A DNA stretch of 64,000 nucleotides from Bradyrhizobium roseum (GTDB lineage Bacteria; Pseudomonadota; Alphaproteobacteria; Rhizobiales; Xanthobacteraceae): contig NZ_CP129212.1 of NCBI RefSeq assembly GCF_030413175.1, forward strand, positions 1,302,001-1,366,000. Direction: 5' to 3'. Below are positions 1-64,000 of the stretch, one piece after another. The translations under genes and the position numbers were made by a program. Positions within the stretch are counted from its first letter, which is position 1. Every line of letters begins with the position of its first letter. A model generated the notes under the pieces. The model worked only from the letters and a program-made list of their open reading frames with translations. It was not told the DNA's origin and made no database searches.

Positions 1-982
1 CCGACTTGCCGATGATGATGATGAACAGCGTGGCGAGCAACGGCCACGGCTCGCGCAGCACGCTGGCCGGATCGAACAGCATGCCGACCGAGACGAAGAA
101 CAGCACGGCAAAGGCATCGCGCAACGGCAAGGTTTCCTGCGCCGCCCGCTGACTGAGCGCGCTTTCGCTGAGGATCATGCCCGCAAAGAATGCGCCGAGC
201 GCCAGCGAAACGCCGAACAGCTTTGCCGATCCGAACGCCACCGTCAGCGCGATGGCCAGCACGGCGAGGCGGAACAACTCCCGCGATCCGGTGTGGGCGA
301 TGTAGTGCAATATCCAGGGAATGACACGCCGCCCCACGACCAGCATGGTGCCGACAAAGACGGCGACCTTGGCGATGGTGAGCAGCAGCACGCCGCCGAC
401 GCCGAGACCAAGCCATGACGCGAGCGGGTCGGCGGCAACCGCATTGCCGTTTGCGCCGAGCATGCCGGCCAGCGCCGGCAGCAGCACCAGCGTCAGCACC
501 ATCGCGAGGTCTTCGACGATCAGCCAGCCGACCGCGATGCGACCCCGCTCGGTTTCCATCAGCCGGCGCTCCTGCATGGCGCGGAGCAGCACCACGGTGC
601 TGGCGACCGACAGCGCAAGCCCGAAGACGAGACCGGCGCCGACCGACCATCCCATCAACAGCGCGAGGCCGAGTCCCAGCAGGCTGGCGACGATGATCTG
701 GACGACGGCCCCCGGCAGCGCAATCGCGCGCACCGACAGCAGGTCATTCAACGAGAAGTGCAGTCCGACGCCGAACATCAGCAGGATGACGCCGATCTCG
801 GCCAGTTCGGTCGCCAGCGGCTGATCGGCAACAAAGCCCGGCGTAAAGGGTCCGACCGCCACGCCCGCCAGGAGATAGCCGACCAGCGGCGGGATCCGAA
901 AGCGCTGGGCGAGTGCTCCGAACACGAAGGCCAGTCCCAGGCCGGCGACGATGGTGGCGATGAGAGGCGTGTCGTGCGGCAT
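1..982 (-). CDS. CPA2-family cation:proton antiporter (Kef/YbaL-like), C-terminus beyond window edge
   Basis: Inner-membrane antiporter expected to exchange K+ or Na+ for H+. The visible ~327 residues begin MPHDTPLIATIVAGLGLAF and run through closely spaced hydrophobic segments. They include the CPA2-typical stretches PPLVGYLLAGVAVGP and GVILLMFGVGLHFS near the N-terminus and, further on, LGAFFAGMILSES. The start ATG (982-980) sits directly before the first membrane segment. The missing C-terminus would tell whether regulatory RCK/TrkA domains are present, so Kef-type versus YbaL-type cannot be settled. The family assignment is secure; the transported ion is not. Confidence 0.85.
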   Translation of the reverse strand, partial: MPHDTPLIATIVAGLGLAFVFGALAQRFRIPPLVGYLLAGVAVGPFTPGFVADQPLATELAEIGVILLMFGVGLHFSLNDLLSVRAIALPGAVVQIIVASLLGLGLALLMGWSVGAGLVFGLALSVASTVVLLRAMQERRLMETERGRIAVGWLIVEDLAMVLTLVLLPALAGMLGANGNAVAADPLASWLGLGVGGVLLLTIAKVAVFVGTMLVVGRRVIPWILHYIAHTGSRELFRLAVLAIALTVAFGSAKLFGVSLALGAFFAGMILSESALSQRAAQETLPLRDAFAVLFFVSVGMLFDPASVLREPWPLLATLFIIIIGKS

Positions 983-1063
983 TCCTGATTCCGTGTGGTT
1001 TCCATTCCACACAGTCTGCCATGGCGATGCCTGCACACCCTGCGACCAAGTGAGGCGCTTTCG

Positions 1064-1630
1064 TCAGGCCGCATCCAGCCTTTCGCGCTCGACGCGGATA
1101 TCCATCTCGCGGTCGACGTAGTTCCATTCCTCCGTCGCGCGCAGCATGCCGACCAGTTCCTCGAACGCCTCCGCCTGTGCGGGCTCGTATTCGAACCAGG
1201 TCAGGAAGTCGAAGGGTTCGCCGAGGTCGCGGCTGTGATAGAGCTGCCGCGCAATCGCGGGCAAATATTTCATGCTGGCGGCGATGTGCTGCGACTTGTC
1301 CTCAAAAATCTGCCGACGCTCTTCCTGCGTCAGCTCCCACCAGGCCGCCGATTTCTTGATCGGGATCAGCGCGGCGCAGGTCGCCTCGGGGCGGCCAAGC
1401 TTGGCCTGCACGGCAACGAGCTGGTCCTTCTCAGGGCGCTCGGTATAGCGGACATGGCTGGCGACGCCGGCCAGCCGCCAGGAAGTCAGCGCGGGCATGA
1501 TTGGCAGCGCGATCGAGGACGAGGAAACTGTCGACAGCGCCGGCGTCCGCACCAGCGTCGCGCCCTTGACCGGCACAAACCTCGTCACCCGCCAGGCCCC
1601 GCTCTGGCCGCCCCTGAAAATCGTAAACAT
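1064..1630 (-). CDS. Chlorite dismutase family protein (short, dimeric-type Cld)
   Basis: 188-residue haem-binding Cld-family protein of the short form found in Nitrobacter and relatives. The C-terminal half carries the family block WWELTQEERR ... SQHIAASMKYLPAIA ... LYHSRDLGEPFDFLTWFEY, in which the His of LYHS is the likely proximal haem ligand. I could not confirm the distal arginine needed for true chlorite dismutation, so activity on chlorite, peroxide or only haem binding stays open. I chose the ATG at 1630 (MFTIFRGGQSGAW), because short Cld proteins begin at this position; an in-frame start 36 nt upstream exists. Monocistronic, convergent with nothing, and separated from dnaG by a palindromic repeat. 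Confidence 0.75.
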   Translation of the reverse strand: MFTIFRGGQSGAWRVTRFVPVKGATLVRTPALSTVSSSSIALPIMPALTSWRLAGVASHVRYTERPEKDQLVAVQAKLGRPEATCAALIPIKKSAAWWELTQEERRQIFEDKSQHIAASMKYLPAIARQLYHSRDLGEPFDFLTWFEYEPAQAEAFEELVGMLRATEEWNYVDREMDIRVERERLDAA

Positions 1631-1701
1631 GGCGGGGATGGAAGCGCGGAACCGGACGGGATTCAAGTCCTACTGCCGTCATTCCGTCGGTCATTCCGTC
1701 C

Positions 1702-1801
1702 GTCATTCCGGGGCGTCCGCAGGACGAACCCGGAATTCAACGGGCCGCGTAGTGGCTGATAGTTGGATTCCGGGTTCGTGCGTCGCACGCCCCGGAATGA
1801 C
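1702..1801. repeat. Dispersed palindromic repeat, full copy
   Basis: Two arms of about 39 nt face each other: GTCATTCCGGGGCG...AACCCGGAATTCAA at the left and TTGGATTCCGGGTTCG...GCCCCGGAATGAC at the right, separated by a ~22-nt spacer. Each arm is itself partly self-complementary. A half copy lies at 24499-24539. The RNA would fold into a long hairpin between the Cld-family gene and dnaG. Confidence 0.8.
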
Positions 1802-1911
1802 CGAGGGCTGTGAATAGCGGCGAGAATCGCGATAAACATCGCTTTCGGGTCGAGCATCCCTATATCCATCATCGGTTGGCATCCGCCCCGACTCAGGCAC
1901 ACACTCAACCC

Positions 1912-3918
1912 ATGCGCTTCACGCCCCAATTCCTCGAAGAGCTTCGCGAGCGGCTTCCGGCCTCGGAAGTTGTGGGCCGCCGCGTCAAGCTGAAGAAGGC
2001 GGGGCGCGAGTACAAGGGGCTGTCGCCTTTCCAGCAGGAGAAGACGCCGTCCTTCTTTGTCAACGATGAGAAGCAGGCCTGGTTCGACTTCTCGTCCGGC
2101 CTGAACGGAAACATCTTCGATTTTGTCATGAAAACGGAGGGCGTGTCGTTCCCCGAAGCCGTCGAGCGGCTGGCTTCGATGGCCGGCATGGCGCTGCCGG
2201 TGGCCACCCCCGACGCCGCGCGGCATGAGCAGCGCCGCAAGACGCTGCATGACGTCATGGAACTGGCCGCCAAATTCTTTGCCGATACGCTGGCCTCGCG
2301 CAACGGCGCCAAGGCGCGCGGCTATCTCGGCGATCGCAGCATCACCCCGCAAACGCAGCTGCAGTTTCGCCTCGGCTATGCGCTGCCGGATCGGTTTGCA
2401 TTGAAAGAGCACCTCGGCGCGCAGGGCATTTCCACCGAGGACATGGTGGAGGCGGGGCTTTTGGTCGGCGGCGACGACATTCCCGTCCCCTATGATCGTT
2501 TCCGCGACCGCGTGATGTTTCCGATCACGGATGCGCGGGGCCGCGTCATCGCCTTCGGCGGCCGTGCGCTGGAGAAGGAGGTTCCGGCCAAATACCTGAA
2601 CTCGCCGGAAACGCCGCTGTTTCACAAGGGCGACAACCTCTACAACCTCGCGACCGCGCGGAGGGCCGCGCATGACGGCTCGCCGCTCATCGTGGTGGAA
2701 GGCTATGTCGACGTCATCGCCATGGTCACCGCGGGATTTGCCGGCGCGGTGGCGCCGCTCGGCACGGCGTTGACCGAAAACCAGCTCGCGCTGCTGTGGA
2801 AGATGGCGGACGAGCCGATCCTGTGTTTCGACGGCGACCGCGCCGGCCAGAAGGCGGCGTATCGCGCCGCGGATCTCGCGCTGCCCGCGCTGCTGCCGGG
2901 CAAGAGCCTGCGCTTTGCGCTGCTGCCCGAAGGGCAGGACCCTGATGATCTCGCGCGCTCCGGCGGCCGGGTTGCGATCGAGGAAGTGATCTCGGCCGCG
3001 CGGCCGCTGTCCGACATGCTGTGGTCGCGCGAGGTCGAGGGCGGCAGCTTTGCAACGCCCGAGCGGCGCGCGGCGCTGGAGGCGCGCATCAACGAACTCT
3101 CCAAGGGCATCCGCGACGAGGTGGTGCGCCGGCATTACCGCGATAATCTCGCCGATCGCCTGCAGCGCGCCTTTGCGCCCCAGGGCGGCGGCTACGGCCG
3201 GGGCAATTTCCGGGGCGGACGGAGCGAATCACCCCGCGCATTCACCCCGCGCGGACCGGCTGCGGCCGGCCGATTCGCCGCCCGGGGCGGCAGCCGCGGG
3301 CCGGGGGCGGGGGCAGCCCCGTCGATCGCGCCCGGTCCCTACCAGGCCGCCAGCCCTCAGCTCGCGACCAGCCCGATCATGCGCGGCCAGCGCAGCGCGA
3401 TGTCCCGCCGCGAGGCGTTGATCCTGCAATCTCTCATTAACCACCCATGGCTGTTGCACGATCATCTGGAGGAGGTGGCGATGCTGGAACTGGCCCATCC
3501 CGAAGCCACCAAGCTCCGCGCCGCCATAATTGCGGCCTTCGCCAACGACCATCACCATTCCCCGGATGTCGAGGAGCAGGCCGAGAAAATGCGGGCCGAT
3601 CTCGAGGCTCGCGGATTAACTGATATTCTTCAAAGGGTTGAGCGGGCGATTACGACCTCGGCGGTATGGGCCGCCAAGCCCGGCGCGGCGCGGGAAGACG
3701 TTTTGGCCACATGGCAGCAACTCGTTGTCTTGCATCAGAAAACACATGCCTTACTTAGGGAGAGGAAGGACGCCGAGCTGGCGCTGGGCGATGAGCCCAC
3801 CGAGGCCAACATGGCATGGCTGAAGGACGTCAGCGCCCGCCTGGAGTCGATCGACGGTACCGAAGCCCTGATCGAGGGGTTCGGCGAGCTTTCGGGCCGG
3901 TTCCGAAAGAGCGTCTGA
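1912..3918 (+). CDS. dnaG: DNA primase
   Basis: 668-residue DnaG, which makes RNA primers at the replication fork with DnaB. The N-terminal domain (1-100) keeps the primase fold. The TOPRIM catalytic domain follows, with VVEGYVDVI near residue 262 and CFDGDRAG near 304-311 carrying the metal-binding acidic residues. A Gly/Arg/Ala/Pro-rich linker at about 423-490 leads to the helicase-binding C-terminus. The zinc-binding Cys/His residues are all replaced (GLSPFQQEKTPSF ... WFDFSSGLNG). I start at the ATG opening MRFTPQFLEELRERLP, the usual N-terminus in these bacteria; upstream in-frame codons run back into the palindromic repeat. It is followed by rpoD, the macromolecular-synthesis order without rpsU. 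Confidence 0.97.
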   Translation: MRFTPQFLEELRERLPASEVVGRRVKLKKAGREYKGLSPFQQEKTPSFFVNDEKQAWFDFSSGLNGNIFDFVMKTEGVSFPEAVERLASMAGMALPVATPDAARHEQRRKTLHDVMELAAKFFADTLASRNGAKARGYLGDRSITPQTQLQFRLGYALPDRFALKEHLGAQGISTEDMVEAGLLVGGDDIPVPYDRFRDRVMFPITDARGRVIAFGGRALEKEVPAKYLNSPETPLFHKGDNLYNLATARRAAHDGSPLIVVEGYVDVIAMVTAGFAGAVAPLGTALTENQLALLWKMADEPILCFDGDRAGQKAAYRAADLALPALLPGKSLRFALLPEGQDPDDLARSGGRVAIEEVISAARPLSDMLWSREVEGGSFATPERRAALEARINELSKGIRDEVVRRHYRDNLADRLQRAFAPQGGGYGRGNFRGGRSESPRAFTPRGPAAAGRFAARGGSRGPGAGAAPSIAPGPYQAASPQLATSPIMRGQRSAMSRREALILQSLINHPWLLHDHLEEVAMLELAHPEATKLRAAIIAAFANDHHHSPDVEEQAEKMRADLEARGLTDILQRVERAITTSAVWAAKPGAAREDVLATWQQLVVLHQKTHALLRERKDAELALGDEPTEANMAWLKDVSARLESIDGTEALIEGFGELSGRFRKSV

Positions 3919-4308
3919 GGAAATAAATGATGCGGACGGCGGCGGCCGTGCCCGCAAAAAGACTCGCCAAATCCTTGGTTTGGCGGCAAAAACAGGGTTA
4001 AGCGAAGCTTAATAGTCCAGAGGTTACTTATAAGGCGCCTAAGGGCTATTGGCATAACACCGGCGATGGCGGGTTAATGGGGTGGCGACATCTGCGCCGC
4101 CCTTTGCGCGTCATGCGTATGCGAATATTCAAGGGGCACGAGCGTGATCGGGAAAAGCGGACTATCCGGTTTTCCGAATCGATCACACAGGCAAGGATCT
4201 GGCGGGTTGGCTTTTCAAACAAAAGACATCCGGCCAACGACTTCAGTAATTCAGGAGCGGATGGCGTCGCGCGCCATCCTGCACGAGCGCGTTTCGGGAG
4301 CTTGATGA
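3919..4308. other. dnaG-rpoD intergenic region
   Basis: 390 nt with no convincing gene. It holds a hairpin at 3965-3985 (CGCCAAA, 7-nt loop, TTTGGCG) without a T-tract, so it is an unlikely terminator on the plus strand. AT-rich stretches at about 4005-4040 could contain the rpoD promoter, but no clear -35/-10 pair was identified. A GGAG at 4297-4300 is the ribosome binding site of rpoD. Confidence 0.5.
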
Positions 4309-6429
<2,121 letters not shown>

Positions 6430-6432
6430 ACG

Positions 6433-7935
6433 ATGTCAAAGAAGAGGGATGTCCTTCATGACCTCAGCTTCGGCAATCAAATTGCCGAAGAAGAAAAGGA
6501 CACCCTCAAAGACTACTTTGTTCAGACTTCCTCATGGCAAAAAATTCTTCGCGGCGAGATCGACGTAATCTACGGGCCTAAAGGCGCCGGGAAGAGCGCG
6601 ATCTATGTCTTGATCCAAGACTATGTTGACTATCTATTTGATAAAAACGTTCTGCTCGTGTCCGCGGAACACATTCGCGGCGATCCGGCTTTCAAAAGTC
6701 TGACGCTCGACCCGCCAACAAGCGAGCGTGAATTTACCAATATTTGGAAGCTGTATTTTCTGACGCTGATAGCTAGAGCGTTAGATGACTACGGTATGAA
6801 GGGGGCGAGCATTGAGCAGTTGCGAACGGTGCTTTCCGAGAACGGCCTGCTGGCTTCGAAATCAACGACGCTTGGCGCGATATTGAAGCTGGTCCAAACG
6901 TATGTACGCAAATATTCGAACCCGTCCGCGGTCGAGGGCGGAGTTCAGGTATCGGCCGAGGGGATGCCGAAGTTCTCGGGGAAGCTCACTTTCGAGGATA
7001 CCACCCCTGAGAACGAGAAGAAGGGTTTCGTGTCTATCGACCAGCTCTTCAATTTGGCGAATCAGTCGCTTGACGGTGCGCGCCATAAGGTTTGGGTCCT
7101 GCTGGATCGCTTGGACGTGGCATTCGATGAATCCTCCGAGCTTGAAAAAAATGCATTGAGGGCGCTCTTCAGAGCATATCGAGACATTCGAAAGTACGAC
7201 CATGTAGTCGTTAAGGTGTTCCTGCGAACAGATATCTGGGAGCGGATTGCGGATAGAGGATTCCGCGAGGCCACTCATATCTCGCGCGACATTACGCTTA
7301 AATGGGATAAGAATTCCTTGCAAAATCTGATTGTTAGGCGCTTGCTGAGCAACCCGAAGGTGTTAGACTTCTATTCTGTAAAGCAAGAGCAGGTATTGGA
7401 AGACTATAATGCTCAGAGCGATTTTTTTTATCGAGTGTTTCCCGACCAAATAGAGCTTGGCGAGAAGCAATCAAATACTATGGACTGGATCATTAAGCGC
7501 AGCACCGACTCTCGTAATGATCCGGCGCCTCGTGAGATTATATATTTTTTGAATAAGGCGGTAGAGCATCAAATGGCTCGTTTGGAGCGTGGTGAAGAAG
7601 AGCCCGATGGGAATGCGCTGTTCGATCGGGCGGTGTTCAAAGAGGCGCTTCCAGAGTTGTCAGAATATCGAACAACTAAGATGTTGTATGCTGAGTACCC
7701 CGACGAAAAAAAGTACATTGAAAAAATGCGGGGTGAAAAATCGGAGCAAAGCGTGGTGACCCTCTCTAGTCTTTGGGCTGTGAACGAAGACGAGACGAAA
7801 CGGATAGCTCAAAAGCTCGTAGATATCGGCTTTTTCGAGCAACGAGGATCGCGTGAAAACCTTAGTTTTTGGGTGCCATTTATGTACCGTCCTTATTTAG
7901 GTTTGGTGCAAGGTAAAGCCGAAACTGACCAATAA
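6433..7935 (+). CDS. P-loop ATPase, probably Sll1717 family
   Basis: 500-residue predicted ATPase. Walker A is GPKGAGKS (residues 48-55) and Walker B VWVLLDRLD (about 219-227). The N-terminus LSFGNQIAEEE ... YFVQTSSWQKILRGEIDVIYGPKG matches my memory of the Sll1717-type P-loop ATPases, which turn up in accessory and defence-rich regions; the biochemical role is unknown. The C-terminus (about 430-490) looks like a winged-helix segment (SLWAVNEDETKRIAQKLVDIGFF). It begins 3 nt after the rpoD stop and has lower GC than its neighbours, which points to horizontal acquisition and to expression by read-through from rpoD. The family name is recalled, not searched. Confidence 0.75.
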   Translation: MSKKRDVLHDLSFGNQIAEEEKDTLKDYFVQTSSWQKILRGEIDVIYGPKGAGKSAIYVLIQDYVDYLFDKNVLLVSAEHIRGDPAFKSLTLDPPTSEREFTNIWKLYFLTLIARALDDYGMKGASIEQLRTVLSENGLLASKSTTLGAILKLVQTYVRKYSNPSAVEGGVQVSAEGMPKFSGKLTFEDTTPENEKKGFVSIDQLFNLANQSLDGARHKVWVLLDRLDVAFDESSELEKNALRALFRAYRDIRKYDHVVVKVFLRTDIWERIADRGFREATHISRDITLKWDKNSLQNLIVRRLLSNPKVLDFYSVKQEQVLEDYNAQSDFFYRVFPDQIELGEKQSNTMDWIIKRSTDSRNDPAPREIIYFLNKAVEHQMARLERGEEEPDGNALFDRAVFKEALPELSEYRTTKMLYAEYPDEKKYIEKMRGEKSEQSVVTLSSLWAVNEDETKRIAQKLVDIGFFEQRGSRENLSFWVPFMYRPYLGLVQGKAETDQ

Positions 7936-7981
7936 GAGATGCAGCCGCTCCTCGCGCATAGTGTAGGGGGCGATGACGCGG

Positions 7982-8070
7982 CTATTTGCTCCGGCGCACC
8001 AGGCCGATGCTGTTGATCGCCAGCGGCGCGGGGAGCGGTTGTTTCCGGCGCTCTGCCGGTCCTATTTTTT
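7982..8070 (-). pseudogene. Remnant of a small conserved gene (paralogue of the one at 10599-10835)
   Basis: In the minus frame this segment reads ...PLPAPLAINSIGLVRRSK-stop, resembling the C-terminus GRAPLAIKSLSRVGAKKK of the 78-residue protein at 10599-10835. At the DNA level, TTGATCGCCAGCGGCGCG is identical in both. No start or N-terminal half remains. Its position just upstream of the rpoD 3' remnant is part of the evidence for a segmental duplication here. The similarity is short, so confidence is moderate. Confidence 0.5.
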
Positions 8071-8082
8071 GACATAGCCACC

Positions 8083-8628
8083 GCCGATCGGCGCGGCGAT
8101 TCAGTCCAATCAGCGCGAAACCACTACGCGCGTGCTGGCCTCGCTCACCCTGCGCGAAGAACGCGTGCTCCGCATGCGCGTTGGAAAGCTTCAACGGGCG
8201 CATGCGCGATGAACTGCTCAACGAGACCCTGTTCTTCGATCTCGACGACGCTAGGGCAAAGACTGCGGTGTGGGTCGCAGACTACAACGGCGACCGCCCC
8301 CACTCATCGCTGAAATACCTCACCCCGGCGGCCTACGCTACCACATTCACCGCAACGGGCGATCGGCTGCGCAACCCCGACCAGCTCCGCCGATCGCCCG
8401 TTGCTCCACCTGCGCCAATCGGCGTACAAAACCCCGGGACTCTAATTGCCACCGGATGAAAGTTCAGTGGCAGGTCAGTATCGGCATGAATACGGATCAC
8501 ACGCTGGAAGAAGTCGGCCAGCAGTTCTACGTGACCAGCGTACGCATGCGCCAGATCGAGCGAAGGCGCTGTGCGAGCTGAAGCATCCGTCGCGGAGCCG
8601 GAAACTGCGGTCGTTCCTGGATAGCTGA
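8083..8628 (+). pseudogene. Degraded second copy of the rpoD 3' end, split by an IS3-family fragment
   Basis: Positions 8083-8173 match rpoD from about 6176 (GCGCGTGCTGGCCTCGCTCACC shared in pieces), and 8479-8628 match rpoD from about 6282 to the stop (ATCGGCATGAATACGGATCA onward). Substitutions and a lost base after CAGATCGAG break the frame, so no sigma fragment is made. The two pieces are separated by an IS3-family transposase fragment that replaces about 6 nt of the original. The copy ends CGGTCGTTCCTGGATAGCTGA and is followed by a good terminator that the intact rpoD now lacks. Confidence 0.85.
8180..8459 (+). mobile_element. IS3-family transposase fragment (integrase-core C-terminus)
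   Basis: About 93 codons encode the C-terminal end of an IS3-type OrfB: LESFNGRMRDELLNETLFF, then VWVADYNGDRPHSSLKYLTPAAYA. This is the stretch that holds the last catalytic Glu (ESFNGRMRDE). Everything upstream of ESFNGR is missing and no terminal inverted repeats are visible. It sits inside the rpoD 3' remnant, so it arrived after or together with that duplication. Non-functional alone. Confidence 0.85.
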
Positions 8629-8672
8629 TTCAAACTGTCGTCGCCGGTTTGGCCGGCAAATAAATTGATGCA

Positions 8673-8712
8673 TAAGCGGCGGGCGAAAGCTCGCCGCTTA
8701 TTTTTGTGTTTT
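8673..8712 (+). terminator. Rho-independent terminator after the rpoD 3' remnant
   Basis: A perfect 9-bp stem TAAGCGGCG / CGCCGCTTA with a 10-nt loop is followed by TTTTTGTGTTTT. Probably the original rpoD terminator, now about 2.2 kb from the functional gene. Confidence 0.8.
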
Positions 8713-8820
8713 GAAGGCGGGCGCTGCAAAAATTACTATCAAGCTCGATCTCAGTTCGATCGGACTTGACGCCCCACGATGACGACAAATTTGTGATGGT
8801 CACTTGACAACCTCGGCCAA

Positions 8821-8837
8821 TATAGATTGCATCTATA
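8821..8837. promoter_or_regulatory. Inverted repeat upstream of the cyclase-Nudix gene, possible operator
   Basis: TATAGAT-TGC-ATCTATA is a perfect 7-bp inverted repeat 25 nt before the start codon at 8862. It is AT-rich in a GC-rich genome and lies where RNA polymerase or a repressor would bind. A TTGACA at 8804-8809 is close by, but its spacing to TATAGA (11 nt) is too short for a standard promoter. Confidence 0.4.
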
Positions 8838-8861
8838 GATTGTATTTGGGGGAGGATTACC

Positions 8862-9929
8862 ATGAAATGGTCGACTGCAAATATTTTATTCGCCGATGTG
8901 AAAGGCTACAGCGCGCTCAAAGACACGCACATGAAGACATTCGCAGAAGTAATATTGCTTGCAATAGCGAAGCGACTATACGGCATTTCCATCAAGCACG
9001 CGAACACGTGGGGAGATGGGATAGTTATTGTGTGCGACAAGATCGAAGATGTGTGCGAGTCCGCGGTTCATTTGAAGGACCTTTTTCAAGGCTTCAATTG
9101 GAAGCGGCATGATCTGCCGAAACTCGATATTCGCATATCTATTCACCATGGAGAATATTTGGAAGGCGATGACGCCTTCACGGGAAGGCCTACGTTTTGC
9201 GGCCGTACCGTTGTTACTGCGGCGCGGATTGAACCGGTGACACCACCTGGCAAAATTTGGATGACCGTCCAAGCTGCAAATATGTTGAAGCAACATATGA
9301 ACGGAGAGGACAATCCCTACTTCGCAATCGACAGCGTCGGCGAAATTAAGCTTCCGAAGAAATACGGTTCAATTGAGATTTGCACTCTGCGCCGCTTCTC
9401 CGAACCTCCTTTATCGGATCAAGATCTGAAGGAGATCAGAGAGGCGGAACGCATGCGGTTAAAACTCGGCGGTGTTGTTGATCGTGACAGTGACATCCGC
9501 GAACTAGTCAGCGGAAATCAAATCGAATCGTACGGCATCGTGATCGGTGTAGTGGTTAATCGCAGGGAAGTTTTGTTGGTCAAAAGAAGGGATCGTAGCG
9601 AGGGGCTAGACTGGATGTTTCCGTCAGGCAAGAAATGGCCCAATCAAGACGAAATTTCCGTTATCGAAAAAGAGGTGCTTGAAGAGGCGGGGATCACTTG
9701 CGGTGTGATGCGGAAAATTGCTCAAGTCGAGGACCATCCAAAAACCCACTTCAGATGCAGCTACTTTCACTTGGAACCTGGGGAGAATACCACAATCGTG
9801 AACGGCGATACGCGGGAAAATGAGGAGGTTAAGTGGGTATCTATTCCTGAGGCATTAGCTAAGATTGGAAGTGATATTAATCCAGATGTTGCTAGATTCT
9901 TGACCAAGTTTGCGACCGATTCGGCCTGA
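8862..9929 (+). CDS. Class III nucleotidyl-cyclase-like domain fused to a Nudix hydrolase
   Basis: 355-residue two-domain protein. Residues 1-178 resemble a class III adenylate/guanylate cyclase homology domain: ILFADVKGYS (metal-binding D12), HANTWGDGIVI (second metal D52), and GRTVVTAARIEP in place of the usual VN-AAR motif. The transition-state Arg is kept (R122), but the Asn position is Val. Residues about 223-350 are a Nudix domain with box GKKWPNQDE...KEVLEEAGI; the metal-binding Glu271, Glu274 and Glu275 are present, although the canonical first Glu is Gln and the Arg is Lys. ATG 8862 has a strong GGGGGAGG site. The next gene is another Nudix enzyme 13 nt downstream, so the pair is an operon. 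The role is unknown: making, sensing or degrading a nucleotide signal are all possible. Confidence 0.75.
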   Translation: MKWSTANILFADVKGYSALKDTHMKTFAEVILLAIAKRLYGISIKHANTWGDGIVIVCDKIEDVCESAVHLKDLFQGFNWKRHDLPKLDIRISIHHGEYLEGDDAFTGRPTFCGRTVVTAARIEPVTPPGKIWMTVQAANMLKQHMNGEDNPYFAIDSVGEIKLPKKYGSIEICTLRRFSEPPLSDQDLKEIREAERMRLKLGGVVDRDSDIRELVSGNQIESYGIVIGVVVNRREVLLVKRRDRSEGLDWMFPSGKKWPNQDEISVIEKEVLEEAGITCGVMRKIAQVEDHPKTHFRCSYFHLEPGENTTIVNGDTRENEEVKWVSIPEALAKIGSDINPDVARFLTKFATDSA

Positions 9930-9942
9930 TTTGGAGCTCTGG

Positions 9943-10455
9943 ATGGTGCAACTATCGTTGTATCTACCTTCGGGGTCTGCGATAAACTCTGGATCAGAGA
10001 GGATCTCCCCGGTGCATAGGTTGTCACAAAACCGGCCTGAAGTGGCATTGGCCGTCGTAGTTCGGTCTGACGAGGGCTGCAAATCTGTATTGATGGTTCG
10101 ACGCGCAAATTCTGCTGAGAATTGCCCTCGTTGGGTATTTCCTGGTGGGAAAGTCGATGCTGGAGAAAGCGTGCGAGCAGCAGCAAAGCGCGAGCTTAAG
10201 GAAGAAACTGGAATTGAAGTCGCTCGCCCCGACATTCTTGGATCACGAATCCATCCGGTTTCAGGAATGCGCATTCACTACGTGAGCTTTCACTACAGGA
10301 AAGGATTCGCGCGTTTGTGCGAGCCAAGCAAGCTTGATCAGCTGAGTTGGGTTAGTGTTTCTGAAGTCGCGGGCTTCGCTGGGGATACGCTCTTTGCTCC
10401 AGTCGAATCTTTTCTGCAAGATAGCGCCAGCTCAGCTCAAGCGGAGCTGCTGTAA
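9943..10455 (+). CDS. Nudix hydrolase
   Basis: 170-residue Nudix protein with a fully canonical box: GGKVDAGESVRAAAKRELKEETGI-type spacing (G, E, REL, EE, G all present), near residue 70. It should cleave a nucleoside diphosphate linked to another group; the substrate is not readable from sequence. I use the ATG at 9943 with GGAG at 9933-9936. An in-frame TTG at 9910 would overlap the preceding gene by 20 nt. It follows the cyclase-Nudix fusion in the same orientation and is probably co-expressed with it. Confidence 0.8.
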   Translation: MVQLSLYLPSGSAINSGSERISPVHRLSQNRPEVALAVVVRSDEGCKSVLMVRRANSAENCPRWVFPGGKVDAGESVRAAAKRELKEETGIEVARPDILGSRIHPVSGMRIHYVSFHYRKGFARLCEPSKLDQLSWVSVSEVAGFAGDTLFAPVESFLQDSASSAQAELL

Positions 10456-10598
10456 GATTTTCAAGAGCCCTCGCCGCGTGCGAATGTCCTGACTTATTTT
10501 TCGTCGTTCGGAAGCATTATTGTTTGCTTAGCATTTTGGCTTCAAAGCGGAGATGAAGGTTTGCAGTTTTGCATTCGATAGATATTCAGATCAAAACC

Positions 10599-10835
10599 CT
10601 ACTTCTTCTTCGCCCCGACCCGGCTGAGGCTCTTGATCGCCAGCGGCGCGCGGCCGGATTTTTCGGCGATTTCGCGGTCCTGCTCCATGATGAACGCGCG
10701 CGCCGGCTCGTCGCCGTCCAGCCCGCCGAGCAGCTCGGACGGCACGCGGCGGTTGGAGCGCTGCGAATCGTCCTCATAGACGACGTTGAAAAAGGCGAAC
10801 TCGCCCTTGGGATTGGTTCCGGGTTTCTTGGCCAT
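10599..10835 (-). CDS. Small conserved protein of unknown function
   Basis: 78-residue soluble protein, MAKKPGTNPKGEFAFFNVVY ... ending SLSRVGAKKK. It is basic at both ends and acidic in the middle (YEDDSQ, LGGLDGDEPA). I do not recognise a domain. It probably lay directly downstream of rpoD, in the opposite orientation, before the accessory genes entered, since a remnant of its 3' end sits beside the rpoD 3' remnant at about 8.0 kb. Confidence 0.7.
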   Translation of the reverse strand: MAKKPGTNPKGEFAFFNVVYEDDSQRSNRRVPSELLGGLDGDEPARAFIMEQDREIAEKSGRAPLAIKSLSRVGAKKK

Positions 10836-10998
10836 GGGCGGCTTGTCTCCGATTAGAGCTGTGCTGTCAAAGAAAAAGGGCAGGCTCTGATCGCCGTTTC
10901 GGGGGACGCCCGGCGCTGCCGGGGCATGCCGAAAAACTCGGCGAAATCTGCAAATCCCGGCCCCGTTTCGACCGCGATGCCCCGCCACGTTCCCTGCC

Positions 10999-11943
10999 AT
11001 GCATCCCGCCCCGGACCGGTTTTCCACGCACCCGAGCGCCGCCGCCAACTGGCCGCCGCTGCGCCGCTTCATCGCCGGCGAATACCGGCTCGGCTGCGTC
11101 ATGGCCCGCCGCCGCTGGACTGCAGCACTTTATGAATGCTTTCGTTTCGGCGTGAAGCAGGCCTGGGCCAGCCTGTTTGGCGGCATCGCCATCTTCCTGA
11201 TGATCGCCACCTGGTGGTTCTATCCGGCCGGCGCGGCGCTGCCGCGCTACGACTTTCTGTTACTCTGCATGGTCACGGTCCAGCTCGCGTTGCTCGCCGG
11301 GAAACTGGAGACGCCGGACGAGGCCAAGGTGATCCTGATCTATCACGCCGTCGGCACGGTGATGGAGCTGTTCAAGACGCAGGCCGGCTCCTGGATCTAT
11401 CCGGAGGCGAATTTTTTCCGGGTCGGCGGCGTGCCGCTGTTTACCGGTTTCATGTATGCCTGCATCGGCAGCTATCTCTGCCGCGCCTGGCGGCTGTTCG
11501 ATTTCGAATTCTCCCACCACCCGCGCCGCCGCGGCCTTGCCGCGCTCAGCATCGCGATCTACCTCAATTTCTTCAGCCATCATTACATCGTCGACCTGCG
11601 CTGGCTGCTGTTCGCGCTGGCAGGCGCGCTGTTTTTCCGCACCCGGGTTCATTTCAGGATCTGGCGCCGCCACCGCTCGATGCCGCTCCTGCTTGGCCTC
11701 GTGCTGGTGTCCGCGCTGATCTGGTGCTCCGAAAACATCGGCACGTTCACCAAAATCTGGCTCTATCCGTCGCAGCGGCTGGGCTGGTCGATGGTTTCCG
11801 TCGACAAGCTCGGCTCATGGTTCCTGCTGCTGATCATCAGCTACACGCTGGTGAGCTTGGTCAATGCGCCGCGGCCAAGGCGCGGGGAGGCGGTGCGAAG
11901 TCATGTGTTCCTTCGCCCCCGCGGTTCGCCGGCAGCGGGCTGA
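10999..11943 (+). CDS. DUF817 family integral membrane protein
   Basis: 314-residue membrane protein with about eight hydrophobic segments. It carries the DUF817 hallmarks FGVKQAWASLFGG, the run from AKVILIYHAVGTVMEL into FKTQAGSWIYPE, GGVPLFTGFMYA, YLNFFSHHYIVDLRW, and CSENIGTFTKIWLYPSQ. Function unknown; the many conserved His, Glu and aromatic residues suggest a catalytic or transport role within the membrane. The start is the ATG at 10999, a normal length for the family. The last ~20 residues (RPRRGEAVRSHVF...) are low-complexity. Confidence 0.88.
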   Translation: MHPAPDRFSTHPSAAANWPPLRRFIAGEYRLGCVMARRRWTAALYECFRFGVKQAWASLFGGIAIFLMIATWWFYPAGAALPRYDFLLLCMVTVQLALLAGKLETPDEAKVILIYHAVGTVMELFKTQAGSWIYPEANFFRVGGVPLFTGFMYACIGSYLCRAWRLFDFEFSHHPRRRGLAALSIAIYLNFFSHHYIVDLRWLLFALAGALFFRTRVHFRIWRRHRSMPLLLGLVLVSALIWCSENIGTFTKIWLYPSQRLGWSMVSVDKLGSWFLLLIISYTLVSLVNAPRPRRGEAVRSHVFLRPRGSPAAG

Positions 11944-11950
11944 AAGGTCT

Positions 11951-12472
11951 CTACGCCGCCGACGCCGTACCCGGACCGCCCCGCCCCTTCTGCTGGCTGG
12001 ACAGGATGCTCTGCCACAGCGCGGCAACGCTCTTCTGCGTCTCCGGCGCGATCAGGCAATGGCCCTGGTTGTCGAAGCCGCAGAATTTCGCCGAGGCATC
12101 GCCACGCACGCGCGCGAAGGCCTCGTTGATCGCCTCGAGGCATTCGATGACCTGGCCGATGTCCTGCAGCCGCGTGTGATAGAGGATGTCGATCAGGCGG
12201 AAGGCCATGACGGGCGGCTGTCCGAACGAAATGCCGGGCCGCGCGAATTCGAAGAACACGTTGAACGCCGGCATCATGCCCTTGATCTGCGCCAGCACCG
12301 CGGCGGCGTCCTCGGTCGTGCAGCCGACCAGGTGTGCGGCTTGCGGATGTTCCGCTGCCGCCGGCGCGTCGGCCGCCAGCCCGAGCGAGGCAATCACCTC
12401 GTGCTCGATCCACTGCCGGACATGGGCAGGGGCATTGCGGATCTGGTCGGTGGTCAGGGTAATTCCGATCAT
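11951..12472 (-). CDS. Conserved hypothetical protein
   Basis: 173-residue soluble protein with no domain I recognise. It has an Ala/His-rich segment near residues 30-50, then FEFARPGISFGQPPVMAFRL and a single short Cys pair region (AKFCGFDNQGHCLI). The C-terminal 20 residues are low-complexity. The start ATG 12472 opens MIGITLTTDQIRNAP. Convergent with the DUF817 gene, 7 nt apart. Confidence 0.65.
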   Translation of the reverse strand: MIGITLTTDQIRNAPAHVRQWIEHEVIASLGLAADAPAAAEHPQAAHLVGCTTEDAAAVLAQIKGMMPAFNVFFEFARPGISFGQPPVMAFRLIDILYHTRLQDIGQVIECLEAINEAFARVRGDASAKFCGFDNQGHCLIAPETQKSVAALWQSILSSQQKGRGGPGTASAA

Positions 12473-12558
12473 GGCGGGCCTCCTTTGGATGACATCCTAG
12501 GAAAGCCGGCGTGCGGTAATATTGACGCGGATCAATCGTGTCGGCCGAAGCCGTAAGG

Positions 12559-12882
12559 TCAGCGGCGGCGTGCCCTTGCCATCGCGTGTTCCGGCCGCAC
12601 CACCGGGGCCGGCGGGCCGCGCCGCTTCTCGCCGTCGGCACGGCCCATCGCCATGATCGCGGTGCCCATCGCGGCCGAACCGAACGTGACGGCGAAGCCG
12701 AACAGCAGCAGCCCGAGCGCGGTGCCGGGCGAGGCGTCGGCGAAAATCAGATGCCGCAGGCCACCGGGGTTGAGCGCCAGCAGCCCGCCGACCAGCAGCG
12801 CCGCCAGCGCTATGCCGACGGCGAGATTGATGAAGAGCAGGCGAAACAGCGGCACGCGGAGGAAACCGAATTTTCGGGACAT
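12559..12882 (-). CDS. Small membrane protein, two predicted transmembrane segments
   Basis: 107 residues: a basic N-terminus (MSRKFGFLRVPLFRLL), a first hydrophobic segment INLAVGIALAALLVGGLLAL, a second around LGLLLFGFAVTFGSAAMGTAI, then a basic Arg/Pro tail. The topology suggests both ends in the cytoplasm. No known domain. It stands alone between genes of the same strand. Confidence 0.65.
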   Translation of the reverse strand: MSRKFGFLRVPLFRLLFINLAVGIALAALLVGGLLALNPGGLRHLIFADASPGTALGLLLFGFAVTFGSAAMGTAIMAMGRADGEKRRGPPAPVVRPEHAMARARRR

Positions 12883-13004
12883 CTGCGCCTCGCTTGCTGG
12901 TTCGCGGGGCCATGTGGCTCCGCCTCTCTGCGGGCCATTCTAGCAGAACTTCGCCGCCGTCAGAAAGCGCGTTGCGCGCCGGTCTCGCCCGGTTCAGGCG
13001 AGCC

Positions 13005-13949
13005 TTACGGCGCCACCAGTTCCACGCGGCGATTGAGCGCGCGGCCGGCCTCGGTGGCGTTGGAGCCGGCCGGCGCCAGCAGGCCGACGCCCGCCGTGCG
13101 CAGTCGCGGCGCACCGATGCCGTAGTTCTTCACCAGTTCGGCGGCGATCGCCTCGGCGCGGCGTCGCGACAGGTCGAGATTGTAGGCGTAGGGCCCCTGG
13201 TTGTCGGTGTGGCCGACGATGAAGACGTTGAGCCCGACATTGGCGTTCAGGAGCTTGGCAATCTGTTCGAGGGTCGGGCGGCTCTCCGGCTTCACTTCGG
13301 CCCGGTCGGTGTCGAAATAAATCCCGTACAGCGCGATGCGGCCGGTCTCGCGCAGGCCCTTGGCCATGACCGTGGCATCCACCATCTTGTTCTCGATCGC
13401 ACGAACCTCGGCGATGACGAGTTGCGCATAGATCTCGCGGTTGTTCTCGCTGACGGTGAGGCCGACGAAAGTCTCGCGTCCGCCCTCCGCCTTGCGCCCC
13501 GAAAAATAGCGGTAGTTGAAACCGTCCACCCACATCTGCGGGATCGGCAGCGCGTCGATGCCTTCCGAAAACGGAATGCCGCCGCAGGCGTCGGTGTCGC
13601 AGGCCAGCAGCGTCTCGAACCCGGCCTTCGCCAGCTGGGTTTCGAAATTGCGCGACACTTCCAGGATCGAGGGGCCGGGATTGGTACGATAGGCGATGCG
13701 GGTGATGCGCCCTTCCAGCCGCCGCGCATCGGTCGGCTGGCCGTCCCTGAACACCGCAGCCTGCACGCGCGCCGCGTCAAAATCCTTCACCTGATATCCG
13801 GTGATGACGCTGCCGCCGAACCGGCCGATGCCGGGATAATCCTTTGCGCCGACGACGTCGCGCGTCTGCGCGGCGGCGCTCGTCATCGCGCCGAGCGAGA
13901 AAGCGAGCAGCAGCAGGATCGGCTTGAACAGGGTATGCGGCACGCTCAT
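13005..13949 (-). CDS. OmpA-family protein with N-terminal DUF4892-like domain
   Basis: 314 residues with a signal peptide (cleavage after TSAAAQ, about residue 28). The middle domain resembles DUF4892: DYPGIGRFGGSVITGY, then a Cys pair in LLACDTDACGG. From about residue 205 there is an OmpA-type peptidoglycan-binding domain: IYFDTDRAEVKPES, VGHTDNQGPYAYNLDLSRRRA, and the closing NRRVELVAP. It should be a periplasmic or outer-membrane-linked protein anchoring to peptidoglycan; no lipobox Cys is seen. Confidence 0.85.
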   Translation of the reverse strand: MSVPHTLFKPILLLLAFSLGAMTSAAAQTRDVVGAKDYPGIGRFGGSVITGYQVKDFDAARVQAAVFRDGQPTDARRLEGRITRIAYRTNPGPSILEVSRNFETQLAKAGFETLLACDTDACGGIPFSEGIDALPIPQMWVDGFNYRYFSGRKAEGGRETFVGLTVSENNREIYAQLVIAEVRAIENKMVDATVMAKGLRETGRIALYGIYFDTDRAEVKPESRPTLEQIAKLLNANVGLNVFIVGHTDNQGPYAYNLDLSRRRAEAIAAELVKNYGIGAPRLRTAGVGLLAPAGSNATEAGRALNRRVELVAP

Positions 13950-14162
13950 GGGAAATCCATTCGTTGGGAAGCGGTCGGAGGATGGGAGGGAAGGTCGACC
14001 GGTAATGGTCGCGCCGGCAGATCAACCGGTTCAATTTCGTCGCAATCATGGCCGTTTTCGCAGGAGATTTGGCCCGTGCGTCCAGCCGCCGCCCTCGAAG
14101 CGCGGGCAGGGACGTGCTAGAAGCCGGGGCTATTTGCAGTGCTCTCCAAGGATTGGCCGTTC

Positions 14163-14954
14163 ATGCTCCGCATCGCATTTGCTTTCAGCGCCGCCCTGGC
14201 TGTGTCCGCAGGCCTCAGCCACGCCCACGCCGCCCAATGCGGCAACTCTTCGGCCGGCTACGCCGCATGGAAGCAGGAGTTTGCCGGCGAGGCTCGCGCC
14301 AAAGGCGTCAGCGCCGGCACCATCCAGGCGCTGATGGCGACGAACTATGCCCAGGCGACCATCAATGCCGACCGCGGCCAGCGCAGTTTCAAGCTCTCGC
14401 TCGACGAGTTCCTCGCCAAGCGCGGCGCGACGACGATCGTCGCCAAGGGCCGCCAGCTCAAGCAATCGCAGGCCGCGCTGTTCGCCTCGATCCGAGAGCG
14501 CACCGGCGTGCCGCCGGGACCGCTGCTCGCGATCTGGGGCATGGAAACCGGGTTCGGCACCCAGCGCGGCAACCAGAACATGCTCGCCTCGATTGCGACG
14601 CTGTCCTACGACTGCCGCCGCTCGGAATATTTCACCGAGCATCTCTATGCCGCGCTGCAATTGATCGATCGCGGCACGCTCTCGCCGAGCCAGCGGGGCT
14701 CGATGCATGGCGAGGTCGGGCAGACGCAGTTCATGCCGAAAGCCATTTTGGCGTACGGCACCGGCAATCTCGAAAACTCGGCGAACGCGCTGATGTCGAC
14801 CGGCAACTTTTTGAAGGCGCACGGCTGGAAGGCCGGCGCCGGCTATCAGCCCGGCGAGCCGAACTTCGCCGCCATCCAGGCCTGGAACGCCTCCGGCGTC
14901 TATCAGAAGGCGATCGCGCTGATGGGCAAGCAGATCGACGGCGGCGGCGAGTAG
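14163..14954 (+). CDS. Lytic murein transglycosylase, MltB-like (GH103)
   Basis: 263-residue secreted enzyme that cleaves peptidoglycan between MurNAc and GlcNAc. The signal peptide ends near LSHAHA. The catalytic Glu is in AIWGMETGFG; GEVGQTQFMPKA and the closing NFAAIQAWNASGVYQKAI are family landmarks. I start at ATG 14163 (MLRIAFAFSAALAV), which gives a clean signal peptide, rather than 24 nt upstream. A paralogue lies at 16116-16922, on the other side of a porin gene. Confidence 0.9.
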   Translation: MLRIAFAFSAALAVSAGLSHAHAAQCGNSSAGYAAWKQEFAGEARAKGVSAGTIQALMATNYAQATINADRGQRSFKLSLDEFLAKRGATTIVAKGRQLKQSQAALFASIRERTGVPPGPLLAIWGMETGFGTQRGNQNMLASIATLSYDCRRSEYFTEHLYAALQLIDRGTLSPSQRGSMHGEVGQTQFMPKAILAYGTGNLENSANALMSTGNFLKAHGWKAGAGYQPGEPNFAAIQAWNASGVYQKAIALMGKQIDGGGE

Positions 14955-15149
14955 GGGCTTCTGACTTCGCGCATGCTCTCACAGTCATAGGGCTCATGCG
15001 CGCGGTCGATGTGTCTAACGCGCCACACCGGAAACTTTTCGCGCCGACGGTACCCGCCGAGATTGTACCGGATGCCGTCCCCTGAGACTCTACGAATCAT
15101 TTTGAGATTCGAACCATCTTCGGATCGGGGTCTGCATTGGGGGCGGAGC

Positions 15150-15962
15150 TTGGCGAATTTTTTGATTGCAACGGTTGTGGGCGCTTTGGCGGGGGCCGCG
15201 CTCGCGGGTTCGGCGTTGGCGGCCGACATACCGGCGAAGGCGCCACCGGCCGCGCCGTCATGGTCGGGATTCTACGCTGGCGTGTCGCTCGGAGCCCGCT
15301 GGGCGGCCAACGACTGGCGAACCAGCAACGTCGCTCCGAATTTCGGCGCCAACTTATTCATTCCGACCGCTGGCACCGGTGGCGCGATGGATAGCGTTGC
15401 GGCCAGGTTCGGGGCCTATCTCGGTTACAATCTGCAGGTCGCGACATCATGGGTTGTCGGTGTCGAGGCCGACTTCGGGTGGGCCGACAACAGCAAGGCG
15501 GCGAATTCTCTGCCGGGAACGGCCGGGGTCATGTTCGGCGCCCCTCTGGTTGGCCTTCCATCTGGCTCCGTAAAGGAGACGTGGGACGGCAGCGTGCGCG
15601 GCCGTCTCGGTTATTTGGTCGCGCCCGCCACACTGGTTTACGGCACCGGCGGCGTCGCATGGCAGCGCCTCGGACTGAACGCCAGTTGCACCGTGGTTCC
15701 CGGAAACTCCTTCTGCTTCGGCAATCCTCACAACGAAACCCTTGGGACGACCAGGGTCGGTTGGACCGTCGGCGGCGGCGTCGAGCAGATGATCGGCCGC
15801 AACTGGCTCGTGCGCGTCGATTACCGTTACGCCGATCTCGGGACCGTCACCCAAACTTTCTTCACTGCCGGCGGGGTCGGCGTCGGGTTCGACGACCGCT
15901 TCGACGCCCGCGTCAAGGTGCACACCCACACCGCGACGGTCGGCCTCGCCTACCGGTTCTGA
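15150..15962 (+). CDS. Outer-membrane beta-barrel protein (Omp31-like porin family)
   Basis: About 270 residues. The signal peptide ends GSALAADIPAKAPP, followed by SWSGFYAGVSLGARW, the usual first strand of this rhizobial family. Strands continue with FGAYLGYNLQ, VVGVEADFGW and WLVRVDYRYADLG, and the chain closes with an aromatic TATVGLAYRF. The start is uncertain. The TTG at 15150 has GGGGGCGGA just upstream and gives a normal signal peptide; an ATG at 15072 would add 26 residues unlike a leader. Function: outer-membrane structure or passive uptake. Confidence 0.85.
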   Translation: MANFLIATVVGALAGAALAGSALAADIPAKAPPAAPSWSGFYAGVSLGARWAANDWRTSNVAPNFGANLFIPTAGTGGAMDSVAARFGAYLGYNLQVATSWVVGVEADFGWADNSKAANSLPGTAGVMFGAPLVGLPSGSVKETWDGSVRGRLGYLVAPATLVYGTGGVAWQRLGLNASCTVVPGNSFCFGNPHNETLGTTRVGWTVGGGVEQMIGRNWLVRVDYRYADLGTVTQTFFTAGGVGVGFDDRFDARVKVHTHTATVGLAYRF

Positions 15963-16115
15963 TTTTGAAACTCAGTTGACTGGTTCGGCGCCGTCGCAGG
16001 GCCGCCGCGAAGGGACGTAACTCCGGCCCTGCGTGCACATGCGCCGTCGGGACGGCGAGGTTTCGCAGGTCATTCTCCCATGGCATGATCGGGCCCAGAT
16101 GAACAAGGGATTCGC

Positions 16116-16922
16116 ATGCGCATGTTTCGTTGGGCCATTTTCCTCAGTGCCGTCATTCTCTCCACCCCCGTTTACGCCGCCCGCTGCGGCGGCGATTTCA
16201 ACACCTTCGTCGCGGCGATGTCGCAGGAGGCGCGGGCGGCGGGGATTTCGGAGGCGGTGATCAGCCAGGCGTTCGCCGGCGTCACGCAGGATCCGGCGGT
16301 GCTGGCCTTCGACCGCCGCCAGCGCGGCACCTTCAACAAATCGTTCGAGCAGTACGTCTCCACCCGCGTCGGTCCCGGGCGCATCAACATGGGCCGGCAG
16401 ATGCTGCAGCGGCACGGCTCGCTGCTGTCGCGCATCGAGCAGAAGTTCGGCGTGCCGCCGGAAATCGTGGTCGCGATCTGGGGGCTGGAGTCTGATTTCG
16501 GCAAGGGCGACATCGGCAAGATGCCGGTCATCCGCACGCTCGCCACCATGGCGCATGATTGCCGCCGCACCGAGCTGTTCCAGGGCGAATTGCTGGCGGC
16601 GCTGAAGATCGTGCAGCGCGGCGATCTGCCGTTGCGCGACCTGATCGGCGCCTTCGCCGGCGAACTCGGCCAGACGCAATTCCTGCCGTCGTCCTACATC
16701 AAATACGGCGTCGACTTCGACGGCAACGGCCACGTCGACCTCCGCCACAGCGTGGCCGACGTGCTCGCCTCCACCGCAAACCTGCTGCACGTCTCCGGCT
16801 TCAAGGGCGGCGCGCCCTACGGCGAGGGCACGCCGAATTTCGAAGCCATGCGCGAGTGGAACAGGGCGACCATCTACCGCAAGACGATCGGGTATTTTGC
16901 CGATCGGCTGGCGGGAAGGTAG
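16116..16922 (+). CDS. Lytic murein transglycosylase, MltB-like (GH103), second paralogue
   Basis: 268 residues with a signal peptide ending TPVYAA. Catalytic Glu in AIWGLESDFGKG; ELGQTQFLPSSYI and the closing FEAMREWNRATIYRKTI match the paralogue at 14163-14954, with which it shares order and spacing of motifs. It has an extra FDGNGHVDLRHSVADVLAS stretch. ATG at 16116 after AAGGGA. The pair flanking a porin suggests an old local duplication. Confidence 0.9.
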   Translation: MRMFRWAIFLSAVILSTPVYAARCGGDFNTFVAAMSQEARAAGISEAVISQAFAGVTQDPAVLAFDRRQRGTFNKSFEQYVSTRVGPGRINMGRQMLQRHGSLLSRIEQKFGVPPEIVVAIWGLESDFGKGDIGKMPVIRTLATMAHDCRRTELFQGELLAALKIVQRGDLPLRDLIGAFAGELGQTQFLPSSYIKYGVDFDGNGHVDLRHSVADVLASTANLLHVSGFKGGAPYGEGTPNFEAMREWNRATIYRKTIGYFADRLAGR

Positions 16923-16952
16923 ATCTGTCTGCAGTCATTTTCGAACGACAGC

Positions 16953-17052
16953 CGTCATCACCCGCGAAGGCGGGTGATCCAGTATTCCAGAGACAGTGTT
17001 GATTGAACCGACAAGCCGCGGCGTACTGGATCTCCGCCTGCGCGGGGATGAC
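16953..17052. repeat. Dispersed palindromic repeat, second sequence type
   Basis: GTCATCACCCGCGAAGGCGG...GATCCAGTATTCCAGAG at the left faces GTACTGGATCTCCGCCTGCG...GGGATGAC at the right. It shares the GATCCAGT.TTCCAGAG core with the copy at 21736-21844. It lies between convergent genes. Confidence 0.8.
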
Positions 17053-17077
17053 ATTGGCGCGAGCGACGGTACCGCCT

Positions 17078-17920
17078 CTAACTCGACTGCCTGCTCATCT
17101 TTTCGATCCGCTTCGCCAGCACCGCCCAGTACGTCGCCGGGCGAAACCGCTGCAGCAGGTCCATGAACTTCGCATCGTTCCCGATCAGGATGCGCGGCTG
17201 GTTCTTCTCGATGCCGGCGATGATGCGCTGGGCCGCGACCGGCGGCGTGGTCTTGGCGACCGCATCGAAACGGTCGATGGATTCGACGCGGCGCGCATTG
17301 TCGGTGATCCCCGCGCCGGTGCGGGAGTTGCGCACGATGTTGGTCAGCACGCCGCCGGGATGCACCACCGAGAGCTTCACCGGGCTGTTGGCCATCGCGA
17401 GTTCATGCCGCAGGCTTTCCGAAAAGCCGCGCACCGCGAATTTCGCCGCGCAATAGGCGGTCTGGCCGGGCGGCGCGATGATGCCGAAGATCGAGGACAG
17501 ATTGACGATATGCGCCTCGCGCTGTTTGGCCAGATGCGGCAGGAACGCACGGGTGCCGTGCACGACGCCCCAGAAGTTGATGTTGATCAGCCACTCCATC
17601 TGCGCCTGATCGACCTCGTGGAAGGCGCCGAGCAGGGCGACGCCGGCATTGTTGATGAGGATGTTGAGCGAAGGGTGGGCGGCCGTCGCCGACCCGGCAA
17701 ATTCCTGGATCTGCGCGGGTTCGCCGACATCGACGCGATGCGTCGTGACCTTGCGTGAATTCGTCTTGCCGATCTCGGCTGCCACCTGCCGCAGCCCGGC
17801 CTCGTCGCGATCGGCGAGCGCGAGATCGCAGCCGCGCGATGCCAGCTCCAGCGCCAGCGCGCGGCCGATGCCGCTGGCGGCGCCGGTCACGGCGGCCGCG
17901 CTTCCGGATATGGCGGTCAT
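17078..17920 (-). CDS. SDR-family NAD(P)-dependent oxidoreductase
   Basis: 280-residue classical short-chain dehydrogenase/reductase. Cofactor-binding TGAASGIG at about residue 13, LNILINNAGVA in the middle, and the catalytic Ser (NLSSIFG) with Tyr-x3-Lys (YCAAK). The last ~60 residues (PRILIGNDAKFMDLLQRF) resemble the tail of membrane-associated SDRs acting on hydrophobic substrates. Substrate unknown. ATG 17920 (MTAISGSAAAVTGA) fits the normal N-terminus; longer in-frame starts run into unrelated sequence. Divergent from the response regulator gene. Confidence 0.9.
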   Translation of the reverse strand: MTAISGSAAAVTGAASGIGRALALELASRGCDLALADRDEAGLRQVAAEIGKTNSRKVTTHRVDVGEPAQIQEFAGSATAAHPSLNILINNAGVALLGAFHEVDQAQMEWLININFWGVVHGTRAFLPHLAKQREAHIVNLSSIFGIIAPPGQTAYCAAKFAVRGFSESLRHELAMANSPVKLSVVHPGGVLTNIVRNSRTGAGITDNARRVESIDRFDAVAKTTPPVAAQRIIAGIEKNQPRILIGNDAKFMDLLQRFRPATYWAVLAKRIEKMSRQSS

Positions 17921-18067
17921 GTGGAGAAACTCCCTACGGATGCAGTGCTGGTTCCCGCGAAGTTTCGCAAATTGGAACCGAACCATAAAGCGGTTTCCTC
18001 GCTTAACTTGAACCACTTGATAGAAAAAGTCGTCGCCAAGCCGGCGCAAATGCTGAGGAGGCTCCTT

Positions 18068-18475
18068 ATGGGACAATCAAAACCGTTTCGCGCGACCGCC
18101 CTCATCGTCGAGGACGACCCGATGCAACGTGACATGATCTGCCTGCTGCTGGAGGAGAGCGAGGTCGATGTCATCGAATGCGAAAGTGCGGAAGCCGCGG
18201 AGCTGGTGCTGGAGCGCGCCGCCGGCAATCTCGTCCTGATGATGACCGACGTTCAACTCGCCGGCAATATGGACGGCGTCGAGCTCGCGCATATCGCGAG
18301 AAAGTACAATCCAGGGATGGGCGTGATCGTCACCTCGGGCCGGCCGCTGCATCAGCAGTTGCCGGATGGCTGCCAGTTCTGGGAAAAACCGTGGGCACCG
18401 CTCGATGTGATCCGCGAGGCGGAGCGGATGGTGAATGAGAAGCGCCGCGACCACGAGGCGCGTCCGGATTCCTGA
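18068..18475 (+). CDS. Single-domain response regulator
   Basis: 135-residue receiver domain without an output domain. The acidic pair is in ALIVEDDP, the phospho-acceptor Asp is in LMMTDVQLAG, the Thr/Ser position in VIVTSGRP, and the conserved Lys in FWEKPW. ATG 18068 has a strong GAGGAGG site. Stand-alone receivers of this kind in alphaproteobacteria usually act in phosphorelays. No partner kinase is adjacent. Confidence 0.88.
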   Translation: MGQSKPFRATALIVEDDPMQRDMICLLLEESEVDVIECESAEAAELVLERAAGNLVLMMTDVQLAGNMDGVELAHIARKYNPGMGVIVTSGRPLHQQLPDGCQFWEKPWAPLDVIREAERMVNEKRRDHEARPDS

Positions 18476-18527
18476 GCGACCGCGCCGCGCGCTTCCACGC
18501 CGGGTACCGCCGTGGTAATGGCGGAGC

Positions 18528-19145
18528 ATGACGCTGTCGTTCCTGTTGACCTCGCTGATCGTGGTCGCATCCCCCGGCACCGGCGTGCTCTATACGCTGG
18601 CGGTGGCGCTGACCTCGGGTGCGCGGCCGAGCATCGCAGCCGCCTTCGGCTGCACGCTCGGCATCGTGCCGCATATGCTGGCGGCCATGCTGGGCCTGGC
18701 GGCGGTGTTGCACACCAGCGCGTTGGCTTTCGCCGCGCTGAAATGGTGCGGCGTGGCCTATCTGCTCTATATGGCGTGGCAGGCGTTGCGCGAGACGGGC
18801 GCCTTGTCGGTCGACACGCGCCCCGCCACTTCCGCGCGCTCCACTCGCCGCGTCATCATGACCGCGATCCTGATCAACATCCTGAACCCGAAACTCTCGA
18901 TCTTCTTCCTGGCCTTCCTGCCGCAGTTCGTCGCGGTCGATGAACCGCATCCGTTGGCGCGGATGCTGGAATTGAGCGCGGCCTTCATGGCGATGACGTT
19001 TGCGGTGTTCGCGGTCTACGGCCTGTTCGCCGCCGCGCTGCGCGACCGCGTCATCACCCGCCCGAAAGCGATGGCCTGGTTGCGCCGGAGTTTTGCCGCA
19101 GGCTTCGCCGCTCTCGGCGCCAAGCTGGCGTTGTCGGAGCGCTGA
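18528..19145 (+). CDS. LysE-family translocator (amino-acid or metabolite exporter)
   Basis: 205-residue inner-membrane exporter with about six transmembrane segments. The N-terminus TSLIVVASPGTGVLYTLAVAL contains the SPGP-like family motif (here SPGT). LLYMAWQALRE and IMTAILINILNPKLSIFFL are further landmarks. Substrate not predictable. ATG 18528 follows GGCGGA. Confidence 0.88.
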   Translation: MTLSFLLTSLIVVASPGTGVLYTLAVALTSGARPSIAAAFGCTLGIVPHMLAAMLGLAAVLHTSALAFAALKWCGVAYLLYMAWQALRETGALSVDTRPATSARSTRRVIMTAILINILNPKLSIFFLAFLPQFVAVDEPHPLARMLELSAAFMAMTFAVFAVYGLFAAALRDRVITRPKAMAWLRRSFAAGFAALGAKLALSER

Positions 19146-19159
19146 CTTCACGGCCCGGC

Positions 19160-19189
19160 ACGTCGTCCCTGCGCTCGCGGGGACGACGT
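19160..19189. repeat. Short palindrome after the LysE-family gene
   Basis: ACGTCGTCCC and GGGACGACGT pair perfectly around a 10-nt loop. It resembles an arm of the dispersed palindromes and could serve as an RNA hairpin at the end of the exporter transcript; no T-tract follows. Confidence 0.6.
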
Positions 19190-19202
19190 GGCACCGAAAA
19201 TG

Positions 19203-19226
19203 AAAAAGGCGGGCCGAAGGCCCGCC
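19203..19226 (-). terminator. Rho-independent terminator for the lysine-rich peptide gene
   Basis: On the minus strand, GGCGGGCC-TTC-GGCCCGCC is a perfect 8-bp stem with a tight loop, followed directly by TTTTTCATTTTC. It lies about 68 nt after the stop of the small gene at 19294-19362. Confidence 0.85.
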
Positions 19227-19293
19227 GTTCTCCAAATCGCACCCGGAGTTGGGGGCCCGGGCGAAGCTGAACGAGCTTCACCCAGGCCGAAAT

Positions 19294-19362
19294 TCACTTC
19301 TTCTTGGCTTTCTTGACCTTCTTCGCCTTGGCCTTTTTCGCCTTCTTCGCTTTCTTAGCCAT
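19294..19362 (-). CDS. 22-residue lysine/alanine-rich peptide, histone-H1-like
   Basis: Short frame ATG...TGA encoding MAKKAKKAKKAKAKKVKKAK plus KK, about 60% Lys. Support that it is real: a strong Shine-Dalgarno GAGAGGA 5 nt before the ATG, a textbook terminator downstream, and no other gene in the interval. Peptides of this composition resemble the basic tails of bacterial histone-like proteins, so nucleic-acid binding is a reasonable guess. Nothing else can be said from sequence. Confidence 0.65.
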   Translation of the reverse strand: MAKKAKKAKKAKAKKVKKAKKK

Positions 19363-19792
19363 CGTATCCTCTCAAGGTTTTCATGGATTGAACGCGACAC
19401 CGAGGCATGCTTGGCGGAGGGCCAGCCTCGCAACATCCTCGATCGCGATCCCAGCAGATTCGCAGGCGCCTGCCGCGTGTCGTCATGGCGCTGTCATCAC
19501 GTTATCCACAGCTGTTATGCATTTCGATGCGATTTTTCGGCGAAGCCGGCCGCGCCTGCGCGTTCGCATCGCGCGCGTCATGCTTAACGATGTCCGACGC
19601 CGGCGATCTTCATCAATTCAAAACCACAGTTCGGATTGGCCGGCGACGGTGAGGATTCCATTAAGCAGCGCGGAGGCAATTAGTCCCGTGGACGGCGGAG
19701 ACCGTCATGGGACAAGTGCTTGGGGGCGCGCGGGCGCCTTGTGCGGTGGTTAGACAACAGGGGAGACGCGTCGTGCGCGTCCCGGGTTCGCA
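19363..19792. other. Intergenic region upstream of the diguanylate cyclase gene
   Basis: 430 nt without a supported gene. It should contain the promoter of the lysine-rich peptide (near 19380-19420, minus strand) and that of the GGDEF gene (19700-19780). No repeat, RNA or operator was recognised. Confidence 0.5.
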
Positions 19793-21022
19793 ATGCTGAG
19801 CGTTCCGACGCTTTGGACGGTGTTCGTCATCAATTTTCTCGCGCTGGGCCTGATCTGGGCCTACGTCGTGCGCTGCTATCCGTCGTTCGAAGCGGCGCGG
19901 TTCTGGACCGGCTCGGCGTTCGCCGCGGCGGCTGGCGCGGCCATGGCGACGATGCGCGTGGTATTCCCGGATTCGCTGGTGCCCTTGCTGTTCGGCGGCA
20001 CCGCCCTGCTGCTGGCGATCTGCCTGGCCGCGATGGGGGTGCGGAAATTCTTCGACCGACCGGTGTCATGGCGCGCCACCCTGCTGACGACCGGCCTCAG
20101 CTTTGCCAGCCTGTCGTTCTTCATCTTCGTCTACGACAGCGTGACCGCGCGGTTGACCATCTTCACGGTCGCGCAGGCGTTGCCTATGGCCACGAGCCTG
20201 AAACTGCTGCTGGGCCCGCATGAGGGCCGCGTGTATCCGGGCGCCCGGCTGGCCGGTATCGTCACCATCGTCATCCTGGGAATTTTCGCAAGCCGGCTGG
20301 TCGGTGCGCTAACCGAGGTCGGTGGTGGATACTCCTACCTGCAGTTCGGTCCGGTGCAATCGGTCGTCATCCTCGTGCTGGTGTTCCTGTCGATGTCGCT
20401 GAATTTCGGCTTCCTGCTGATGGCGATGGACCGCCTGCGCAACGAGGTTGCGGATCTGGCGCTGCTCGACGATCTCACCGGCGTCGGCAATCGCCGCTAT
20501 CTGCTGCAGCGGCTGGAAGAAGAATGCGCGCGCTCGGAGCGCAGCGGCAAACCCTTCGCGCTGCTGGTGATCGATCTCGACAGCTTCAAGGCGATCAACG
20601 ACACGCACGGCCATGCCGCCGGTGACGCCTGCCTGCAGCATTTCACATTGATGGCGCAGACCCGCCTGCGGCCCGGCGACATGCTGGCGCGGACCGGTGG
20701 CGACGAGTTCTGCATCGTGCTGCCGTCCTCGACGCTGCGCGAGGGCGCCATGATCGCGCGCCGCGTGCTGGAGGTCTGCCGTGCGGATGCCGAACAATGC
20801 GTCGGCAACGATATCCCGGTCGCGGTGTCGATCGGCGTCGCGCAATGGGGCCCCGAGATGGGCGCCTATCCCGACCGCCTGATCGCGGCCGCCGACCATG
20901 CGCTCTACGATGCCAAGAAGGCCGGCCGCAACGGCTTTGCCCTCTACGAACCGGCGCCGCCGCTGGCGCCTGAATCGGCAGCGCTGGAATTGTCGGACAT
21001 CGCGTTGCGCCAGCGCGCCTGA
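19793..21022 (+). CDS. Membrane-bound diguanylate cyclase (GGDEF)
   Basis: 409 residues. The N-terminal half has about seven hydrophobic segments (residues 5-215) and no recognisable periplasmic sensor. The C-terminal GGDEF domain contains LDDLTGVGNRRYL, FALLVIDLDSFKAINDTHGH, and an intact active site RTGGDEFCIVLP. An inhibitory-site motif RPGD lies exactly five residues before GGDEF, so product feedback by cyclic di-GMP is expected. It makes c-di-GMP from two GTP. No EAL domain is attached. Confidence 0.93.
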   Translation: MLSVPTLWTVFVINFLALGLIWAYVVRCYPSFEAARFWTGSAFAAAAGAAMATMRVVFPDSLVPLLFGGTALLLAICLAAMGVRKFFDRPVSWRATLLTTGLSFASLSFFIFVYDSVTARLTIFTVAQALPMATSLKLLLGPHEGRVYPGARLAGIVTIVILGIFASRLVGALTEVGGGYSYLQFGPVQSVVILVLVFLSMSLNFGFLLMAMDRLRNEVADLALLDDLTGVGNRRYLLQRLEEECARSERSGKPFALLVIDLDSFKAINDTHGHAAGDACLQHFTLMAQTRLRPGDMLARTGGDEFCIVLPSSTLREGAMIARRVLEVCRADAEQCVGNDIPVAVSIGVAQWGPEMGAYPDRLIAAADHALYDAKKAGRNGFALYEPAPPLAPESAALELSDIALRQRA

Positions 21023-21057
21023 GCCATGCTACGCTGGTCCGTCACCGGACCTCGCGC

Positions 21058-21681
21058 ATGAATTTTCGCCTCGTCGCCGCCGCCCTGTTCGTCCTTGTAT
21101 TTTCCCCATGCGCCGTGGCGCAGACGCCCGATCTTGCCGCGATCGCGCGCGCGTCGGGCACGCCCGACATTCCCGGACTGAAGATGGTCTGGCTCGCGCC
21201 ATGGGGCGACCTTTCAAAAGCCCATTCCTGGCGCAACATCATCGTGCACCAGACCGAAGGGCCGGCCGGCTCGGCGCGCGGCGGCGCGCAGGCGCAGTCG
21301 AAGAACCCGACCCGGCGCGGCGTCACCGTCTGGGTGGAGACGGACGGCACGGTGTACTGGGCCGTCGCCGAACATCTCATTCCCACCCATGGCGACGGCG
21401 CCAACCGCAACGACAACAAGTACATCGACAACCGCGCGACATACCGCCAGGTGATCGGCGCCAACTCGATCGGCGTCGAATTCGCCGGCAATTATCCCGA
21501 CGTTACCCGCGGCCCGACCGAGGCACAGATCGCGGCGTGGAAGATCCTCGTGAAGGTGCTGCGCGCGCGTTACAACATCCCGCGCGAGCGCGTCTACGCG
21601 CATAACTGGATCGACTACAAGGACGCGCGGTATTGCGAAGGCTGTGCGTTGGCGACGATGGCACGGGAGTGGGGGGAGTAG
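21058..21681 (+). CDS. N-acetylmuramoyl-L-alanine amidase (Amidase_2 type)
   Basis: 207 residues with a signal peptide ending CAVAQ. Zinc-ligand candidates are the His of NIIVHQTEG, the His of VYAHNWIDY and the Cys/Asp of KDARYCEG. NSIGVEFAGNYPD is the conserved centre. It should cleave the lactyl-amide bond between MurNAc and the stem peptide in the periplasm. Starts 35 nt after the diguanylate cyclase stop, so it may share its transcript. Confidence 0.85.
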   Translation: MNFRLVAAALFVLVFSPCAVAQTPDLAAIARASGTPDIPGLKMVWLAPWGDLSKAHSWRNIIVHQTEGPAGSARGGAQAQSKNPTRRGVTVWVETDGTVYWAVAEHLIPTHGDGANRNDNKYIDNRATYRQVIGANSIGVEFAGNYPDVTRGPTEAQIAAWKILVKVLRARYNIPRERVYAHNWIDYKDARYCEGCALATMAREWGE

Positions 21682-21735
21682 GACGCTCGCTCGTGATGCT
21701 TCTGTTCAAGCACGCTCAACTCCACATGCTGCCTC

Positions 21736-21844
21736 GTCGTCGCCCGGCTTGTCCGGGCGATCCAGTCTTCCAGAGGTTGTTGCTATTGCACGCTGTCTCA
21801 TCGCCACCGCGGCGTACCGGGTCCCCGCTTTCGCGGAGGACGAC
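21736..21844. repeat. Dispersed palindromic repeat, second sequence type
   Basis: GTCGTCGCCCGGCTTGTCCGG...GATCCAGTCTTCCAGAGG at the left faces GCGTACCGGGTCCCCGC...GGAGGACGAC at the right. Related to the copy at 16953-17052. It lies between the amidase gene and the 3' end of rpoH. Confidence 0.8.
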
Positions 21845-21882
21845 AGCGGAGTGGGCGGAGACAGCTCCGCAAAACGGAACCC

Positions 21883-21915
21883 CAAAAACAAAAAGCCGGC
21901 GTTGCCGCCGGCTTT
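21883..21915 (-). terminator. Rho-independent terminator of rpoH
   Basis: On the minus strand, AAAGCCGGC / GCCGGCTTT is a perfect 9-bp stem around a 6-nt loop, followed by TTTTGTTTTT. It begins 27 nt after the rpoH stop. Confidence 0.9.
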
Positions 21916-21941
21916 CCGTAATCGTTACCTCGATCCCGCGA

Positions 21942-22841
21942 TCAATGCGCGGCTTCGAGCGCTTCGGCTTCCGCCTTTGCAATCGTGCCCTTGACGGCCG
22001 ACTGCACCTTTTCGAAAGCGCGGACCTCGATCTGCCGCACGCGTTCGCGGCTGACGCCGAATTCGGCGGCGAGGTCTTCCAGCGTCATCGGGTCTTCCGC
22101 CAGGCGCCGCGCCTCGAAGATGCGGCGTTCGCGCGGGTTGAGCACACCGATGGCGCCGTTCAGCGCCTGCCGTCGATGATCGAACTCCTCGTGTTCGGCC
22201 ATCACGGCTTCCTGGTTGGGCGAATTATCGACCAGCCAGTCCTGCCATTCGCCGGCTTCACCGTCGTCGCGGATCGGCGCGTTGAGCGACGCGTCGCCGC
22301 CGAGGCGGCGGTTCATGTCGACCACGTCCTGCGTCGTCACGCCGAGGCGCTTGGCAATGATCGCCACCTGGTCGGGGCGAAGATCGCCTTCGTCCAGCGC
22401 GGAGATCTTGCTCTTCGCCTTGCGCAGGTTGAAGAACAGCTTCTTCTGGTTCGCGGTGGTGCCCATCTTCACGAGCGACCACGAACGCAGGATGTACTCT
22501 TGTATTGACGCCTTGATCCACCACATGGCGTAGGTGGCGAGACGAAATCCCTTCTCGGGCTCGAACCGCTTCACCGCCTGCATCAGGCCGACATTGCCTT
22601 CCGAGACGACCTCGGAGATCGGCAGGCCGTAGCCGCGATAGCCCATGGCGATCTTGGCCACGAGCCGGAGATGGCTGGTGACGAGGTGATGCGCGGCCTC
22701 GCGATCGTCATGTTCGCGCCAGCGTTTGGCGAACATGTATTCCTGCTGGGGTTCCAGCATGGGGAATTTGCGGATCTCGGCGAGGTATCTGGAAAGGCCG
22801 GATTCTCCATTAAGAACCGGCAGCGTAGCTGTACGGGCCAT
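21942..22841 (-). CDS. rpoH: RNA polymerase heat-shock sigma factor (sigma-32)
   Basis: 299 residues. Region 2 includes ISEVVSEGNVGLMQAVKRFEP and LATYAMWWIKASIQEYILRSW. The RpoH box is ANQKKLFFNLRKAK, which separates RpoH from RpoD. Region 4 includes LNPRERRIFEARRL and FGVSRERVRQIEVRAFEKV. It directs transcription of chaperone and protease genes. Alphaproteobacteria often have several rpoH copies, so this is one paralogue. A clear terminator follows; upstream are 215 nt of promoter region shared with nothing on that strand. Confidence 0.95.
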   Translation of the reverse strand: MARTATLPVLNGESGLSRYLAEIRKFPMLEPQQEYMFAKRWREHDDREAAHHLVTSHLRLVAKIAMGYRGYGLPISEVVSEGNVGLMQAVKRFEPEKGFRLATYAMWWIKASIQEYILRSWSLVKMGTTANQKKLFFNLRKAKSKISALDEGDLRPDQVAIIAKRLGVTTQDVVDMNRRLGGDASLNAPIRDDGEAGEWQDWLVDNSPNQEAVMAEHEEFDHRRQALNGAIGVLNPRERRIFEARRLAEDPMTLEDLAAEFGVSRERVRQIEVRAFEKVQSAVKGTIAKAEAEALEAAH

Positions 22842-23056
22842 TGAGCGCCCTCCAGTTGGTTCAGGCCCCCGATAGCGGCGGGCCAGGCAGGTGATCGCTG
22901 GGTTAAAGCCGACCAGGCTGCGATGTTCCGCGCTGGATATTCAGCGCAGGTGCAACATACACAAAAACGAACAAATAGGGAAGGAATACTGACGTCACGA
23001 GCCCGTGTGGGCGGCTTAATCTTTTGTAATGTCAGGCCTTTTCAGGATGGCCTGCG

Positions 23057-24100
23057 TCATACCGCCGCTTCCAGCGCGCCCTGCAGGAGACGCAAATCCT
23101 CCGGCAGGGCCGCCTCCCAATGCAATAATTCTCCGGTCCGGGGGTGCTCCAGGGCCAGCAGCCAGGCGTGCAAGGCCTGCCGGCCGAGCGCGGTGAGTAT
23201 CTCCTTACCTTGGGGCCCGAGGTGCCCGACCTTGGTCTTGAAATGCGGGCCGTAGACCGAATCGCCCAGTAGTGGATGTCCGATATGGGCGAGGTGGACG
23301 CGGATCTGGTGCGTCCGCCCGGTCTCGAGCTGGCAGGCCAGCAGCGAGGCCACCGGCTTGCCGTCGCGCCCATGATAAGTCGCCTGCATTTCCCAATGCG
23401 TCACCGCCTCGCGTCCGCCCTGGCGCACCGCCATCTTTTCGCGGGCATAAACGTGCCGGTCGATCGGCGCGTCCACCGTGCCGCGCTGGCGGCCGGGCAC
23501 GCCCCACACGAAGGCCATGTAGCCGCGCTGCATCGGCCCGGTGCGGCCGTGGTCGGCGAATTGCGCGGTCAGCGATTGATGTGCCTGGTCGTTCTTGGCG
23601 ACCACCATCAGCCCGGTCGTGTCCTTGTCCAGCCGGTGCACGATGCCCGGCCGTCGCACGCCGCCGATCCCCGACAGGCTGGCCCCGCAATGGGCGATCA
23701 GCGCGTTCACCAGCGTGCCGCTCTCGTGGCCGGCGGCCGGATGCACCACCAGCCCCTTGGGCTTGTTGATCACGATGATGTCGTCGTCCTCGTAGACGAT
23801 ATCGAGCGCGATATTTTCGCCCGCAGGCTCCGGCGCCACCGCCTCGGGCACGTCGATAATGATCGTATCCCCCGCGACGACATGATAAGCGGGGTCGCGG
23901 ATGGGGGCGCCCTTGGCGGTGACGGAACCGGCCAGAATCAGCGCCTTCAGCCGCGAGCGCGACAATTCGGGGCGGAGCACCGCGAGCACGCGGTCGAGCC
24001 GGGGCGATCCCTCGTCGCCGCCGACGATGACCTCCAGCCGTTGTCCGCTGTTCGACGAAAAACCTTGTTCCAATGACGCGCCTTGTTGAGAGCCTTGCAT
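23057..24100 (-). CDS. RluA/RluD-family pseudouridine synthase
   Basis: 347 residues. An N-terminal S4-like RNA-binding domain (RLDRVLAVLRPELSRSRLKALI, about 35-60) precedes the catalytic domain. The catalytic Asp is in PGIVHRLDKDTTGLMVVAK; NKPKGLVVHPA and LETGRTHQIRVH are family motifs. It isomerises uridine in rRNA; RluD (23S helix 69) is the likeliest match. Its ATG (24100-24098) overlaps the ATG of the divergent gene at 24099 by two bases; an in-frame GTG at 24112 is the alternative. Confidence 0.9.
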   Translation of the reverse strand: MQGSQQGASLEQGFSSNSGQRLEVIVGGDEGSPRLDRVLAVLRPELSRSRLKALILAGSVTAKGAPIRDPAYHVVAGDTIIIDVPEAVAPEPAGENIALDIVYEDDDIIVINKPKGLVVHPAAGHESGTLVNALIAHCGASLSGIGGVRRPGIVHRLDKDTTGLMVVAKNDQAHQSLTAQFADHGRTGPMQRGYMAFVWGVPGRQRGTVDAPIDRHVYAREKMAVRQGGREAVTHWEMQATYHGRDGKPVASLLACQLETGRTHQIRVHLAHIGHPLLGDSVYGPHFKTKVGHLGPQGKEILTALGRQALHAWLLALEHPRTGELLHWEAALPEDLRLLQGALEAAV

Positions 24101-24437
24101 GACCGATACCACAGCCCCCGAACCGACCCCCGAGCAGGCCGCGCTGATGGCGCGGGTGCGGCGGATGATGCTGATCGCGGGCCTGACCTCGGTGCTGGCG
24201 GTGGCCGTGGTCCTGATGGCTGTCGGGTACCGCCTTTACCGCGGCGATGGAAGCCCCGCGGCGTCCGCGACCGACACCATCGCGACCGTCCCTAAGGGCG
24301 CCCGCATCGTCTCCACGGCGGTGGCCGGCGAGCGACTGGTGGTGACGCTGGATATAGGGGGGGTGACCGAAATCCGCACGTTCGACGCCAAGACGCTGAA
24401 ACCGGCCGGAAAGCTGAAATTCATCAGCGAACCCTGA
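24099..24437 (+). CDS. Small single-pass membrane protein, DUF6476-like
   Basis: 112 residues. A short acidic N-terminus (MTDTTAPEPTPEQ) and basic RVRRMM precede one hydrophobic segment (LIAGLTSVLAVAVVLMAVGY). A soluble C-terminal part follows with VPKGARIVSTAVAGERLVVT and FDAKTLKPAGKLKF. The topology suggests an inner-membrane anchor with a periplasmic domain. The DUF number is from memory. The start codon interlocks with that of the divergent pseudouridine synthase. Confidence 0.7.
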   Translation: MTDTTAPEPTPEQAALMARVRRMMLIAGLTSVLAVAVVLMAVGYRLYRGDGSPAASATDTIATVPKGARIVSTAVAGERLVVTLDIGGVTEIRTFDAKTLKPAGKLKFISEP

Positions 24438-24498
24438 TTAACCTTTCTCTGCCGTCATCCGGATCGTCGTTACCCGGTCTGCCGTCATCCACCCTTCC

Positions 24499-24539
24499 GT
24501 CATTCCGGGGCAGCCCGCAGGGCTGAACCCGGAATCCAT
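24499..24539. repeat. Dispersed palindromic repeat, half copy
   Basis: GTCATTCCGGGGCAGCCCGC...AACCCGGAATCCAT matches the left arm of the element at 1702-1801; the right arm is missing. It lies between the small membrane gene and tRNA-Glu. Confidence 0.7.
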
Positions 24540-24641
24540 CTCAAGGCCGTGACGGTGCCCGTTGGATCCCCACTCCGGAGCCCGAAACCGCACCTTCCGC
24601 CTTGCCCGCCGCACATTTCGCGGCTATTCCCTCTCCCGTAC

Positions 24642-24716
24642 GCTCCCTTCGTCTAGCGGTTAGGACGCGGCCCTCTCAAGGCTGAAACAGGGGTTCGATT
24701 CCCCTAGGGAGCGCCA
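24642..24716 (+). tRNA. tRNA-Glu (anticodon CTC)
   Basis: Full cloverleaf: acceptor GCTCCCT / AGGGAGC, D arm with AGCGGTTAGGAC, anticodon loop CTCTCAA reading CTC, T arm AGGGG-TTCGATT-CCCCT, and an encoded CCA end (24714-24716). No second copy of its 3' end was found in the window, so I see no sign that it is the integration site. Confidence 0.95.
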
Positions 24717-24970
24717 GCAATTTCAAATAGTTAGATTTAGTTTGGAAATGTCGTCGAATATCCGTCGAATAAGCCTCGGCGAGCATTGGCGAACGCGGGT
24801 TGCTAGTCACTCTGCTGGCCGAAGCTTATGCTCGCGTTCAGCGTCGTTTGTATCTGACGCGCTGACTGACCTATCCGCTGCGCAATAAGTCGCGCACAGG
24901 CGAATGCATGCTTTGCGTTTCGAACGGCAACGAATCCTCGCTGCGCCGGCCCCACTGCCTCACCGTTAAA

Positions 24971-25015
24971 CTACGAATCTGGGGGTCAGGAGTTCGAATC
25001 TCTTCGGGCGCGCCA
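24971..25015 (+). other. 3' fragment of tRNA-Arg(ACG): probable attachment-site remnant
   Basis: CTACGAA (anticodon loop, ACG) is followed by a variable region, T arm AGGAGTTCGAATCTCTT and acceptor end CGGGCGC-G-CCA, as in the 3' half of tRNA-Arg(ACG). The 5' half is absent: the preceding bases do not pair with the anticodon stem. A 3' tRNA fragment without its 5' half is what tRNA-targeting integrases leave at one end of an island. The accessory region begins directly after it. Confidence 0.75.
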
Positions 25016-25354
25016 TTTAATTCAAACACTTGCAACAAATCGCCGTTTGAGAAATCGAAACTAAAACGGTTTTTCAAACGGTGTTTTTACTGCTTTAGAG
25101 CACATTGATCTCACTCAACCAATGAGAACTGAAAGGCGTCCAGTTCGACTGCAACAGTCCTGAGTTCGCGGTTCGATCGGCCGGCCGGACGACGGCGGCG
25201 GCGGCACTATGCACTGATAAGCGCGCGCGGCTCCGCGGAAGGTCACGCTTCGCCGCACATTCAACGCTTCCTATGTTTGGCGCGCCACCGGCGAGTGAAC
25301 AATTTGCCTTCCTCCTATGCATGCTCTTACAGGACGGCCCCAGAAGGCGGCTTT
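25016..25354. other. Non-coding stretch between tRNA-Arg fragment and transposase fragment
   Basis: 339 nt without a supported gene. Lower GC in the first 90 nt. I see no intact integrase, which would be expected near an attachment site. Confidence 0.5.
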
Positions 25355-25569
25355 TGAACGTGGGGATCACCCCGTGGGGCAAGCGCATCTACAAGCGCCG
25401 CAAGGAGACGGTCGAACGCTCCTTTGCAGATGCCAAGCAACTCCATGGTCATCGCTACGCGCGCTTTCGGGGTCTGCTCGCCGTCACTTGCCAGTGCCTG
25501 CTCGCCGCAGCCGCCCAGAACATCAAGAAGATCGCTCTCGCCCTGGCGCTCCGCCCCGCCTGGGCCTGA
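25355..25569 (+). pseudogene. IS1182-family transposase fragment, C-terminal end
   Basis: About 70 codons reading NVGITPWGKRIYKRRKETVE, then RSFADAKQLHGHRYARFRGL and QCLLAAAAQNIKKIALALAL. The RKETVERSFADAKQLHG block is the end of the DDE domain in IS1182-type transposases. The catalytic N-terminal two-thirds are gone and no terminal repeats were found. Confidence 0.8.
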
Positions 25570-25595
25570 AGCCCCACCAAGCCCAATCGACCCGT

Positions 25596-25632
25596 CCCAA
25601 AAACAAAACCCCGCCGAAAATCGACGGGGTTT
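25596..25632 (-). terminator. Hairpin with minus-strand T-tract
   Basis: AAACCCCG / CGGGGTTT (25606-25613 with 25625-25632), followed on the minus strand by TGTTTTTG. No minus-strand gene leads into it now, so it is probably a relic of the transposon or of a lost gene. Confidence 0.55.
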
Positions 25633-25644
25633 GTCAGCGGTCTG

Positions 25645-25667
25645 AGCCCGCCTCTGGCGGGCTTTTT
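25645..25667 (+). terminator. Rho-independent terminator
   Basis: AGCCCGCC-TCT-GGCGGGCT followed by TTTT. Strong 8-bp stem, just after the transposase fragment. Confidence 0.8.
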
Positions 25668-26177
25668 CATGCCTTACAAGTCATTCGCACTCTATGCGAA
25701 CGAAAACCATTGTTTCGCAACGGGTTAGAGAAATTCCGGCTCGAACTACCAAGCTCTCCCAAAAACTCCGCGGCACAAAACTGGCACAAAACGGCACAAA
25801 AATTTCGACGTAAAGTCAGCCCCAAAGCGGCAGTTCGAGCGATGCTTTTTGGGTCGTCATGCATGCCTGTGGCGCCAACCTACGCATCAAGGCGAACCAA
25901 GTCCGACGCCCCGTTTGGAATCGTTGAGCAGCAGCGCGCCGACGGCATCCACGTCGAGGTCTGCGCCTTGTCTTTGCGAGCGCGATGTTGCGCCAACAAT
26001 GCGAAGTCCCTCGACCATTTCGGTCGCGCACAGCGCAGAAGTGCTCCTTGTGCTGTTGTCGTCTGCCCGCGACCAAGGAAGGCAAGGCGAGCGGTATAAC
26101 TTGCCGCTTCCCTGATACTCTAATTTCCGCTTTGCTCGGTGGAACTCACCTTCACCAGCGCTGCGCGTCAAAGGCAA
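25668..26177. other. Upstream region of the STAND operon
   Basis: 510 nt without a supported gene. At 25770-25798 the unit GGCACAAAA occurs three times in close succession. The operon promoter probably lies at 26060-26170; no -35/-10 pair stands out. Confidence 0.45.
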
Positions 26178-28526
26178 ATGCCGAAAAAGAAGAAAACATC
26201 ATCAGGGGGAAAGGCCGAAGCATCCGGGGGCAATTACGAGACGCTGGTTGCCACGTGGTACGCCCATGCGGCGCTACTCGGTGGTGGCGCACATCCGCCA
26301 TTTGACCTCGACGCTGGCACGCAGATCGTGTCGTTCGCCTGCCAATCGGAGGCGCCCGTCGACGACGTCAACGCGGTCACTAGCCACGCCGGTATCATCT
26401 TCGTTCAGGCCAAGCGCAGTGTCGCTATGAGTTCGGCCGCGACCTCAAGCTTTGCTGGCGCTCTCGACCAATTCGTGCGGCAGATAAAAGCAAGCGCCGC
26501 CGCTGACTCCAAGCACGCCTGGTCGCGACCGCTTGATTCATCACGTGACCGGCTCGTTCTTGCAACCCCCAGCACCAGTTCGTCGAAAGTTATCGTGACG
26601 CTGCCGGAGCTTCTGCGCCGCGTACGAGATCGCAGCGACGTGCGCACGCTGAAACAAGTGGCCGTGTCACAGTCTGAGAGGGATGTAGCGAAGACGGTAG
26701 AGACCAATCTTAAACGCTCCTGGAAAGCCGCCTATCGCAAGAGTCCGACGGATAAGGAGCTCAATGCGCTGCTTCGGCTGATCTGGGTGCATCAGCTTGA
26801 CCTCGAAAGTGGCGGACGAGACAGGAAGTTCATTCTTGAGCAGTTTCGCGCAAACCTGTTGGAGGACGCCACGCAGGCCAGCTTGGCTGTCTCGGAATTG
26901 TTCAAGCTGGCAGCGCGCCTCCGCGCTGAACGATCAGGAGCGGACCGGTCTACGCTCCTACAGTTGCTCGCCCGTGCCGGGATTCGGCTTACGGCACTTC
27001 CCGACTTTCGCGGTGATGTCGCTGCTCTAAGGAGATGGACGGCAGCCCGTCTTGAGCCTGCGCCTAGCTTTACTAGACTTCTCGCCGACGATCCGAAGCT
27101 GACAATTGAGCGGGCTGCGTGGCCCGAATTCCGGGATGCCGCAACCTCTCAATCACTGTTGCTTGTGGGAGAGCCGGGAGCTGGAAAAAGCGGTCTTATG
27201 TATCGGCTCGCAGCAACCGCGATCGCGGCCCAGCAGGATGTCGTATTTCTTCCGGTCGATCTGCTGAATGTTGATACATTCTCTGGTCTTCATGCCGAAC
27301 TCGGCATTAGCCACGGCCTGGTCGAAGTTCTCGACAACTGGCCGGGCTCGAAGCCGGGCCTGCTCATTTTGGATGCGCTCGATGCGGCCCGAAAGCCAGA
27401 AACGCAGAAATTATTGCGCGAGGTGGTCGGAGCGGTTCTCAGGTTGCCCGGTTCGCGTTGGAGGGTGATCGCGTCAGTTCGCAAGTACGACCTTCGTCAG
27501 GGCACCGAATGGTCAATGATGTTTCGCGGCCAACCGCCGATACCGGCACAGGCCGATCGCGAATTCTCTCGGGTCTGTCACGTTTCGGTCGGTCGGTTGG
27601 CGGATCACGAGATACTCCAGATCGCAGAGTTGTTCCCAGCTCTGGGGGCGCTTTATAGCGCCGCTTCCCCAAAGCTGCGCGATTTGCTCCAAAACATCTT
27701 CAATCTGCACTTGCTGGCTGATTTGCTTCGCGCCGGCGTCGCTGGTTCGGACTTGAGCGCAATCACCACCCAGTCGGAACTTCTCGACAGCTATTGGCGC
27801 CATCGCATCCGTCGGGCTGACGGAAAACACGACTCGCGCGAAGCTACGTTGACCACCGTGGTGAACGCGATGATTGACGCACAAGTTCTTCGTGTCCTGC
27901 GCGCCGACGTCCGCACCGAGGTTGATACCGATGCATTGGTCGACCTGGAGCGCAACGGAATTCTTCGCGCTGAGGATCAGGGTGGACAGCCCGACGAAAG
28001 CGTGCTGCTGTTCAACCATCACGTCCTGTTCGACTATGCCGTGGCACGGCTCGTGTTCGGGCGCGGAAGGGATGCTGTTCGACTGGTCGCGCTTTTGCGT
28101 GCGCGTCGCGAGCTTTCGCTCATGCTTAGTCCCAGTCTCGTGCTGGCGCTATCAGATGCGTGGAATACCGGTGATGGTCACGCGCTGTTCTGGAATTTGG
28201 CATTCGCGTTAGGGCAGGAAACCGGATTGCCCGGCGTCGCGCTACTCGTCGCTCCTATGGTTGCCGTTGAACAGACAAGGGACTTGGGCGACCTGCAGCC
28301 CATCTTTGATGCGCTGAATGGTCCGGAACCACGCAAGAGCGCCGCCGAACAGGTCGTACAAAACATGATAGGCGCGCTTTTCGTTCGCAAGAATGCGGGC
28401 GTGCCCTTGCTGGGCCCGGACGCAGGCCCATGGATGCAGTTCGCCGAGCGGCTGGCGGCGATAGGTTCGGACCGGTTGATGTTGGCTTTGCGCGCATTAA
28501 TTGCCACGGCAGTGGAGGCGCTATGA
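26178..28526 (+). CDS. STAND-type NTPase with N-terminal nuclease-like domain (Avs-like)
   Basis: 782 residues. The N-terminus (about 20-130) looks like a PD-(D/E)xK nuclease of the Gln variant: the Asp of APVDDVNAV and, after a hydrophobic strand, IIFVQAKRS. An NTPase core follows: Walker A LLVGEPGAGKSGL (about 330-340) and Walker B GLLILDALDAARK (about 394-404), then WRVIASVRKYDL as a sensor-like strand. The remaining ~350 residues are helical. This order (nuclease, STAND NTPase, helical sensor) is that of antiviral STAND proteins. I use ATG 26178 (MPKKKKTSSGG); an in-frame start lies 39 nt upstream. Its stop overlaps the next ATG (ATGA), so the two are translationally coupled. Confidence 0.8.
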   Translation: MPKKKKTSSGGKAEASGGNYETLVATWYAHAALLGGGAHPPFDLDAGTQIVSFACQSEAPVDDVNAVTSHAGIIFVQAKRSVAMSSAATSSFAGALDQFVRQIKASAAADSKHAWSRPLDSSRDRLVLATPSTSSSKVIVTLPELLRRVRDRSDVRTLKQVAVSQSERDVAKTVETNLKRSWKAAYRKSPTDKELNALLRLIWVHQLDLESGGRDRKFILEQFRANLLEDATQASLAVSELFKLAARLRAERSGADRSTLLQLLARAGIRLTALPDFRGDVAALRRWTAARLEPAPSFTRLLADDPKLTIERAAWPEFRDAATSQSLLLVGEPGAGKSGLMYRLAATAIAAQQDVVFLPVDLLNVDTFSGLHAELGISHGLVEVLDNWPGSKPGLLILDALDAARKPETQKLLREVVGAVLRLPGSRWRVIASVRKYDLRQGTEWSMMFRGQPPIPAQADREFSRVCHVSVGRLADHEILQIAELFPALGALYSAASPKLRDLLQNIFNLHLLADLLRAGVAGSDLSAITTQSELLDSYWRHRIRRADGKHDSREATLTTVVNAMIDAQVLRVLRADVRTEVDTDALVDLERNGILRAEDQGGQPDESVLLFNHHVLFDYAVARLVFGRGRDAVRLVALLRARRELSLMLSPSLVLALSDAWNTGDGHALFWNLAFALGQETGLPGVALLVAPMVAVEQTRDLGDLQPIFDALNGPEPRKSAAEQVVQNMIGALFVRKNAGVPLLGPDAGPWMQFAERLAAIGSDRLMLALRALIATAVEAL

Positions 28527-31153
28527 CCGCGACCCCGGATCAAATGATCGCAGTCGGAAAAGCCGCGCGGGATCTTTTGCGCTTCGCTTGGACGCGAACG
28601 CCCCGGTTCGAGCTGATGATCGCCAACGGTCTCATTGCCGTAGGAAAGACCTTTGCCGCAGATCCTTCAGAGTCGGCCGCGTTACTCAAGCAAGCGATCG
28701 AGCCCGGACACTTGAAGGATCACGGTTATAAAGAACTGAGATGGATAGCTCATGAGATCAGGGGTATTGCGAAGGGTGATCCTGGCCTGGCCATAGATAT
28801 TTATCGTGCAGCCTACGGTTATGTAGAAGTCTCCGGCGACGCTACGAACATTGGCAATAGTGCGATTCTGCCGCTTCGCTCCAACAGGCGGCAAGATTAT
28901 GAGGGAGCCTGGTTTCAGTTGTCGGAAGCCATCCCCGCCTTGCTGAATGACAATCTTGAGGCGGGTGTCCGCGCCGTTGTTGTCGGCCTGCATGGCTACG
29001 TGGAACGAGAGCGTCGCCGTCTCCCCCGTCCCGGCGAGCTATCGACGGAGTCGTTCCCTCTCGGTCCCACCACGGCGAGTTTCAAGGCCGATTTGAGTTG
29101 CTCCTGGTATCGTGGCGGATATCAGCCGATGCAGGACGGGCCGGTACTGCTGAAAAAGTTTGACGCATTCCTGGAAGGTCTTGCGAGCGATGCCGACGCC
29201 CAGGGCAAAATTGAACGAATACTTTCGACCCTCTCGCGTGAACCGGATGTACCTGCGGCCATCTGGGGAAGTTTGCTGGTTGCCGGCACGAGGCATCCGT
29301 CGATCTACGGACACCAGCTCGTTCCGCTGGCCTGCGCCGCACCGATCATGATGAGTTCCGATACGCGGTACCAACTGGGAACGTTTATCGGCGCTGCATA
29401 CGCACATCTCGCCGAGCCCAAACGCGGTGCGATCGAACACGCAATCTTGTCGTTGCCAAGCGATCGAGCCGGCGACGGAAGTAAGGCCGCGCTGATCGGT
29501 TGTATTCCGAAGGAGGCAATCGCAAGCGCGGAAATGCGCACATTCATCGAGACATTGGAACAAACAGGGGCAACGCGCCCGAACACGCAGCCCGTTCGAT
29601 TCACAAGCTCATCGCGCCCCTTCGATACGGATGCCTATTTGGCGTCGGAAGGCGTTTCGCTCGATGATCCGGAAAGTGCTGCGCTGCGCGAGACGATGCG
29701 GGACGTCGAAGCGCTGGTTACGTCCGACCGCACGACAGATCTTTCATTGTCTTCCTTGAAACAGCATCTCGTCGTCCTCGATGATGCTCGAAAGGCCTTG
29801 CTCAAGCGTTTTCATGGTCGAGTTCCGGACAAGCTGTTCGAACATGCCATCGGACACGTGGCGTACGTTGCCGGACGTATTGCGCACGCGGCACCGAAGG
29901 TGCTGGCAGAACCTACGGTCAAGACGCCGCTAAAACGCATTTTGCTTTTCTGCGCCGGCAGCGAATATCCGCGCCATGACGCTGAACGCGACGATCAGTT
30001 CCATGAAAATCTGTCATGGGGCGGACAATCGGCTCGCACGGAGGCGGCACACGGGCTGATCGATCTTACGCGTGCATCTCAAAAGCAGGATCGGCAAGTC
30101 ATGACCGCCATCCGCAAACTCGCGAGAGATCGAGTTCCGGAGGTCCGACTTCAAATCATCCAGAACCTGTCAGTGCTTCGCAGCCTCGATCCGAATTGGG
30201 TTTGGTCAGAATTGGAGCATGTTCTTGCGAAGGAGCCGGCGCGAGGTCTCGTGGATAGCGCTATCGGTGCGCTGGCCGCCATCATCTATCAGGACGTTCC
30301 ACGCAGCGTTCGCGCGGCGAAGGGGGTTATCCGCCGCTATCGTAACAAGGAGATGGCGGGGATGGCTGCGTGCCGACTCTCCGCGGCAACCCTTATTTTC
30401 GATATTCATATCCTCGGAACAAATGCCGAGGCCGATAAATTCGCGGAGAGCTTCATCGATGACGTGATAAGCAATGCGGGGAGCATCCAGCATCTTGTCG
30501 CGCGATATTCGGACAAGCTGTTGACTGGAAGCTTAGAAAATCCGCAAGCTAAGGACAATCGACCGCGGCAGAACACTCTGGCCTTTTATCGTACTGTTAC
30601 CGAGCTTGCCTTCTCAGAAATTGAGAAACGCGCCACGGCGCTTGATATCCGCCAGTTCTCGACGTGGCCAGACGCCGACCAGGCAGCGCTCCGCGACATG
30701 GTCGGTATACTCAACGAGGTGGCGCTGAGGCTGTATCTCGCCGCCGGGACGCATTACAACGGCTCCATCCCCCCTGATGATGTCTCTCCGCCGCGCGCAC
30801 GACTGTACTGGGAGACGAAGCCGATCTTGGCTCGCCTCGCCAAGGCAATTGTTGTTCCGGTCGCTCATCATCTTGTTCAGGCGCTTGAGACATTCATCCC
30901 GCTCGATCCTCCCGGTGTTTTCGCGCTCATTGCGCAAGCGGTAAAGTCGGCCGAACAAGGCGGATACAGCGACGAGTCGATGGGCGCGGATCTGATTGTA
31001 CGAATTGTCCAACGATACTTGGCCGACTATCGTGGCGTCTTTGCTGATCGGGCTCGGCTGGACGATCTCATGGATTGTTTGGATGTGTTTGTGCGCGCTG
31101 GTTGGCCCGCGGCGCAGGCCCTGACATTCAAACTCGGCGAGATTTGGCGATGA
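28523..31153 (+). CDS. Large helical-repeat protein of unknown function, second gene of STAND operon
   Basis: 876 residues with no Walker motif or known catalytic signature. The sequence is almost wholly helical. Around residues 530-620, segments such as LARDRVPEVRLQIIQNL and VLAKEPARGLVDSAIGALAA have the look of HEAT/ARM-type repeats. It begins inside the stop of the NTPase gene (ATGA at 28523-28526). That coupling argues for a partner of the NTPase, perhaps its ligand sensor or scaffold. I do not recognise a family. Confidence 0.7.
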   Translation: MTATPDQMIAVGKAARDLLRFAWTRTPRFELMIANGLIAVGKTFAADPSESAALLKQAIEPGHLKDHGYKELRWIAHEIRGIAKGDPGLAIDIYRAAYGYVEVSGDATNIGNSAILPLRSNRRQDYEGAWFQLSEAIPALLNDNLEAGVRAVVVGLHGYVERERRRLPRPGELSTESFPLGPTTASFKADLSCSWYRGGYQPMQDGPVLLKKFDAFLEGLASDADAQGKIERILSTLSREPDVPAAIWGSLLVAGTRHPSIYGHQLVPLACAAPIMMSSDTRYQLGTFIGAAYAHLAEPKRGAIEHAILSLPSDRAGDGSKAALIGCIPKEAIASAEMRTFIETLEQTGATRPNTQPVRFTSSSRPFDTDAYLASEGVSLDDPESAALRETMRDVEALVTSDRTTDLSLSSLKQHLVVLDDARKALLKRFHGRVPDKLFEHAIGHVAYVAGRIAHAAPKVLAEPTVKTPLKRILLFCAGSEYPRHDAERDDQFHENLSWGGQSARTEAAHGLIDLTRASQKQDRQVMTAIRKLARDRVPEVRLQIIQNLSVLRSLDPNWVWSELEHVLAKEPARGLVDSAIGALAAIIYQDVPRSVRAAKGVIRRYRNKEMAGMAACRLSAATLIFDIHILGTNAEADKFAESFIDDVISNAGSIQHLVARYSDKLLTGSLENPQAKDNRPRQNTLAFYRTVTELAFSEIEKRATALDIRQFSTWPDADQAALRDMVGILNEVALRLYLAAGTHYNGSIPPDDVSPPRARLYWETKPILARLAKAIVVPVAHHLVQALETFIPLDPPGVFALIAQAVKSAEQGGYSDESMGADLIVRIVQRYLADYRGVFADRARLDDLMDCLDVFVRAGWPAAQALTFKLGEIWR

Positions 31154-31176
31154 TGGACGGCAAATAGAGAACGGGC

Positions 31177-32235
31177 ATGGCCATGAGGTTTTCATTCGAT
31201 CCCGATTTGATTGCCAACGCCCGTCAGCTCATTCTCCACAACCCAGGCCTCAACATGCTTAGGCCGGAGCATGAGGGCCAATATTCCCCTTTGGTTGTCG
31301 CAATCGAAGCGGAACTCAAGAAGCGTGACGCCGCCGGACTGCTGCTGTTGCCTGATTTGAGTGCGCTCGCGAACAGCACGGTTGGAATTTTCTCGGACTA
31401 TGGTGGCGAACACTCCTCCAGCAGCTATCTCACATACTCGTTTCTGATATGCGCTTGGGGCTCGCTGGATACATTTCGGATGAAGATGAAGGAGCTCCGC
31501 TCAGAATGCGGGCTCGGAGACAAGGAGATTGAATTTAAGGATTTTGGGATGGGCGTTGTGCGCAACGCGCTGCTGCCCTATTTGGACGTTCTCAACGGAT
31601 ATGTACCCGGGCTTCTCTTCACCGTCGTCGTGCACAAGCGCATTGTCTCGCTGTTTGGCCCGCAAGGCAGGTCGACCGGAAATGCTTTGGTCAAAAGGCT
31701 AGAAGAGCAAGGCTTTGGAAAACTTAAGCCTCAGGTCGCGGAAAAAGCACTTCGCGTCGTTCATACGGCCGCATTCTTGACCGCCTTGCTCGGGCACGAG
31801 CGACAGAAAATTTTCTGGATGTCGGATCACGACGCGATTTGTCCCGATCTGAAAGCGCACAACCGTTTGCTTGCGCTCTTTCATAACGTCCTCAATCTCT
31901 ACACGTCACGTCAATTCGGCCTCATCGGAGGCGCGCTGCCGTTCAGTGAACGCAGCACCGATTACCTTGATCTGTTGAGCGCGGCCGATATCGTCGCGGG
32001 CTCGGTCGGTCAATACTTTACGGACCGCGACAAGGTCGGTGAGCGCAATGCTAGCGTCAAAGAAGGAGCCGAAAAGATTCTTGTTTGGCTTGGGCACGAC
32101 GGACTTGCACTGAAGAAGTTGTGCATCCAGCTCTGTCTTGACGAGGACGGCAAGATTCGGTTCGGCGCCATTGAATTTGAACCTAAGCGAACGCGCGACA
32201 CGATCACATTCCTGCCCGTTCACTGGTGCCGGTAG
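31177..32235 (+). CDS. DUF3800-like protein, third gene of STAND operon
   Basis: 352 residues. The first ~65 residues are helical; a DUF3800/RNase-H-like core then begins with VGIFSDYGGEHSSSSYLTYSFL. EIEFKDFGMG, KIFWMSDHD and STDYLDLLSAADIVAGSV supply the spaced acidic residues expected for metal binding. DUF3800 proteins are common in defence islands but have no settled activity. Starts 23 nt after the helical-protein gene, same strand, so it closes the operon. Confidence 0.7.
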   Translation: MAMRFSFDPDLIANARQLILHNPGLNMLRPEHEGQYSPLVVAIEAELKKRDAAGLLLLPDLSALANSTVGIFSDYGGEHSSSSYLTYSFLICAWGSLDTFRMKMKELRSECGLGDKEIEFKDFGMGVVRNALLPYLDVLNGYVPGLLFTVVVHKRIVSLFGPQGRSTGNALVKRLEEQGFGKLKPQVAEKALRVVHTAAFLTALLGHERQKIFWMSDHDAICPDLKAHNRLLALFHNVLNLYTSRQFGLIGGALPFSERSTDYLDLLSAADIVAGSVGQYFTDRDKVGERNASVKEGAEKILVWLGHDGLALKKLCIQLCLDEDGKIRFGAIEFEPKRTRDTITFLPVHWCR

Positions 32236-32309
32236 TTGCTGCGCACGCGACTTGAAGCGTCTACGGCTTGTCTGTAAGGGCCATAGCTAGAAGGTTTATA
32301 TTTTTGCCT

Positions 32310-32367
32310 GAAAATCAATACCGTATTGATTTTCATGAGTTTTTTCAAACTGGCTGGCGGTTTGAAA
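32310..32367. promoter_or_regulatory. Two perfect inverted repeats: probable AbiEi operators
   Basis: IR1 (32310-32334) is GAAAATCAATAC-C-GTATTGATTTTC, 12-bp perfect arms. IR2 (32343-32367) is TTTCAAAC, a 9-nt spacer, GTTTGAAA. Both are 25 nt long and their starts are 33 nt apart, about three helical turns. AbiEi antitoxins are known to repress their own operon by binding two inverted repeats. A TATATT at 32374-32379 could be the -10 box, with IR2 covering the -35 area. Confidence 0.8.
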
Positions 32368-32386
32368 ATGTGCTATATTATCAAGT

Positions 32387-33241
32387 ATGAGTAGAGAAAC
32401 GGCAGGTCTTCTAAACCAGCTCGCCAGCAAACTCCCCGAAGGAATGCTGGTGGACGCTGCTTGGCTGAAGGCTCAAGGGTACTCGACCCAACTGCAACAT
32501 CTCTACGTGAAATCTGGCTGGCTCGAACAACCCGCGCGCAGCGTCTTTCGCCGGCCCCGTGGAGCATTGAGCTGGCAGCAGGTCGTCATATCGCTCCAGA
32601 CCATCCTCAACTATTCGCCGCTCGTCGTCGGTGGACGCACCGCACTCGAATTGCAGGGGTACGCCCACTACCTCGCGCAATCGAGCACGACCGTCCATCT
32701 CTACGGTCCCAAAGCGCCACCTGCATGGGTTCACAAACTGCCGCTCAAGGTCAAGTTCGTCTATCACAACGATCGACGGCTCTTCAAAAACGACCCCGTC
32801 ACCAAAGGCCTCGGCAGTCTCAAATGGAATGTCGATACAGGCGAGGCGCGTGATGTGGCGGGCTTGCATGGCGGCGACATAACCGCATTGAGCTGGGGCC
32901 AGTGGGATTGGCCTTTGACGCTATCGACGCCTGAGCGTGCACTATTCGAGATGCTCGATGAGTTACCCAATCACGAGACCTTTGAGCAGGTCGATGCCCT
33001 GTTCGGCGGCCTCGCCAATTTGCGCCCCGTTCGTTTGCAAAAGCTCTTGAAGGATTGCTCCAGCGTTAAGGTCAAGCGCCTGTTCTTCTACTTTGCTGAC
33101 CGACACAGGCAGCCCTGGCTCAAGCGACTCGACAAGGAAGCCGTCGATTTGGGCAGCGGCAAGCGTATGCTCGTCAAAGGCGGCGTCCTCGACCCCACCT
33201 ACCACATAACGGTTCCTGAGGATCTGAATGGCGTTCGCTGA
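32387..33241 (+). CDS. abiEi: AbiEi-family antitoxin (type IV toxin-antitoxin)
   Basis: 284 residues. The N-terminal winged helix (LASKLPEGMLVDAAWLKAQGYSTQ in pieces, then VKSGWLEQPARSVFRRPRG) binds DNA; the C-terminal antitoxin domain includes VVGGRTALELQGYAHYL and LSTPERALFEMLDELPN. It represses the operon and counteracts AbiEii without forming a stable complex. The ATG lies only 8 nt after the probable -10 box, with no Shine-Dalgarno, so the message may be leaderless. Its 3' end overlaps abiEii by 14 nt. Confidence 0.88.
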   Translation: MSRETAGLLNQLASKLPEGMLVDAAWLKAQGYSTQLQHLYVKSGWLEQPARSVFRRPRGALSWQQVVISLQTILNYSPLVVGGRTALELQGYAHYLAQSSTTVHLYGPKAPPAWVHKLPLKVKFVYHNDRRLFKNDPVTKGLGSLKWNVDTGEARDVAGLHGGDITALSWGQWDWPLTLSTPERALFEMLDELPNHETFEQVDALFGGLANLRPVRLQKLLKDCSSVKVKRLFFYFADRHRQPWLKRLDKEAVDLGSGKRMLVKGGVLDPTYHITVPEDLNGVR

Positions 33242-34175
33242 CATCTACAAACGGCAAGTCGCCCTGCTGATCCGCGTTCTTCCTCTGGTCACCGAGGAGG
33301 AGTGTTTTGCCCTCAAGGGCGGGACAGCGATCAATCTGTTTGTTCGCGATCTTCCGCGCCTCTCCGTCGATATTGATCTTACCTACTTGCCGGTAGCACC
33401 ACGCGCAGAATCTCTCGCGGATATCGATGCCGCTATGAAGCGTATCGCCGGCAAGATCAAAGTCCTCATTCCGGACGCCCAGATCACCGAAGCCAAGACC
33501 GAAAACGCCGTCGTCAAACTGACCGTTCGTTCCCAAGGCGTTCAGATCAAGATTGAGGTAACGCCCGTTCTGCGCGGTTGCGTGTTCGAACCCAAGCTTG
33601 TGTCTGTCAAGCCCGCAGTCGAAGAAGAGTTTGGCTTTGCCGAGGCGCGGACTGTGTCCTTCGAAGACCTTTATGCCGGGAAAACCGTTGCTGCCCTGGA
33701 CCGCCAGCATCCCCGTGATCTCTTTGATGTGCGCGACCTGATCGCGAACGAAGGTATCAGCGACGCTTTACGCAAGGCCTTTATCGTCTATCTGCTCAGC
33801 CACGACCGCCCCATGTCGGAGGTGTTGGCGCCGACCCTCAAGAATATTGAGCCGGCGTTCAAGCATGGCTTCTCGGGAATGACACGCGATCCTGTGGAGC
33901 TTGCCGATCTACTTGCCGCCCGTGCGACGTTGATAAAGTCCATCGTGGGCGACATGCCAGCCGATCATCGCAAATTCCTCATCTCGTTTGAGCGTGGCGA
34001 GCCCGACTGGGATCTGTTAGGTGTGCCCAATGCGGCGGAACTTCCCGCGGTGCGCTGGCGGCAGAAGAATCTCAACAAACTCTCAGCGAACAAGCGTGCC
34101 GTCCTCGTCGCGAGGCTTGAAGAGGTGCTCGCCGACCCTGGGACCGAACCAGCACAAACGACACCCCCAACTTGA
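33228..34175 (+). CDS. abiEii: AbiEii/AbiGii-family nucleotidyltransferase toxin
   Basis: 315 residues. The nucleotidyltransferase signature is FALKGGTAINLF followed by RLSVDIDLTYL, giving the GG and DxD metal site; LYAGKTVAALDRQHPRDLFDV is the second family block. Toxins of this family transfer nucleotides to essential RNA (tRNA in studied members) and cause growth arrest or abortive infection. Overlaps abiEi by 14 nt, which fits coupled translation. Confidence 0.9.
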   Translation: MAFADIYKRQVALLIRVLPLVTEEECFALKGGTAINLFVRDLPRLSVDIDLTYLPVAPRAESLADIDAAMKRIAGKIKVLIPDAQITEAKTENAVVKLTVRSQGVQIKIEVTPVLRGCVFEPKLVSVKPAVEEEFGFAEARTVSFEDLYAGKTVAALDRQHPRDLFDVRDLIANEGISDALRKAFIVYLLSHDRPMSEVLAPTLKNIEPAFKHGFSGMTRDPVELADLLAARATLIKSIVGDMPADHRKFLISFERGEPDWDLLGVPNAAELPAVRWRQKNLNKLSANKRAVLVARLEEVLADPGTEPAQTTPPT

Positions 34176-34190
34176 TCTCAATAGCGGTCT

Positions 34191-36497
34191 ATGAAGCGGC
34201 GAAGAACCGATCAGCACGGCAAGCCGAGAAAGCCGCATCCAAAGTCGGAGCCCGGCCTCAAGCTGTTTCGGCGCCCGTTATCAACCGCTGAGCCTGCCGC
34301 CATTCGGGCGGCGTTTCTCAAGATGGCGGACCGCAAGACCGAGCAATTCCCCGCGCTTATTAAGACGATCCTACAAGGCTTTCGCGAGAGATATCCGCCG
34401 CACATAATCGCGGTGATGGCGGGGTACGGTCTAACCGCCCCCGTCTCGGATGCTGGCGTTTCCGCTAAACGGCTCACCCCAAAGATCGAGCAGCATCATA
34501 TCGAGCTGCTTCAGGCGCTGATGCTGATGCTTCCCATCTCGGAGTGGGGCGAACCGCCTGCATCACCAGCCGATATCCAAAAGATAATCGACTCGATTGT
34601 TGATCTCGCCGATGCATTTTTTGCGCGCCGCTTCAAAGCCATCGAAGAAGCGTCCGATCTCCAAGCCCGGACGGTTTTGGCGCTTCAGGAGAGACTGCGC
34701 ATGCATACGCAAATGGTGCGAAATTGGGGTTATTTCTCCGAAGTCGTGCAGATCTCATCCGAGCTCTATGCACCCTTGGATGATGCGTTTCGTAACGCCC
34801 ATGGCTTTGCCGCGTCCGATCTTATCGCTACGGGCCGACATCTCGTTCGGTTGCTCGAAGATCGCAATACCGAGAACTTCAAGCGGTTAAAGCTCGCCTT
34901 TCGTGAGAGGACGATCCCGCGCTTGGTTCGGGCCTTCTTCAAACATCATCCCGAGATGAAGGAAGACGCCGAGCAATTCCTGCGCGCCATTCCGGACGAC
35001 GTGACGCTTGAACAAGTCAAGTTCAGACTCTTGGCGCACGCTAGCATTTCGTTGGTGGTCGCTATGAGCTTCGCCGCCCAACAAGTGGCGCAAAGCTCCG
35101 GGCTTACCGTGGACACAACCGGCGCCGTATTAGATGCATTGTCGCTGCATCCTGGCGACCTAAGTGGTCAGGACCCAGAACGACTATTTATGGCCAATCC
35201 AGTCTGGCGTTCTCCTGTCCTCAAGGTCGGCAGTGCTTATTTTTGCCCAGCGCCGCAGAGTCTCTTCAGCCACATCCACGAGGTGATGCGCTCGCTCGCA
35301 GACAAGATAGGCTTAAGCAAGAGCCTCGAAAGTCGGCGCGCCGCATATCTCGAAGATAAGGTGAAGAGACTGCTCTCCGAGGCATTACCGACGGCTCAAT
35401 TCCGTCACGGCATCAAATGGCGCAGCGATGAGGTCGAATATGAAACCGACCACGTCGCGGCTATCGACAAAACCGTTGTGATCATTGAGGATAAATCAGC
35501 GGCATTAACGGCGCCGGGATTGAGAGGCGCACCCGACCGCGTCCGGCGGCATGTCACCGACCTTATCGTCGCGCCATCAGAGCAGTCGAGTCGCCTCGAG
35601 AATATCATCTGGGAGGCGAAAGCCGGAGACCGCAATGCGGCCGCAACCCTAACGCCTTTCGGCCTTGACTTCGCCGGCACTGAGCGAGTTGTCCGCATCT
35701 CGGTGACGCTGGACGATTTCTCCATACTCGCGTCGGCCGAAGGCGAACTGAAAGAGGCCGGCTGGATTCCCCGTTCTCTGATGTTGGCGTCGACGCTCAA
35801 TGTCGCTGATTTTCAAGCGGCCATCGATATACTAGGAAGGCCTGCCTATTTCCTTCACTACTTTGCGGAGCGGGGACGACTACAAAGAGCGCTCCGGATT
35901 TTTGCGGATGAGATGGATTTTCTAGGTTTCTATCTCGATACAGGTTTCAACGTTGGCGATCTCGAAAAGGAGAACGTCTCACTCGCTCTGACAGGAATGT
36001 CGGCGGCCGTCGATCACTATTACAACAGCCGGGACGCAGGCGTTGTGGTTCGAAAGCCGACGCCGAAACTTAGTCCCTATTTTTCGGCGCTCATCAGCGC
36101 GATCGAGAGCCGCGCGTTTGCAGGCTGGACGACGGTGACGACGGACCTGTTGCGATGTGCGAGTTGGGAGGAGCAGAGGAAGGCCGAGAAGATCCTGGCG
36201 AAGCTGAAGAAGCAGGTCGAGCGCGACTGGCGTGATCCGGAAAATGAATGTTCACTTGTCATCAGTCCGCCCGAGGCACGCGATACGGCCGTGGTGTTTT
36301 ACGCATATCCGCCGCAGCATGCCACGCGCCGGGATAAAATAGCGGAAGAGCTGGCATCCAAGGCATTTGAGATGAGTGGTCGGCAAAGGTGCATAATGAT
36401 CTGTCGAAACACTGCGCAATGGGATGAGCCCTACAAATCGATCTTCATCTTTCACGCGGCCGCCGATCAAGCTGATGACGTCTTCCCACTCTCGTAA
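34191..36497 (+). CDS. Large protein with a PD-(D/E)xK-like nuclease core
   Basis: 768 residues, no recognised family. Around residues 418-440, EVEYETDHVAAIDKTVVIIE runs into DKSAAL: an Asp, a turn, a hydrophobic strand and E-x-K, the arrangement of a PD-(D/E)xK nuclease centre. The flanking DRVRRHVTDLIVAP helix fits the same fold. The N-terminal 380 residues are helical, and the C-terminal ~280 contain ISPPEARDTAVVFYAYP and CIMICRNTAQW. It starts 16 nt after abiEii on the same strand, so it may ride on the AbiE transcript. Confidence 0.65.
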   Translation: MKRRRTDQHGKPRKPHPKSEPGLKLFRRPLSTAEPAAIRAAFLKMADRKTEQFPALIKTILQGFRERYPPHIIAVMAGYGLTAPVSDAGVSAKRLTPKIEQHHIELLQALMLMLPISEWGEPPASPADIQKIIDSIVDLADAFFARRFKAIEEASDLQARTVLALQERLRMHTQMVRNWGYFSEVVQISSELYAPLDDAFRNAHGFAASDLIATGRHLVRLLEDRNTENFKRLKLAFRERTIPRLVRAFFKHHPEMKEDAEQFLRAIPDDVTLEQVKFRLLAHASISLVVAMSFAAQQVAQSSGLTVDTTGAVLDALSLHPGDLSGQDPERLFMANPVWRSPVLKVGSAYFCPAPQSLFSHIHEVMRSLADKIGLSKSLESRRAAYLEDKVKRLLSEALPTAQFRHGIKWRSDEVEYETDHVAAIDKTVVIIEDKSAALTAPGLRGAPDRVRRHVTDLIVAPSEQSSRLENIIWEAKAGDRNAAATLTPFGLDFAGTERVVRISVTLDDFSILASAEGELKEAGWIPRSLMLASTLNVADFQAAIDILGRPAYFLHYFAERGRLQRALRIFADEMDFLGFYLDTGFNVGDLEKENVSLALTGMSAAVDHYYNSRDAGVVVRKPTPKLSPYFSALISAIESRAFAGWTTVTTDLLRCASWEEQRKAEKILAKLKKQVERDWRDPENECSLVISPPEARDTAVVFYAYPPQHATRRDKIAEELASKAFEMSGRQRCIMICRNTAQWDEPYKSIFIFHAAADQADDVFPLS

Positions 36498-36904
36498 GAT
36501 ACTAGGGCTGGAAGGGTTGCGGATAGCGTAATCCTTGTGGCGACGACGGCCCACTCGTCTTTGATATTCCCTGCAATAATTTCGTGGATCAAATAATCTC
36601 CCCATACCAGCCCGATCTGGGCTTCGTGGGGGTGATTGGTTGGGACCCTGCCGGAATACACGCTAACGAACTTGTTGAGTGGGGTATCAACCAGCGCAAC
36701 GACACCAGGTTCGACCATATGATTTGTCCAGCTTCGGCGTATCACAGGCGCGCCAGACATTCCGGGCCGGGACGCGGTGTCAACGAGCATATAGTCTGTC
36801 GTGATCCGAGCTAGTTGCGGCTCGGACGCGATGCTTCCACGTTTCCAGACCGGATAAGCAGGAGGCTCAATCCTGAATGGATAACCAAGGATAAAGACCT
36901 CCAT
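36467..36904 (-). pseudogene. Trypsin-like serine protease, C-terminal half only
   Basis: 145 residues from ATG 36904. FILGYPFRI, VWKRGSIASEP and MLVDTASRPGMSGAPVI are the second half of a trypsin-like fold; the nucleophile Ser is in GMSGAP. The catalytic His and Asp, which should lie upstream, are missing. The frame stays open upstream (...SGIARLRIEIG) into the neighbouring gene. Either the gene is truncated or it is a distinct short protein. The 3' end overlaps that of the nuclease-like gene by 31 nt (convergent). Confidence 0.55.
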
Positions 36905-36927
36905 GCCGATCTCAATGCGTAGCCTCG

Positions 36928-37899
36928 CTATTCCGCTTTGTTCTTTCGCGCAGCTTCCGTCAGTGAGGTCAAAAGGCGGATATGAGGCACTGCGCCGATC
37001 AAAAGTGTCGCGACTTTCTCGTAGGAGTTCGACATTGCCGGTTCAGCTCCATAGTGGATTGAGTTTCTGGAGTCGCGCACGCAATCTGCCCAGACAACAC
37101 AGTTCCGAAGGTCTTGGAGTTTGACGCCGCTTGCTTTCGCGATACCACTGAAAACATGCTGGTGAGCATAGAGATCGAGTGTGGTCTTGATCTTGCGACC
37201 GATTCCGACAAAGGGATCTTGAAGTTCGTCGCCGATTTTAGTCCCGTTGACCGACGATCCGGCCGGTACGGCTGCGGCAAGCGCGAGTCCCGTTTCAATC
37301 CACGCTGCCTCGGACGCGCGGCCCAGCATCGCCAGACACGCCATATAGAGTTCGTGCCGGATGCATCGCACCGCCTCGCGGAGCGCCATTTCGACCGCCG
37401 GGAGAAGACCGGGTAGGTTGAGCTCCTTCAGATAAAGGTCAGGATCGGTAAGGGGCAGGTCGACATCGGGACTTGTCGACCTTGGAAGCGCCAGTTTATC
37501 GGGTACCTGAATGGCATACTCGTCGAGAGAAAATCCCGACGAAGTGCCACCGCTTCCAGGCACGACGGTTGTCCATGGCAGCGTCCCAAACCCGCCGCAC
37601 AGTCCGCTTGATGCTGGAAAGACAGCGGCATTTGCAATGAGACCCCAAATCGCCTCGCACGCGGCGAGTTGCCACGAGATCGCGTTGACGACGCCGTCTA
37701 ACGTGGGAAGAGGATCGACCGAGGAATGAAGTACGAGCCTATGAGGCATCTTCGCATCAACCGACACCAAGAATTGGCTGAGGAGTTCGGATGTCGTCGG
37801 ATGGAAGTGTTCCAGAATGAACGCTTTGGCGATCGTGACATGAAGCCGCGACACCTCGACGTGTTCAGCGACGTAGCGCTTTGCGTCGTCTTCATTCAC
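36928..37899 (-). CDS. Protein of unknown function with HEPN-like motif
   Basis: 323 residues from a GTG start (37899) with GGGAG upstream. The C-terminal part contains LRNCVVWADCVRDSRNSIHY, whose RNSIH resembles the R-x4-6-H site of HEPN RNases or RNA-binding helices. The earlier IRHELYMACLAMLGRASEAAW fits a four-helix bundle. The N-terminal ~150 residues are unrecognised. It lies 23 nt upstream of the protease fragment on the same strand. The HEPN reading is inference from a short motif. Confidence 0.55.
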   Translation of the reverse strand: MNEDDAKRYVAEHVEVSRLHVTIAKAFILEHFHPTTSELLSQFLVSVDAKMPHRLVLHSSVDPLPTLDGVVNAISWQLAACEAIWGLIANAAVFPASSGLCGGFGTLPWTTVVPGSGGTSSGFSLDEYAIQVPDKLALPRSTSPDVDLPLTDPDLYLKELNLPGLLPAVEMALREAVRCIRHELYMACLAMLGRASEAAWIETGLALAAAVPAGSSVNGTKIGDELQDPFVGIGRKIKTTLDLYAHQHVFSGIAKASGVKLQDLRNCVVWADCVRDSRNSIHYGAEPAMSNSYEKVATLLIGAVPHIRLLTSLTEAARKNKAE

Positions 37900-38113
37900 T
37901 TTGTTTCTCCCGCGTTCGGTTCTGACTTCTTGGCTCGTTCAAAGAACGTTTTAGCACGCTCGCTTCCGTATGCGCGAACTCGCCCGGCACCCTAAGCGGC
38001 TTAGCGACAGGCTCAAGAAGCGTGGGGTCGAGGTCATCAAGTAATGCGGTAAACTCCAGCGACGAATGGAGACACGTTGGACGAGTTGTCCGAATCGCGC
38101 AAGAACTCAGCAA
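37892..38113 (-). CDS. Possible small protein preceding the HEPN-like gene
   Basis: 73 codons from a TTG, including LEFTALLDDLDPTLLEPVAK and an acidic-to-basic tail ending RTREKQSE. Its stop (37894-37892) falls 3 nt inside the GTG start of the next gene, a coupling-type overlap. The start codon is weak and no family is recognised, so it may not be translated. Confidence 0.3.
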   Translation of the reverse strand: MLSSCAIRTTRPTCLHSSLEFTALLDDLDPTLLEPVAKPLRVPGEFAHTEASVLKRSLNEPRSQNRTREKQSE

Positions 38114-38406
38114 CCCGGGGCGGTATCTTTGTCGCGATCAATTGGCTGAGGTTCTGGGGCCACGGCTGCCGCTCTTCAGGCTTGGTTCAATGCTTTGCGC
38201 GGAAATCAGTTCTGCTGGACTTCATCGCTGCGCAGGAGATCCGCGCACTCGAAGAACATGGGATAGCAGGGGACGAGCAGCCAGATTCTGGCGTGTGTAG
38301 TCGGGCCGGCTGTCGGAACGACGGCCAGTACCCCTCGGGCAATTGCCGCGTCGTTGAATGCAGCAGCGAACTCCTGTATATTCACCTCAAGTCCGGGGTA
38401 CCGGAG
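38114..38406. other. Stretch without a supported gene, possible small transcript
   Basis: About 290 nt with no convincing protein in either direction. The strong terminator just downstream implies that some plus-strand transcript ends here, possibly a small RNA. Confidence 0.4.
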
Positions 38407-38434
38407 GCCGCGTCCTGCAGGACGCGGCTTTTTT
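38407..38434 (+). terminator. Strong Rho-independent terminator without an obvious upstream gene
   Basis: GCCGCGTCC-TGCA-GGACGCGGC is a perfect 9-bp stem followed by TTTTTT. Confidence 0.85.
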
Positions 38435-38451
38435 ATTGGGCAGCTGCTTTG

Positions 38452-38631
38452 TTAAAAATGAAGCCCGCGCTGCACCATCGCGCGGCGAATGTTATCGAGG
38501 CTGGTCGGGGCGTTCAGCCGCCCGACCGTGCCAGCTTCGAAACCAGGTAGAACGCTTTCGATCCGGCCGGCGAGATCGCAAAGCTCGTCTCGCGTCAGGT
38601 GCATCAGTTCGTCGATCGTACATGGCTGCAT
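38452..38631 (-). CDS. Small hypothetical protein
   Basis: 59 residues: MQPCTIDELMHLTRDELCDL ... RLNAPTSLDNIRRAMVQRGLHF. The ATG at 38631 is preceded by GGAGGAG at ideal spacing. A degraded copy of its middle (TVGR...RLN..SL.NIR) lies at 44301-44370 in the same orientation, on the far side of the DUF3800/STAND pair. No known domain; amphipathic helices are likely. Confidence 0.7.
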   Translation of the reverse strand: MQPCTIDELMHLTRDELCDLAGRIESVLPGFEAGTVGRLNAPTSLDNIRRAMVQRGLHF

Positions 38632-38968
38632 TGTCTCCTCCATCGCTTTGACCGCGCCAATCGCGGCCTTCGCGGGAGGCCGTTGCGCCGGAGGAGGCGG
38701 ATGCATCGACAGACCGGAGCGAAGCGGAGGAGTGCGACCCTGCCCGCCGAAGCCTTGGCGTAGACGGGAGCACTTGCATCCGTGAGCCGACGAGAGGTGC
38801 GATAAGGCCGAGCAAGGATGCGTGGTGCGGGAGTGAGGGAGGATTTGCGACTGCCGACGTGACGATCAAGCAACTAGGACCAGCGAACGCGTCAAACGAA
38901 CCCGTCGCAGCGGACGCCTTGCAATGCGCCGTATGCATCGGCAGAATCGGCCGCCCCCGGGTCACGGA
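38632..38968. other. Divergent intergenic region
   Basis: 337 nt between the small minus-strand gene and the DUF3800 gene. It should hold both promoters. No repeat or RNA recognised. Confidence 0.45.
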
Positions 38969-39688
38969 ATGATTGCGCCGATGGAGCTGAAGCTACCGAA
39001 CGACTGTTTAGCGGTGTTTGCTGACGATACCGGTCACGAAGCCCTGGTTCCGGGCCAGCCCGTATATGGCCTTGGCGGCTGCGCTGTGCTCGCGCAAGAT
39101 CTTGATGCTATCGTTCGGACGCCGTGGCGCGAAGTAAGGCGGCAGGCGACCGGTTCGCCGGATACACCACTGCATGCCAGCGACTTTGGTCAGAGCGCGA
39201 CCCGCGAGCAGATTCTCGCGGCCGCCGCGTTCTTCCGCCAGGGCCGTTTTGCGCGGTTTGGTGCCATCGTGTCTGTCGATACCGCGTTTGCTGACAATCT
39301 TGGCCCTCTGCCGACCATCGCTTTGGTGCTCAAACAACGCATTGTCGACATCGCCAGGTGGACCCGCTTCCGTTCAGTCGCGGTGACCTTCGAATCGTCG
39401 GAACGCGCCGATCCCCTGGTCGAGGAAGCATTCCAGAACTTCTCTCTCGAGGAGAATGGGAAGCCGCTGCCGGTCGAGTGCTATTTCATGCGAAAGCAGG
39501 AGGGCGAGCCCGGCCTCGAAGTCGCCGATTTCATCATGCACGCGATCGGCCGGCAGGCACGTCACAATCTCACCAAACGGGGCACGTTCGTGCCGGACTT
39601 TGCTGCCGTCTTTCATGGCATCGATACAAAGCTGGTCAGCTTTATGGAAGTGTCATCGGTCGTGCAGAACACAAGGCAATCAGGTTAG
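38969..39688 (+). CDS. DUF3800 domain protein
   Basis: 239 residues. CLAVFADDTGHEAL opens the RNase-H-like core; LHASDFGQSA, VAVTFESSERADPLVEEAF and EPGLEVADFIMHAIGRQ carry the other conserved acidic residues. Probably a metal-dependent enzyme; no activity is established for the family. ATG 38969 (MIAPMELK) is used; 38981 is equally possible. It converges on the large STAND NTPase gene, the two stops being 32 nt apart. Confidence 0.8.
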   Translation: MIAPMELKLPNDCLAVFADDTGHEALVPGQPVYGLGGCAVLAQDLDAIVRTPWREVRRQATGSPDTPLHASDFGQSATREQILAAAAFFRQGRFARFGAIVSVDTAFADNLGPLPTIALVLKQRIVDIARWTRFRSVAVTFESSERADPLVEEAFQNFSLEENGKPLPVECYFMRKQEGEPGLEVADFIMHAIGRQARHNLTKRGTFVPDFAAVFHGIDTKLVSFMEVSSVVQNTRQSG

Positions 39689-39720
39689 GCCGCTGCGAGA
39701 GGTCGTAAAGTGACCTACTC

Positions 39721-42700
39721 TCAGCCGCGCCTCGCCCGAGAGCTCTTTTCCGAAGACAGTCGAGGTCTCAAGTCCAATCCCCTTGCCATCAGCTTTGCCG
39801 TCCCTCCGAGTTCCCTGGATATTCGTTCCGCTTCATCGTTCAGGAGGGACATCAGTTCTTCGAACCCGATGAGCTTGCGGGTCTGGGGATGCTCCCACTC
39901 GCGGACCTTTGCGATCGTCACGAGGAGACATCCTGCCCGGCACTCGTCGGCGGCCATGTACTTGGTCAAAAGTTGATCGTGGATCGTGTTGAACAGGTCG
40001 GTGCCGGAACGCTCATCGCCGAGTTTGAGTTCAATCGTTCCTTGCTGTCCGGATGCAGTCGATCGAAACCGAATGTCGGTCTCCTTCTCATCCGCCGTTA
40101 CCGCCTCCTGATCGATGGTGTAGTTTTGCCTGGCGGCGTCCCGGAGGACGCCGGCTAATGCTCGCCGCATCACGTGCTCGTCTCTGATGCTGGCCCATAG
40201 TTCGCGTGGCGAAACATCCTGAAGCAACAGGTCGTCAATGTCATCGAGACGATCCTGCATGAGCGCAAACATCGCTTCGCGGGTCTTTGGCGGCGCCTCT
40301 CCGGTCTTGTCGAGAATTGAGAATTCGGCCTCCGCCAGCGCAACGCTGTCCGCTTCCTCCGCCGCTTTTTGCTGTGCGAGCGCCATGGTGCGGTCCTTGA
40401 TGTGCGCAAACAACGGATCGCCAGCCATTTCGATCTTTGCCGCCCAGCCTTGGGGGCCAGTTGAAGCAAACAGCGCGCTTAAGATTGCGCTCCGCCCCCG
40501 CTCGGCATGGTCTCGGGTGTCGAGTGAATGTGACCCTTCATGCTGCGTATCGTCGCCTATCCGAACTTGGACATAGGCGAGCCGGAGAAGACGAAGCAAA
40601 AGCTGTGGTCCAAATCCAGGCCCGTGGAGATCGAAGCCAAGACCGCCGTATTCGTGGCCGAAAAGGTCCGCAAATAACTGAACGCCGGAGCCCAGCTTGG
40701 CGGCCGGCGTATTCGCGAGCTCCTTTTCCAGGACATCGACGCCTGCGCCCGGATTTAGGTTTAGAAGCGCCGGCAACCACACCTTCGCGAAAGGAACGGT
40801 GAGTCCCCCAGCGAGACGTTGCTGTGCGGCTAACTCTATGAAACGGCGATCATCATCGGTACCCGATTTGACCAAGATTTCGATCGCCTGACGCAGGTTT
40901 TGCTCATACTGCTGATCGTTGGGGCGAGTCTCGCTCTGCGCCACCTCGGCCAACCAAGCGCGGATACGTGGAACAAAGAGTGCGGCTATGATGGCCGGTG
41001 CATGATTGATGTTCTGCAGGAACATTGAATAGCCGTTTGTGCTCGCGACCTCGCGCAGAGACAGGCTGAGCTCCTGACCAAGGACACGGTCCACGGCTTG
41101 CGGATACTCGACGGCAACTGTTTCGAGCCACGACGGAAAGCTGTTGAACTCCAGCGGCGCGTAACGGCAGGCGAGTTCAGCTTCGCTCTCCGTCAACCGC
41201 TTCGCCCAGTTTGGGTCTTCCGCCTCCGCTGCAATCCCGGCTAGACCAAACTGCCATCGAACGAGGAACGTGTTTTCCTCTCCTTCGGCACGTTCGCTGC
41301 GCAGTGTCGGTCGATCCTTGCGCCAAGCAGCCATCATGGTTTCGCGAAGCCGGTCAGCGACAGTCGCACCGAACTGTTCTTGGATGAAGCGCCGGTTCCA
41401 TCCCGAAGCGCGACTTTTTTCGCCGGAGCGCTCGACCGCTCGCCATAAGTCCCAAGCCGTGCCTTCAGCCCGATCCGCAGTAAAAACGGCGTCCGGATTT
41501 TGCACGATCTCACGCCAGAACGTCCCCCAACTCGCATGTGCCTTGGCTGTGCGGCGTTCGGCCTGCTTTGCCTGTTTTGCTCGCTCCGCCTCCATACGGC
41601 GGTATTCGGCAGAGCCCTCTTGCGGCTTCAGGCGATTATCGATGATTGTCGCGAGGACAGACGAATCCGAAACAAGCGGCTTGAGGCTTTCAAGCAGCGT
41701 CCGGTGATCGGTCATGTTGGTTGTGAGCAAGACCATCTCGGCCCACAGCATCATCTCGCGATGATCGAGTGGCTCCTGACTGTCGGCGAGGCGTTTTCGA
41801 ACCCACGCAGCATCCTTGTCGCTGAGCTGGATGCCACCATGGTGGGACAAGTCGAAGATGCGCTGCCAGGCGTCCTGAACCTTATGAATCGTCGCGACAA
41901 AAGCATTTTCCGTCCAAAAGGCCGTCTCTCGAGCCTCCGGAGAAAGTTCTCGGATCGCGCGTCGCAATCCGGCGAGAGCTTGCTGGTCAGTGCCATGCTC
42001 ATCTTTTGAGAGCCGAATTGCGAGCAAGCTCGACGAAATCCATGCTTCCGTTCGGACGCCTTCAGCTGCCTGCCGGTGGCATGTTGCTATGAGCGTCGGC
42101 AACAGCTCGTAGCGTTTCGTTCGTAGATGCGGGTATTTGTCACGGGCCCACGCGATTCCATCAAGGATCAGATCCGTCAGCGCTTGGCGCAATTCATCAA
42201 GATCCTCGGGTGAGAGGCCCGCGGTCTCAATCTCGTGTGGCAGACGGTGATTTAGTTCGCCGATACCACGGGTATTCTGCCTCACGCGCTTCAATATGCG
42301 TGACAATCGGCTTACCGAGAGGTGGGTGGGGAATAAGGTGATCAGCGCACGGCGGGCCATCGCGTCAGGCCACCGAGCAGGCTCGTTTTCGAGCGAGTCT
42401 GCCAGTGCTTCGAGATGCTTGTCGTTCAGTTGCACCAAGGCTTCCGTTGCGAGACTTCGTTCATAGTCATCGCCGGCAGCATCCATCGCAATCGCATAAG
42501 CGATATCCGCACAATCCTTTAGCTTTCCGGCAATGACGATCCGGAGCAAAAGGCTGCGCACTTCCGGATTCTCGATCCCGGAATTCCACAGCCGCCTAAC
42601 ACTCGGCGCAAGTTCCGGCGAAGCGAACCGATGAACCTGAATTTCCGGGGTGCTGAGGCCCCGCCAGCCGCCGCGGCCGTAGCGCTCGACATAAGCGTCG

Positions 42701-44079
42701 AGCGCTCTGATCCGCTGGGCCGTGCTCAGCGACTGCGGGTCACCGTGATCCAAAACGACCGCCGGATCGAGTTCCACGATATCATCAAAGATGGTGTGGT
42801 GCCAAAGAGCCAGCCACGCGGCCACCGGATGCATTGACGGACGGACCGTCCGTGCCCCCTGCGCCGTCTCTACGAACAAGAGCCGCTTGATGGACTTGAT
42901 CGAAACACCGCGGGTAAGCAAGGCGTCGAGGCGCTTCGCGGCAAGAAATTCGAGCACGGACCGGTGGTGAAATCGAACGCGGCCATAGCTGGCGAAACCA
43001 AACAGCGCGCGCTCCAGGAGGACCGATTGCGCCGCGTCGCTCCAGTCCAGCAAAATCTTGGAAACGTCCAGCGCTGCCTCGCTTGCGTGGATGCTGTCCG
43101 CATCTGCCGAGTGGCGCAGGGTAAGCTTTCGGGTCAGCAGCGCAGCGAGAGCCAGGCGGCTGGAGCCTTCAATCGCCGTGTCTTGCGATAACTCCACTCT
43201 CTCCTTCGGGTCCGTCCTCGGCTTCAGCTTGGTGGCGATGTTGCTCTCAACCTGTTCCCGATGGGAACGAATGCGATGATGCTCGCGCCAATCGGAGCAC
43301 AACTCGATCAAATCCTGTGGGCGTTCCGCGAATTGTTCCGCATCGCGCTCCCGAATGTCGGCCAGCAATTTATCGGGATCGGTTACGCCTTGGAGCACGG
43401 CAAATTCGCCCATCTGCTCTGTCGACAGCGGCATCAGGCTGACATTGCGCCATGGTTTTGGCCTCGTTTCGTCTTTGGTCTTTTGTTGGTTCCGGTCCAT
43501 CACCATGTCGGCGAACGCTTCGGCTGTAGAAGTCGCGTTTCGCGCAGTTGGAATCGGCAAATGTTCTGCAAAAAGCTCGCGGTCGATAGGTACTGGCCGC
43601 GTCGTGACGATTATTCTCGCGCGTCCGAGCTGGCCGGCCAGCGCCTTGTTGAGACGTTTCAGCGCTTGCTCAAAGCTCCCAAGCGTCAGCTTAAGTTCGT
43701 CGTAGGAGTCCAGGAAGAAGGTCGCCATCTCGGATTGGGAGCGTAGCCACGCGTCGAAGCGCTGTTCCTCGTCATAAGTCAGCATGTCGCGGACCGAACT
43801 GCCGGCCAGCGTCGCGAGTTCAAGAAAGAACGCTGGTTCGCCGTCCTTCCAGAGTCTGGCCTGCTGTGTTTGGCACTCGTAAGTCTTTCCCGCGCCAGCT
43901 TCGGACACCATGACGACGCGTTGCGAAAGCAACAGCTCGTCCCAGCCAAAACCACCGCTCCAGCCCATGCGCGCGAGGGTTGAAGCCCTTTCGATATCCG
44001 CGACCTCGACATCCGACAGATCTCGAAACGAACGCTTGATGGATGATGGGGTGGAGGCAGCAGTGGCGATTGGTGTCAT
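39721..44079 (-). CDS. Giant STAND-type NTPase with C-terminal PD-(D/E)xK nuclease-like domain
   Basis: 1452 residues. Walker A VSEAGAGKT (about 58-66), Walker B ATFFLDSYDEL (119-129), and ARIIVTTRPVPID as the following strand place it among NACHT/STAND NTPases. A ~1150-residue helical region follows, the likely sensor. The C-terminus (about 1328-1400) reads KETDIRFRSTASG, TIELKLGDERS, DQLLTKYM: Asp, E-x-K and Gln/Lys in PD-(D/E)xK order. In known antiviral STANDs the nuclease is N-terminal, so this layout is reversed. It converges with a DUF3800 gene. The function is inferred as phage-triggered nuclease. Confidence 0.8.
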   Translation of the reverse strand: MTPIATAASTPSSIKRSFRDLSDVEVADIERASTLARMGWSGGFGWDELLLSQRVVMVSEAGAGKTYECQTQQARLWKDGEPAFFLELATLAGSSVRDMLTYDEEQRFDAWLRSQSEMATFFLDSYDELKLTLGSFEQALKRLNKALAGQLGRARIIVTTRPVPIDRELFAEHLPIPTARNATSTAEAFADMVMDRNQQKTKDETRPKPWRNVSLMPLSTEQMGEFAVLQGVTDPDKLLADIRERDAEQFAERPQDLIELCSDWREHHRIRSHREQVESNIATKLKPRTDPKERVELSQDTAIEGSSRLALAALLTRKLTLRHSADADSIHASEAALDVSKILLDWSDAAQSVLLERALFGFASYGRVRFHHRSVLEFLAAKRLDALLTRGVSIKSIKRLLFVETAQGARTVRPSMHPVAAWLALWHHTIFDDIVELDPAVVLDHGDPQSLSTAQRIRALDAYVERYGRGGWRGLSTPEIQVHRFASPELAPSVRRLWNSGIENPEVRSLLLRIVIAGKLKDCADIAYAIAMDAAGDDYERSLATEALVQLNDKHLEALADSLENEPARWPDAMARRALITLFPTHLSVSRLSRILKRVRQNTRGIGELNHRLPHEIETAGLSPEDLDELRQALTDLILDGIAWARDKYPHLRTKRYELLPTLIATCHRQAAEGVRTEAWISSSLLAIRLSKDEHGTDQQALAGLRRAIRELSPEARETAFWTENAFVATIHKVQDAWQRIFDLSHHGGIQLSDKDAAWVRKRLADSQEPLDHREMMLWAEMVLLTTNMTDHRTLLESLKPLVSDSSVLATIIDNRLKPQEGSAEYRRMEAERAKQAKQAERRTAKAHASWGTFWREIVQNPDAVFTADRAEGTAWDLWRAVERSGEKSRASGWNRRFIQEQFGATVADRLRETMMAAWRKDRPTLRSERAEGEENTFLVRWQFGLAGIAAEAEDPNWAKRLTESEAELACRYAPLEFNSFPSWLETVAVEYPQAVDRVLGQELSLSLREVASTNGYSMFLQNINHAPAIIAALFVPRIRAWLAEVAQSETRPNDQQYEQNLRQAIEILVKSGTDDDRRFIELAAQQRLAGGLTVPFAKVWLPALLNLNPGAGVDVLEKELANTPAAKLGSGVQLFADLFGHEYGGLGFDLHGPGFGPQLLLRLLRLAYVQVRIGDDTQHEGSHSLDTRDHAERGRSAILSALFASTGPQGWAAKIEMAGDPLFAHIKDRTMALAQQKAAEEADSVALAEAEFSILDKTGEAPPKTREAMFALMQDRLDDIDDLLLQDVSPRELWASIRDEHVMRRALAGVLRDAARQNYTIDQEAVTADEKETDIRFRSTASGQQGTIELKLGDERSGTDLFNTIHDQLLTKYMAADECRAGCLLVTIAKVREWEHPQTRKLIGFEELMSLLNDEAERISRELGGTAKLMARGLDLRPRLSSEKSSRARRG

Positions 44080-44300
44080 GGCGGCGTGACTGGCCTATCG
44101 GAGGGAGGTGTCTGATTCGATGATGCTAGAATAGCACTGTGCAACCACGGGAGAATGGTGGCCGATTTAATCAACCAAGGATCACCAAGGCCAGATCGAG
44201 GCGAGGGTCATCGGGTTAGCCGTGTTCGGTCATCCATCTGTCGCCGGCGAGATGACTCTCGTGAGGCTTGCGGGCGCGCTACGGTAGGCGCCGCAGCGCC
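44080..44300. other. Upstream region of the giant STAND gene
   Basis: About 220 nt that should contain its promoter (minus strand, near 44100-44160). No gene supported. Confidence 0.4.
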
Positions 44301-44370
44301 ACTGCGGATGTTGTTGAGGCTCGCCAGGTCGTTCAGCCGTCCGTCCGACAGTGCTCGGTTCGAAACTCAG
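44301..44370 (-). pseudogene. Degraded copy of the small gene at 38452-38631
   Basis: Matches the middle of that gene (GTTCAGCCG, GAGGCT, TTCGAAAC shared in order). In translation, FE..TVGR is followed after a frame change by RLNDLASLNNIR. Same orientation as the intact copy. Confidence 0.6.
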
Positions 44371-44532
44371 CAGGGTGGCGGTGGTAGGAGCAGACAGCAA
44401 TTGATCGTCGGTCTGGACGGTGGGGTGGGCCGATCCCTCAGCGAAAAGCGTGCCCCACAACTAGCCGGCGAGTTGTGGTAAGCATGGTTAATTAAACAAG
44501 CGAATACGCATCTCGGCCGATTAGCGCCGGGC
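44371..44532. other. Short gap before the SRAP gene
   Basis: About 160 nt, no gene or structure recognised. Confidence 0.4.
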
Positions 44533-45090
44533 CTACATGTTTGGGAAGGTAGTGGTATTCGCGGCGAAATGAGGGGCTATGGATGTCATACAAGTAATGG
44601 GTGAGGTTTTTCGGACCGATGTCCAGTTGGTCCAGATGCCGGCGAAACAGGCGAGGGGACGGGACTCGTCGAGGGCGAACCAGATGTCGCCGCCTTCGGC
44701 CTTGTTGAACTCGCTGAAAGAGTTGAACGGCACTACGCAGTTCTCGGGTCCCAGCCATCGCGTCCAGTGTTTGCTTTTCACGTTGCGGATGTTGGTCGTT
44801 CCGCCATCCGGCTCCATGCGGAGCAACTCCTTGAAGTCGACCGGCTTGCCCATGGCTTCAAGTTTCCTGGCCCGCTTCTTGGTCGCCTCCATCAAGGCCT
44901 GCTGGGATGACGGCATTCCCCACCGTGCAGTGGCAAGCTCGCGGCCTTCGGCGCCGTTGCGCACGATCGGCGCCTTGTAATCCGGAAAGACGCCTGGCAT
45001 CGGCGCGAGGTTGCCGACGTAGCGGTTGACCACGCGAAACAGCGCACTGATGGCCGCCTGATTGGTGGTGATCGAGTAGAGATTGCACAT
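44533..45090 (-). pseudogene. Truncated SOS-response-associated peptidase (SRAP/YedK-type)
   Basis: 185 residues. It starts MCNLYSITTNQAA, so the catalytic Cys2 that crosslinks to abasic sites is present. NIRNVKSKHW and CVVPFNSFSEF supply the Asn and Glu positions. After IWTNWTSVRK the sequence turns into TSPITCMTS..., unlike the family. The block with the conserved His (HPxxMP.IL), needed for crosslink reversal, is gone. It is the last gene of a three-gene minus-strand cluster, 2 nt after the previous stop. Confidence 0.8.
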
Positions 45091-45092
45091 GT

Positions 45093-45542
45093 TCAGGCTT
45101 CGGTTCGAGGATGGCGCGTATGCGATGCAAGTTGGAGCAGGGTCGCCGATGGACGCCGCCCTGCCTTCACGCACTTCCTGCAGCGCAGCCGGCTGGCGAG
45201 ATCGTGCACGAACGTGGTCGGAGGATGCATCATCGCCGCAAGATCGACGTCACTCGGCGTCTTGCAACGCGCGCACTGGCTTTCCAGCCACGGGAAGCCG
45301 CCGTTGACGGCCTGGTCGATGGTCGGCGACGGATCGATTGGCTCGCCGTCGCTCCACATCCGCTCGTTACAGCTTTCGCAGAGAAGTTTGTCGGCCTGCT
45401 GGATCAGCGCTTCCCCCTTGGCTCGCATCTCGGCCGACTGCGTGGCCAGAATACTGGCCATCGCGCGCGACTTGCCGAGCGCCTTCGCGAGAGCCTTGCG
45501 ATCGCCGCCCGAAAGGAGTGTGGGGTGATACTTTGGCTCCAT
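45093..45542 (-). CDS. Hypothetical protein with three Cys pairs
   Basis: 149 residues from ATG 45542 (MEPKYHPTLLSGGDRKAL). Cys pairs CESC, CARC and CRKC suggest two zinc ribbons or a treble-clef-like fold. A helical N-terminus (KSRAMASILATQSAEMRAKG) precedes them. Two nt upstream of the SRAP gene, so co-transcribed with it. No family recognised. Confidence 0.6.
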   Translation of the reverse strand: MEPKYHPTLLSGGDRKALAKALGKSRAMASILATQSAEMRAKGEALIQQADKLLCESCNERMWSDGEPIDPSPTIDQAVNGGFPWLESQCARCKTPSDVDLAAMMHPPTTFVHDLASRLRCRKCVKAGRRPSATLLQLASHTRHPRTEA

Positions 45543-45588
45543 CCGGACATCCAAGCGCAGAGAGAGCGGATCGGCAATGCGGTGCAGG

Positions 45589-45984
45589 TCAGGGCGCCTC
45601 GAACGCCGGCCAACACCCGTCTTCCTCATGCCTTCCGGTGCGCTGCTGGCAGGTGTTGTCGAGTAACCGCTGGGCGACGTCCTTCCAGATTGCATTTCCG
45701 CCATTGAGCCGGACCGCATCGACGGTCTGGATTTCCAACGTTCGATCGCAGCGGCGGCAGCTGACGCGCAGGACGTGGCGCTGAATTTCAGAGAGGTGCC
45801 TTTGGCGCAATTCGGCGCCGGTGATAGCGGCGCGGGGGTCTTTGAGCACCGAATCCCAATATTCGGGCGGCAGCGGTTCCTCGGGAGCCGCCACCGGGGT
45901 TGCCTGCTTCCGGACGGTACCGGCAGCCAGCTTTTCCATCTGTTTTGGCGTCGGCATGCGCCAGCTCGCGGGTCGGTCAGTCAT
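45589..45984 (-). CDS. Hypothetical protein with a Cys-pair motif
   Basis: 131 residues from ATG 45984 (MTDRPASWRMPTPKQMEKL). VSCRRCDRTLEIQTVDAVRL looks like half a zinc ribbon; DNTCQQRTGRHEEDGCWP may provide the rest. First gene of the minus-strand cluster that runs through the next Cys-pair protein to SRAP, and divergent from ku. Confidence 0.6.
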   Translation of the reverse strand: MTDRPASWRMPTPKQMEKLAAGTVRKQATPVAAPEEPLPPEYWDSVLKDPRAAITGAELRQRHLSEIQRHVLRVSCRRCDRTLEIQTVDAVRLNGGNAIWKDVAQRLLDNTCQQRTGRHEEDGCWPAFEAP

Positions 45985-46141
45985 GTCCGCATTAGAACAT
46001 AACAAGAACGAATGTCGAGTCCGTAGAAATAGGGATAGGAGGAGGCCCGTTAAAAATATTGGGTCCCGGCTCGGTCAGGCGTGTCGGAACAAGGCTGGCT
46101 GGATCGTCTTGAATCCGGCATCAGTGTTGGAGTTCCCCGCC

Positions 46142-47069
46142 ATGGCCCCGCGCGCAAATTGGAAAGGCTTCCTGCGCCTTTCTCTCGTCACCTTGTCCGG
46201 TAGCGCTCTATCCGGCCACTTCGGAATCCGAAAAAGTCACCTTCAACCAGCTCAACCGGAAGACCGGCCACCGCATCAAGTATGCCAAAGTGGACGCTGA
46301 TACCGGCGAGGAGGTAGCCAATGAGGACATCGTCAAGGGCTATAAGGTCGACACCGACATCTTCATCGAAGTGACTAAGGAAGAGCTCGAGAACGTCGCG
46401 CTGGAATCGACGCGAACGATTGAAATCGATGAGTTCGTGGACCGCAGCAAAATCGACTCGCGGTATGTGATCCGTCCCTACTATCTGTGTCCAGACGGCA
46501 AGGTCGGCCACGACGCCTTCGCATTGATCCGCGAAACCATCCGCGAGATGAACAAGGTCGCCATTGGACGCGTCGTCCTCACAAACCGCGAACACATCGT
46601 TGCGCTGGAGCCTCTGGACAAGGGGCTGATGGGAACGCTGCTGCGCTATCCCTACGAGGTGCGTGCCGCGGACGAGTATTTTAGCGAGATCCAGGACGTC
46701 AAAGTCACCAAGGACATGCTCGATCTCGCCAGGCACATCGTCAATCAGAAGGCGGGTCATTTCGAGCCGGACAAGTTCGAAGACCAGTACGAAACGGCCC
46801 TCATCGATCTCATCAACCAGAAGCGCGCCGGCAAACCCATTGCCGAGAAAGCGCGACCTCGGGGCGAGAACGTGGTGGATCTGATGGACGCGCTGCGCAA
46901 GAGTCTCGGCAGTAGTGCGGCGGCAGCCGCTCCAGCGAAGAAGCCGGCCAAGAAGCCGCGTAAGGTCGCCAGCGGTCAGAAGGAAATGCTGATGCCGATC
47001 GCCGGCAAGAAGCCTGCAAAGGAAACGGCAACCAAGAGACCTGCGGCCAGGCAGCGGAAGTCGGCTTAG
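46142..47069 (+). pseudogene. ku: Ku-family DNA end-binding protein, frameshifted near the start
   Basis: Bacterial Ku acts with LigD in non-homologous end joining. The first frame encodes MAPRANWKGFLRLSLVT, as in rhizobial Ku. One extra T (in ACCTTGTCC, 46193-46194) then shifts the frame. Reading on without that base restores CPVALYPATSESEKVTF and joins the long frame FNQLNRKTGHRIKYAKVDAD onward, through EPLDKGLMGTLLRYPYEVR, to a Lys/Ala-rich tail. The rest of the gene is intact. No ligD lies in this window. A sequencing error is possible, but as written the gene is broken. Confidence 0.85.
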
Positions 47070-47580
47070 GACAATCGCGAAGCGTTCCCCAAGGCGGAAG
47101 AAGTGGGGTGCCATTCTTCGTTGGGGCTGGGCGCGTCCGCTGGTCGCGGACCGGGCTCTCGTGAACCGAGCCACTCCGCGTCTCGACCTCCGGCTTCGAT
47201 CCCTCGCGCAGAGCTGCGGTGCTCCTCGCCGGGGGCACTCGGGACAGGGTCCCGCCGTCATGAATCATGCCGGCGTCGCTATCACTGCCCCTGTCCCGGG
47301 TGCCCTTTCAACCGGTCTCGTCGCTGCACTCGGTCCCGCGTGCCGCCTTCGGCGTCGCTATGCTCACGCTCTTGCGGGTGCCATTTCTGGAGGGCGATGC
47401 GCCCATTGGCGCACGCCTGATCGGGGCCTGCGGCCCCGGCGATATCGCGCACTACCTGAGGTAAGAGTGCCGGCTGCGGTGACGTCTTGTCTTCAACCTT
47501 CGTTGCTGATGAATTAGCTAGACTTCGCGCTTGGATCGTCCGACCTCCTTTGAGGTCAGATAGCGCCGCATGAGAGTAAT
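47070..47580. other. Intergenic region after ku
   Basis: 511 nt of GC-rich sequence with several short open frames but no codon pattern or ribosome site that supports a gene. It contains short self-complementary stretches (for example GGGACAGGGTCCC at 47241-47253). Confidence 0.45.
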
Positions 47581-48078
47581 ATGGTTGCGCGATCTCCAAG
47601 ATCGATGTTGAGCGCGGGCATTCTCGCCTACCGCAAGGGCGCTGGACGTCTCGAAGTGCTGCTCGTACACCCGGGCGGGCCCTATTGGCGCAACAAGGAC
47701 AATGGCGCTTGGTCAATCCCGAAGGGGGAAGTCGATGGCACGGATGATCCGCAGCAGACCGCCCGACGGGAATTTTCGGAGGAGCTCGGTCCGGCCGCTT
47801 CGATCGGACCATTAACGGCAGTGGGAGAAGTCCGACAACGAGGCGGGAAGCGCGTCATCGCATTCGTCGGTGAAGGCGAATTCGACCCGACGGCGCTGGC
47901 CAGCAACACGTTTGAGATCGAGTGGCCGCCCCGAAGCGGTCGGCGGCAAATCTTTCCCGAAGTCGATCGCGCGGAATGGTTTGATATCGAGTTCGCTCGA
48001 ACCAAGCTGATTGCTGCGCAGGTGGAGCTTCTCGATCGCCTTCTGGCAATCGCGGCCGACAATAGCGTCGAAGGATGA
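47581..48078 (+). CDS. Nudix hydrolase
   Basis: 165 residues. The Nudix box runs GEVDGTDDPQQTARREFSEE, then LG, with all catalytic Glu present. SAGILAYRKGAGRLEVLLVHPGGP and YWRNKDNGAWSIPKG are typical of the NTP/ApnA-type subgroup in rhizobia. Substrate unproven. Ends 1 nt before the next gene, so the two form an operon. Confidence 0.88.
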   Translation: MVARSPRSMLSAGILAYRKGAGRLEVLLVHPGGPYWRNKDNGAWSIPKGEVDGTDDPQQTARREFSEELGPAASIGPLTAVGEVRQRGGKRVIAFVGEGEFDPTALASNTFEIEWPPRSGRRQIFPEVDRAEWFDIEFARTKLIAAQVELLDRLLAIAADNSVEG

Positions 48079-48079
48079 T

Positions 48080-48544
48080 ATGTTCACGATCGGGATCATC
48101 TCAGACACGCACGGGCTGCTAAGGGCGGAGGCAGAAGATCGCCTGGCGGGGGTCGATCACATCATTCACGCCGGCGACATTGGCCGTCCTGAGATCATCG
48201 CTTCGCTTCGCAAGATTGCCCCCGTCACTGCAATCCGGGGGAACGTCGATGACGGCGAATGGGCCTGCGAGTACGCCGATACCGAAGTCGTGCGTCTCGC
48301 CGGTAAAACGATTTCTGTCCTGCACGACCTGAAGACGCTGCGCACCGACTCCCTGTCCGGCGTCGACGTGGTCGTTTCCGGGCATTCCCACATGCCGAAG
48401 ATCGAAACGGTCGACGGCGTCCTCTACCTCAACCCGGGCAGCGCGGGCCCACGGCGCTTCAAGCTGCCGATCACCCTTGCGACGCTTGCAATCACATCTG
48501 AAGGTGGCATGGATTGGAAGCTTCTTGATCTGGCCGTTAGCTGA
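48080..48544 (+). CDS. YfcE/MJ0936-type metallophosphoesterase
   Basis: 154 residues. Metal-binding motifs in order: IISDTHGLL, IIHAGDIG, IRGNVDDGEWA, VVSGHSHMP. NPGSAGPRRF closes the family signature. It should hydrolyse phosphodiesters with a two-metal centre. The ATG lies 1 nt after the Nudix stop with AAGGA inside that gene, so translation is coupled. Confidence 0.9.
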   Translation: MFTIGIISDTHGLLRAEAEDRLAGVDHIIHAGDIGRPEIIASLRKIAPVTAIRGNVDDGEWACEYADTEVVRLAGKTISVLHDLKTLRTDSLSGVDVVVSGHSHMPKIETVDGVLYLNPGSAGPRRFKLPITLATLAITSEGGMDWKLLDLAVS

Positions 48545-48574
48545 AGCGCGAAGACCGGGAAAATTGTTAGACAG

Positions 48575-49189
48575 ATGGCCAGAAAGCTGAAGACCTATGA
48601 GACTTCGCTCGGATTCTTCGATCTGGCAATTGCCGCGCCATCGATGAAGGCGGCGCTGGACGCCTGGGGCGCGGATAGCAATTTGTTTCACCAGGGCGTC
48701 GCCCGGCAAAGCGAGGACCCGGACGTCGTCGCCGCAACGATGGAAATGCCGGGCGTCGTCCTTAAGCGTCCGGTTGGCTCGAATGGTCCCTTCAAGCAAA
48801 ATGCGGACCTGCCGACCGCCATCGAAGATGGACGATCGAAGAAGTCCACTCGCAAATCGACGACAAGCAAGGCGCCTAAGCGGTTCAAGCCCGCGGGCGA
48901 CAAGGCGGCGGAGCGTGCGGCCGCGGTCGCTTATGTGAGAGAGCAAAAGCAGCGCGATCGCGAACGTGCGCGGGAAGAAGCCATCCGCGAGAAGGAGCGC
49001 AAGCGCCGGCAGGCAGTCGTCGAAAAGGCGGAAAACGCGCTCAATGTCGCCCGTGAAAGACACACCAGGGCTACGACTGATCTTAGAAACGAGATCGAGG
49101 CCCTCGAGCAAATGGTTCGGACGGAAAATCAACGCTGGGAGAAGGAGAGACGTAAGCTGGAAGCTGCGCTGAAACGTGCCAGGATCTGA
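48575..49189 (+). CDS. Coiled-coil protein, TolA-like in composition
   Basis: 204 residues. The N-terminal ~60 residues (TYETSLGFFDLAIAAPSMKA) are a conserved globular piece; a basic linker (KKSTRKSTTSKAPKRF) leads to a long charged coiled coil rich in Glu, Arg and Lys (EEAIREKERKRRQAVVEKA). Often annotated TolA-like only because of the coil; no membrane anchor is present. 30 nt after the phosphoesterase gene. Confidence 0.7.
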   Translation: MARKLKTYETSLGFFDLAIAAPSMKAALDAWGADSNLFHQGVARQSEDPDVVAATMEMPGVVLKRPVGSNGPFKQNADLPTAIEDGRSKKSTRKSTTSKAPKRFKPAGDKAAERAAAVAYVREQKQRDRERAREEAIREKERKRRQAVVEKAENALNVARERHTRATTDLRNEIEALEQMVRTENQRWEKERRKLEAALKRARI

Positions 49190-49222
49190 TGCGATACCTA
49201 ATAAAACGTTGGCCTGAGGGCT

Positions 49223-50338
49223 TCATATAGGTAGATCCAACTGAGGAGCGCTGCTTTCCTCGTTCTGAAGAGAAGACAAAGATATCCCAAGTAGTCGCAC
49301 CGACTTTGGCAGCGGCATCTCTGCCTGCAGTAGGCTAATCGCAATACGCGCCAGCTCGTCCCGACTAGAAATCGGGTCCGAAACGGATCGTGCACGCGTG
49401 ATAATCTCAAAGTCAGAGAACTTGACCTTCAGCGTTACCGTTCGCCCACGGTTGCCAGTGGTCTCGCAATGCCGCCAGACTTTGTCGGCTAAGGGCCGCA
49501 ATTCGCCGACCATGGCGTCGAAGTCGACCAGGTCGCTGGAGAAGGTGTTCTCGGCGCCTACAGACTTGCGGATTCGATCGGCACGCACGGGGCGATCGTC
49601 GACGCCGCGCGAGATGTAGTAATAGTAGGCGCCGGACTTGCCGAAATTTTCTTGCAGAAAGGCAAGTGTTTGATTGCGAATGTCGAGGCCGGTGAAAATC
49701 CCCAACGCGTTGAACTTCGCGCTTGTCGCAGGGCCGATGCCGTGAAATTTGCCGACGGGCAGCGTCTCCACGAATGCAGCGCCCATTTCCGGCGAGATGA
49801 CGTACTGGCCGTTCGGCTTTCTGTGGTCGGAGGCGAGTTTGGCTAGGAATTTATTGTAGCTGATACCAGCCGACGCGTTAAGGTCGGTCTCGGCCTTGAT
49901 CTTCTCGCGTATCCGCAGTGCGATGTCGCGCGCCAGAGGGATCGCCTGAATGTTTTCCGTGACGTCGAGATAAGCCTCGTCCAACGATAACGGCTCGATG
50001 ATGGCGGTGTGCTCGGCGAAGATGTCGCGGACCTGCCGGCTGATCGCCTTGTAGACCTCGAATCGCGGTTTCACGAATATCAAGCCTGGACATAGCCGCT
50101 TCGCAGTCACCGACGGCATAGCCGATCGGACGCCGAACTTTCGAGCCTCGTAGCTTGCAGCGGCCACGACGCCGCGCTCCGCCGAACCGCCGACAGCCAC
50201 CGGCTTGCCGCGAAGGGCTGGGTTGTCCCGCTGTTCGACCGAGGCATAGAATGCATCCATGTCGACGTGGATGATCTTGCGAGGGCTCGCAGCGGCGGCC
50301 GGGTGTTGCTGCTCCAATTCGTTCATGAGCGATGCCAT
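49223..50338 (-). CDS. dinB: DNA polymerase IV (Y-family)
   Basis: 371 residues. IIHVDMDAFYASVEQRD and PLSLDEAYLDVT hold the catalytic Asp and Glu residues; GVVAAASYEARKFGVRSAMP is the family steric-gate region, and GKFHGIGPATSAKF the thumb HhH. The C-terminus ends APQLDLPI, a beta-clamp binding motif. Translesion synthesis and mutagenic repair. Accessory dinB copies beside repair genes are common in rhizobia; whether this is the only one cannot be told. Confidence 0.93.
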   Translation of the reverse strand: MASLMNELEQQHPAAAASPRKIIHVDMDAFYASVEQRDNPALRGKPVAVGGSAERGVVAAASYEARKFGVRSAMPSVTAKRLCPGLIFVKPRFEVYKAISRQVRDIFAEHTAIIEPLSLDEAYLDVTENIQAIPLARDIALRIREKIKAETDLNASAGISYNKFLAKLASDHRKPNGQYVISPEMGAAFVETLPVGKFHGIGPATSAKFNALGIFTGLDIRNQTLAFLQENFGKSGAYYYYISRGVDDRPVRADRIRKSVGAENTFSSDLVDFDAMVGELRPLADKVWRHCETTGNRGRTVTLKVKFSDFEIITRARSVSDPISSRDELARIAISLLQAEMPLPKSVRLLGISLSSLQNEESSAPQLDLPI

Positions 50339-50404
50339 CGAGACCTAAGTCTTGTATCGCGGCGGCTGCGGTCCTTCGAAAAAATGCAACCTCGATCCAA
50401 TCCG

Positions 50405-52558
50405 CTAGGCCGCTTCCGCGCTTTGCGCGACTTCCTCGTCGCGCTTGCGGTTGATCAGGTTCAGAAGATGAACGGAAGCCCGCGCGTCGCATAGTGCCCG
50501 ATGGTGATTCTCGAGCTCTATCTGGTAGATTTCGCACAGTTTTCCGAGGCTGTACGACTTATGACCTGGATAGCGTCGGCGCATCCCGGCGCACGTGCAA
50601 AGCTTCGGAAAACGAAAACGTCGTTCCAGGCGTTCGAATTCGTAGGCGATGAAGCCGTAGTCAAAGTTGACATTGTGAGCGACGAAGATGCCGTCCGCCA
50701 TGAATTCCATGAAGCTGTCGGCAACTTCTACGAACAAGGGCGAACCGTTCACCATCTCGTTCGTGATTCCGGTCAGCTGAACAATCTTCGCCGGAATGGA
50801 ACGCTGGGGGTTAACGAGGCTGTGCCACTCGTCGATAACGCGATGGTTACGCACTTTCACCGCGCCAATTTCGGTGATGCGGTCGCCATTCGCCCAGGCG
50901 CCGGTGGTCTCGATGTCGACCACGACGTAGTCCTGCTCGGGGTCAAATCGATAGTCGACCCGACCGATCTCGGCGATGATGCCGGCGGCGCCGAGTTGAT
51001 GAAGCCGGGTGAGCTGATTGCGCCGGATCACATCGCCTTCCGCCTTGATTTCCATGAACGAGGCGTTGCTTTCGCGCACAAGCATCAGGTCGGGGAAGCC
51101 GTCTTTCATGCCACTGAAATCGCAACACATGGCATGGACGATCCTGGCGACGCCGCCTGGATCTGCCCCCTCGAGCAACGCGCGTAGTGCTTCGACCTGC
51201 ACATGGTCCCAGGCGAAGATACCGTTGGGGCGCCCCCATCTTGTCGCCACCGTGCGGAGGATCAACGGAAAGGCAGTATTGGATCTGATGGCGTCCAACT
51301 TCTCCTCGATCGTCGAGGCGAACAATCGGGAGAAGCTGCGGTCCTTCAAGCAATGCGGCACCCAGTCGAAGCCGCTCGCCAAATGAGCCGTTTCGAAAAG
51401 TTCATCCCAGAAAAGCAAGCCGAATAGGGTGTGCCAAAGTACGTTCTCCGCGAAGAAAACCTGGACACCTTCGCGTCGCAGCACGCCGGCGACGCCCGCT
51501 TCGGGATTGCCGCGGTGAGTATCGTCGACCGTGATCACGCGACCCGAGCGGAGCAATTCCGTGTAGAGCCCGGTGCGCCGCCCTCCAAACTTGCGGGCGT
51601 AGAAATCCGTGGCAAAAAGATGCTCCCCGTCGCTGACCGGGTCATCGATCATCCGTTGTAGGACTTCTTCGGCTTCGTCGCGGTCGCCTTCGATGTAGAG
51701 CAAGCGCACCAGACGCTCATTGCAGTCCGGTGAAGAGCCGGCCCGATAAAGTTGCCGTGCGAGAGGCGGATCGTTCTTCTCGAAAAATTGTCCGGTGCGA
51801 TATGCCGCTTGGCTGCGAAGATCGGCGGCATAATCGGTCCCGCAAACCGGGCCCGCGAAAATATCAATTGCAGCCTGTCGATAGGCGATCTCTGATTTCA
51901 CCTCGAGACGGTCAATGATCTGGCTGTAATGGAAGGAGGCTAGTGCCTCCTGGCCGTCGGCGAACCGCGCACTAAAGGAGGTCTCGCGGTTGGTGCGGAG
52001 GATACCAAGGTCGCGTAGCGCGAAATTCTTCAGGCTGACCTCGGTCTTGCCGAAATAGAGGTAGAGCAGGAATTCGATAGGTCGCGTGTTGTCGAGTGCG
52101 ATGAATTTGTGGGCGCCGCAATGTTGCGCGGCAACTGAGAAGGGGATCTTGTCGAGATAATAGTCGATAAGTTTCCCCTTCGACCACGACTTCCGGACGT
52201 CCTTTCTTCCGGCGGCCTGCGTCCCTCTAATGAGAATATCTTTTGGAAGGCAGGCGACGAATGCTCCGTAGTCAGGTTCGCAAAGTGCTCGGGCATGACC
52301 AACTGCCATTAGTTCGGCTGCTGCGCGTTCGATGTCGGTGATCTCGGGGTAATTGAATAGCGATCGGTTGAAAATCGCACCACGCCGATTGACCATCCGG
52401 ATCAACAGACAGCGGGCGTCTCTCGAGAGGCCCTCGAAGCGAGCGATGAAGGCGCAGTGTTCTTCCGTAAGGATCGACCCGTACGTCCTCTGTACGAAGC
52501 CGAGCATCTCCGTGAAGTGATCGAGGTAGTAAAAGGCGGGCAATATCGGCAGCTTCAC
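50405..52558 (-). CDS. FAN1-like VRR-NUC nuclease fused to a DnaQ-type 3'-5' exonuclease
   Basis: About 717 residues. The N-terminus (LPILPAFYYLDHFTEMLGFV ... EEHCAFIARFEGLS) matches the opening of bacterial FAN1-type proteins. The VRR-NUC centre is MKDGFPDLMLVRE with SFMEIKAEGD (PD, ExK), around residue 510. A DEDDh exonuclease follows: VVVDIETTGAWANGDRITEIG, FVAHNVNFDYGF, and HHRALCDARAS. The likely role is repair of crosslinks or flaps. I use the GTG at 52558 (VKLPILPAFYYL); an in-frame ATG at 52705 would add 49 atypical Cys/Gly-rich residues. Confidence 0.8.
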   Translation of the reverse strand: MKLPILPAFYYLDHFTEMLGFVQRTYGSILTEEHCAFIARFEGLSRDARCLLIRMVNRRGAIFNRSLFNYPEITDIERAAAELMAVGHARALCEPDYGAFVACLPKDILIRGTQAAGRKDVRKSWSKGKLIDYYLDKIPFSVAAQHCGAHKFIALDNTRPIEFLLYLYFGKTEVSLKNFALRDLGILRTNRETSFSARFADGQEALASFHYSQIIDRLEVKSEIAYRQAAIDIFAGPVCGTDYAADLRSQAAYRTGQFFEKNDPPLARQLYRAGSSPDCNERLVRLLYIEGDRDEAEEVLQRMIDDPVSDGEHLFATDFYARKFGGRRTGLYTELLRSGRVITVDDTHRGNPEAGVAGVLRREGVQVFFAENVLWHTLFGLLFWDELFETAHLASGFDWVPHCLKDRSFSRLFASTIEEKLDAIRSNTAFPLILRTVATRWGRPNGIFAWDHVQVEALRALLEGADPGGVARIVHAMCCDFSGMKDGFPDLMLVRESNASFMEIKAEGDVIRRNQLTRLHQLGAAGIIAEIGRVDYRFDPEQDYVVVDIETTGAWANGDRITEIGAVKVRNHRVIDEWHSLVNPQRSIPAKIVQLTGITNEMVNGSPLFVEVADSFMEFMADGIFVAHNVNFDYGFIAYEFERLERRFRFPKLCTCAGMRRRYPGHKSYSLGKLCEIYQIELENHHRALCDARASVHLLNLINRKRDEEVAQSAEAA

Positions 52559-52807
52559 GGCGCGCCCTTTCTTGGCCGGAATCAGAGGATGTTCTACTTT
52601 TGTTCGGAAGTGACATTGAAAGTCAATAGTCGGGCCGATAGGCCCGCTTCCGCACGGACCGCACTGAAGTCCGCGTTCAGCTGCATGCTCCCGTAAGAGG
52701 GGCATCCGCTGCCTACCTTAGTTGTTCGGATGCGTGACTAGTATAATGGACGGCCAGCCGGCGCTCCGGCATATGTCGGTCAGCAGGTTGAGTCCTCGCT
52801 TTAATTC

Positions 52808-54315
52808 GTCGTCCGTGAACAAGCCTCTAACCGATTGAGGGGGATTCTGTTTTTCGGATGCGCCGGCATTTGAGATTGCAGGGATTGGGGGCTTGAGAAC
52901 CCAAAACCCTGCAATTTCGTTTTTGGATTCCCTTTCGCGGCGGGCCATGATTCTGTGGTGCATCGGAGGGGACGATGCGGCCGAAGAAGCACACGACGAC
53001 GGGATCGAACGATCTGTTCCGGGCGCGGTTGGACCAGATCATCAACCTGAAGCACGAACTGGTTCTGCTTGCCGGCAAGATCGATTGGGACTGGATCGAC
53101 GGCGAGATCGCACCGCTCTACAGCGAGAACGGACGGCCGGGGATCGAGACCCGCTTCATGATCGGGCTGTTGCTGCTCAAGCACATCTATGGGCTGTCCG
53201 ATGAGGGAGTGTGTGAGCGCTGGGTCCACGACCCGTATTTCCAGTTCTTCACCGGAGAAGAGTTTTTCCAGCACGCCTTCCCGCACGAGCGGTCGGACCT
53301 GAGCCATTGGCGCAAGCGGCTCGGCGACAGACTGGAGTTGCTGTTGGCTGAGAGCCTGCGGGTGGCGCACGAGGCCGGCGCGTTACGCGGCCAGGACCTC
53401 AAGCGGGTCACGGTCGACACCACGGTGCAGCCGAAGGCCATCACCTTCCCGACCGACGCCAAGCTGCTTCATGCGGCCATCAAGGGTCTCAGCCGCCTGG
53501 CAAGAAGGCACGGCGTCAGGCTGTGGCAATCCTATTCTCGCGTAGCCAAGGCCGCGGCGATGATGGCGGGCCGCTACGCCCATGCCAAACAGTTCAGGCG
53601 GCATCAGCGGCAATTGCGCATCCTGCGCAGCCGGCTCGGCCGCATCATCCGGGACATCCGCCGCAAGATCGAGGGCCAGCCAGCCCTGGAGGAGGCGTTC
53701 GCCCTCCCACTGAGCCGAGCCACCCAGATCCGCTCGCAGCAGCAGCGCCAGCGCGGCTGGAAGCTGTATTCCTTCCATGCTCCGGAGGTCGAGTGCATCG
53801 GCAAGGGCAAGGCCAGCGCACCTTACGAGTTCGGAGTGAAGGCTTCCATCGTCACCAACAACCGCCGGGCTCCCGGTGGACTGTTCGTGCTCCACGCCAG
53901 GGCGCTGCCCGATAACCCCTATGACGGTCACACCCTGCGGGACGTCCTCGCTCACCGGCTGTCCGATCGAGCGGGCCTATGTCGACAAGGGATACCGCGG
54001 CCACGACGCCCAAAATCCACGTCGCGTCTTCATCTCAGGCCAGAAGCGCGGCGTCTTCGGTGTCATCAAGCGCGAGCTGCGCCGCCGCTCCGCCATCGAG
54101 CCCATCATCGGACACCTCAAGGCGGAAGGCCACCTCGGACGCTGCTACCTCAAGGGCCGCGACGGCGATGCCGCCAACGTCGTCCTCTCAGCAGTGGGCC
54201 ACAACTTCCGCCGCATTCTCGCCTGGCTCAGAGAACTCTTGTGCATGTTCCTGGCCCAGCTATCGCGAACGCTCGCCTGTCCAGCCCCGCTCAATTCAGC
54301 TTCTTAACGGACGAC
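52808..54315 (+). mobile_element. IS5-family insertion sequence
   Basis: About 1.5 kb. Terminal inverted repeats: left GTCGTCCGTGAACAAGC, right (reverse complement) GTCGTCCGTTAAGAAGC, 15 of 17 identical. TAATTC is present directly outside both ends (52802-52807 and 54316-54321), a probable target duplication, although 6 bp is longer than usual for IS5 (2-4 bp is common), so part may be chance. Confidence 0.85.
52975..54307 (+). pseudogene. IS5-family transposase, frameshifted
   Basis: The first part (ATG 52975, GGAGGGGA upstream) encodes IDWDWIDGEIAPLYSENGRP, LSDEGVCERWVHDPYFQFFT and RVTVDTTVQPKAI, with the first catalytic Asp. The frame breaks near 53950-53955: the downstream part, LTGCPIERAYVDKGYRGHDA, HLKAEGHLGRCYLKG, continues in another frame to the stop at 54307. 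A small deletion is likelier than programmed frameshifting because no slippery run is present at the break. Confidence 0.85.
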
Positions 54316-54320
54316 TAATT

Positions 54321-54590
54321 CTTCCCGCGTAGGGCCGCCAATTCTACCCGCACGCCGCGACTGTGGGCGTGAGGGGCCAGTGAAAAATGATCTCCCGACA
54401 CCACGGAACGACCCGCCCGCTCGGCCTCGACAACGAAATCGCGCGCCATCTTTGCTCGCCCGCGCTCGCATCTCGTCGGTTGACGCGAGCGACGACGACG
54501 TGACCGTTACTGCGCGCGACCTAGCGCGTTGGTAATTCGAGCCAAAGCCAAGCCACAAAAATTTGGAGACGGAAGACGGGGCAGGATAGG
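54321..54590. other. Short host segment between two insertion sequences
   Basis: 270 nt, no gene recognised. Confidence 0.45.
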
Positions 54591-54617
54591 GTAAGCGTCC
54601 GGAGCTTGCACCTGACC

Positions 54618-54826
54618 TCATCCCTTGACAGGATTTTCGATTTTCCAGGCCCACGGCAGTAACTCGTCGAGGCGGGTCACGGGATATCCGTCGACCATCC
54701 GCGTGAGCACGTCGCGCAGATAATGGTACGGTTCAACGTCGTTCAGCTTGCAGGTTTCGATCAGCGAACAAAGGATAGCCCAGCGTGTCCCGCCGCCGTC
54801 GCTTCCGGCAAAAAGGTGGTTCTTGC
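54618..54826 (-). pseudogene. tnpC: 3' part of outer IS66 tnpC
   Basis: Encodes the TnpC C-terminus: RKNHLFAGSDGGGTRWAIL, SLIETCKLNDVEPYHYLRDV, DELLPWAWKI. It continues the 5' part at 57428-58762 once the inner IS66 and one copy of the 8-bp duplication GTTCTTGC are removed. Confidence 0.9.
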
Positions 54827-54903
54827 GTACGCATACGATGAAGACCGCCTGATTGACGCATGCGCGCGGGCACGGCGAGTTCTATGATGGCGATGCGTGA
54901 AGG

Positions 54904-56556
54904 TCAGGCGGCTCGCTGATCGGTGGGGTTGTCGGCTTGGCGCAGGAGCTTCCATTCCCATGGCAGCAGCTCGTGCAGACGGGATACGGGAAGATCGGCG
55001 ATGCGGGCGAGGACGTCGGCGAGCCAGGCTTTGGGATCGACGTCGTTCAGGCGACAGGTCGTGATCATCGTCAGCATGATGGCGGCGCGGTCAGCGCCAC
55101 GCAGACTGCCGGCGAAGGTCCAGTTGCGCCTTCCCAAGGCGATGCCGCGCAACGCTCTTTCGGCGGCGTTGTTGCTGAGGCAGATCCTGCCATCGTCGAG
55201 GAAGCGGGCGAAGTCGTCCCAGCGCCTGAGCATGTAGTTCATGGGCTTCAGGACCTCGGCGGAGCGCGATAGGGTTTCTCGCTCGCGGAGCAGCCAGGCG
55301 TGCATGTCGTCGAGCAGCGGCTTGCTCTGCTCTTGGCGAACGGCACGCCGTTCGTCGGCACTGCGGCCATTGATGGCGCGCTCGATCTCGAACAGGGCGT
55401 CCAGACGCCTGACCGCCTCCAGCGCGATCGGGGAGACCGGTTTGCCTTTTTGTCCGTCCCGGGCGGTTTTCTCGATATCGGCCAGTTCGAAGAAGCCCCG
55501 CCGCGCATGGGCGAAGCAAAATGCCGGCGTGATTGGCATCGCTTTCTTCTGCGGGTCGAACAGCGGCTCGAAGCCATTGTAGCAGTCGGCTTGCAGGATG
55601 CCGGTGAAGGCGGCCAGATGCTTCTGCGGATGCTCACCTCGTCGGTCGCTCGAGGCGTAATAGACCGCCGCTGGCGGCGCAGGCCCACCGTAGGGCCGGT
55701 CATCCCGCACATAGGTCCAGATTCGTCCGGTCGTGCACTTGCTCTTGGCCAGGATACGGATGGTGGTGTCGTCGCCATGCAGGCGCTCCGCCGCGAGCAC
55801 ATGCCGCTCGATCAGTTGGAACAGCGGCATGACGGCGAAGGTTCCGTGGCCAACCTGGTCGGCCAGCGTCGATAGCGGCAAGTCGATCCTCTCGGCCTTG
55901 AAGCGCACGCTCTGGCGATTGAGCGGGATATGCATGCCGAACTTGTCGAACAGGATCGTCGCCAGCAATTGCGGACCAATGAAGCCGCGCGGCGTGGCAT
56001 GGAACGGTGCGGGCGACTGGCTGATCTTTTCGCAATCGCGGCAGGTGAACTTTTCTCGAACCGTCTCGATCAGCTTGAACCGACGCGGAATCTCCTCCAA
56101 CGTCTCGGTCACATCCTCGCCCAGCTTCGCCAAGCGCGCCCCACCGCAGCAGGCGCAGGTCGTTGGCGCCTTAATGACGACCCGCTCGCGTTCGATGTCG
56201 TCCGGCCACGGCTTGCGCACCGGCCGCTTGCGCGTGAAGGCCCGAACGTTCTGTACCTTTGCAGCCGCGGCACGCGCGGCGAGTTCATCCTCACTCGCCG
56301 TGGTGATCAGCTCTTCGAGCTCCAATTCCAACTGCTCGATCAGCCGCGCCGTGCGCTCGGAGCGCGGCCCGTACAGTTCGCGTTTGAGCTTCTCGATCCG
56401 CAGCTCGAGATGCGCGATCAGCGCCTCGTTGTCCGACAGCTCCGCCTGCGCACTGGCAGCCACCGCCTCGGCTCGCAGCCGCGCCTCACGCTCGGCCTGC
56501 AGCGCCGCCAGGGCACTCGCAAGGTCCGATGGAAGATCGTCCGGCTTCGATATCAT
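54904..56556 (-). CDS. tnpC: IS66 transposase TnpC (inner element)
   Basis: 550 residues. An N-terminal coiled/leucine-rich region (ALAALQAEREARLRAEAVAA) is followed by a zinc finger (CACCGGARLAKLGEDVTE, then FTCRDCEKI) and the DDE core: ERLHGDDTTIRI, LQADCYNGFEPL, and CLSNNAAERALRGIALGRRN with the catalytic Glu. Full length for the family. Confidence 0.95.
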   Translation of the reverse strand: MISKPDDLPSDLASALAALQAEREARLRAEAVAASAQAELSDNEALIAHLELRIEKLKRELYGPRSERTARLIEQLELELEELITTASEDELAARAAAAKVQNVRAFTRKRPVRKPWPDDIERERVVIKAPTTCACCGGARLAKLGEDVTETLEEIPRRFKLIETVREKFTCRDCEKISQSPAPFHATPRGFIGPQLLATILFDKFGMHIPLNRQSVRFKAERIDLPLSTLADQVGHGTFAVMPLFQLIERHVLAAERLHGDDTTIRILAKSKCTTGRIWTYVRDDRPYGGPAPPAAVYYASSDRRGEHPQKHLAAFTGILQADCYNGFEPLFDPQKKAMPITPAFCFAHARRGFFELADIEKTARDGQKGKPVSPIALEAVRRLDALFEIERAINGRSADERRAVRQEQSKPLLDDMHAWLLRERETLSRSAEVLKPMNYMLRRWDDFARFLDDGRICLSNNAAERALRGIALGRRNWTFAGSLRGADRAAIMLTMITTCRLNDVDPKAWLADVLARIADLPVSRLHELLPWEWKLLRQADNPTDQRAA

Positions 56557-56603
56557 GAAGCCATTGAATCAGATCAAGCAGCAGATTCAAACCGTAAAAG
56601 CGG

Positions 56604-56951
56604 CTATCCGGCCCGCGTCGGCCGATGGGTTTCTTGAGGGTTACGCCAATCGATCCCGGACAGCAGATAGCTCAACTGCGCCGGCGAGATCGTTACCGAT
56701 TCACCGGCAACCGATGGCCAGATGAACTTTCCTCTCTCCAGTCTTTTTGTGAACAAGCAGGCTCCCTGGCCATCGTGCCAGATCACCTTCACAAGATCGC
56801 TTCGGCGACCGCGGAACACGAACAGATGACCGCTGAGCGGGTCCTTGCGAAGAACCTCCTGCACCTGGAGTGCCAGCGATGGAAAGCCTCGGCGCATGTC
56901 CGTGTAGCCTGTCGCCAGCCACACTCGCGCGCCCGTCGGAACCGGGATCAT
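56604..56951 (-). CDS. tnpB: IS66 accessory protein TnpB (inner element)
   Basis: 115 residues; [36 protein letters not shown], and [11 protein letters not shown] are the Orf2 signature. Overlaps tnpA by 4 nt (ATGA). Required for IS66 transposition; biochemical role unclear. Confidence 0.95.
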
Positions 56952-57349
56952 CGGCGTACCAAAGCATCGAGAACGCGACGTAGCGCGTCTCCATCGACGT
57001 CGCCATCGACCCGGATGCAGTGCCCGCTACCAAGATCAATCTCGATGATGCCCTGGCTCTTCCGTGGACGAGCCGCCGTCGTCGTCAATGGCGCTTTGGC
57101 CACCTCCCGCGGCGGTGCAGACGGCCCAATCTCGACCGGCACGAACGGCGCTGTACTCGCTTCACCATGCTTGCAAAGCGCTTTGCGCCACCTGAACAGC
57201 TGGCTCACATGTAGGCCTGCCACGCGGGCCACCTCGGAAACACTGGCTCCGGGCTCGAGCGATGCTGCAACCAGCCGTTCCTTCTCATCCAGCGACCACC
57301 GGCGCCGCCGCGCGACCGATGTGATCACCTCCGCCCGCGAAATCGTCAT
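56948..57349 (-). CDS. tnpA: IS66 accessory protein TnpA (inner element)
   Basis: 133 residues starting [21 protein letters not shown] helix-turn-helix ([20 protein letters not shown]) binds the element's ends. The reading frame is open upstream without a stop through the element's left end into the truncated outer tnpC, so a 604-residue fusion could be translated; the normal start is the ATG at 57349. Confidence 0.9.
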
Positions 57350-57427
57350 AGTGCTTCTCCTAGGATTACTCCTAGGACCTGCAGCCCTCGCGTCCCTCAA
57401 ACAAGACGGCCTCTGGCGGAGGGATAC

Positions 57428-58762
57428 GTTCTTGCGGCCGAGGGCGACAGGGCGGATCGCGCGTTCGACCGGATTGGTGTCGAGTTCAACGCGGCCATCA
57501 TGCAGGAAGCGCGTCAGCCCATCCCATCGCGAGAGTGCGTAGCGCATCGCCTCGGCGAGCTTGGCACGGTCGGGTAGCAAGGGAAGCTGCGTCCCCATCC
57601 AAAGCCGGAAGCTGTCGACGTGCGGCTTGGATAATGAGCGCCGCGCAGCCTGCCGATACGCCGGCGATTGACCGCGGATTCTGACCTCGACGGCATAGAT
57701 TGCGCCGATGCGGCGCAGTGCTTCCCGCGCTAGGGGAGCGCCGTCGGCTTCAGCAATTTCATAGAACTTGCGTCTGGTATGGGCCCAACAGGCGGCGAGA
57801 ATGATGTCGCCATTGCCGGTCAGCCGCTCGAAGCCGGCATAGCCATCGACATGCAGCACGCCTTTGAAGCGCTCGAGATGCGCGGCGGGACGCTCGGCCT
57901 TTCGGTCCGGTGCAAACAGATAAACTGCTGCCGGTGGCGCCGGTCCACCCCAGCCGTGTTGATCGCGGGCATAGACCCATAATCGTCCCGTTTTCGTTCG
58001 TCCCCGTCCTGGATCGAGCACCGGGATCGGGGTGTCGTCCGCAAAAAGATGATCGGAGGCGAACACGTTCTTGCACAGCCGTTCGTGCAAACTCTCGAAC
58101 CACCAGCAGGCTCCGCCCACCCAGCCAGCCAGGGTCGAGCGCTCCACTTCGACGCCGTGGCGCGCAAAAATCTGCGCTTGGCGATAGAGCGGCGTGTGAT
58201 CGCAATACTTGCTGACCAGTACCTGGGCGAGCAGGGCCGGTGTGGCCAGACCACCAGCGATCGGCCGCTCGGGAGCAGGGGCCTGGGTGACCGTTCCGCA
58301 TGCGCGGCAGGCAAATTTCGGACGGCGGATGCGCGCGACGCGCAGCTGGGCCGGCACCCAGTCCAGCATCTCGCTGACGCTCTCGCCGATGGCATGCAAA
58401 GCTCCGCCGCAGCCCCCGCATGCCTCGCCACCGGTGCCGAGAACGACCTCGTCGCGCGGCAGATGAGCGGGCAGCGACCTGCGTTGCGGCGGTGCATCCG
58501 GAGCCGGCGCGTGTGGTGTGATTGGGGCAGGATCGGTCTCGGCAACCGCCAAATCGGTGTCGAGATCTTCGAGTCCGAGCGCGAACTGATCACTGTCGAG
58601 ACGCTCGGAGCGACGCCCATACTGGGCGCGCTGAAGCTGTTTGATGATCAGACGAAGACGCTCGATCTCAGTGTTTCGGTGCTCGATGAGCGAGGCGATG
58701 TCGCGCACCAGACGGTGCAGAAGCGCTGGGTCCGACGGCAGATTGTTGAGATCAAGCTGCAT
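57428..58762 (-). pseudogene. tnpC: 5' part of outer IS66 tnpC
   Basis: About 445 codons: coiled N-terminus (IEHRNTEIERLRLIIKQLQR), zinc-finger pairs CGGCGG and CRACG, DDE core HLFADDTPIPV, VLHVDGYAGFE, and ELDTNPVERAIRPVALGRKN, where the inner IS66 interrupts it. Confidence 0.9.
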
Positions 58763-58831
58763 GTCCGATCCTACTCGGACGTGCTGATTCGAAGAATCAA
58801 ATTCGCTTTATTCCAAGATGTTTTTACATTC

Positions 58832-59185
58832 TCAGCCCGCGATTGCGGGCCGCCATCGGCGCTCCGGTGTGCGCCAGTCGATACCCTCGATCAGCATGGC
58901 GAGTTGCGCTGGTGACAGCGTGACCGTACCGCCGGGTTCGCTCATTCTGGGCCAGATGAAGCCGCCTTGATCGAGCCTTTTGGTGAACAGACAAAGTCCG
59001 TTGCCGTCCCAGAACAGGATCTTCAGCATGCTCGCCCGCTTGCCTCGGAAGGCAAACAGATGGCCGGAGAATGGATCTTTCTTCAACGTTTCCTGGACAA
59101 TCGTCGCGAGCCCATCCAGCCCCTTTCTCATGTCGGTGTACCCCAGAGCCAGATGCACCTTCACGCCCGCGGGAACGATCATCAT
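58832..59185 (-). CDS. tnpB: IS66 accessory protein TnpB (outer element)
   Basis: 117 residues with KVHLALGYTDMRKGLDGLA, GHLFAFRGKRASMLKIL and LCLFTKRLDQGGF. Overlaps the upstream tnpA by 4 nt (ATGA). Intact, but its partner tnpC is broken. Confidence 0.93.
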   Translation of the reverse strand: MMIVPAGVKVHLALGYTDMRKGLDGLATIVQETLKKDPFSGHLFAFRGKRASMLKILFWDGNGLCLFTKRLDQGGFIWPRMSEPGGTVTLSPAQLAMLIEGIDWRTPERRWRPAIAG

Positions 59186-60060
59186 GATGCGGTCTCCCGG
59201 TCGGCAACATGTCGCCGGACGACGTCCGGATCAGCACCGGCGGGCGCGAAGACGCGTCGTCCGTTGGGCAGTTCGACCACCGCCATGCCGTCTGGCGGCT
59301 GCAACAAATCATGGAGAACGAGCGGGGCCGACGAAGCGCCCGACGCATCGCTTGCGAGCTCGACCCGGACCAATTTTGACCGCTTTGGCTTGCCAAAGCC
59401 GAGCTCGACGCGCCATCGGAACAGCACGCTGGTAACGATCCGATGCCGCCGCGCCACCGATGATACCGTCTGCCCCGTGCGATCAACCTCGAGCACGATC
59501 GCAAGCTTTTCCACGGCAGTGAAGTTGCGCCGGGTCGACTTCACGGGTGTTTCCGCGTCGCCAACCGTTGGCGTTGTCAAGACCGATTTGCTGTCCGTCT
59601 CCTTAGCACTACCCTTAGCACTAGTGCTTATTTGCGCGCGGGCACTGGGGTGCAGCTGCGCTCGCCAGTCGATTTCCACCTCGTTGGCGTCGATTAGATC
59701 GCGCCACCGCTGCAGGCCAAAACGCGATATTCCATGGGCCTTGGCATACGCCCGCACGCTCATTCCGGACCACGTCATCGCCTCCACATGCATCGCCCAG
59801 AACGCCTGGACGGCACGGCTGCGCGCGTCGCTGGACAACTTGAGAGGTCGCCGCAAACGACGCTCCTCACGCTTTAATTCGGCTTGTACTCTAAGGGCTT
59901 CAGCGTCGACGAGGACGCTTAGCCAGCGTGCAAAAGTGCCCTGATCCAGGCCGTGCTGACGGCAATAACTGCGCCGGCTGAGGCCGCTTCTACGCCACGC
60001 CTCGATGTGCACCGACCGCCAGGTTCGGCGCGCCGTGTTCTCATATTGTTTCCGCCCCAC
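59182..60060 (-). CDS. tnpA: IS66 accessory protein TnpA, long form (outer element)
   Basis: 292 residues from a GTG start. The C-terminal half is a usual TnpA (RRNFTAVEKLAIVLEVDRTG, VSSVARRHRIVTSVLFRWR). The N-terminal ~150 residues add two further HTH-like units (RRSGLSRRSYCRQHGLDQGT; GMSVRAYAKAHGISRFGLQR), about twice the usual length. This extended form occurs in some IS66 subgroups. Confidence 0.88.
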   Translation of the reverse strand: MGRKQYENTARRTWRSVHIEAWRRSGLSRRSYCRQHGLDQGTFARWLSVLVDAEALRVQAELKREERRLRRPLKLSSDARSRAVQAFWAMHVEAMTWSGMSVRAYAKAHGISRFGLQRWRDLIDANEVEIDWRAQLHPSARAQISTSAKGSAKETDSKSVLTTPTVGDAETPVKSTRRNFTAVEKLAIVLEVDRTGQTVSSVARRHRIVTSVLFRWRVELGFGKPKRSKLVRVELASDASGASSAPLVLHDLLQPPDGMAVVELPNGRRVFAPAGADPDVVRRHVADRETAS

Positions 60061-60156
60061 AAGAGATCCTCCATGCTGCAGGAGAATGGAATATGGAACG
60101 ACAAGACATTCTCGAAAGACGTGCGAGAACCGGACGGTTACAGGATAGGGGTGTAG

Positions 60157-60268
60157 GGCTCTTCAAATCGGGCTTCGAGATACCGGTGCACGGCGGTAAC
60201 GCGGCCGTGGCCGAATCCGGAGGCTGGTGCAACGACTTGGGAGGTCTTTGCCAAAAAGGAGAGCTCCG
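60157..60268 (+). ncRNA. Putative IS110 bridge-RNA region, copy 1
   Basis: 112-nt leader between the element's left end (GGCTCTTCAAATCGGG) and the transposase ATG. IS110 elements encode a structured bridge RNA in such a non-coding end. CACGGC / GCCGTG (60189-60194, 60204-60209) can form a hairpin. Aligned without gaps to copy 2, 8 of 13 bases at 60194-60206 differ while most of the rest is conserved. Confidence 0.45.
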
Positions 60269-61333
60269 ATGAAATGTTACGTTGGATTGGACGTCGGCAT
60301 CGAAGAAACCAGCGTTTGCATCCTCGACAGCCAGGGTCTCACGGTCCGCGAAGTCAAGGTCAGCACGGAGCCAGCGGCGATCCGCTCCGCTGTTGAGGGC
60401 TACGCGGATCGCCTCGATAGGGTAGGGGTCGAGGCGTCATCGCTGGGCATCTGGCTGTATCGTGAATTGCAGCCGACCGGGATGCCGATCGTTGTCGTGG
60501 AGGCACGCCACATGCGCGTCTCGCTGTCGACGATGCGCAACAAGACCGACCGCAACGATGCGCGCGGCATCGCGCAGATGATGCGGTTGGGCTGGTACCG
60601 CGCCGTGCATGTCAAGAATATCGACATGCAAAGAATGCGCACGCTGTTGACCAACCGGAAGCTGCTCAAGCGCAAATTGGTTGACCTCGAGAACCATGTT
60701 CGAGGCGCTCTGCGGGCCTATGGTTTGCTCGTCGGCGCCGTCGCACGAGGGGCCTTTGAGGACCGCATCCGTCAGCTGATCGAGCACAGCGATCCGATTT
60801 TTGTGATGTCCATCCAGGTCATGCTCGACGTGCGCCGCGCCATCCTCGAGGGTTATGATCGGCTGCATCGCGTGCTGCTGCAGGTAGTCCAGCATGATCC
60901 TGTTTGCCGGCGTCTGATGACGGTTCCTGCTGTCGGTCCAGTGGTGGCCTTGTCATTCAAGGTTGGCGTCGATGACCCCCATCGCTTTGCCCGATCACGT
61001 ACGGTGGGCGCCCATTTTGGCCTGACGCCGAGGCGCCACCAGTCCGGTACATCGATAGACTTCGAAGGTCATATCAGTAAACAGGGTGACATCTCCGTGC
61101 GGGAGGCGCTCTGTGAGGCAGCTGCGAGTCTGCTGCTCCGGGTCAGAAAATGGTCCGCCTTGCGGGCTTGGGGCCTGCGAATTGCCAAACGGTCGAGCAT
61201 GCTGTGCGCGATTGCCGCGGTGGCGCGGAAGCTCGCCGGCATTCTCCACCGGATGTGGGTCAGCGAGACCGACTTCCACGTCGGGTTTGGTGCTAAGGTC
61301 ACGCAACGGCTGCGCCTGAAGCCGGCGCAGTAG
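60269..61333 (+). CDS. IS110-family transposase, copy 1
   Basis: 354 residues. The N-terminal DEDD (RuvC-like) domain has CYVGLDVGIEETSVCI and NKTDRNDARGIAQMM; the C-terminal IS116/IS110/IS902 domain has TVPAVGPVVALSFKVGVDDP and VGAHFGLTPRRHQSG with a conserved Ser. ATG 60269 with AAGGAGAG upstream. Nearly identical to the copy starting at 63439. The outer IS66 inserted a few bases to the left of this element. Confidence 0.95.
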   Translation: MKCYVGLDVGIEETSVCILDSQGLTVREVKVSTEPAAIRSAVEGYADRLDRVGVEASSLGIWLYRELQPTGMPIVVVEARHMRVSLSTMRNKTDRNDARGIAQMMRLGWYRAVHVKNIDMQRMRTLLTNRKLLKRKLVDLENHVRGALRAYGLLVGAVARGAFEDRIRQLIEHSDPIFVMSIQVMLDVRRAILEGYDRLHRVLLQVVQHDPVCRRLMTVPAVGPVVALSFKVGVDDPHRFARSRTVGAHFGLTPRRHQSGTSIDFEGHISKQGDISVREALCEAAASLLLRVRKWSALRAWGLRIAKRSSMLCAIAAVARKLAGILHRMWVSETDFHVGFGAKVTQRLRLKPAQ

Positions 61334-61815
61334 CGACTGAGAATACGAGCAGGGAAGGGCTGGGTTTATCCTAGCAGCTGAGGAGGGAAAGGAACCAGAG
61401 ATCCGCGCGCGCGGTGAGCGTCCCCTGGCGGGGCCGCGAAACGGGGAATGTCCGCTATCTCTTGCCTGCTGCCACCCTTCGGGGATGAGAGCGCTAAAGT
61501 GCTTGGACAGCCCTGTTTACGAACCTGATGAAGAGCATGCGACGGCCCTGGTGCTGAGCGCGAAGGAACGCATGGACCCCGCCTGGTGAATGCCCGTCGC
61601 AAGCGCGGCTGTGGCTAGATTTGTCCGTGTAGATGGAGGGAAGCAGCGATGCTTGGTCTGCGAGGAGTCGAGAAAATCTGCAGGAGGGAGTTGACTTTGC
61701 CCGCCCGATTAGGAATGGCGGCGTAATCGGGCTTGAGCAAGAGGCGGCGGGTTCGCCGGAATTGTCGCACCATGGCGGTGGATCAATCCTGATTCGCCGA
61801 AAAGGACGTCCCGCC
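61334..61815. other. Non-coding ends of two IS110 elements
   Basis: 482 nt: the right end of copy 1 and the left end of the next IS110 element; the exact boundaries are not visible. GCCCGATTA / TAATCGGGC (61703-61711, 61724-61732) is a perfect 9-bp stem with a 12-nt loop about 85 nt before the next transposase, a candidate bridge-RNA loop. Confidence 0.5.
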
Positions 61816-62898
61816 ATGAAACTCTCTGCAGCGCTTGATACTTCCAGCTCCAGGACAGCAGTTTGTGTGGTCAACAGCCGCGACGGTTCTGTCGTATTCG
61901 AAGTGAGCGTCGCGACAGATCCAGCTATCATCTTTGCTGCGCTGGCGCCGTTCCTTCCTCGGCTCGATCGGGTCGGCCACGAGGCCGGCAGCGTGGCACC
62001 GTGGCTGCATCGCAAGCTGACCGCTCTTGGCCTGCCCATGGTGCTATTAGAGACCCGGCATGCAGCGGCCGCGCTGGATGCTCAGCGCAACAAAACCGAC
62101 AAGAATGATGCGCGGGGACTAGCACATCTGGTGCGGTCAGGCTGGTATCGCCCGGTCCATGTCAAAAGCGAGGAAAGCCACAAGCTCCGCCTGTTGCTCG
62201 GGCATCGGCGCACCTTGAAGCGCAAGCTGCTCGACATCGAGAACGAGGTTCGCCAGTCGTTGAAGGTCTTTGGTTTAATGGTTGGGCCGCGTGCGCAGCG
62301 GACCTCATTCGAGGCGCGGGTCCGCGAGTTGGTTGCTCCTGATCCGCTGGTTGCGGCGGTGACCGAGTGCATGCTGCGGGCTTGGGCGGCGCTATGGGCC
62401 GAGTACAAGCGGTTACACCAGGTGCTGGTCCAGATTGTCGGCAGGGACGAACTTTGCCGGCGCTTTTGCCGGATCCCGGGCGTTGGTCCGGTCACGGCCC
62501 TCTCGGTGAAAGCCGCGATCGATGATCCGCGCCGGTTCGTCAAATCGAAGACGGTTGGGGCGCATTTTGGTCTGACGTCGCGACGCATTCAGACCGGCGA
62601 TTCGATCGATATCGAGGGCCGCATCTCCAAGTGCGGCGATGGAGAGGTCCGCACCGTACTTTATGAGGCGGCGAGCGCCATGCTGGTGCGCTCGAAGCAA
62701 TGGTGCGCCGTCAAGGCATGGGGTATGCGGATCGCGGCCAGGCGCGGCCACAAACGGGCCGTTGTCGCAGTGGCGCGGAAGCTCGCCGTGATCATGCACC
62801 GGATGTGGCTGGACGGCAGCGAATTCCGGTTTTCTTCAGCAGCCGGGGATAGTGGCAACGGAGCAAGCGGGACGACGGCGCTCGCCGCCGCTTGTTGA
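61816..62898 (+). CDS. IS110-family transposase, different subtype
   Basis: 360 residues. DEDD domain: LSAALDTSSSRTAVCVVNS, NKTDKNDARGLAHLV. C-terminal domain: IPGVGPVTALSVKAAIDDPR and VGAHFGLTSRRIQTGDSID. Clearly diverged from the flanking IS110 pair. I start at ATG 61816 (MKLSAALDTS), where the family begins. Apparently intact. Confidence 0.93.
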   Translation: MKLSAALDTSSSRTAVCVVNSRDGSVVFEVSVATDPAIIFAALAPFLPRLDRVGHEAGSVAPWLHRKLTALGLPMVLLETRHAAAALDAQRNKTDKNDARGLAHLVRSGWYRPVHVKSEESHKLRLLLGHRRTLKRKLLDIENEVRQSLKVFGLMVGPRAQRTSFEARVRELVAPDPLVAAVTECMLRAWAALWAEYKRLHQVLVQIVGRDELCRRFCRIPGVGPVTALSVKAAIDDPRRFVKSKTVGAHFGLTSRRIQTGDSIDIEGRISKCGDGEVRTVLYEAASAMLVRSKQWCAVKAWGMRIAARRGHKRAVVAVARKLAVIMHRMWLDGSEFRFSSAAGDSGNGASGTTALAAAC

Positions 62899-63290
62899 GG
62901 CTCTGGCGAGCGCCGTCTCGCTGACGGGTTGACGGCAGAAAATGGTTTTGGGTTCCGCCGCATGGCGGACAGACGTCTGGTGGATCGAAGCGGATGCGGA
63001 GAGCACGATATCTTGCCGGCGCCGACACCTCCCTGGAGGTTGAGAGCGCGCGGGAATGCCGGTGTTGCCCCGTGATCCCGACATCGACATGTGCGCCCGC
63101 GCGGCACGCGGGGCTGAGCACGAACTACTGCATGGACCACCAGGTGTCGTCTTCTAGCGCAATCAGAATCCCAACTAAGCCTGGAGTTGGTGTAGAATGC
63201 TCTACATCTGCTTCAACGCGCGCCCCGTCATTGCAGATCACCTGGCGTCATTCGATGTGCCTGATTGATACAGCCGAGGGAGAGTTTTAT
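62899..63290. other. Right end of the middle IS110 element and host sequence
   Basis: About 390 nt without a supported gene. The IS110 right boundary lies somewhere in 62900-63130. Confidence 0.45.
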
Positions 63291-63326
63291 GGCAAAGAAG
63301 CAAGTGGATAAGCGCCCGATTACTAC
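63291..63326 (+). pseudogene. 5' end of a gene cut by IS110 copy 2
   Basis: ATG with GAGGGAGAG upstream, reading MAKKQVDKRPIT before the IS110 left end begins at 63327. The ribosome site is good; the gene cannot be identified from 12 codons. Confidence 0.35.
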
Positions 63327-63438
63327 GGCTCTTCAAATCGGGCTTCGAGATATCGGTGCACGGGGATAGGAAGGTGGTGGCCGAATCCGGAGCCTGGTGC
63401 AACGACTTGGAAGGTCGTTGCCAAAAGGGAGAGCTCCG
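63327..63438 (+). ncRNA. Putative IS110 bridge-RNA region, copy 2
   Basis: Same length and layout as the leader of copy 1 (60157-60268). The variable block is 63364-63376. The hairpin of copy 1 is not conserved: the left arm becomes CACGGG without its partner. Confidence 0.45.
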
Positions 63439-64000
63439 ATGAAACTGTACGTTGGATTGGACGTCGGCCTTGAAGAAACCAGCGTTTGCATCGTCGATGG
63501 CGAAGGTCTCACAGTCCGCGAAGTCAAGGTCAGCACGGAGCCAGCGGCGATCCGCTCCGCTGTTGAGGGCTACGCGGATCGCCTCGATAGAGTAGGGGTC
63601 GAGGCGTCATCGCTGGGCATCTGGCTGTATCGTGAGTTGCAGCCGACCGGGATGCCGATCGTTGTCGTGGAGGCACGCCACATGCGCGTCTCGCTGTCGA
63701 CGATGCGCAACAAGACCGACCGCAACGATGCGCGCGGCATCGCGCAGATGATGCGGTTGGGCTGGTACCGCGCCGTGCATGTCAAGAATATCGACATGCA
63801 AAGAATGCGCACGCTGTTGACCAACCGGAAGCTGCTCAAGCGCAAATTGGTTGACCTCGAGAACCATGTTCGAGGCGCTCTGCGGGCCTATGGTTTGCTC
63901 GTCGGCGCCGTCGCACGAGGGGCCTTTGAGGACCGCATCCGTCAGCTGATCGAGCACAGCGATCCGATTTTTGTGATGTCCATCCAGGTCATGCTCGACG
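63439..64000 (+). CDS. IS110-family transposase, copy 2 (cut by window end)
   Basis: 187 codons visible. It begins MKLYVGLDVGLEETSVCIVD and keeps NKTDRNDARGIAQMM. From about 63530 onward it is almost base-for-base identical to copy 1 (two differences seen in ~450 nt); the first ~25 codons and the leader differ more. The C-terminal domain lies beyond the window. Confidence 0.93.
   Translation, partial: MKLYVGLDVGLEETSVCIVDGEGLTVREVKVSTEPAAIRSAVEGYADRLDRVGVEASSLGIWLYRELQPTGMPIVVVEARHMRVSLSTMRNKTDRNDARGIAQMMRLGWYRAVHVKNIDMQRMRTLLTNRKLLKRKLVDLENHVRGALRAYGLLVGAVARGAFEDRIRQLIEHSDPIFVMSIQVMLD

Follow-up and report, generated by a model that had tools for sequence, protein, structure and literature searches.

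Do three adjoining genes in the soil bacterium Bradyrhizobium roseum form a defence system of an unfamiliar kind, or has a catalogued immune receptor been divided between two of them? The genes all lie on the + strand of a genome assembled as one contig, within the 64,000-nucleotide stretch analysed here (the window), and no Pfam match at gathering level was obtained for any of genes 1, 2 or 3. Our reading of the sequences, which we hold to be probable, is that genes 1 and 2 encode a two-subunit, Avs-like nuclease-STAND immune receptor and that gene 3 is a separate gene of the surrounding island.

Genes 1 and 2 span a catalogued candidate defence protein

Gene 1 (26178..28526, +, 782 aa) and gene 2 (28523..31153, +, 876 aa) together cover, in order, the entire A model (1657 positions) of the PADLOC candidate system PDC-M54 (A: PDLC04700-04702; B: PDLC04703-04706). 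Gene 1 matched positions 2-771 of PDLC04700 (E 4.3e-194), forming the N-terminal half, and gene 2 matched positions 780-1657 (E 1.4e-164), forming the C-terminal half. What the initial annotation had taken for an unrecognised multi-gene variant is thus a pair of halves of PDC-M54A, which occurs as one chain (a single open frame of more than 1,500 codons) in 68 of its 80 genome loci; one of these fused loci, L024, has a broken N-terminus. While the PDC-M54A models describe one polypeptide, the A chain is here encoded as two polypeptides through an ATGA overlap. The locus also departs from the catalogue in its B component, the usual partner of A: PDLC04706, one of the four B models, gave no PDC-M54B match in the B. 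roseum genome, and a 21-sequence PDC-M54B profile gave no match within window positions 17001-44000. A literature search found no paper naming PDC-M54.

Gene 1 resembles a nuclease joined to a STAND switch

An alternative in-frame GTG at 26139 would extend gene 1 to 795 aa; most relatives sharing its stop are 776-787 aa long. The motifs reported initially for a 782-residue protein were all located in gene 1: VDDV...FVQAK at residues 61-79, GEPGAGKS at 331-338 and LLILDALD at 395-402, with the region from Walker A to Walker B (27168..27383, +) assigned from sequence and invariance. Ten residues were invariant in 76/76 aligned sequences (D63, K79, G331, K337, D399, D402, R435, D438, H614 and D619), and Q77 was kept in 75/76. 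We take R435 to be the conserved arginine after Walker B and H614 to be the histidine motif of the winged-helix-like region, as STAND features. On this assumption Walker A, Walker B, the later arginine and the winged-helix-like histidine are all present in the gene 1 family. Pfam matches in the family were weak (E <= 1): AAA_22 in 26/31 members, nSTAND3 in 23/31 and NACHT in 14/31.

The predicted nuclease active site (26238..26417, +) was delineated from alignment column counts and comprises E21, Q56, D62/D63 and Q77-x-K79. Its motif order, G-x-x-[YF]-[QE] ... [EQ] ... D ... Q-x-K, is common to gene 1 and the Cap4/DUF4297 nucleases (PF14130). Pfam Cap4_nuclease gave no match in gene 1 at E <= 1; profile-profile comparison with Cap4_nuclease gave E 1.9e-4 and probability 47.6 from a template of only 3 sequences, against 0.52 for a control slice. 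The acidic residue of the site is placed differently from that of Cap4/DUF4297, at position 21 instead of 56 in the window's clade. The pair Q21/E56 was found in 41/76 sequences and E21/Q56 in 28/76, and in the larger set in 69/104 and 26/104 rows, respectively. From these columns, the acidic residue appears to have shifted from position 56 to 21 in the window's clade; a contrary case is P0032, a member of that clade, which carries E21/T56. The swapped glutamate provides independent evidence for a predicted working nuclease in the N-terminal domain of PDC-M54A.

Taken together, the motifs and remote profiles suggest a PD-(D/E)XK-type nuclease followed by a STAND/NACHT-like NTPase and a winged-helix-like region, in agreement with the nuclease-like N-terminus and STAND NTPase proposed at the outset. 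An N-terminal effector domain of the kind expected of antiviral STAND proteins is predicted in gene 1 from the invariance of D63 and K79 (76/76) and the remote Cap4 profile match.

Gene 2 encodes a predicted helical half with a remote match to a solved chain

That part of the sensor or effector might lie on separate subunits had been suggested initially, and the helical half is indeed encoded by gene 2. HEAT matches (E <= 0.1) were found in 13/40 family members; gene 2 itself had no HEAT match, and an estimate of helix content from composition gave no useful signal. Gene 2 is likely a helical, HEAT-like putative sensor.

Antiviral STAND (Avs/AVAST) proteins are described in PMC10907252 as comprising an effector, a STAND NTPase and a C-terminal sensor. 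The same layout is seen across genes 1 and 2, with the difference that the C-terminal repeat sensor of Avs proteins belongs to the same chain, whereas the helical half is here on the separate gene 2. Among the named Avs families in PADLOC, only Avs2 gave a match (E 0.035, 48 residues around the P-loop), and the Avs4 chain 8dgf matched gene 1 by profile at E 0.092. PDB searches using either the gene 1 or the gene 2 sequence alone gave no matches. By profile, PDB chain 9n00_A was matched in order by the STAND part, the winged-helix region and the C-terminal half (gene 2), the best stretch for gene 2 being 1207-1304. Single stretches were modest (independent E 2.2e-4, 7.2e-4 and 3.5e-5, with one gene 2 stretch at 0.6), and the nuclease-motif stretch (E 960) is a motif visible in the alignment without significance. 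The deposited protein (9n00/9n01/9yix, 'AAA family ATPase', 1523 aa) is one chain, to which genes 1 and 2 are a collinear remote match as two chains; a literature search did not find the depositors' report on 9n00/9n01.

The chain is divided at an ATGA overlap

Genes 1 and 2 share an ATGA stop/start overlap (28523..28526, +), as the initial description of an ATGA-coupled 876-residue protein had it, and the identical ATGA is present in L001, the nearest relative read as DNA. In the window's clade this stop/start separates the predicted STAND switch from the helical C-terminal half. Protein searches, each over about 8,000 scored candidates, gave 125 matches for gene 1, 42 for gene 2 and 285 for gene 3 (E <= 1e-3, own protein counted), marking all three as real genes. 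Subject length was restricted to 0.55-1.75 of the query for genes 1 and 2, so that full-length fused chains were barred and the split form is over-represented. When 51 gene 1 relatives (from 119 listed) were aligned at the junction, 34 ended at the window's point, 7 ended 26 residues later, 6 continued and 4 were truncated or garbled. Among the other gene 2 relatives, 32/41 are 869-877 aa long and span the whole of gene 2. Most split relatives sit on metagenome contigs. Assembly error was dismissed as the cause of the split, since the one-contig genome, L001 and 34/51 aligned relatives are all divided there.

A tree of 104 rows placed the window's split in one clade of 14 rows, flanked on both sides by fused rows. 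The rows comprised the window, 78/80 loci (L058, which is short, and L073, which is in many pieces, were omitted), L138 and 24 of the 119 listed gene 1 relatives; the tree was built by a quick method with a simple model and midpoint root, and carries a long-branch warning outside the window's clade. Elsewhere in the family the split points differ, lying at about residues 713, 769, 782, 806, 1,255 and 1,366. Of 11 junctions read as DNA (nine loci and the window), seven are in-frame ATGA, that of L019 among them, and one is GTGA.

Two rival readings of the split were considered. The first regards the fission as neutral or as decay, an accident that has left the system without function; it could draw on visibly broken members elsewhere (L073, and L016 and L020, which have no stop/start overlap). 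Compared with L001, however, the dN/dS components were 0.119/1.06 for gene 1 and 0.180/1.35 for gene 2 (NG86; dS near saturation), giving ratios of about 0.11 and 0.13, and the stop position is common to relatives down to about 55% identity. Both halves are real genes under purifying selection, and we regard the accident as highly improbable. In the second, ribosomes shifting by -1 close to the overlap would bypass the split and also make a full-length chain. Upstream of its ATG the gene 2 frame stays open over at least 93 nt in the window and over 363 nt in L001, so that a -1 shift within this stretch would join the two halves. Against this, a search for X-XXY-YYZ heptamers over the last 150 nt ahead of the stop found none in L001 and, in any frame, one at -115 in the window, and the GGAGG located 4 nt ahead of the gene 2 ATG suggests re-initiation. 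With no slippery heptamer common to the window and L001, a programmed frameshift was dismissed, and bypass of the split in general appears very unlikely. A naturally divided chain, encoded by genes 1 and 2, is the reading that we retain.

Gene 3 is most likely a passenger of the island

Gene 3 (31177..32235, +, 352 aa) begins 23 nt past gene 2, as first noted; its description as DUF3800-like holds as a remote resemblance. Pfam DUF3800 (PF12686) matched 0/19 family members at E <= 10. Alignment of the gene 3 profile with one built from 12 DUF3800 proteins (12 of 17 matched places) using hhalign gave probability 66 and E 5.4e-5 over 195 columns, against 0.05 for a control; FSDYGGE, the MSDHD region and DLLSAAD of gene 3 align with the DUF3800 proteins. 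Residues D74, E117, D219, D265 and D271 are present in 51/51 sequences, and the dN/dS components against L118 were 0.152/1.24 (NG86; dS near saturation). The product is probably nuclease-like, perhaps a putative RNase H-like enzyme.

The three genes lie to the right of a tRNA-Glu (CTC) gene (24642..24716, +; ARAGORN). Similarity to the window ends between 24716 and 24794 in 5/5 relatives fetched for comparison; the conserved chromosome stops at or shortly past the tRNA-Glu 3′ end, which is the left edge of the island. Within this tRNA-Glu-side island, a type IV toxin-antitoxin pair, AbiEi (32387-33241, +) and AbiEii (33228-34175, +), both identified by Pfam and PADLOC, forms a defence module neighbouring genes 1-3.

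Could gene 3, as a DUF3800 relative, replace the nuclease-like PDC-M54B, making all three genes one defence system? Its position would fit, since it occupies the slot where PDC-M54B begins in the 32/72 readable loci in which B adjoins the A gene (of the 80 loci, L037, L058, L073 and any with <1,200 bp of sequence beyond the A gene were left out). The lack of a PDLC04706 match in the same genome, the 23-nt gap, which makes co-transcription probable, and a distant gene 3 relative 1.4 kb past the fused A gene of L003 point the same way. The distribution of gene 3 does not. In L001, which has the same split point, the AbiEi/AbiEii pair directly follows gene 2, and gene 3 was not found between gene 2 and AbiEi. 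Among 265 genomes of the genus, gene 3 was found in 4 (one with an internal stop, one a distant relative only) and near full-length gene 1 relatives in 10. The two families adjoin in the window's own genome only, 1 of the 4 carrying gene 3, and in G094 they lie on different contigs. The 40 readable loci without an adjacent B have a gene 3 relative in L003 only, and no plasmid record carries both gene 3 and gene 1 relatives (8 and 16 records).

Contig sizes were compared only among the clusters listed, which numbered 118 for gene 1, 41 for gene 2 and 119 for gene 3. For 18/41 gene 2 relatives the longest contig had the same size as that of a gene 1 relative, an indirect sign of co-occurrence; for gene 3 this was so in 0/119 listed clusters, relative to listed gene 1 or gene 2 relatives. 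A conserved three-gene operon was dismissed on the evidence of the genus genomes, L001 and contig sizes, and gene 3 as PDC-M54B was dismissed in the absence of a PADLOC match at E <= 1. Co-occurrence had been set beforehand as the test of the three-gene system first proposed: genes 1 and 2 stay together, and gene 3 fails it. We consider a single three-gene system quite unlikely; gene 3 is most likely a separate passenger gene of the island.

A model for a two-subunit receptor

These results are consistent with a model in which the gene 1 product would act as both effector and switch, joining a PD-(D/E)XK nuclease of Cap4-like type to a NACHT-like STAND NTPase, and gene 2 would provide the helical C-terminal half, likely the sensor. 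Both probably derive from a single-chain ancestor that broke in the linker joining switch to sensor, leaving two genes seemingly coupled in translation by the ATGA stop/start and the preceding Shine-Dalgarno sequence. The halves presumably re-associate non-covalently. We infer a defence function by analogy with Avs: a phage component would bind the gene 2 product, whereupon nucleotide exchange and oligomerisation of the gene 1 product would bring its nuclease domains together to cut DNA, which might protect the cell.

Gene 1 matches were absent from 50,697 phage records, and viral contigs held at least one gene 1 relative (by pattern scan) and 3 gene 3 relatives; a phage origin was dismissed on the first count and the few viral contigs. 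Plasmid records also carry gene 1 relatives (16 of 72,556), and the receptor might target plasmids or other incoming DNA, or serve host regulation, instead of phage. We think this unlikely given the defence-catalogue family, the island position, the AbiE neighbour and the nuclease-like effector, all of which are compatible with a non-phage role too.

The repeated cuts at different points, mostly through ATGA, raise the possibility that separation may be favoured in this family and that the window's clade uses two-subunit STAND immune receptors with a detachable sensor, a proposal that we make tentatively and with more doubt than confidence. Separation might allow one nuclease-NTPase to work with different sensors, or sensor dosage to be tuned. 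Automatic defence annotation may miss such split systems or list them as unknown operons. A bacterial NLR-like receptor naturally cut between switch and sensor would offer a ready test of sensor-to-STAND signalling, because each half can be made separately, combined with the other or exchanged.

Two adjoining genes match one PDC-M54A protein

Gene 1 (26178-28526, 782 aa), gene 2 (28523-31153, 876 aa) and gene 3 (31177-32235, 352 aa) lie on the forward strand, and the window falls within a single 7.3-Mb contig. The coordinates bear out the layout described in the initial annotation, with genes 1 and 2 overlapping through ATGA and gene 3 following after 23 nt. In the PADLOC model of the candidate defence family PDC-M54A (PDLC04700, 1657 positions), gene 1 accounts for positions 2-771 (E 4.3e-194) and gene 2 for positions 780-1657 (E 1.4e-164). 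Judged by their sequences, genes 1 and 2 together make up a single protein that has been divided. Among the best 80 of at least 91 confirmed PDC-M54A loci, all from species-representative genomes, a single open frame longer than 1,500 aa holds the protein in 68 (one of which, L024, lacks an in-frame N-terminus). Within the genus, the gene 1 profile gave some match in 144 of 265 genomes, mostly to short P-loop stretches, and a near full-length match (E below 1e-190) in 10; nine of these are open frames of 1,626-1,775 aa, and the protein is split only in the window's genome.

The profiles of gene 1 and gene 2 both match a solved chain, 9n00_A ('AAA family ATPase', 1523 aa; whole-sequence E 4.9e-9 and 2e-9, respectively), in stretches that follow the order of the two genes: STAND at 172-406, a winged-helix region at 441-627, then 894-1023 and 1207-1304 (independent E 2.2e-4, 7.2e-4, 0.6 and 3.5e-5). 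A VDDV...CQCKK sequence of 9n00_A (24-76) aligns with the gene 1 nuclease motif, not significantly (independent E 960). The gene 1 profile, but not gene 2, is also matched by FtsY and further P-loop chains, at E 6e-7 or weaker. A literature search found no paper on PDB 9n00.

Position and age of the split

Of the 119 gene 1 relatives listed, 51 were aligned at the junction: 34 end at the window's stop point, seven stop 26 residues later, six continue past and four are truncated or garbled. Among the gene 2 matches listed, the window's excluded, 32 of 41 relatives are 869-877 aa long and cover gene 2 fully. Both searches admitted proteins of at most 1.75 times the query length and so left no room for complete fused chains. 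The counts therefore show a common split at a constant position, but give no measure of its frequency relative to fusion. As an indirect test, 18 of the 41 listed gene 2 relatives have a longest contig equal in size to that of a gene 1 relative, which fits with adjacent genes.

A 104-row tree groups the split proteins into three clades: those cut at the window's point (14 rows, SH-aLRT 91), those with an 806-residue split, whose junction is known from protein sequence only (5 rows, SH-aLRT 100), and those cut near residue 1,255 (5 rows, SH-aLRT 100). Fused rows flank the split clades on both sides, suggesting that the fused chain is the ancestral state. Eleven junctions, in nine loci besides the window, were read as DNA. 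An ATGA whose start is in frame is present at seven (the window, L001, which is its nearest relative read as DNA, L019, L056, one of two in L063, L072 and L077), L060 has GTGA, and there is no overlapping start in L016, in L020 or at the second L063 break. The ATGA splits at L072:12741-12744 and L077:12738-12741, in Paracoccus and Variovorax relatives, lie around residue 1,255 within the C-terminal half, the type that forms a clade of its own. Between the window and L001, dN/dS is low for both halves (0.119/1.06 for gene 1 and 0.180/1.35 for gene 2, with dS near saturation). The split is old and has been retained.

Conserved residues and domains

A profile comparison with only three template sequences matched the N-terminal slice of gene 1 to Cap4_nuclease (probability 47.6, E 1.9e-4); the STAND slice gave no match to it (probability 0.1, E 0.52). 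Pfam matches of the gene 1 family to NACHT, AAA and nSTAND3 are weak but recurring. All 76 aligned gene 1 sequences carry D63, K79, G331, K337, D399, D402, R435, D438, H614 and D619, and 75 of them carry Q77. Positions 21 and 56 are Q21/E56 in 41 of these rows and E21/Q56 in 28, the other seven being four gaps with E56, A/E, G/E and E/T. The 104-row set has Q21/E56 in 69 and E21/Q56 in 26, the rest comprising three E/E, one Q/Q, A/E, G/E, E/T and two gapped rows. The swapped E21/Q56 state is shared by the window's clade and two fused relatives of that clade, L002 and L003; it occurs separately in L062/L070. Catalytic-acid migration occurs in PD-(D/E)XK enzymes, and we read the swap as one catalytic acid migrating between two places that would meet in the predicted active site. 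Glutamate is present at both sites in L028, L041 and L042, possibly swap intermediates, and glutamine at both in L079.

Gene 2 itself has no Pfam match. In its family, 13 of 40 members match HEAT at E <= 0.1, and the gene 2 profile weakly matches the HEAT repeats of the PP2A scaffold.

The usual partner, PDC-M54B, directly follows the A gene in 32 of 72 readable loci, as ORFs of about 460-550 aa (for example L018:13812-15359, from a cluster of 36 ORFs in which some loci appear twice). In 21 aligned sequences, E88, D100, E116-A-K118 and eight cysteines are at least 90% conserved (L018 numbering), suggesting a PD-(D/E)XK nuclease with a metal or iron-sulphur cluster. PDLC04706, one of the PDC-M54B models, found no match in the window's genome.

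Gene 3 is probably a passenger

The third gene had been proposed as part of the operon; it is more probably a passenger, and L001 has no gene 3 between gene 2 and AbiEi. The toxin-antitoxin pair AbiEi/AbiEii lies downstream of gene 3 in the window and directly after gene 2 in L001. The nucleotide alignment of the two runs through gene 2 to 31149 and resumes at 32326, about 60 bp before AbiEi, indicating that gene 3 was either gained in the window or lost in L001. Counting its own genome each time, gene 3 was found in 4 of 265 genomes of the genus, 4 of 397 of the order and 2 of 385 of the class. The four in the genus are its own, G234, G094, where an internal TGA interrupts the gene, and G156, which has only a distant relative. 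In G234 the gene adjoins one for a Lit-like peptidase, which is followed by a 1474-aa giant; in G094 its neighbours encode a CHAT protein and a protein of PDC-S51. None of eight plasmid records with a gene 3 relative carries a gene 1 relative. The one result favouring a link between gene 3 and the A gene is L003, where a distant gene 3 relative lies 1.4 kb downstream of the fused A gene. Profile comparison matched gene 3 remotely to DUF3800 proteins (probability 66, E 5.4e-5; control 0.05), and D74, E117, K121, D219, D265 and D271 are the same in all 51 sequences compared; it is reasonable to guess at an RNase H-like nuclease.

Island setting

In the five relatives compared here, the conserved chromosome stops between 24716 and 24794, at or just past tRNA-Glu, and an island begins there on its left side. 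By eye, a tRNA 3'-end remnant-like sequence (24946-25016) lies just within the island, and a transposase-like fragment comes after it near 25317-25569. Directly downstream of AbiEii is a 768-aa protein without a confident family match (34191-36497, forward strand). On the reverse strand are a Y-family polymerase gene adjoining a FAN1-like/exonuclease protein (49223-52705), an IS66 transposase (54904-56556) and a second giant protein of 1452 aa (39721-44079), with P-loop SEAGAGKT, FLDSYDEL and, by eye, an ELK-type motif at the C-terminus. This giant had no Pfam or PADLOC match at E <= 1e-3, and 24 of the 265 genus genomes, its own counted, contain a match to it; its G234 relative (29.5% identity) lies one gene from the gene 3 relative L118.

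A split variant of PDC-M54A

According to PMC10907252, Avs proteins usually have an effector at the N-terminus, a STAND core in the middle and, at the C-terminus, a sensor to which phage proteins bind. Beyond the observed homology, split, conservation and motifs of genes 1 and 2, this analogy suggests that gene 2 would be the sensor and gene 1 the switch, which would then cut DNA; the two halves would bind each other, respond to a ligand and confer protection. Avs proteins are single chains, whereas genes 1 and 2 encode two polypeptides, and full PDC-M54 has a one-chain A and a B partner, whereas the window's A is split and PDLC04706 found no B in its genome. We class genes 1 and 2 as a split form of PDC-M54A lacking B, one that, as far as sequence can tell, would work like an Avs protein.
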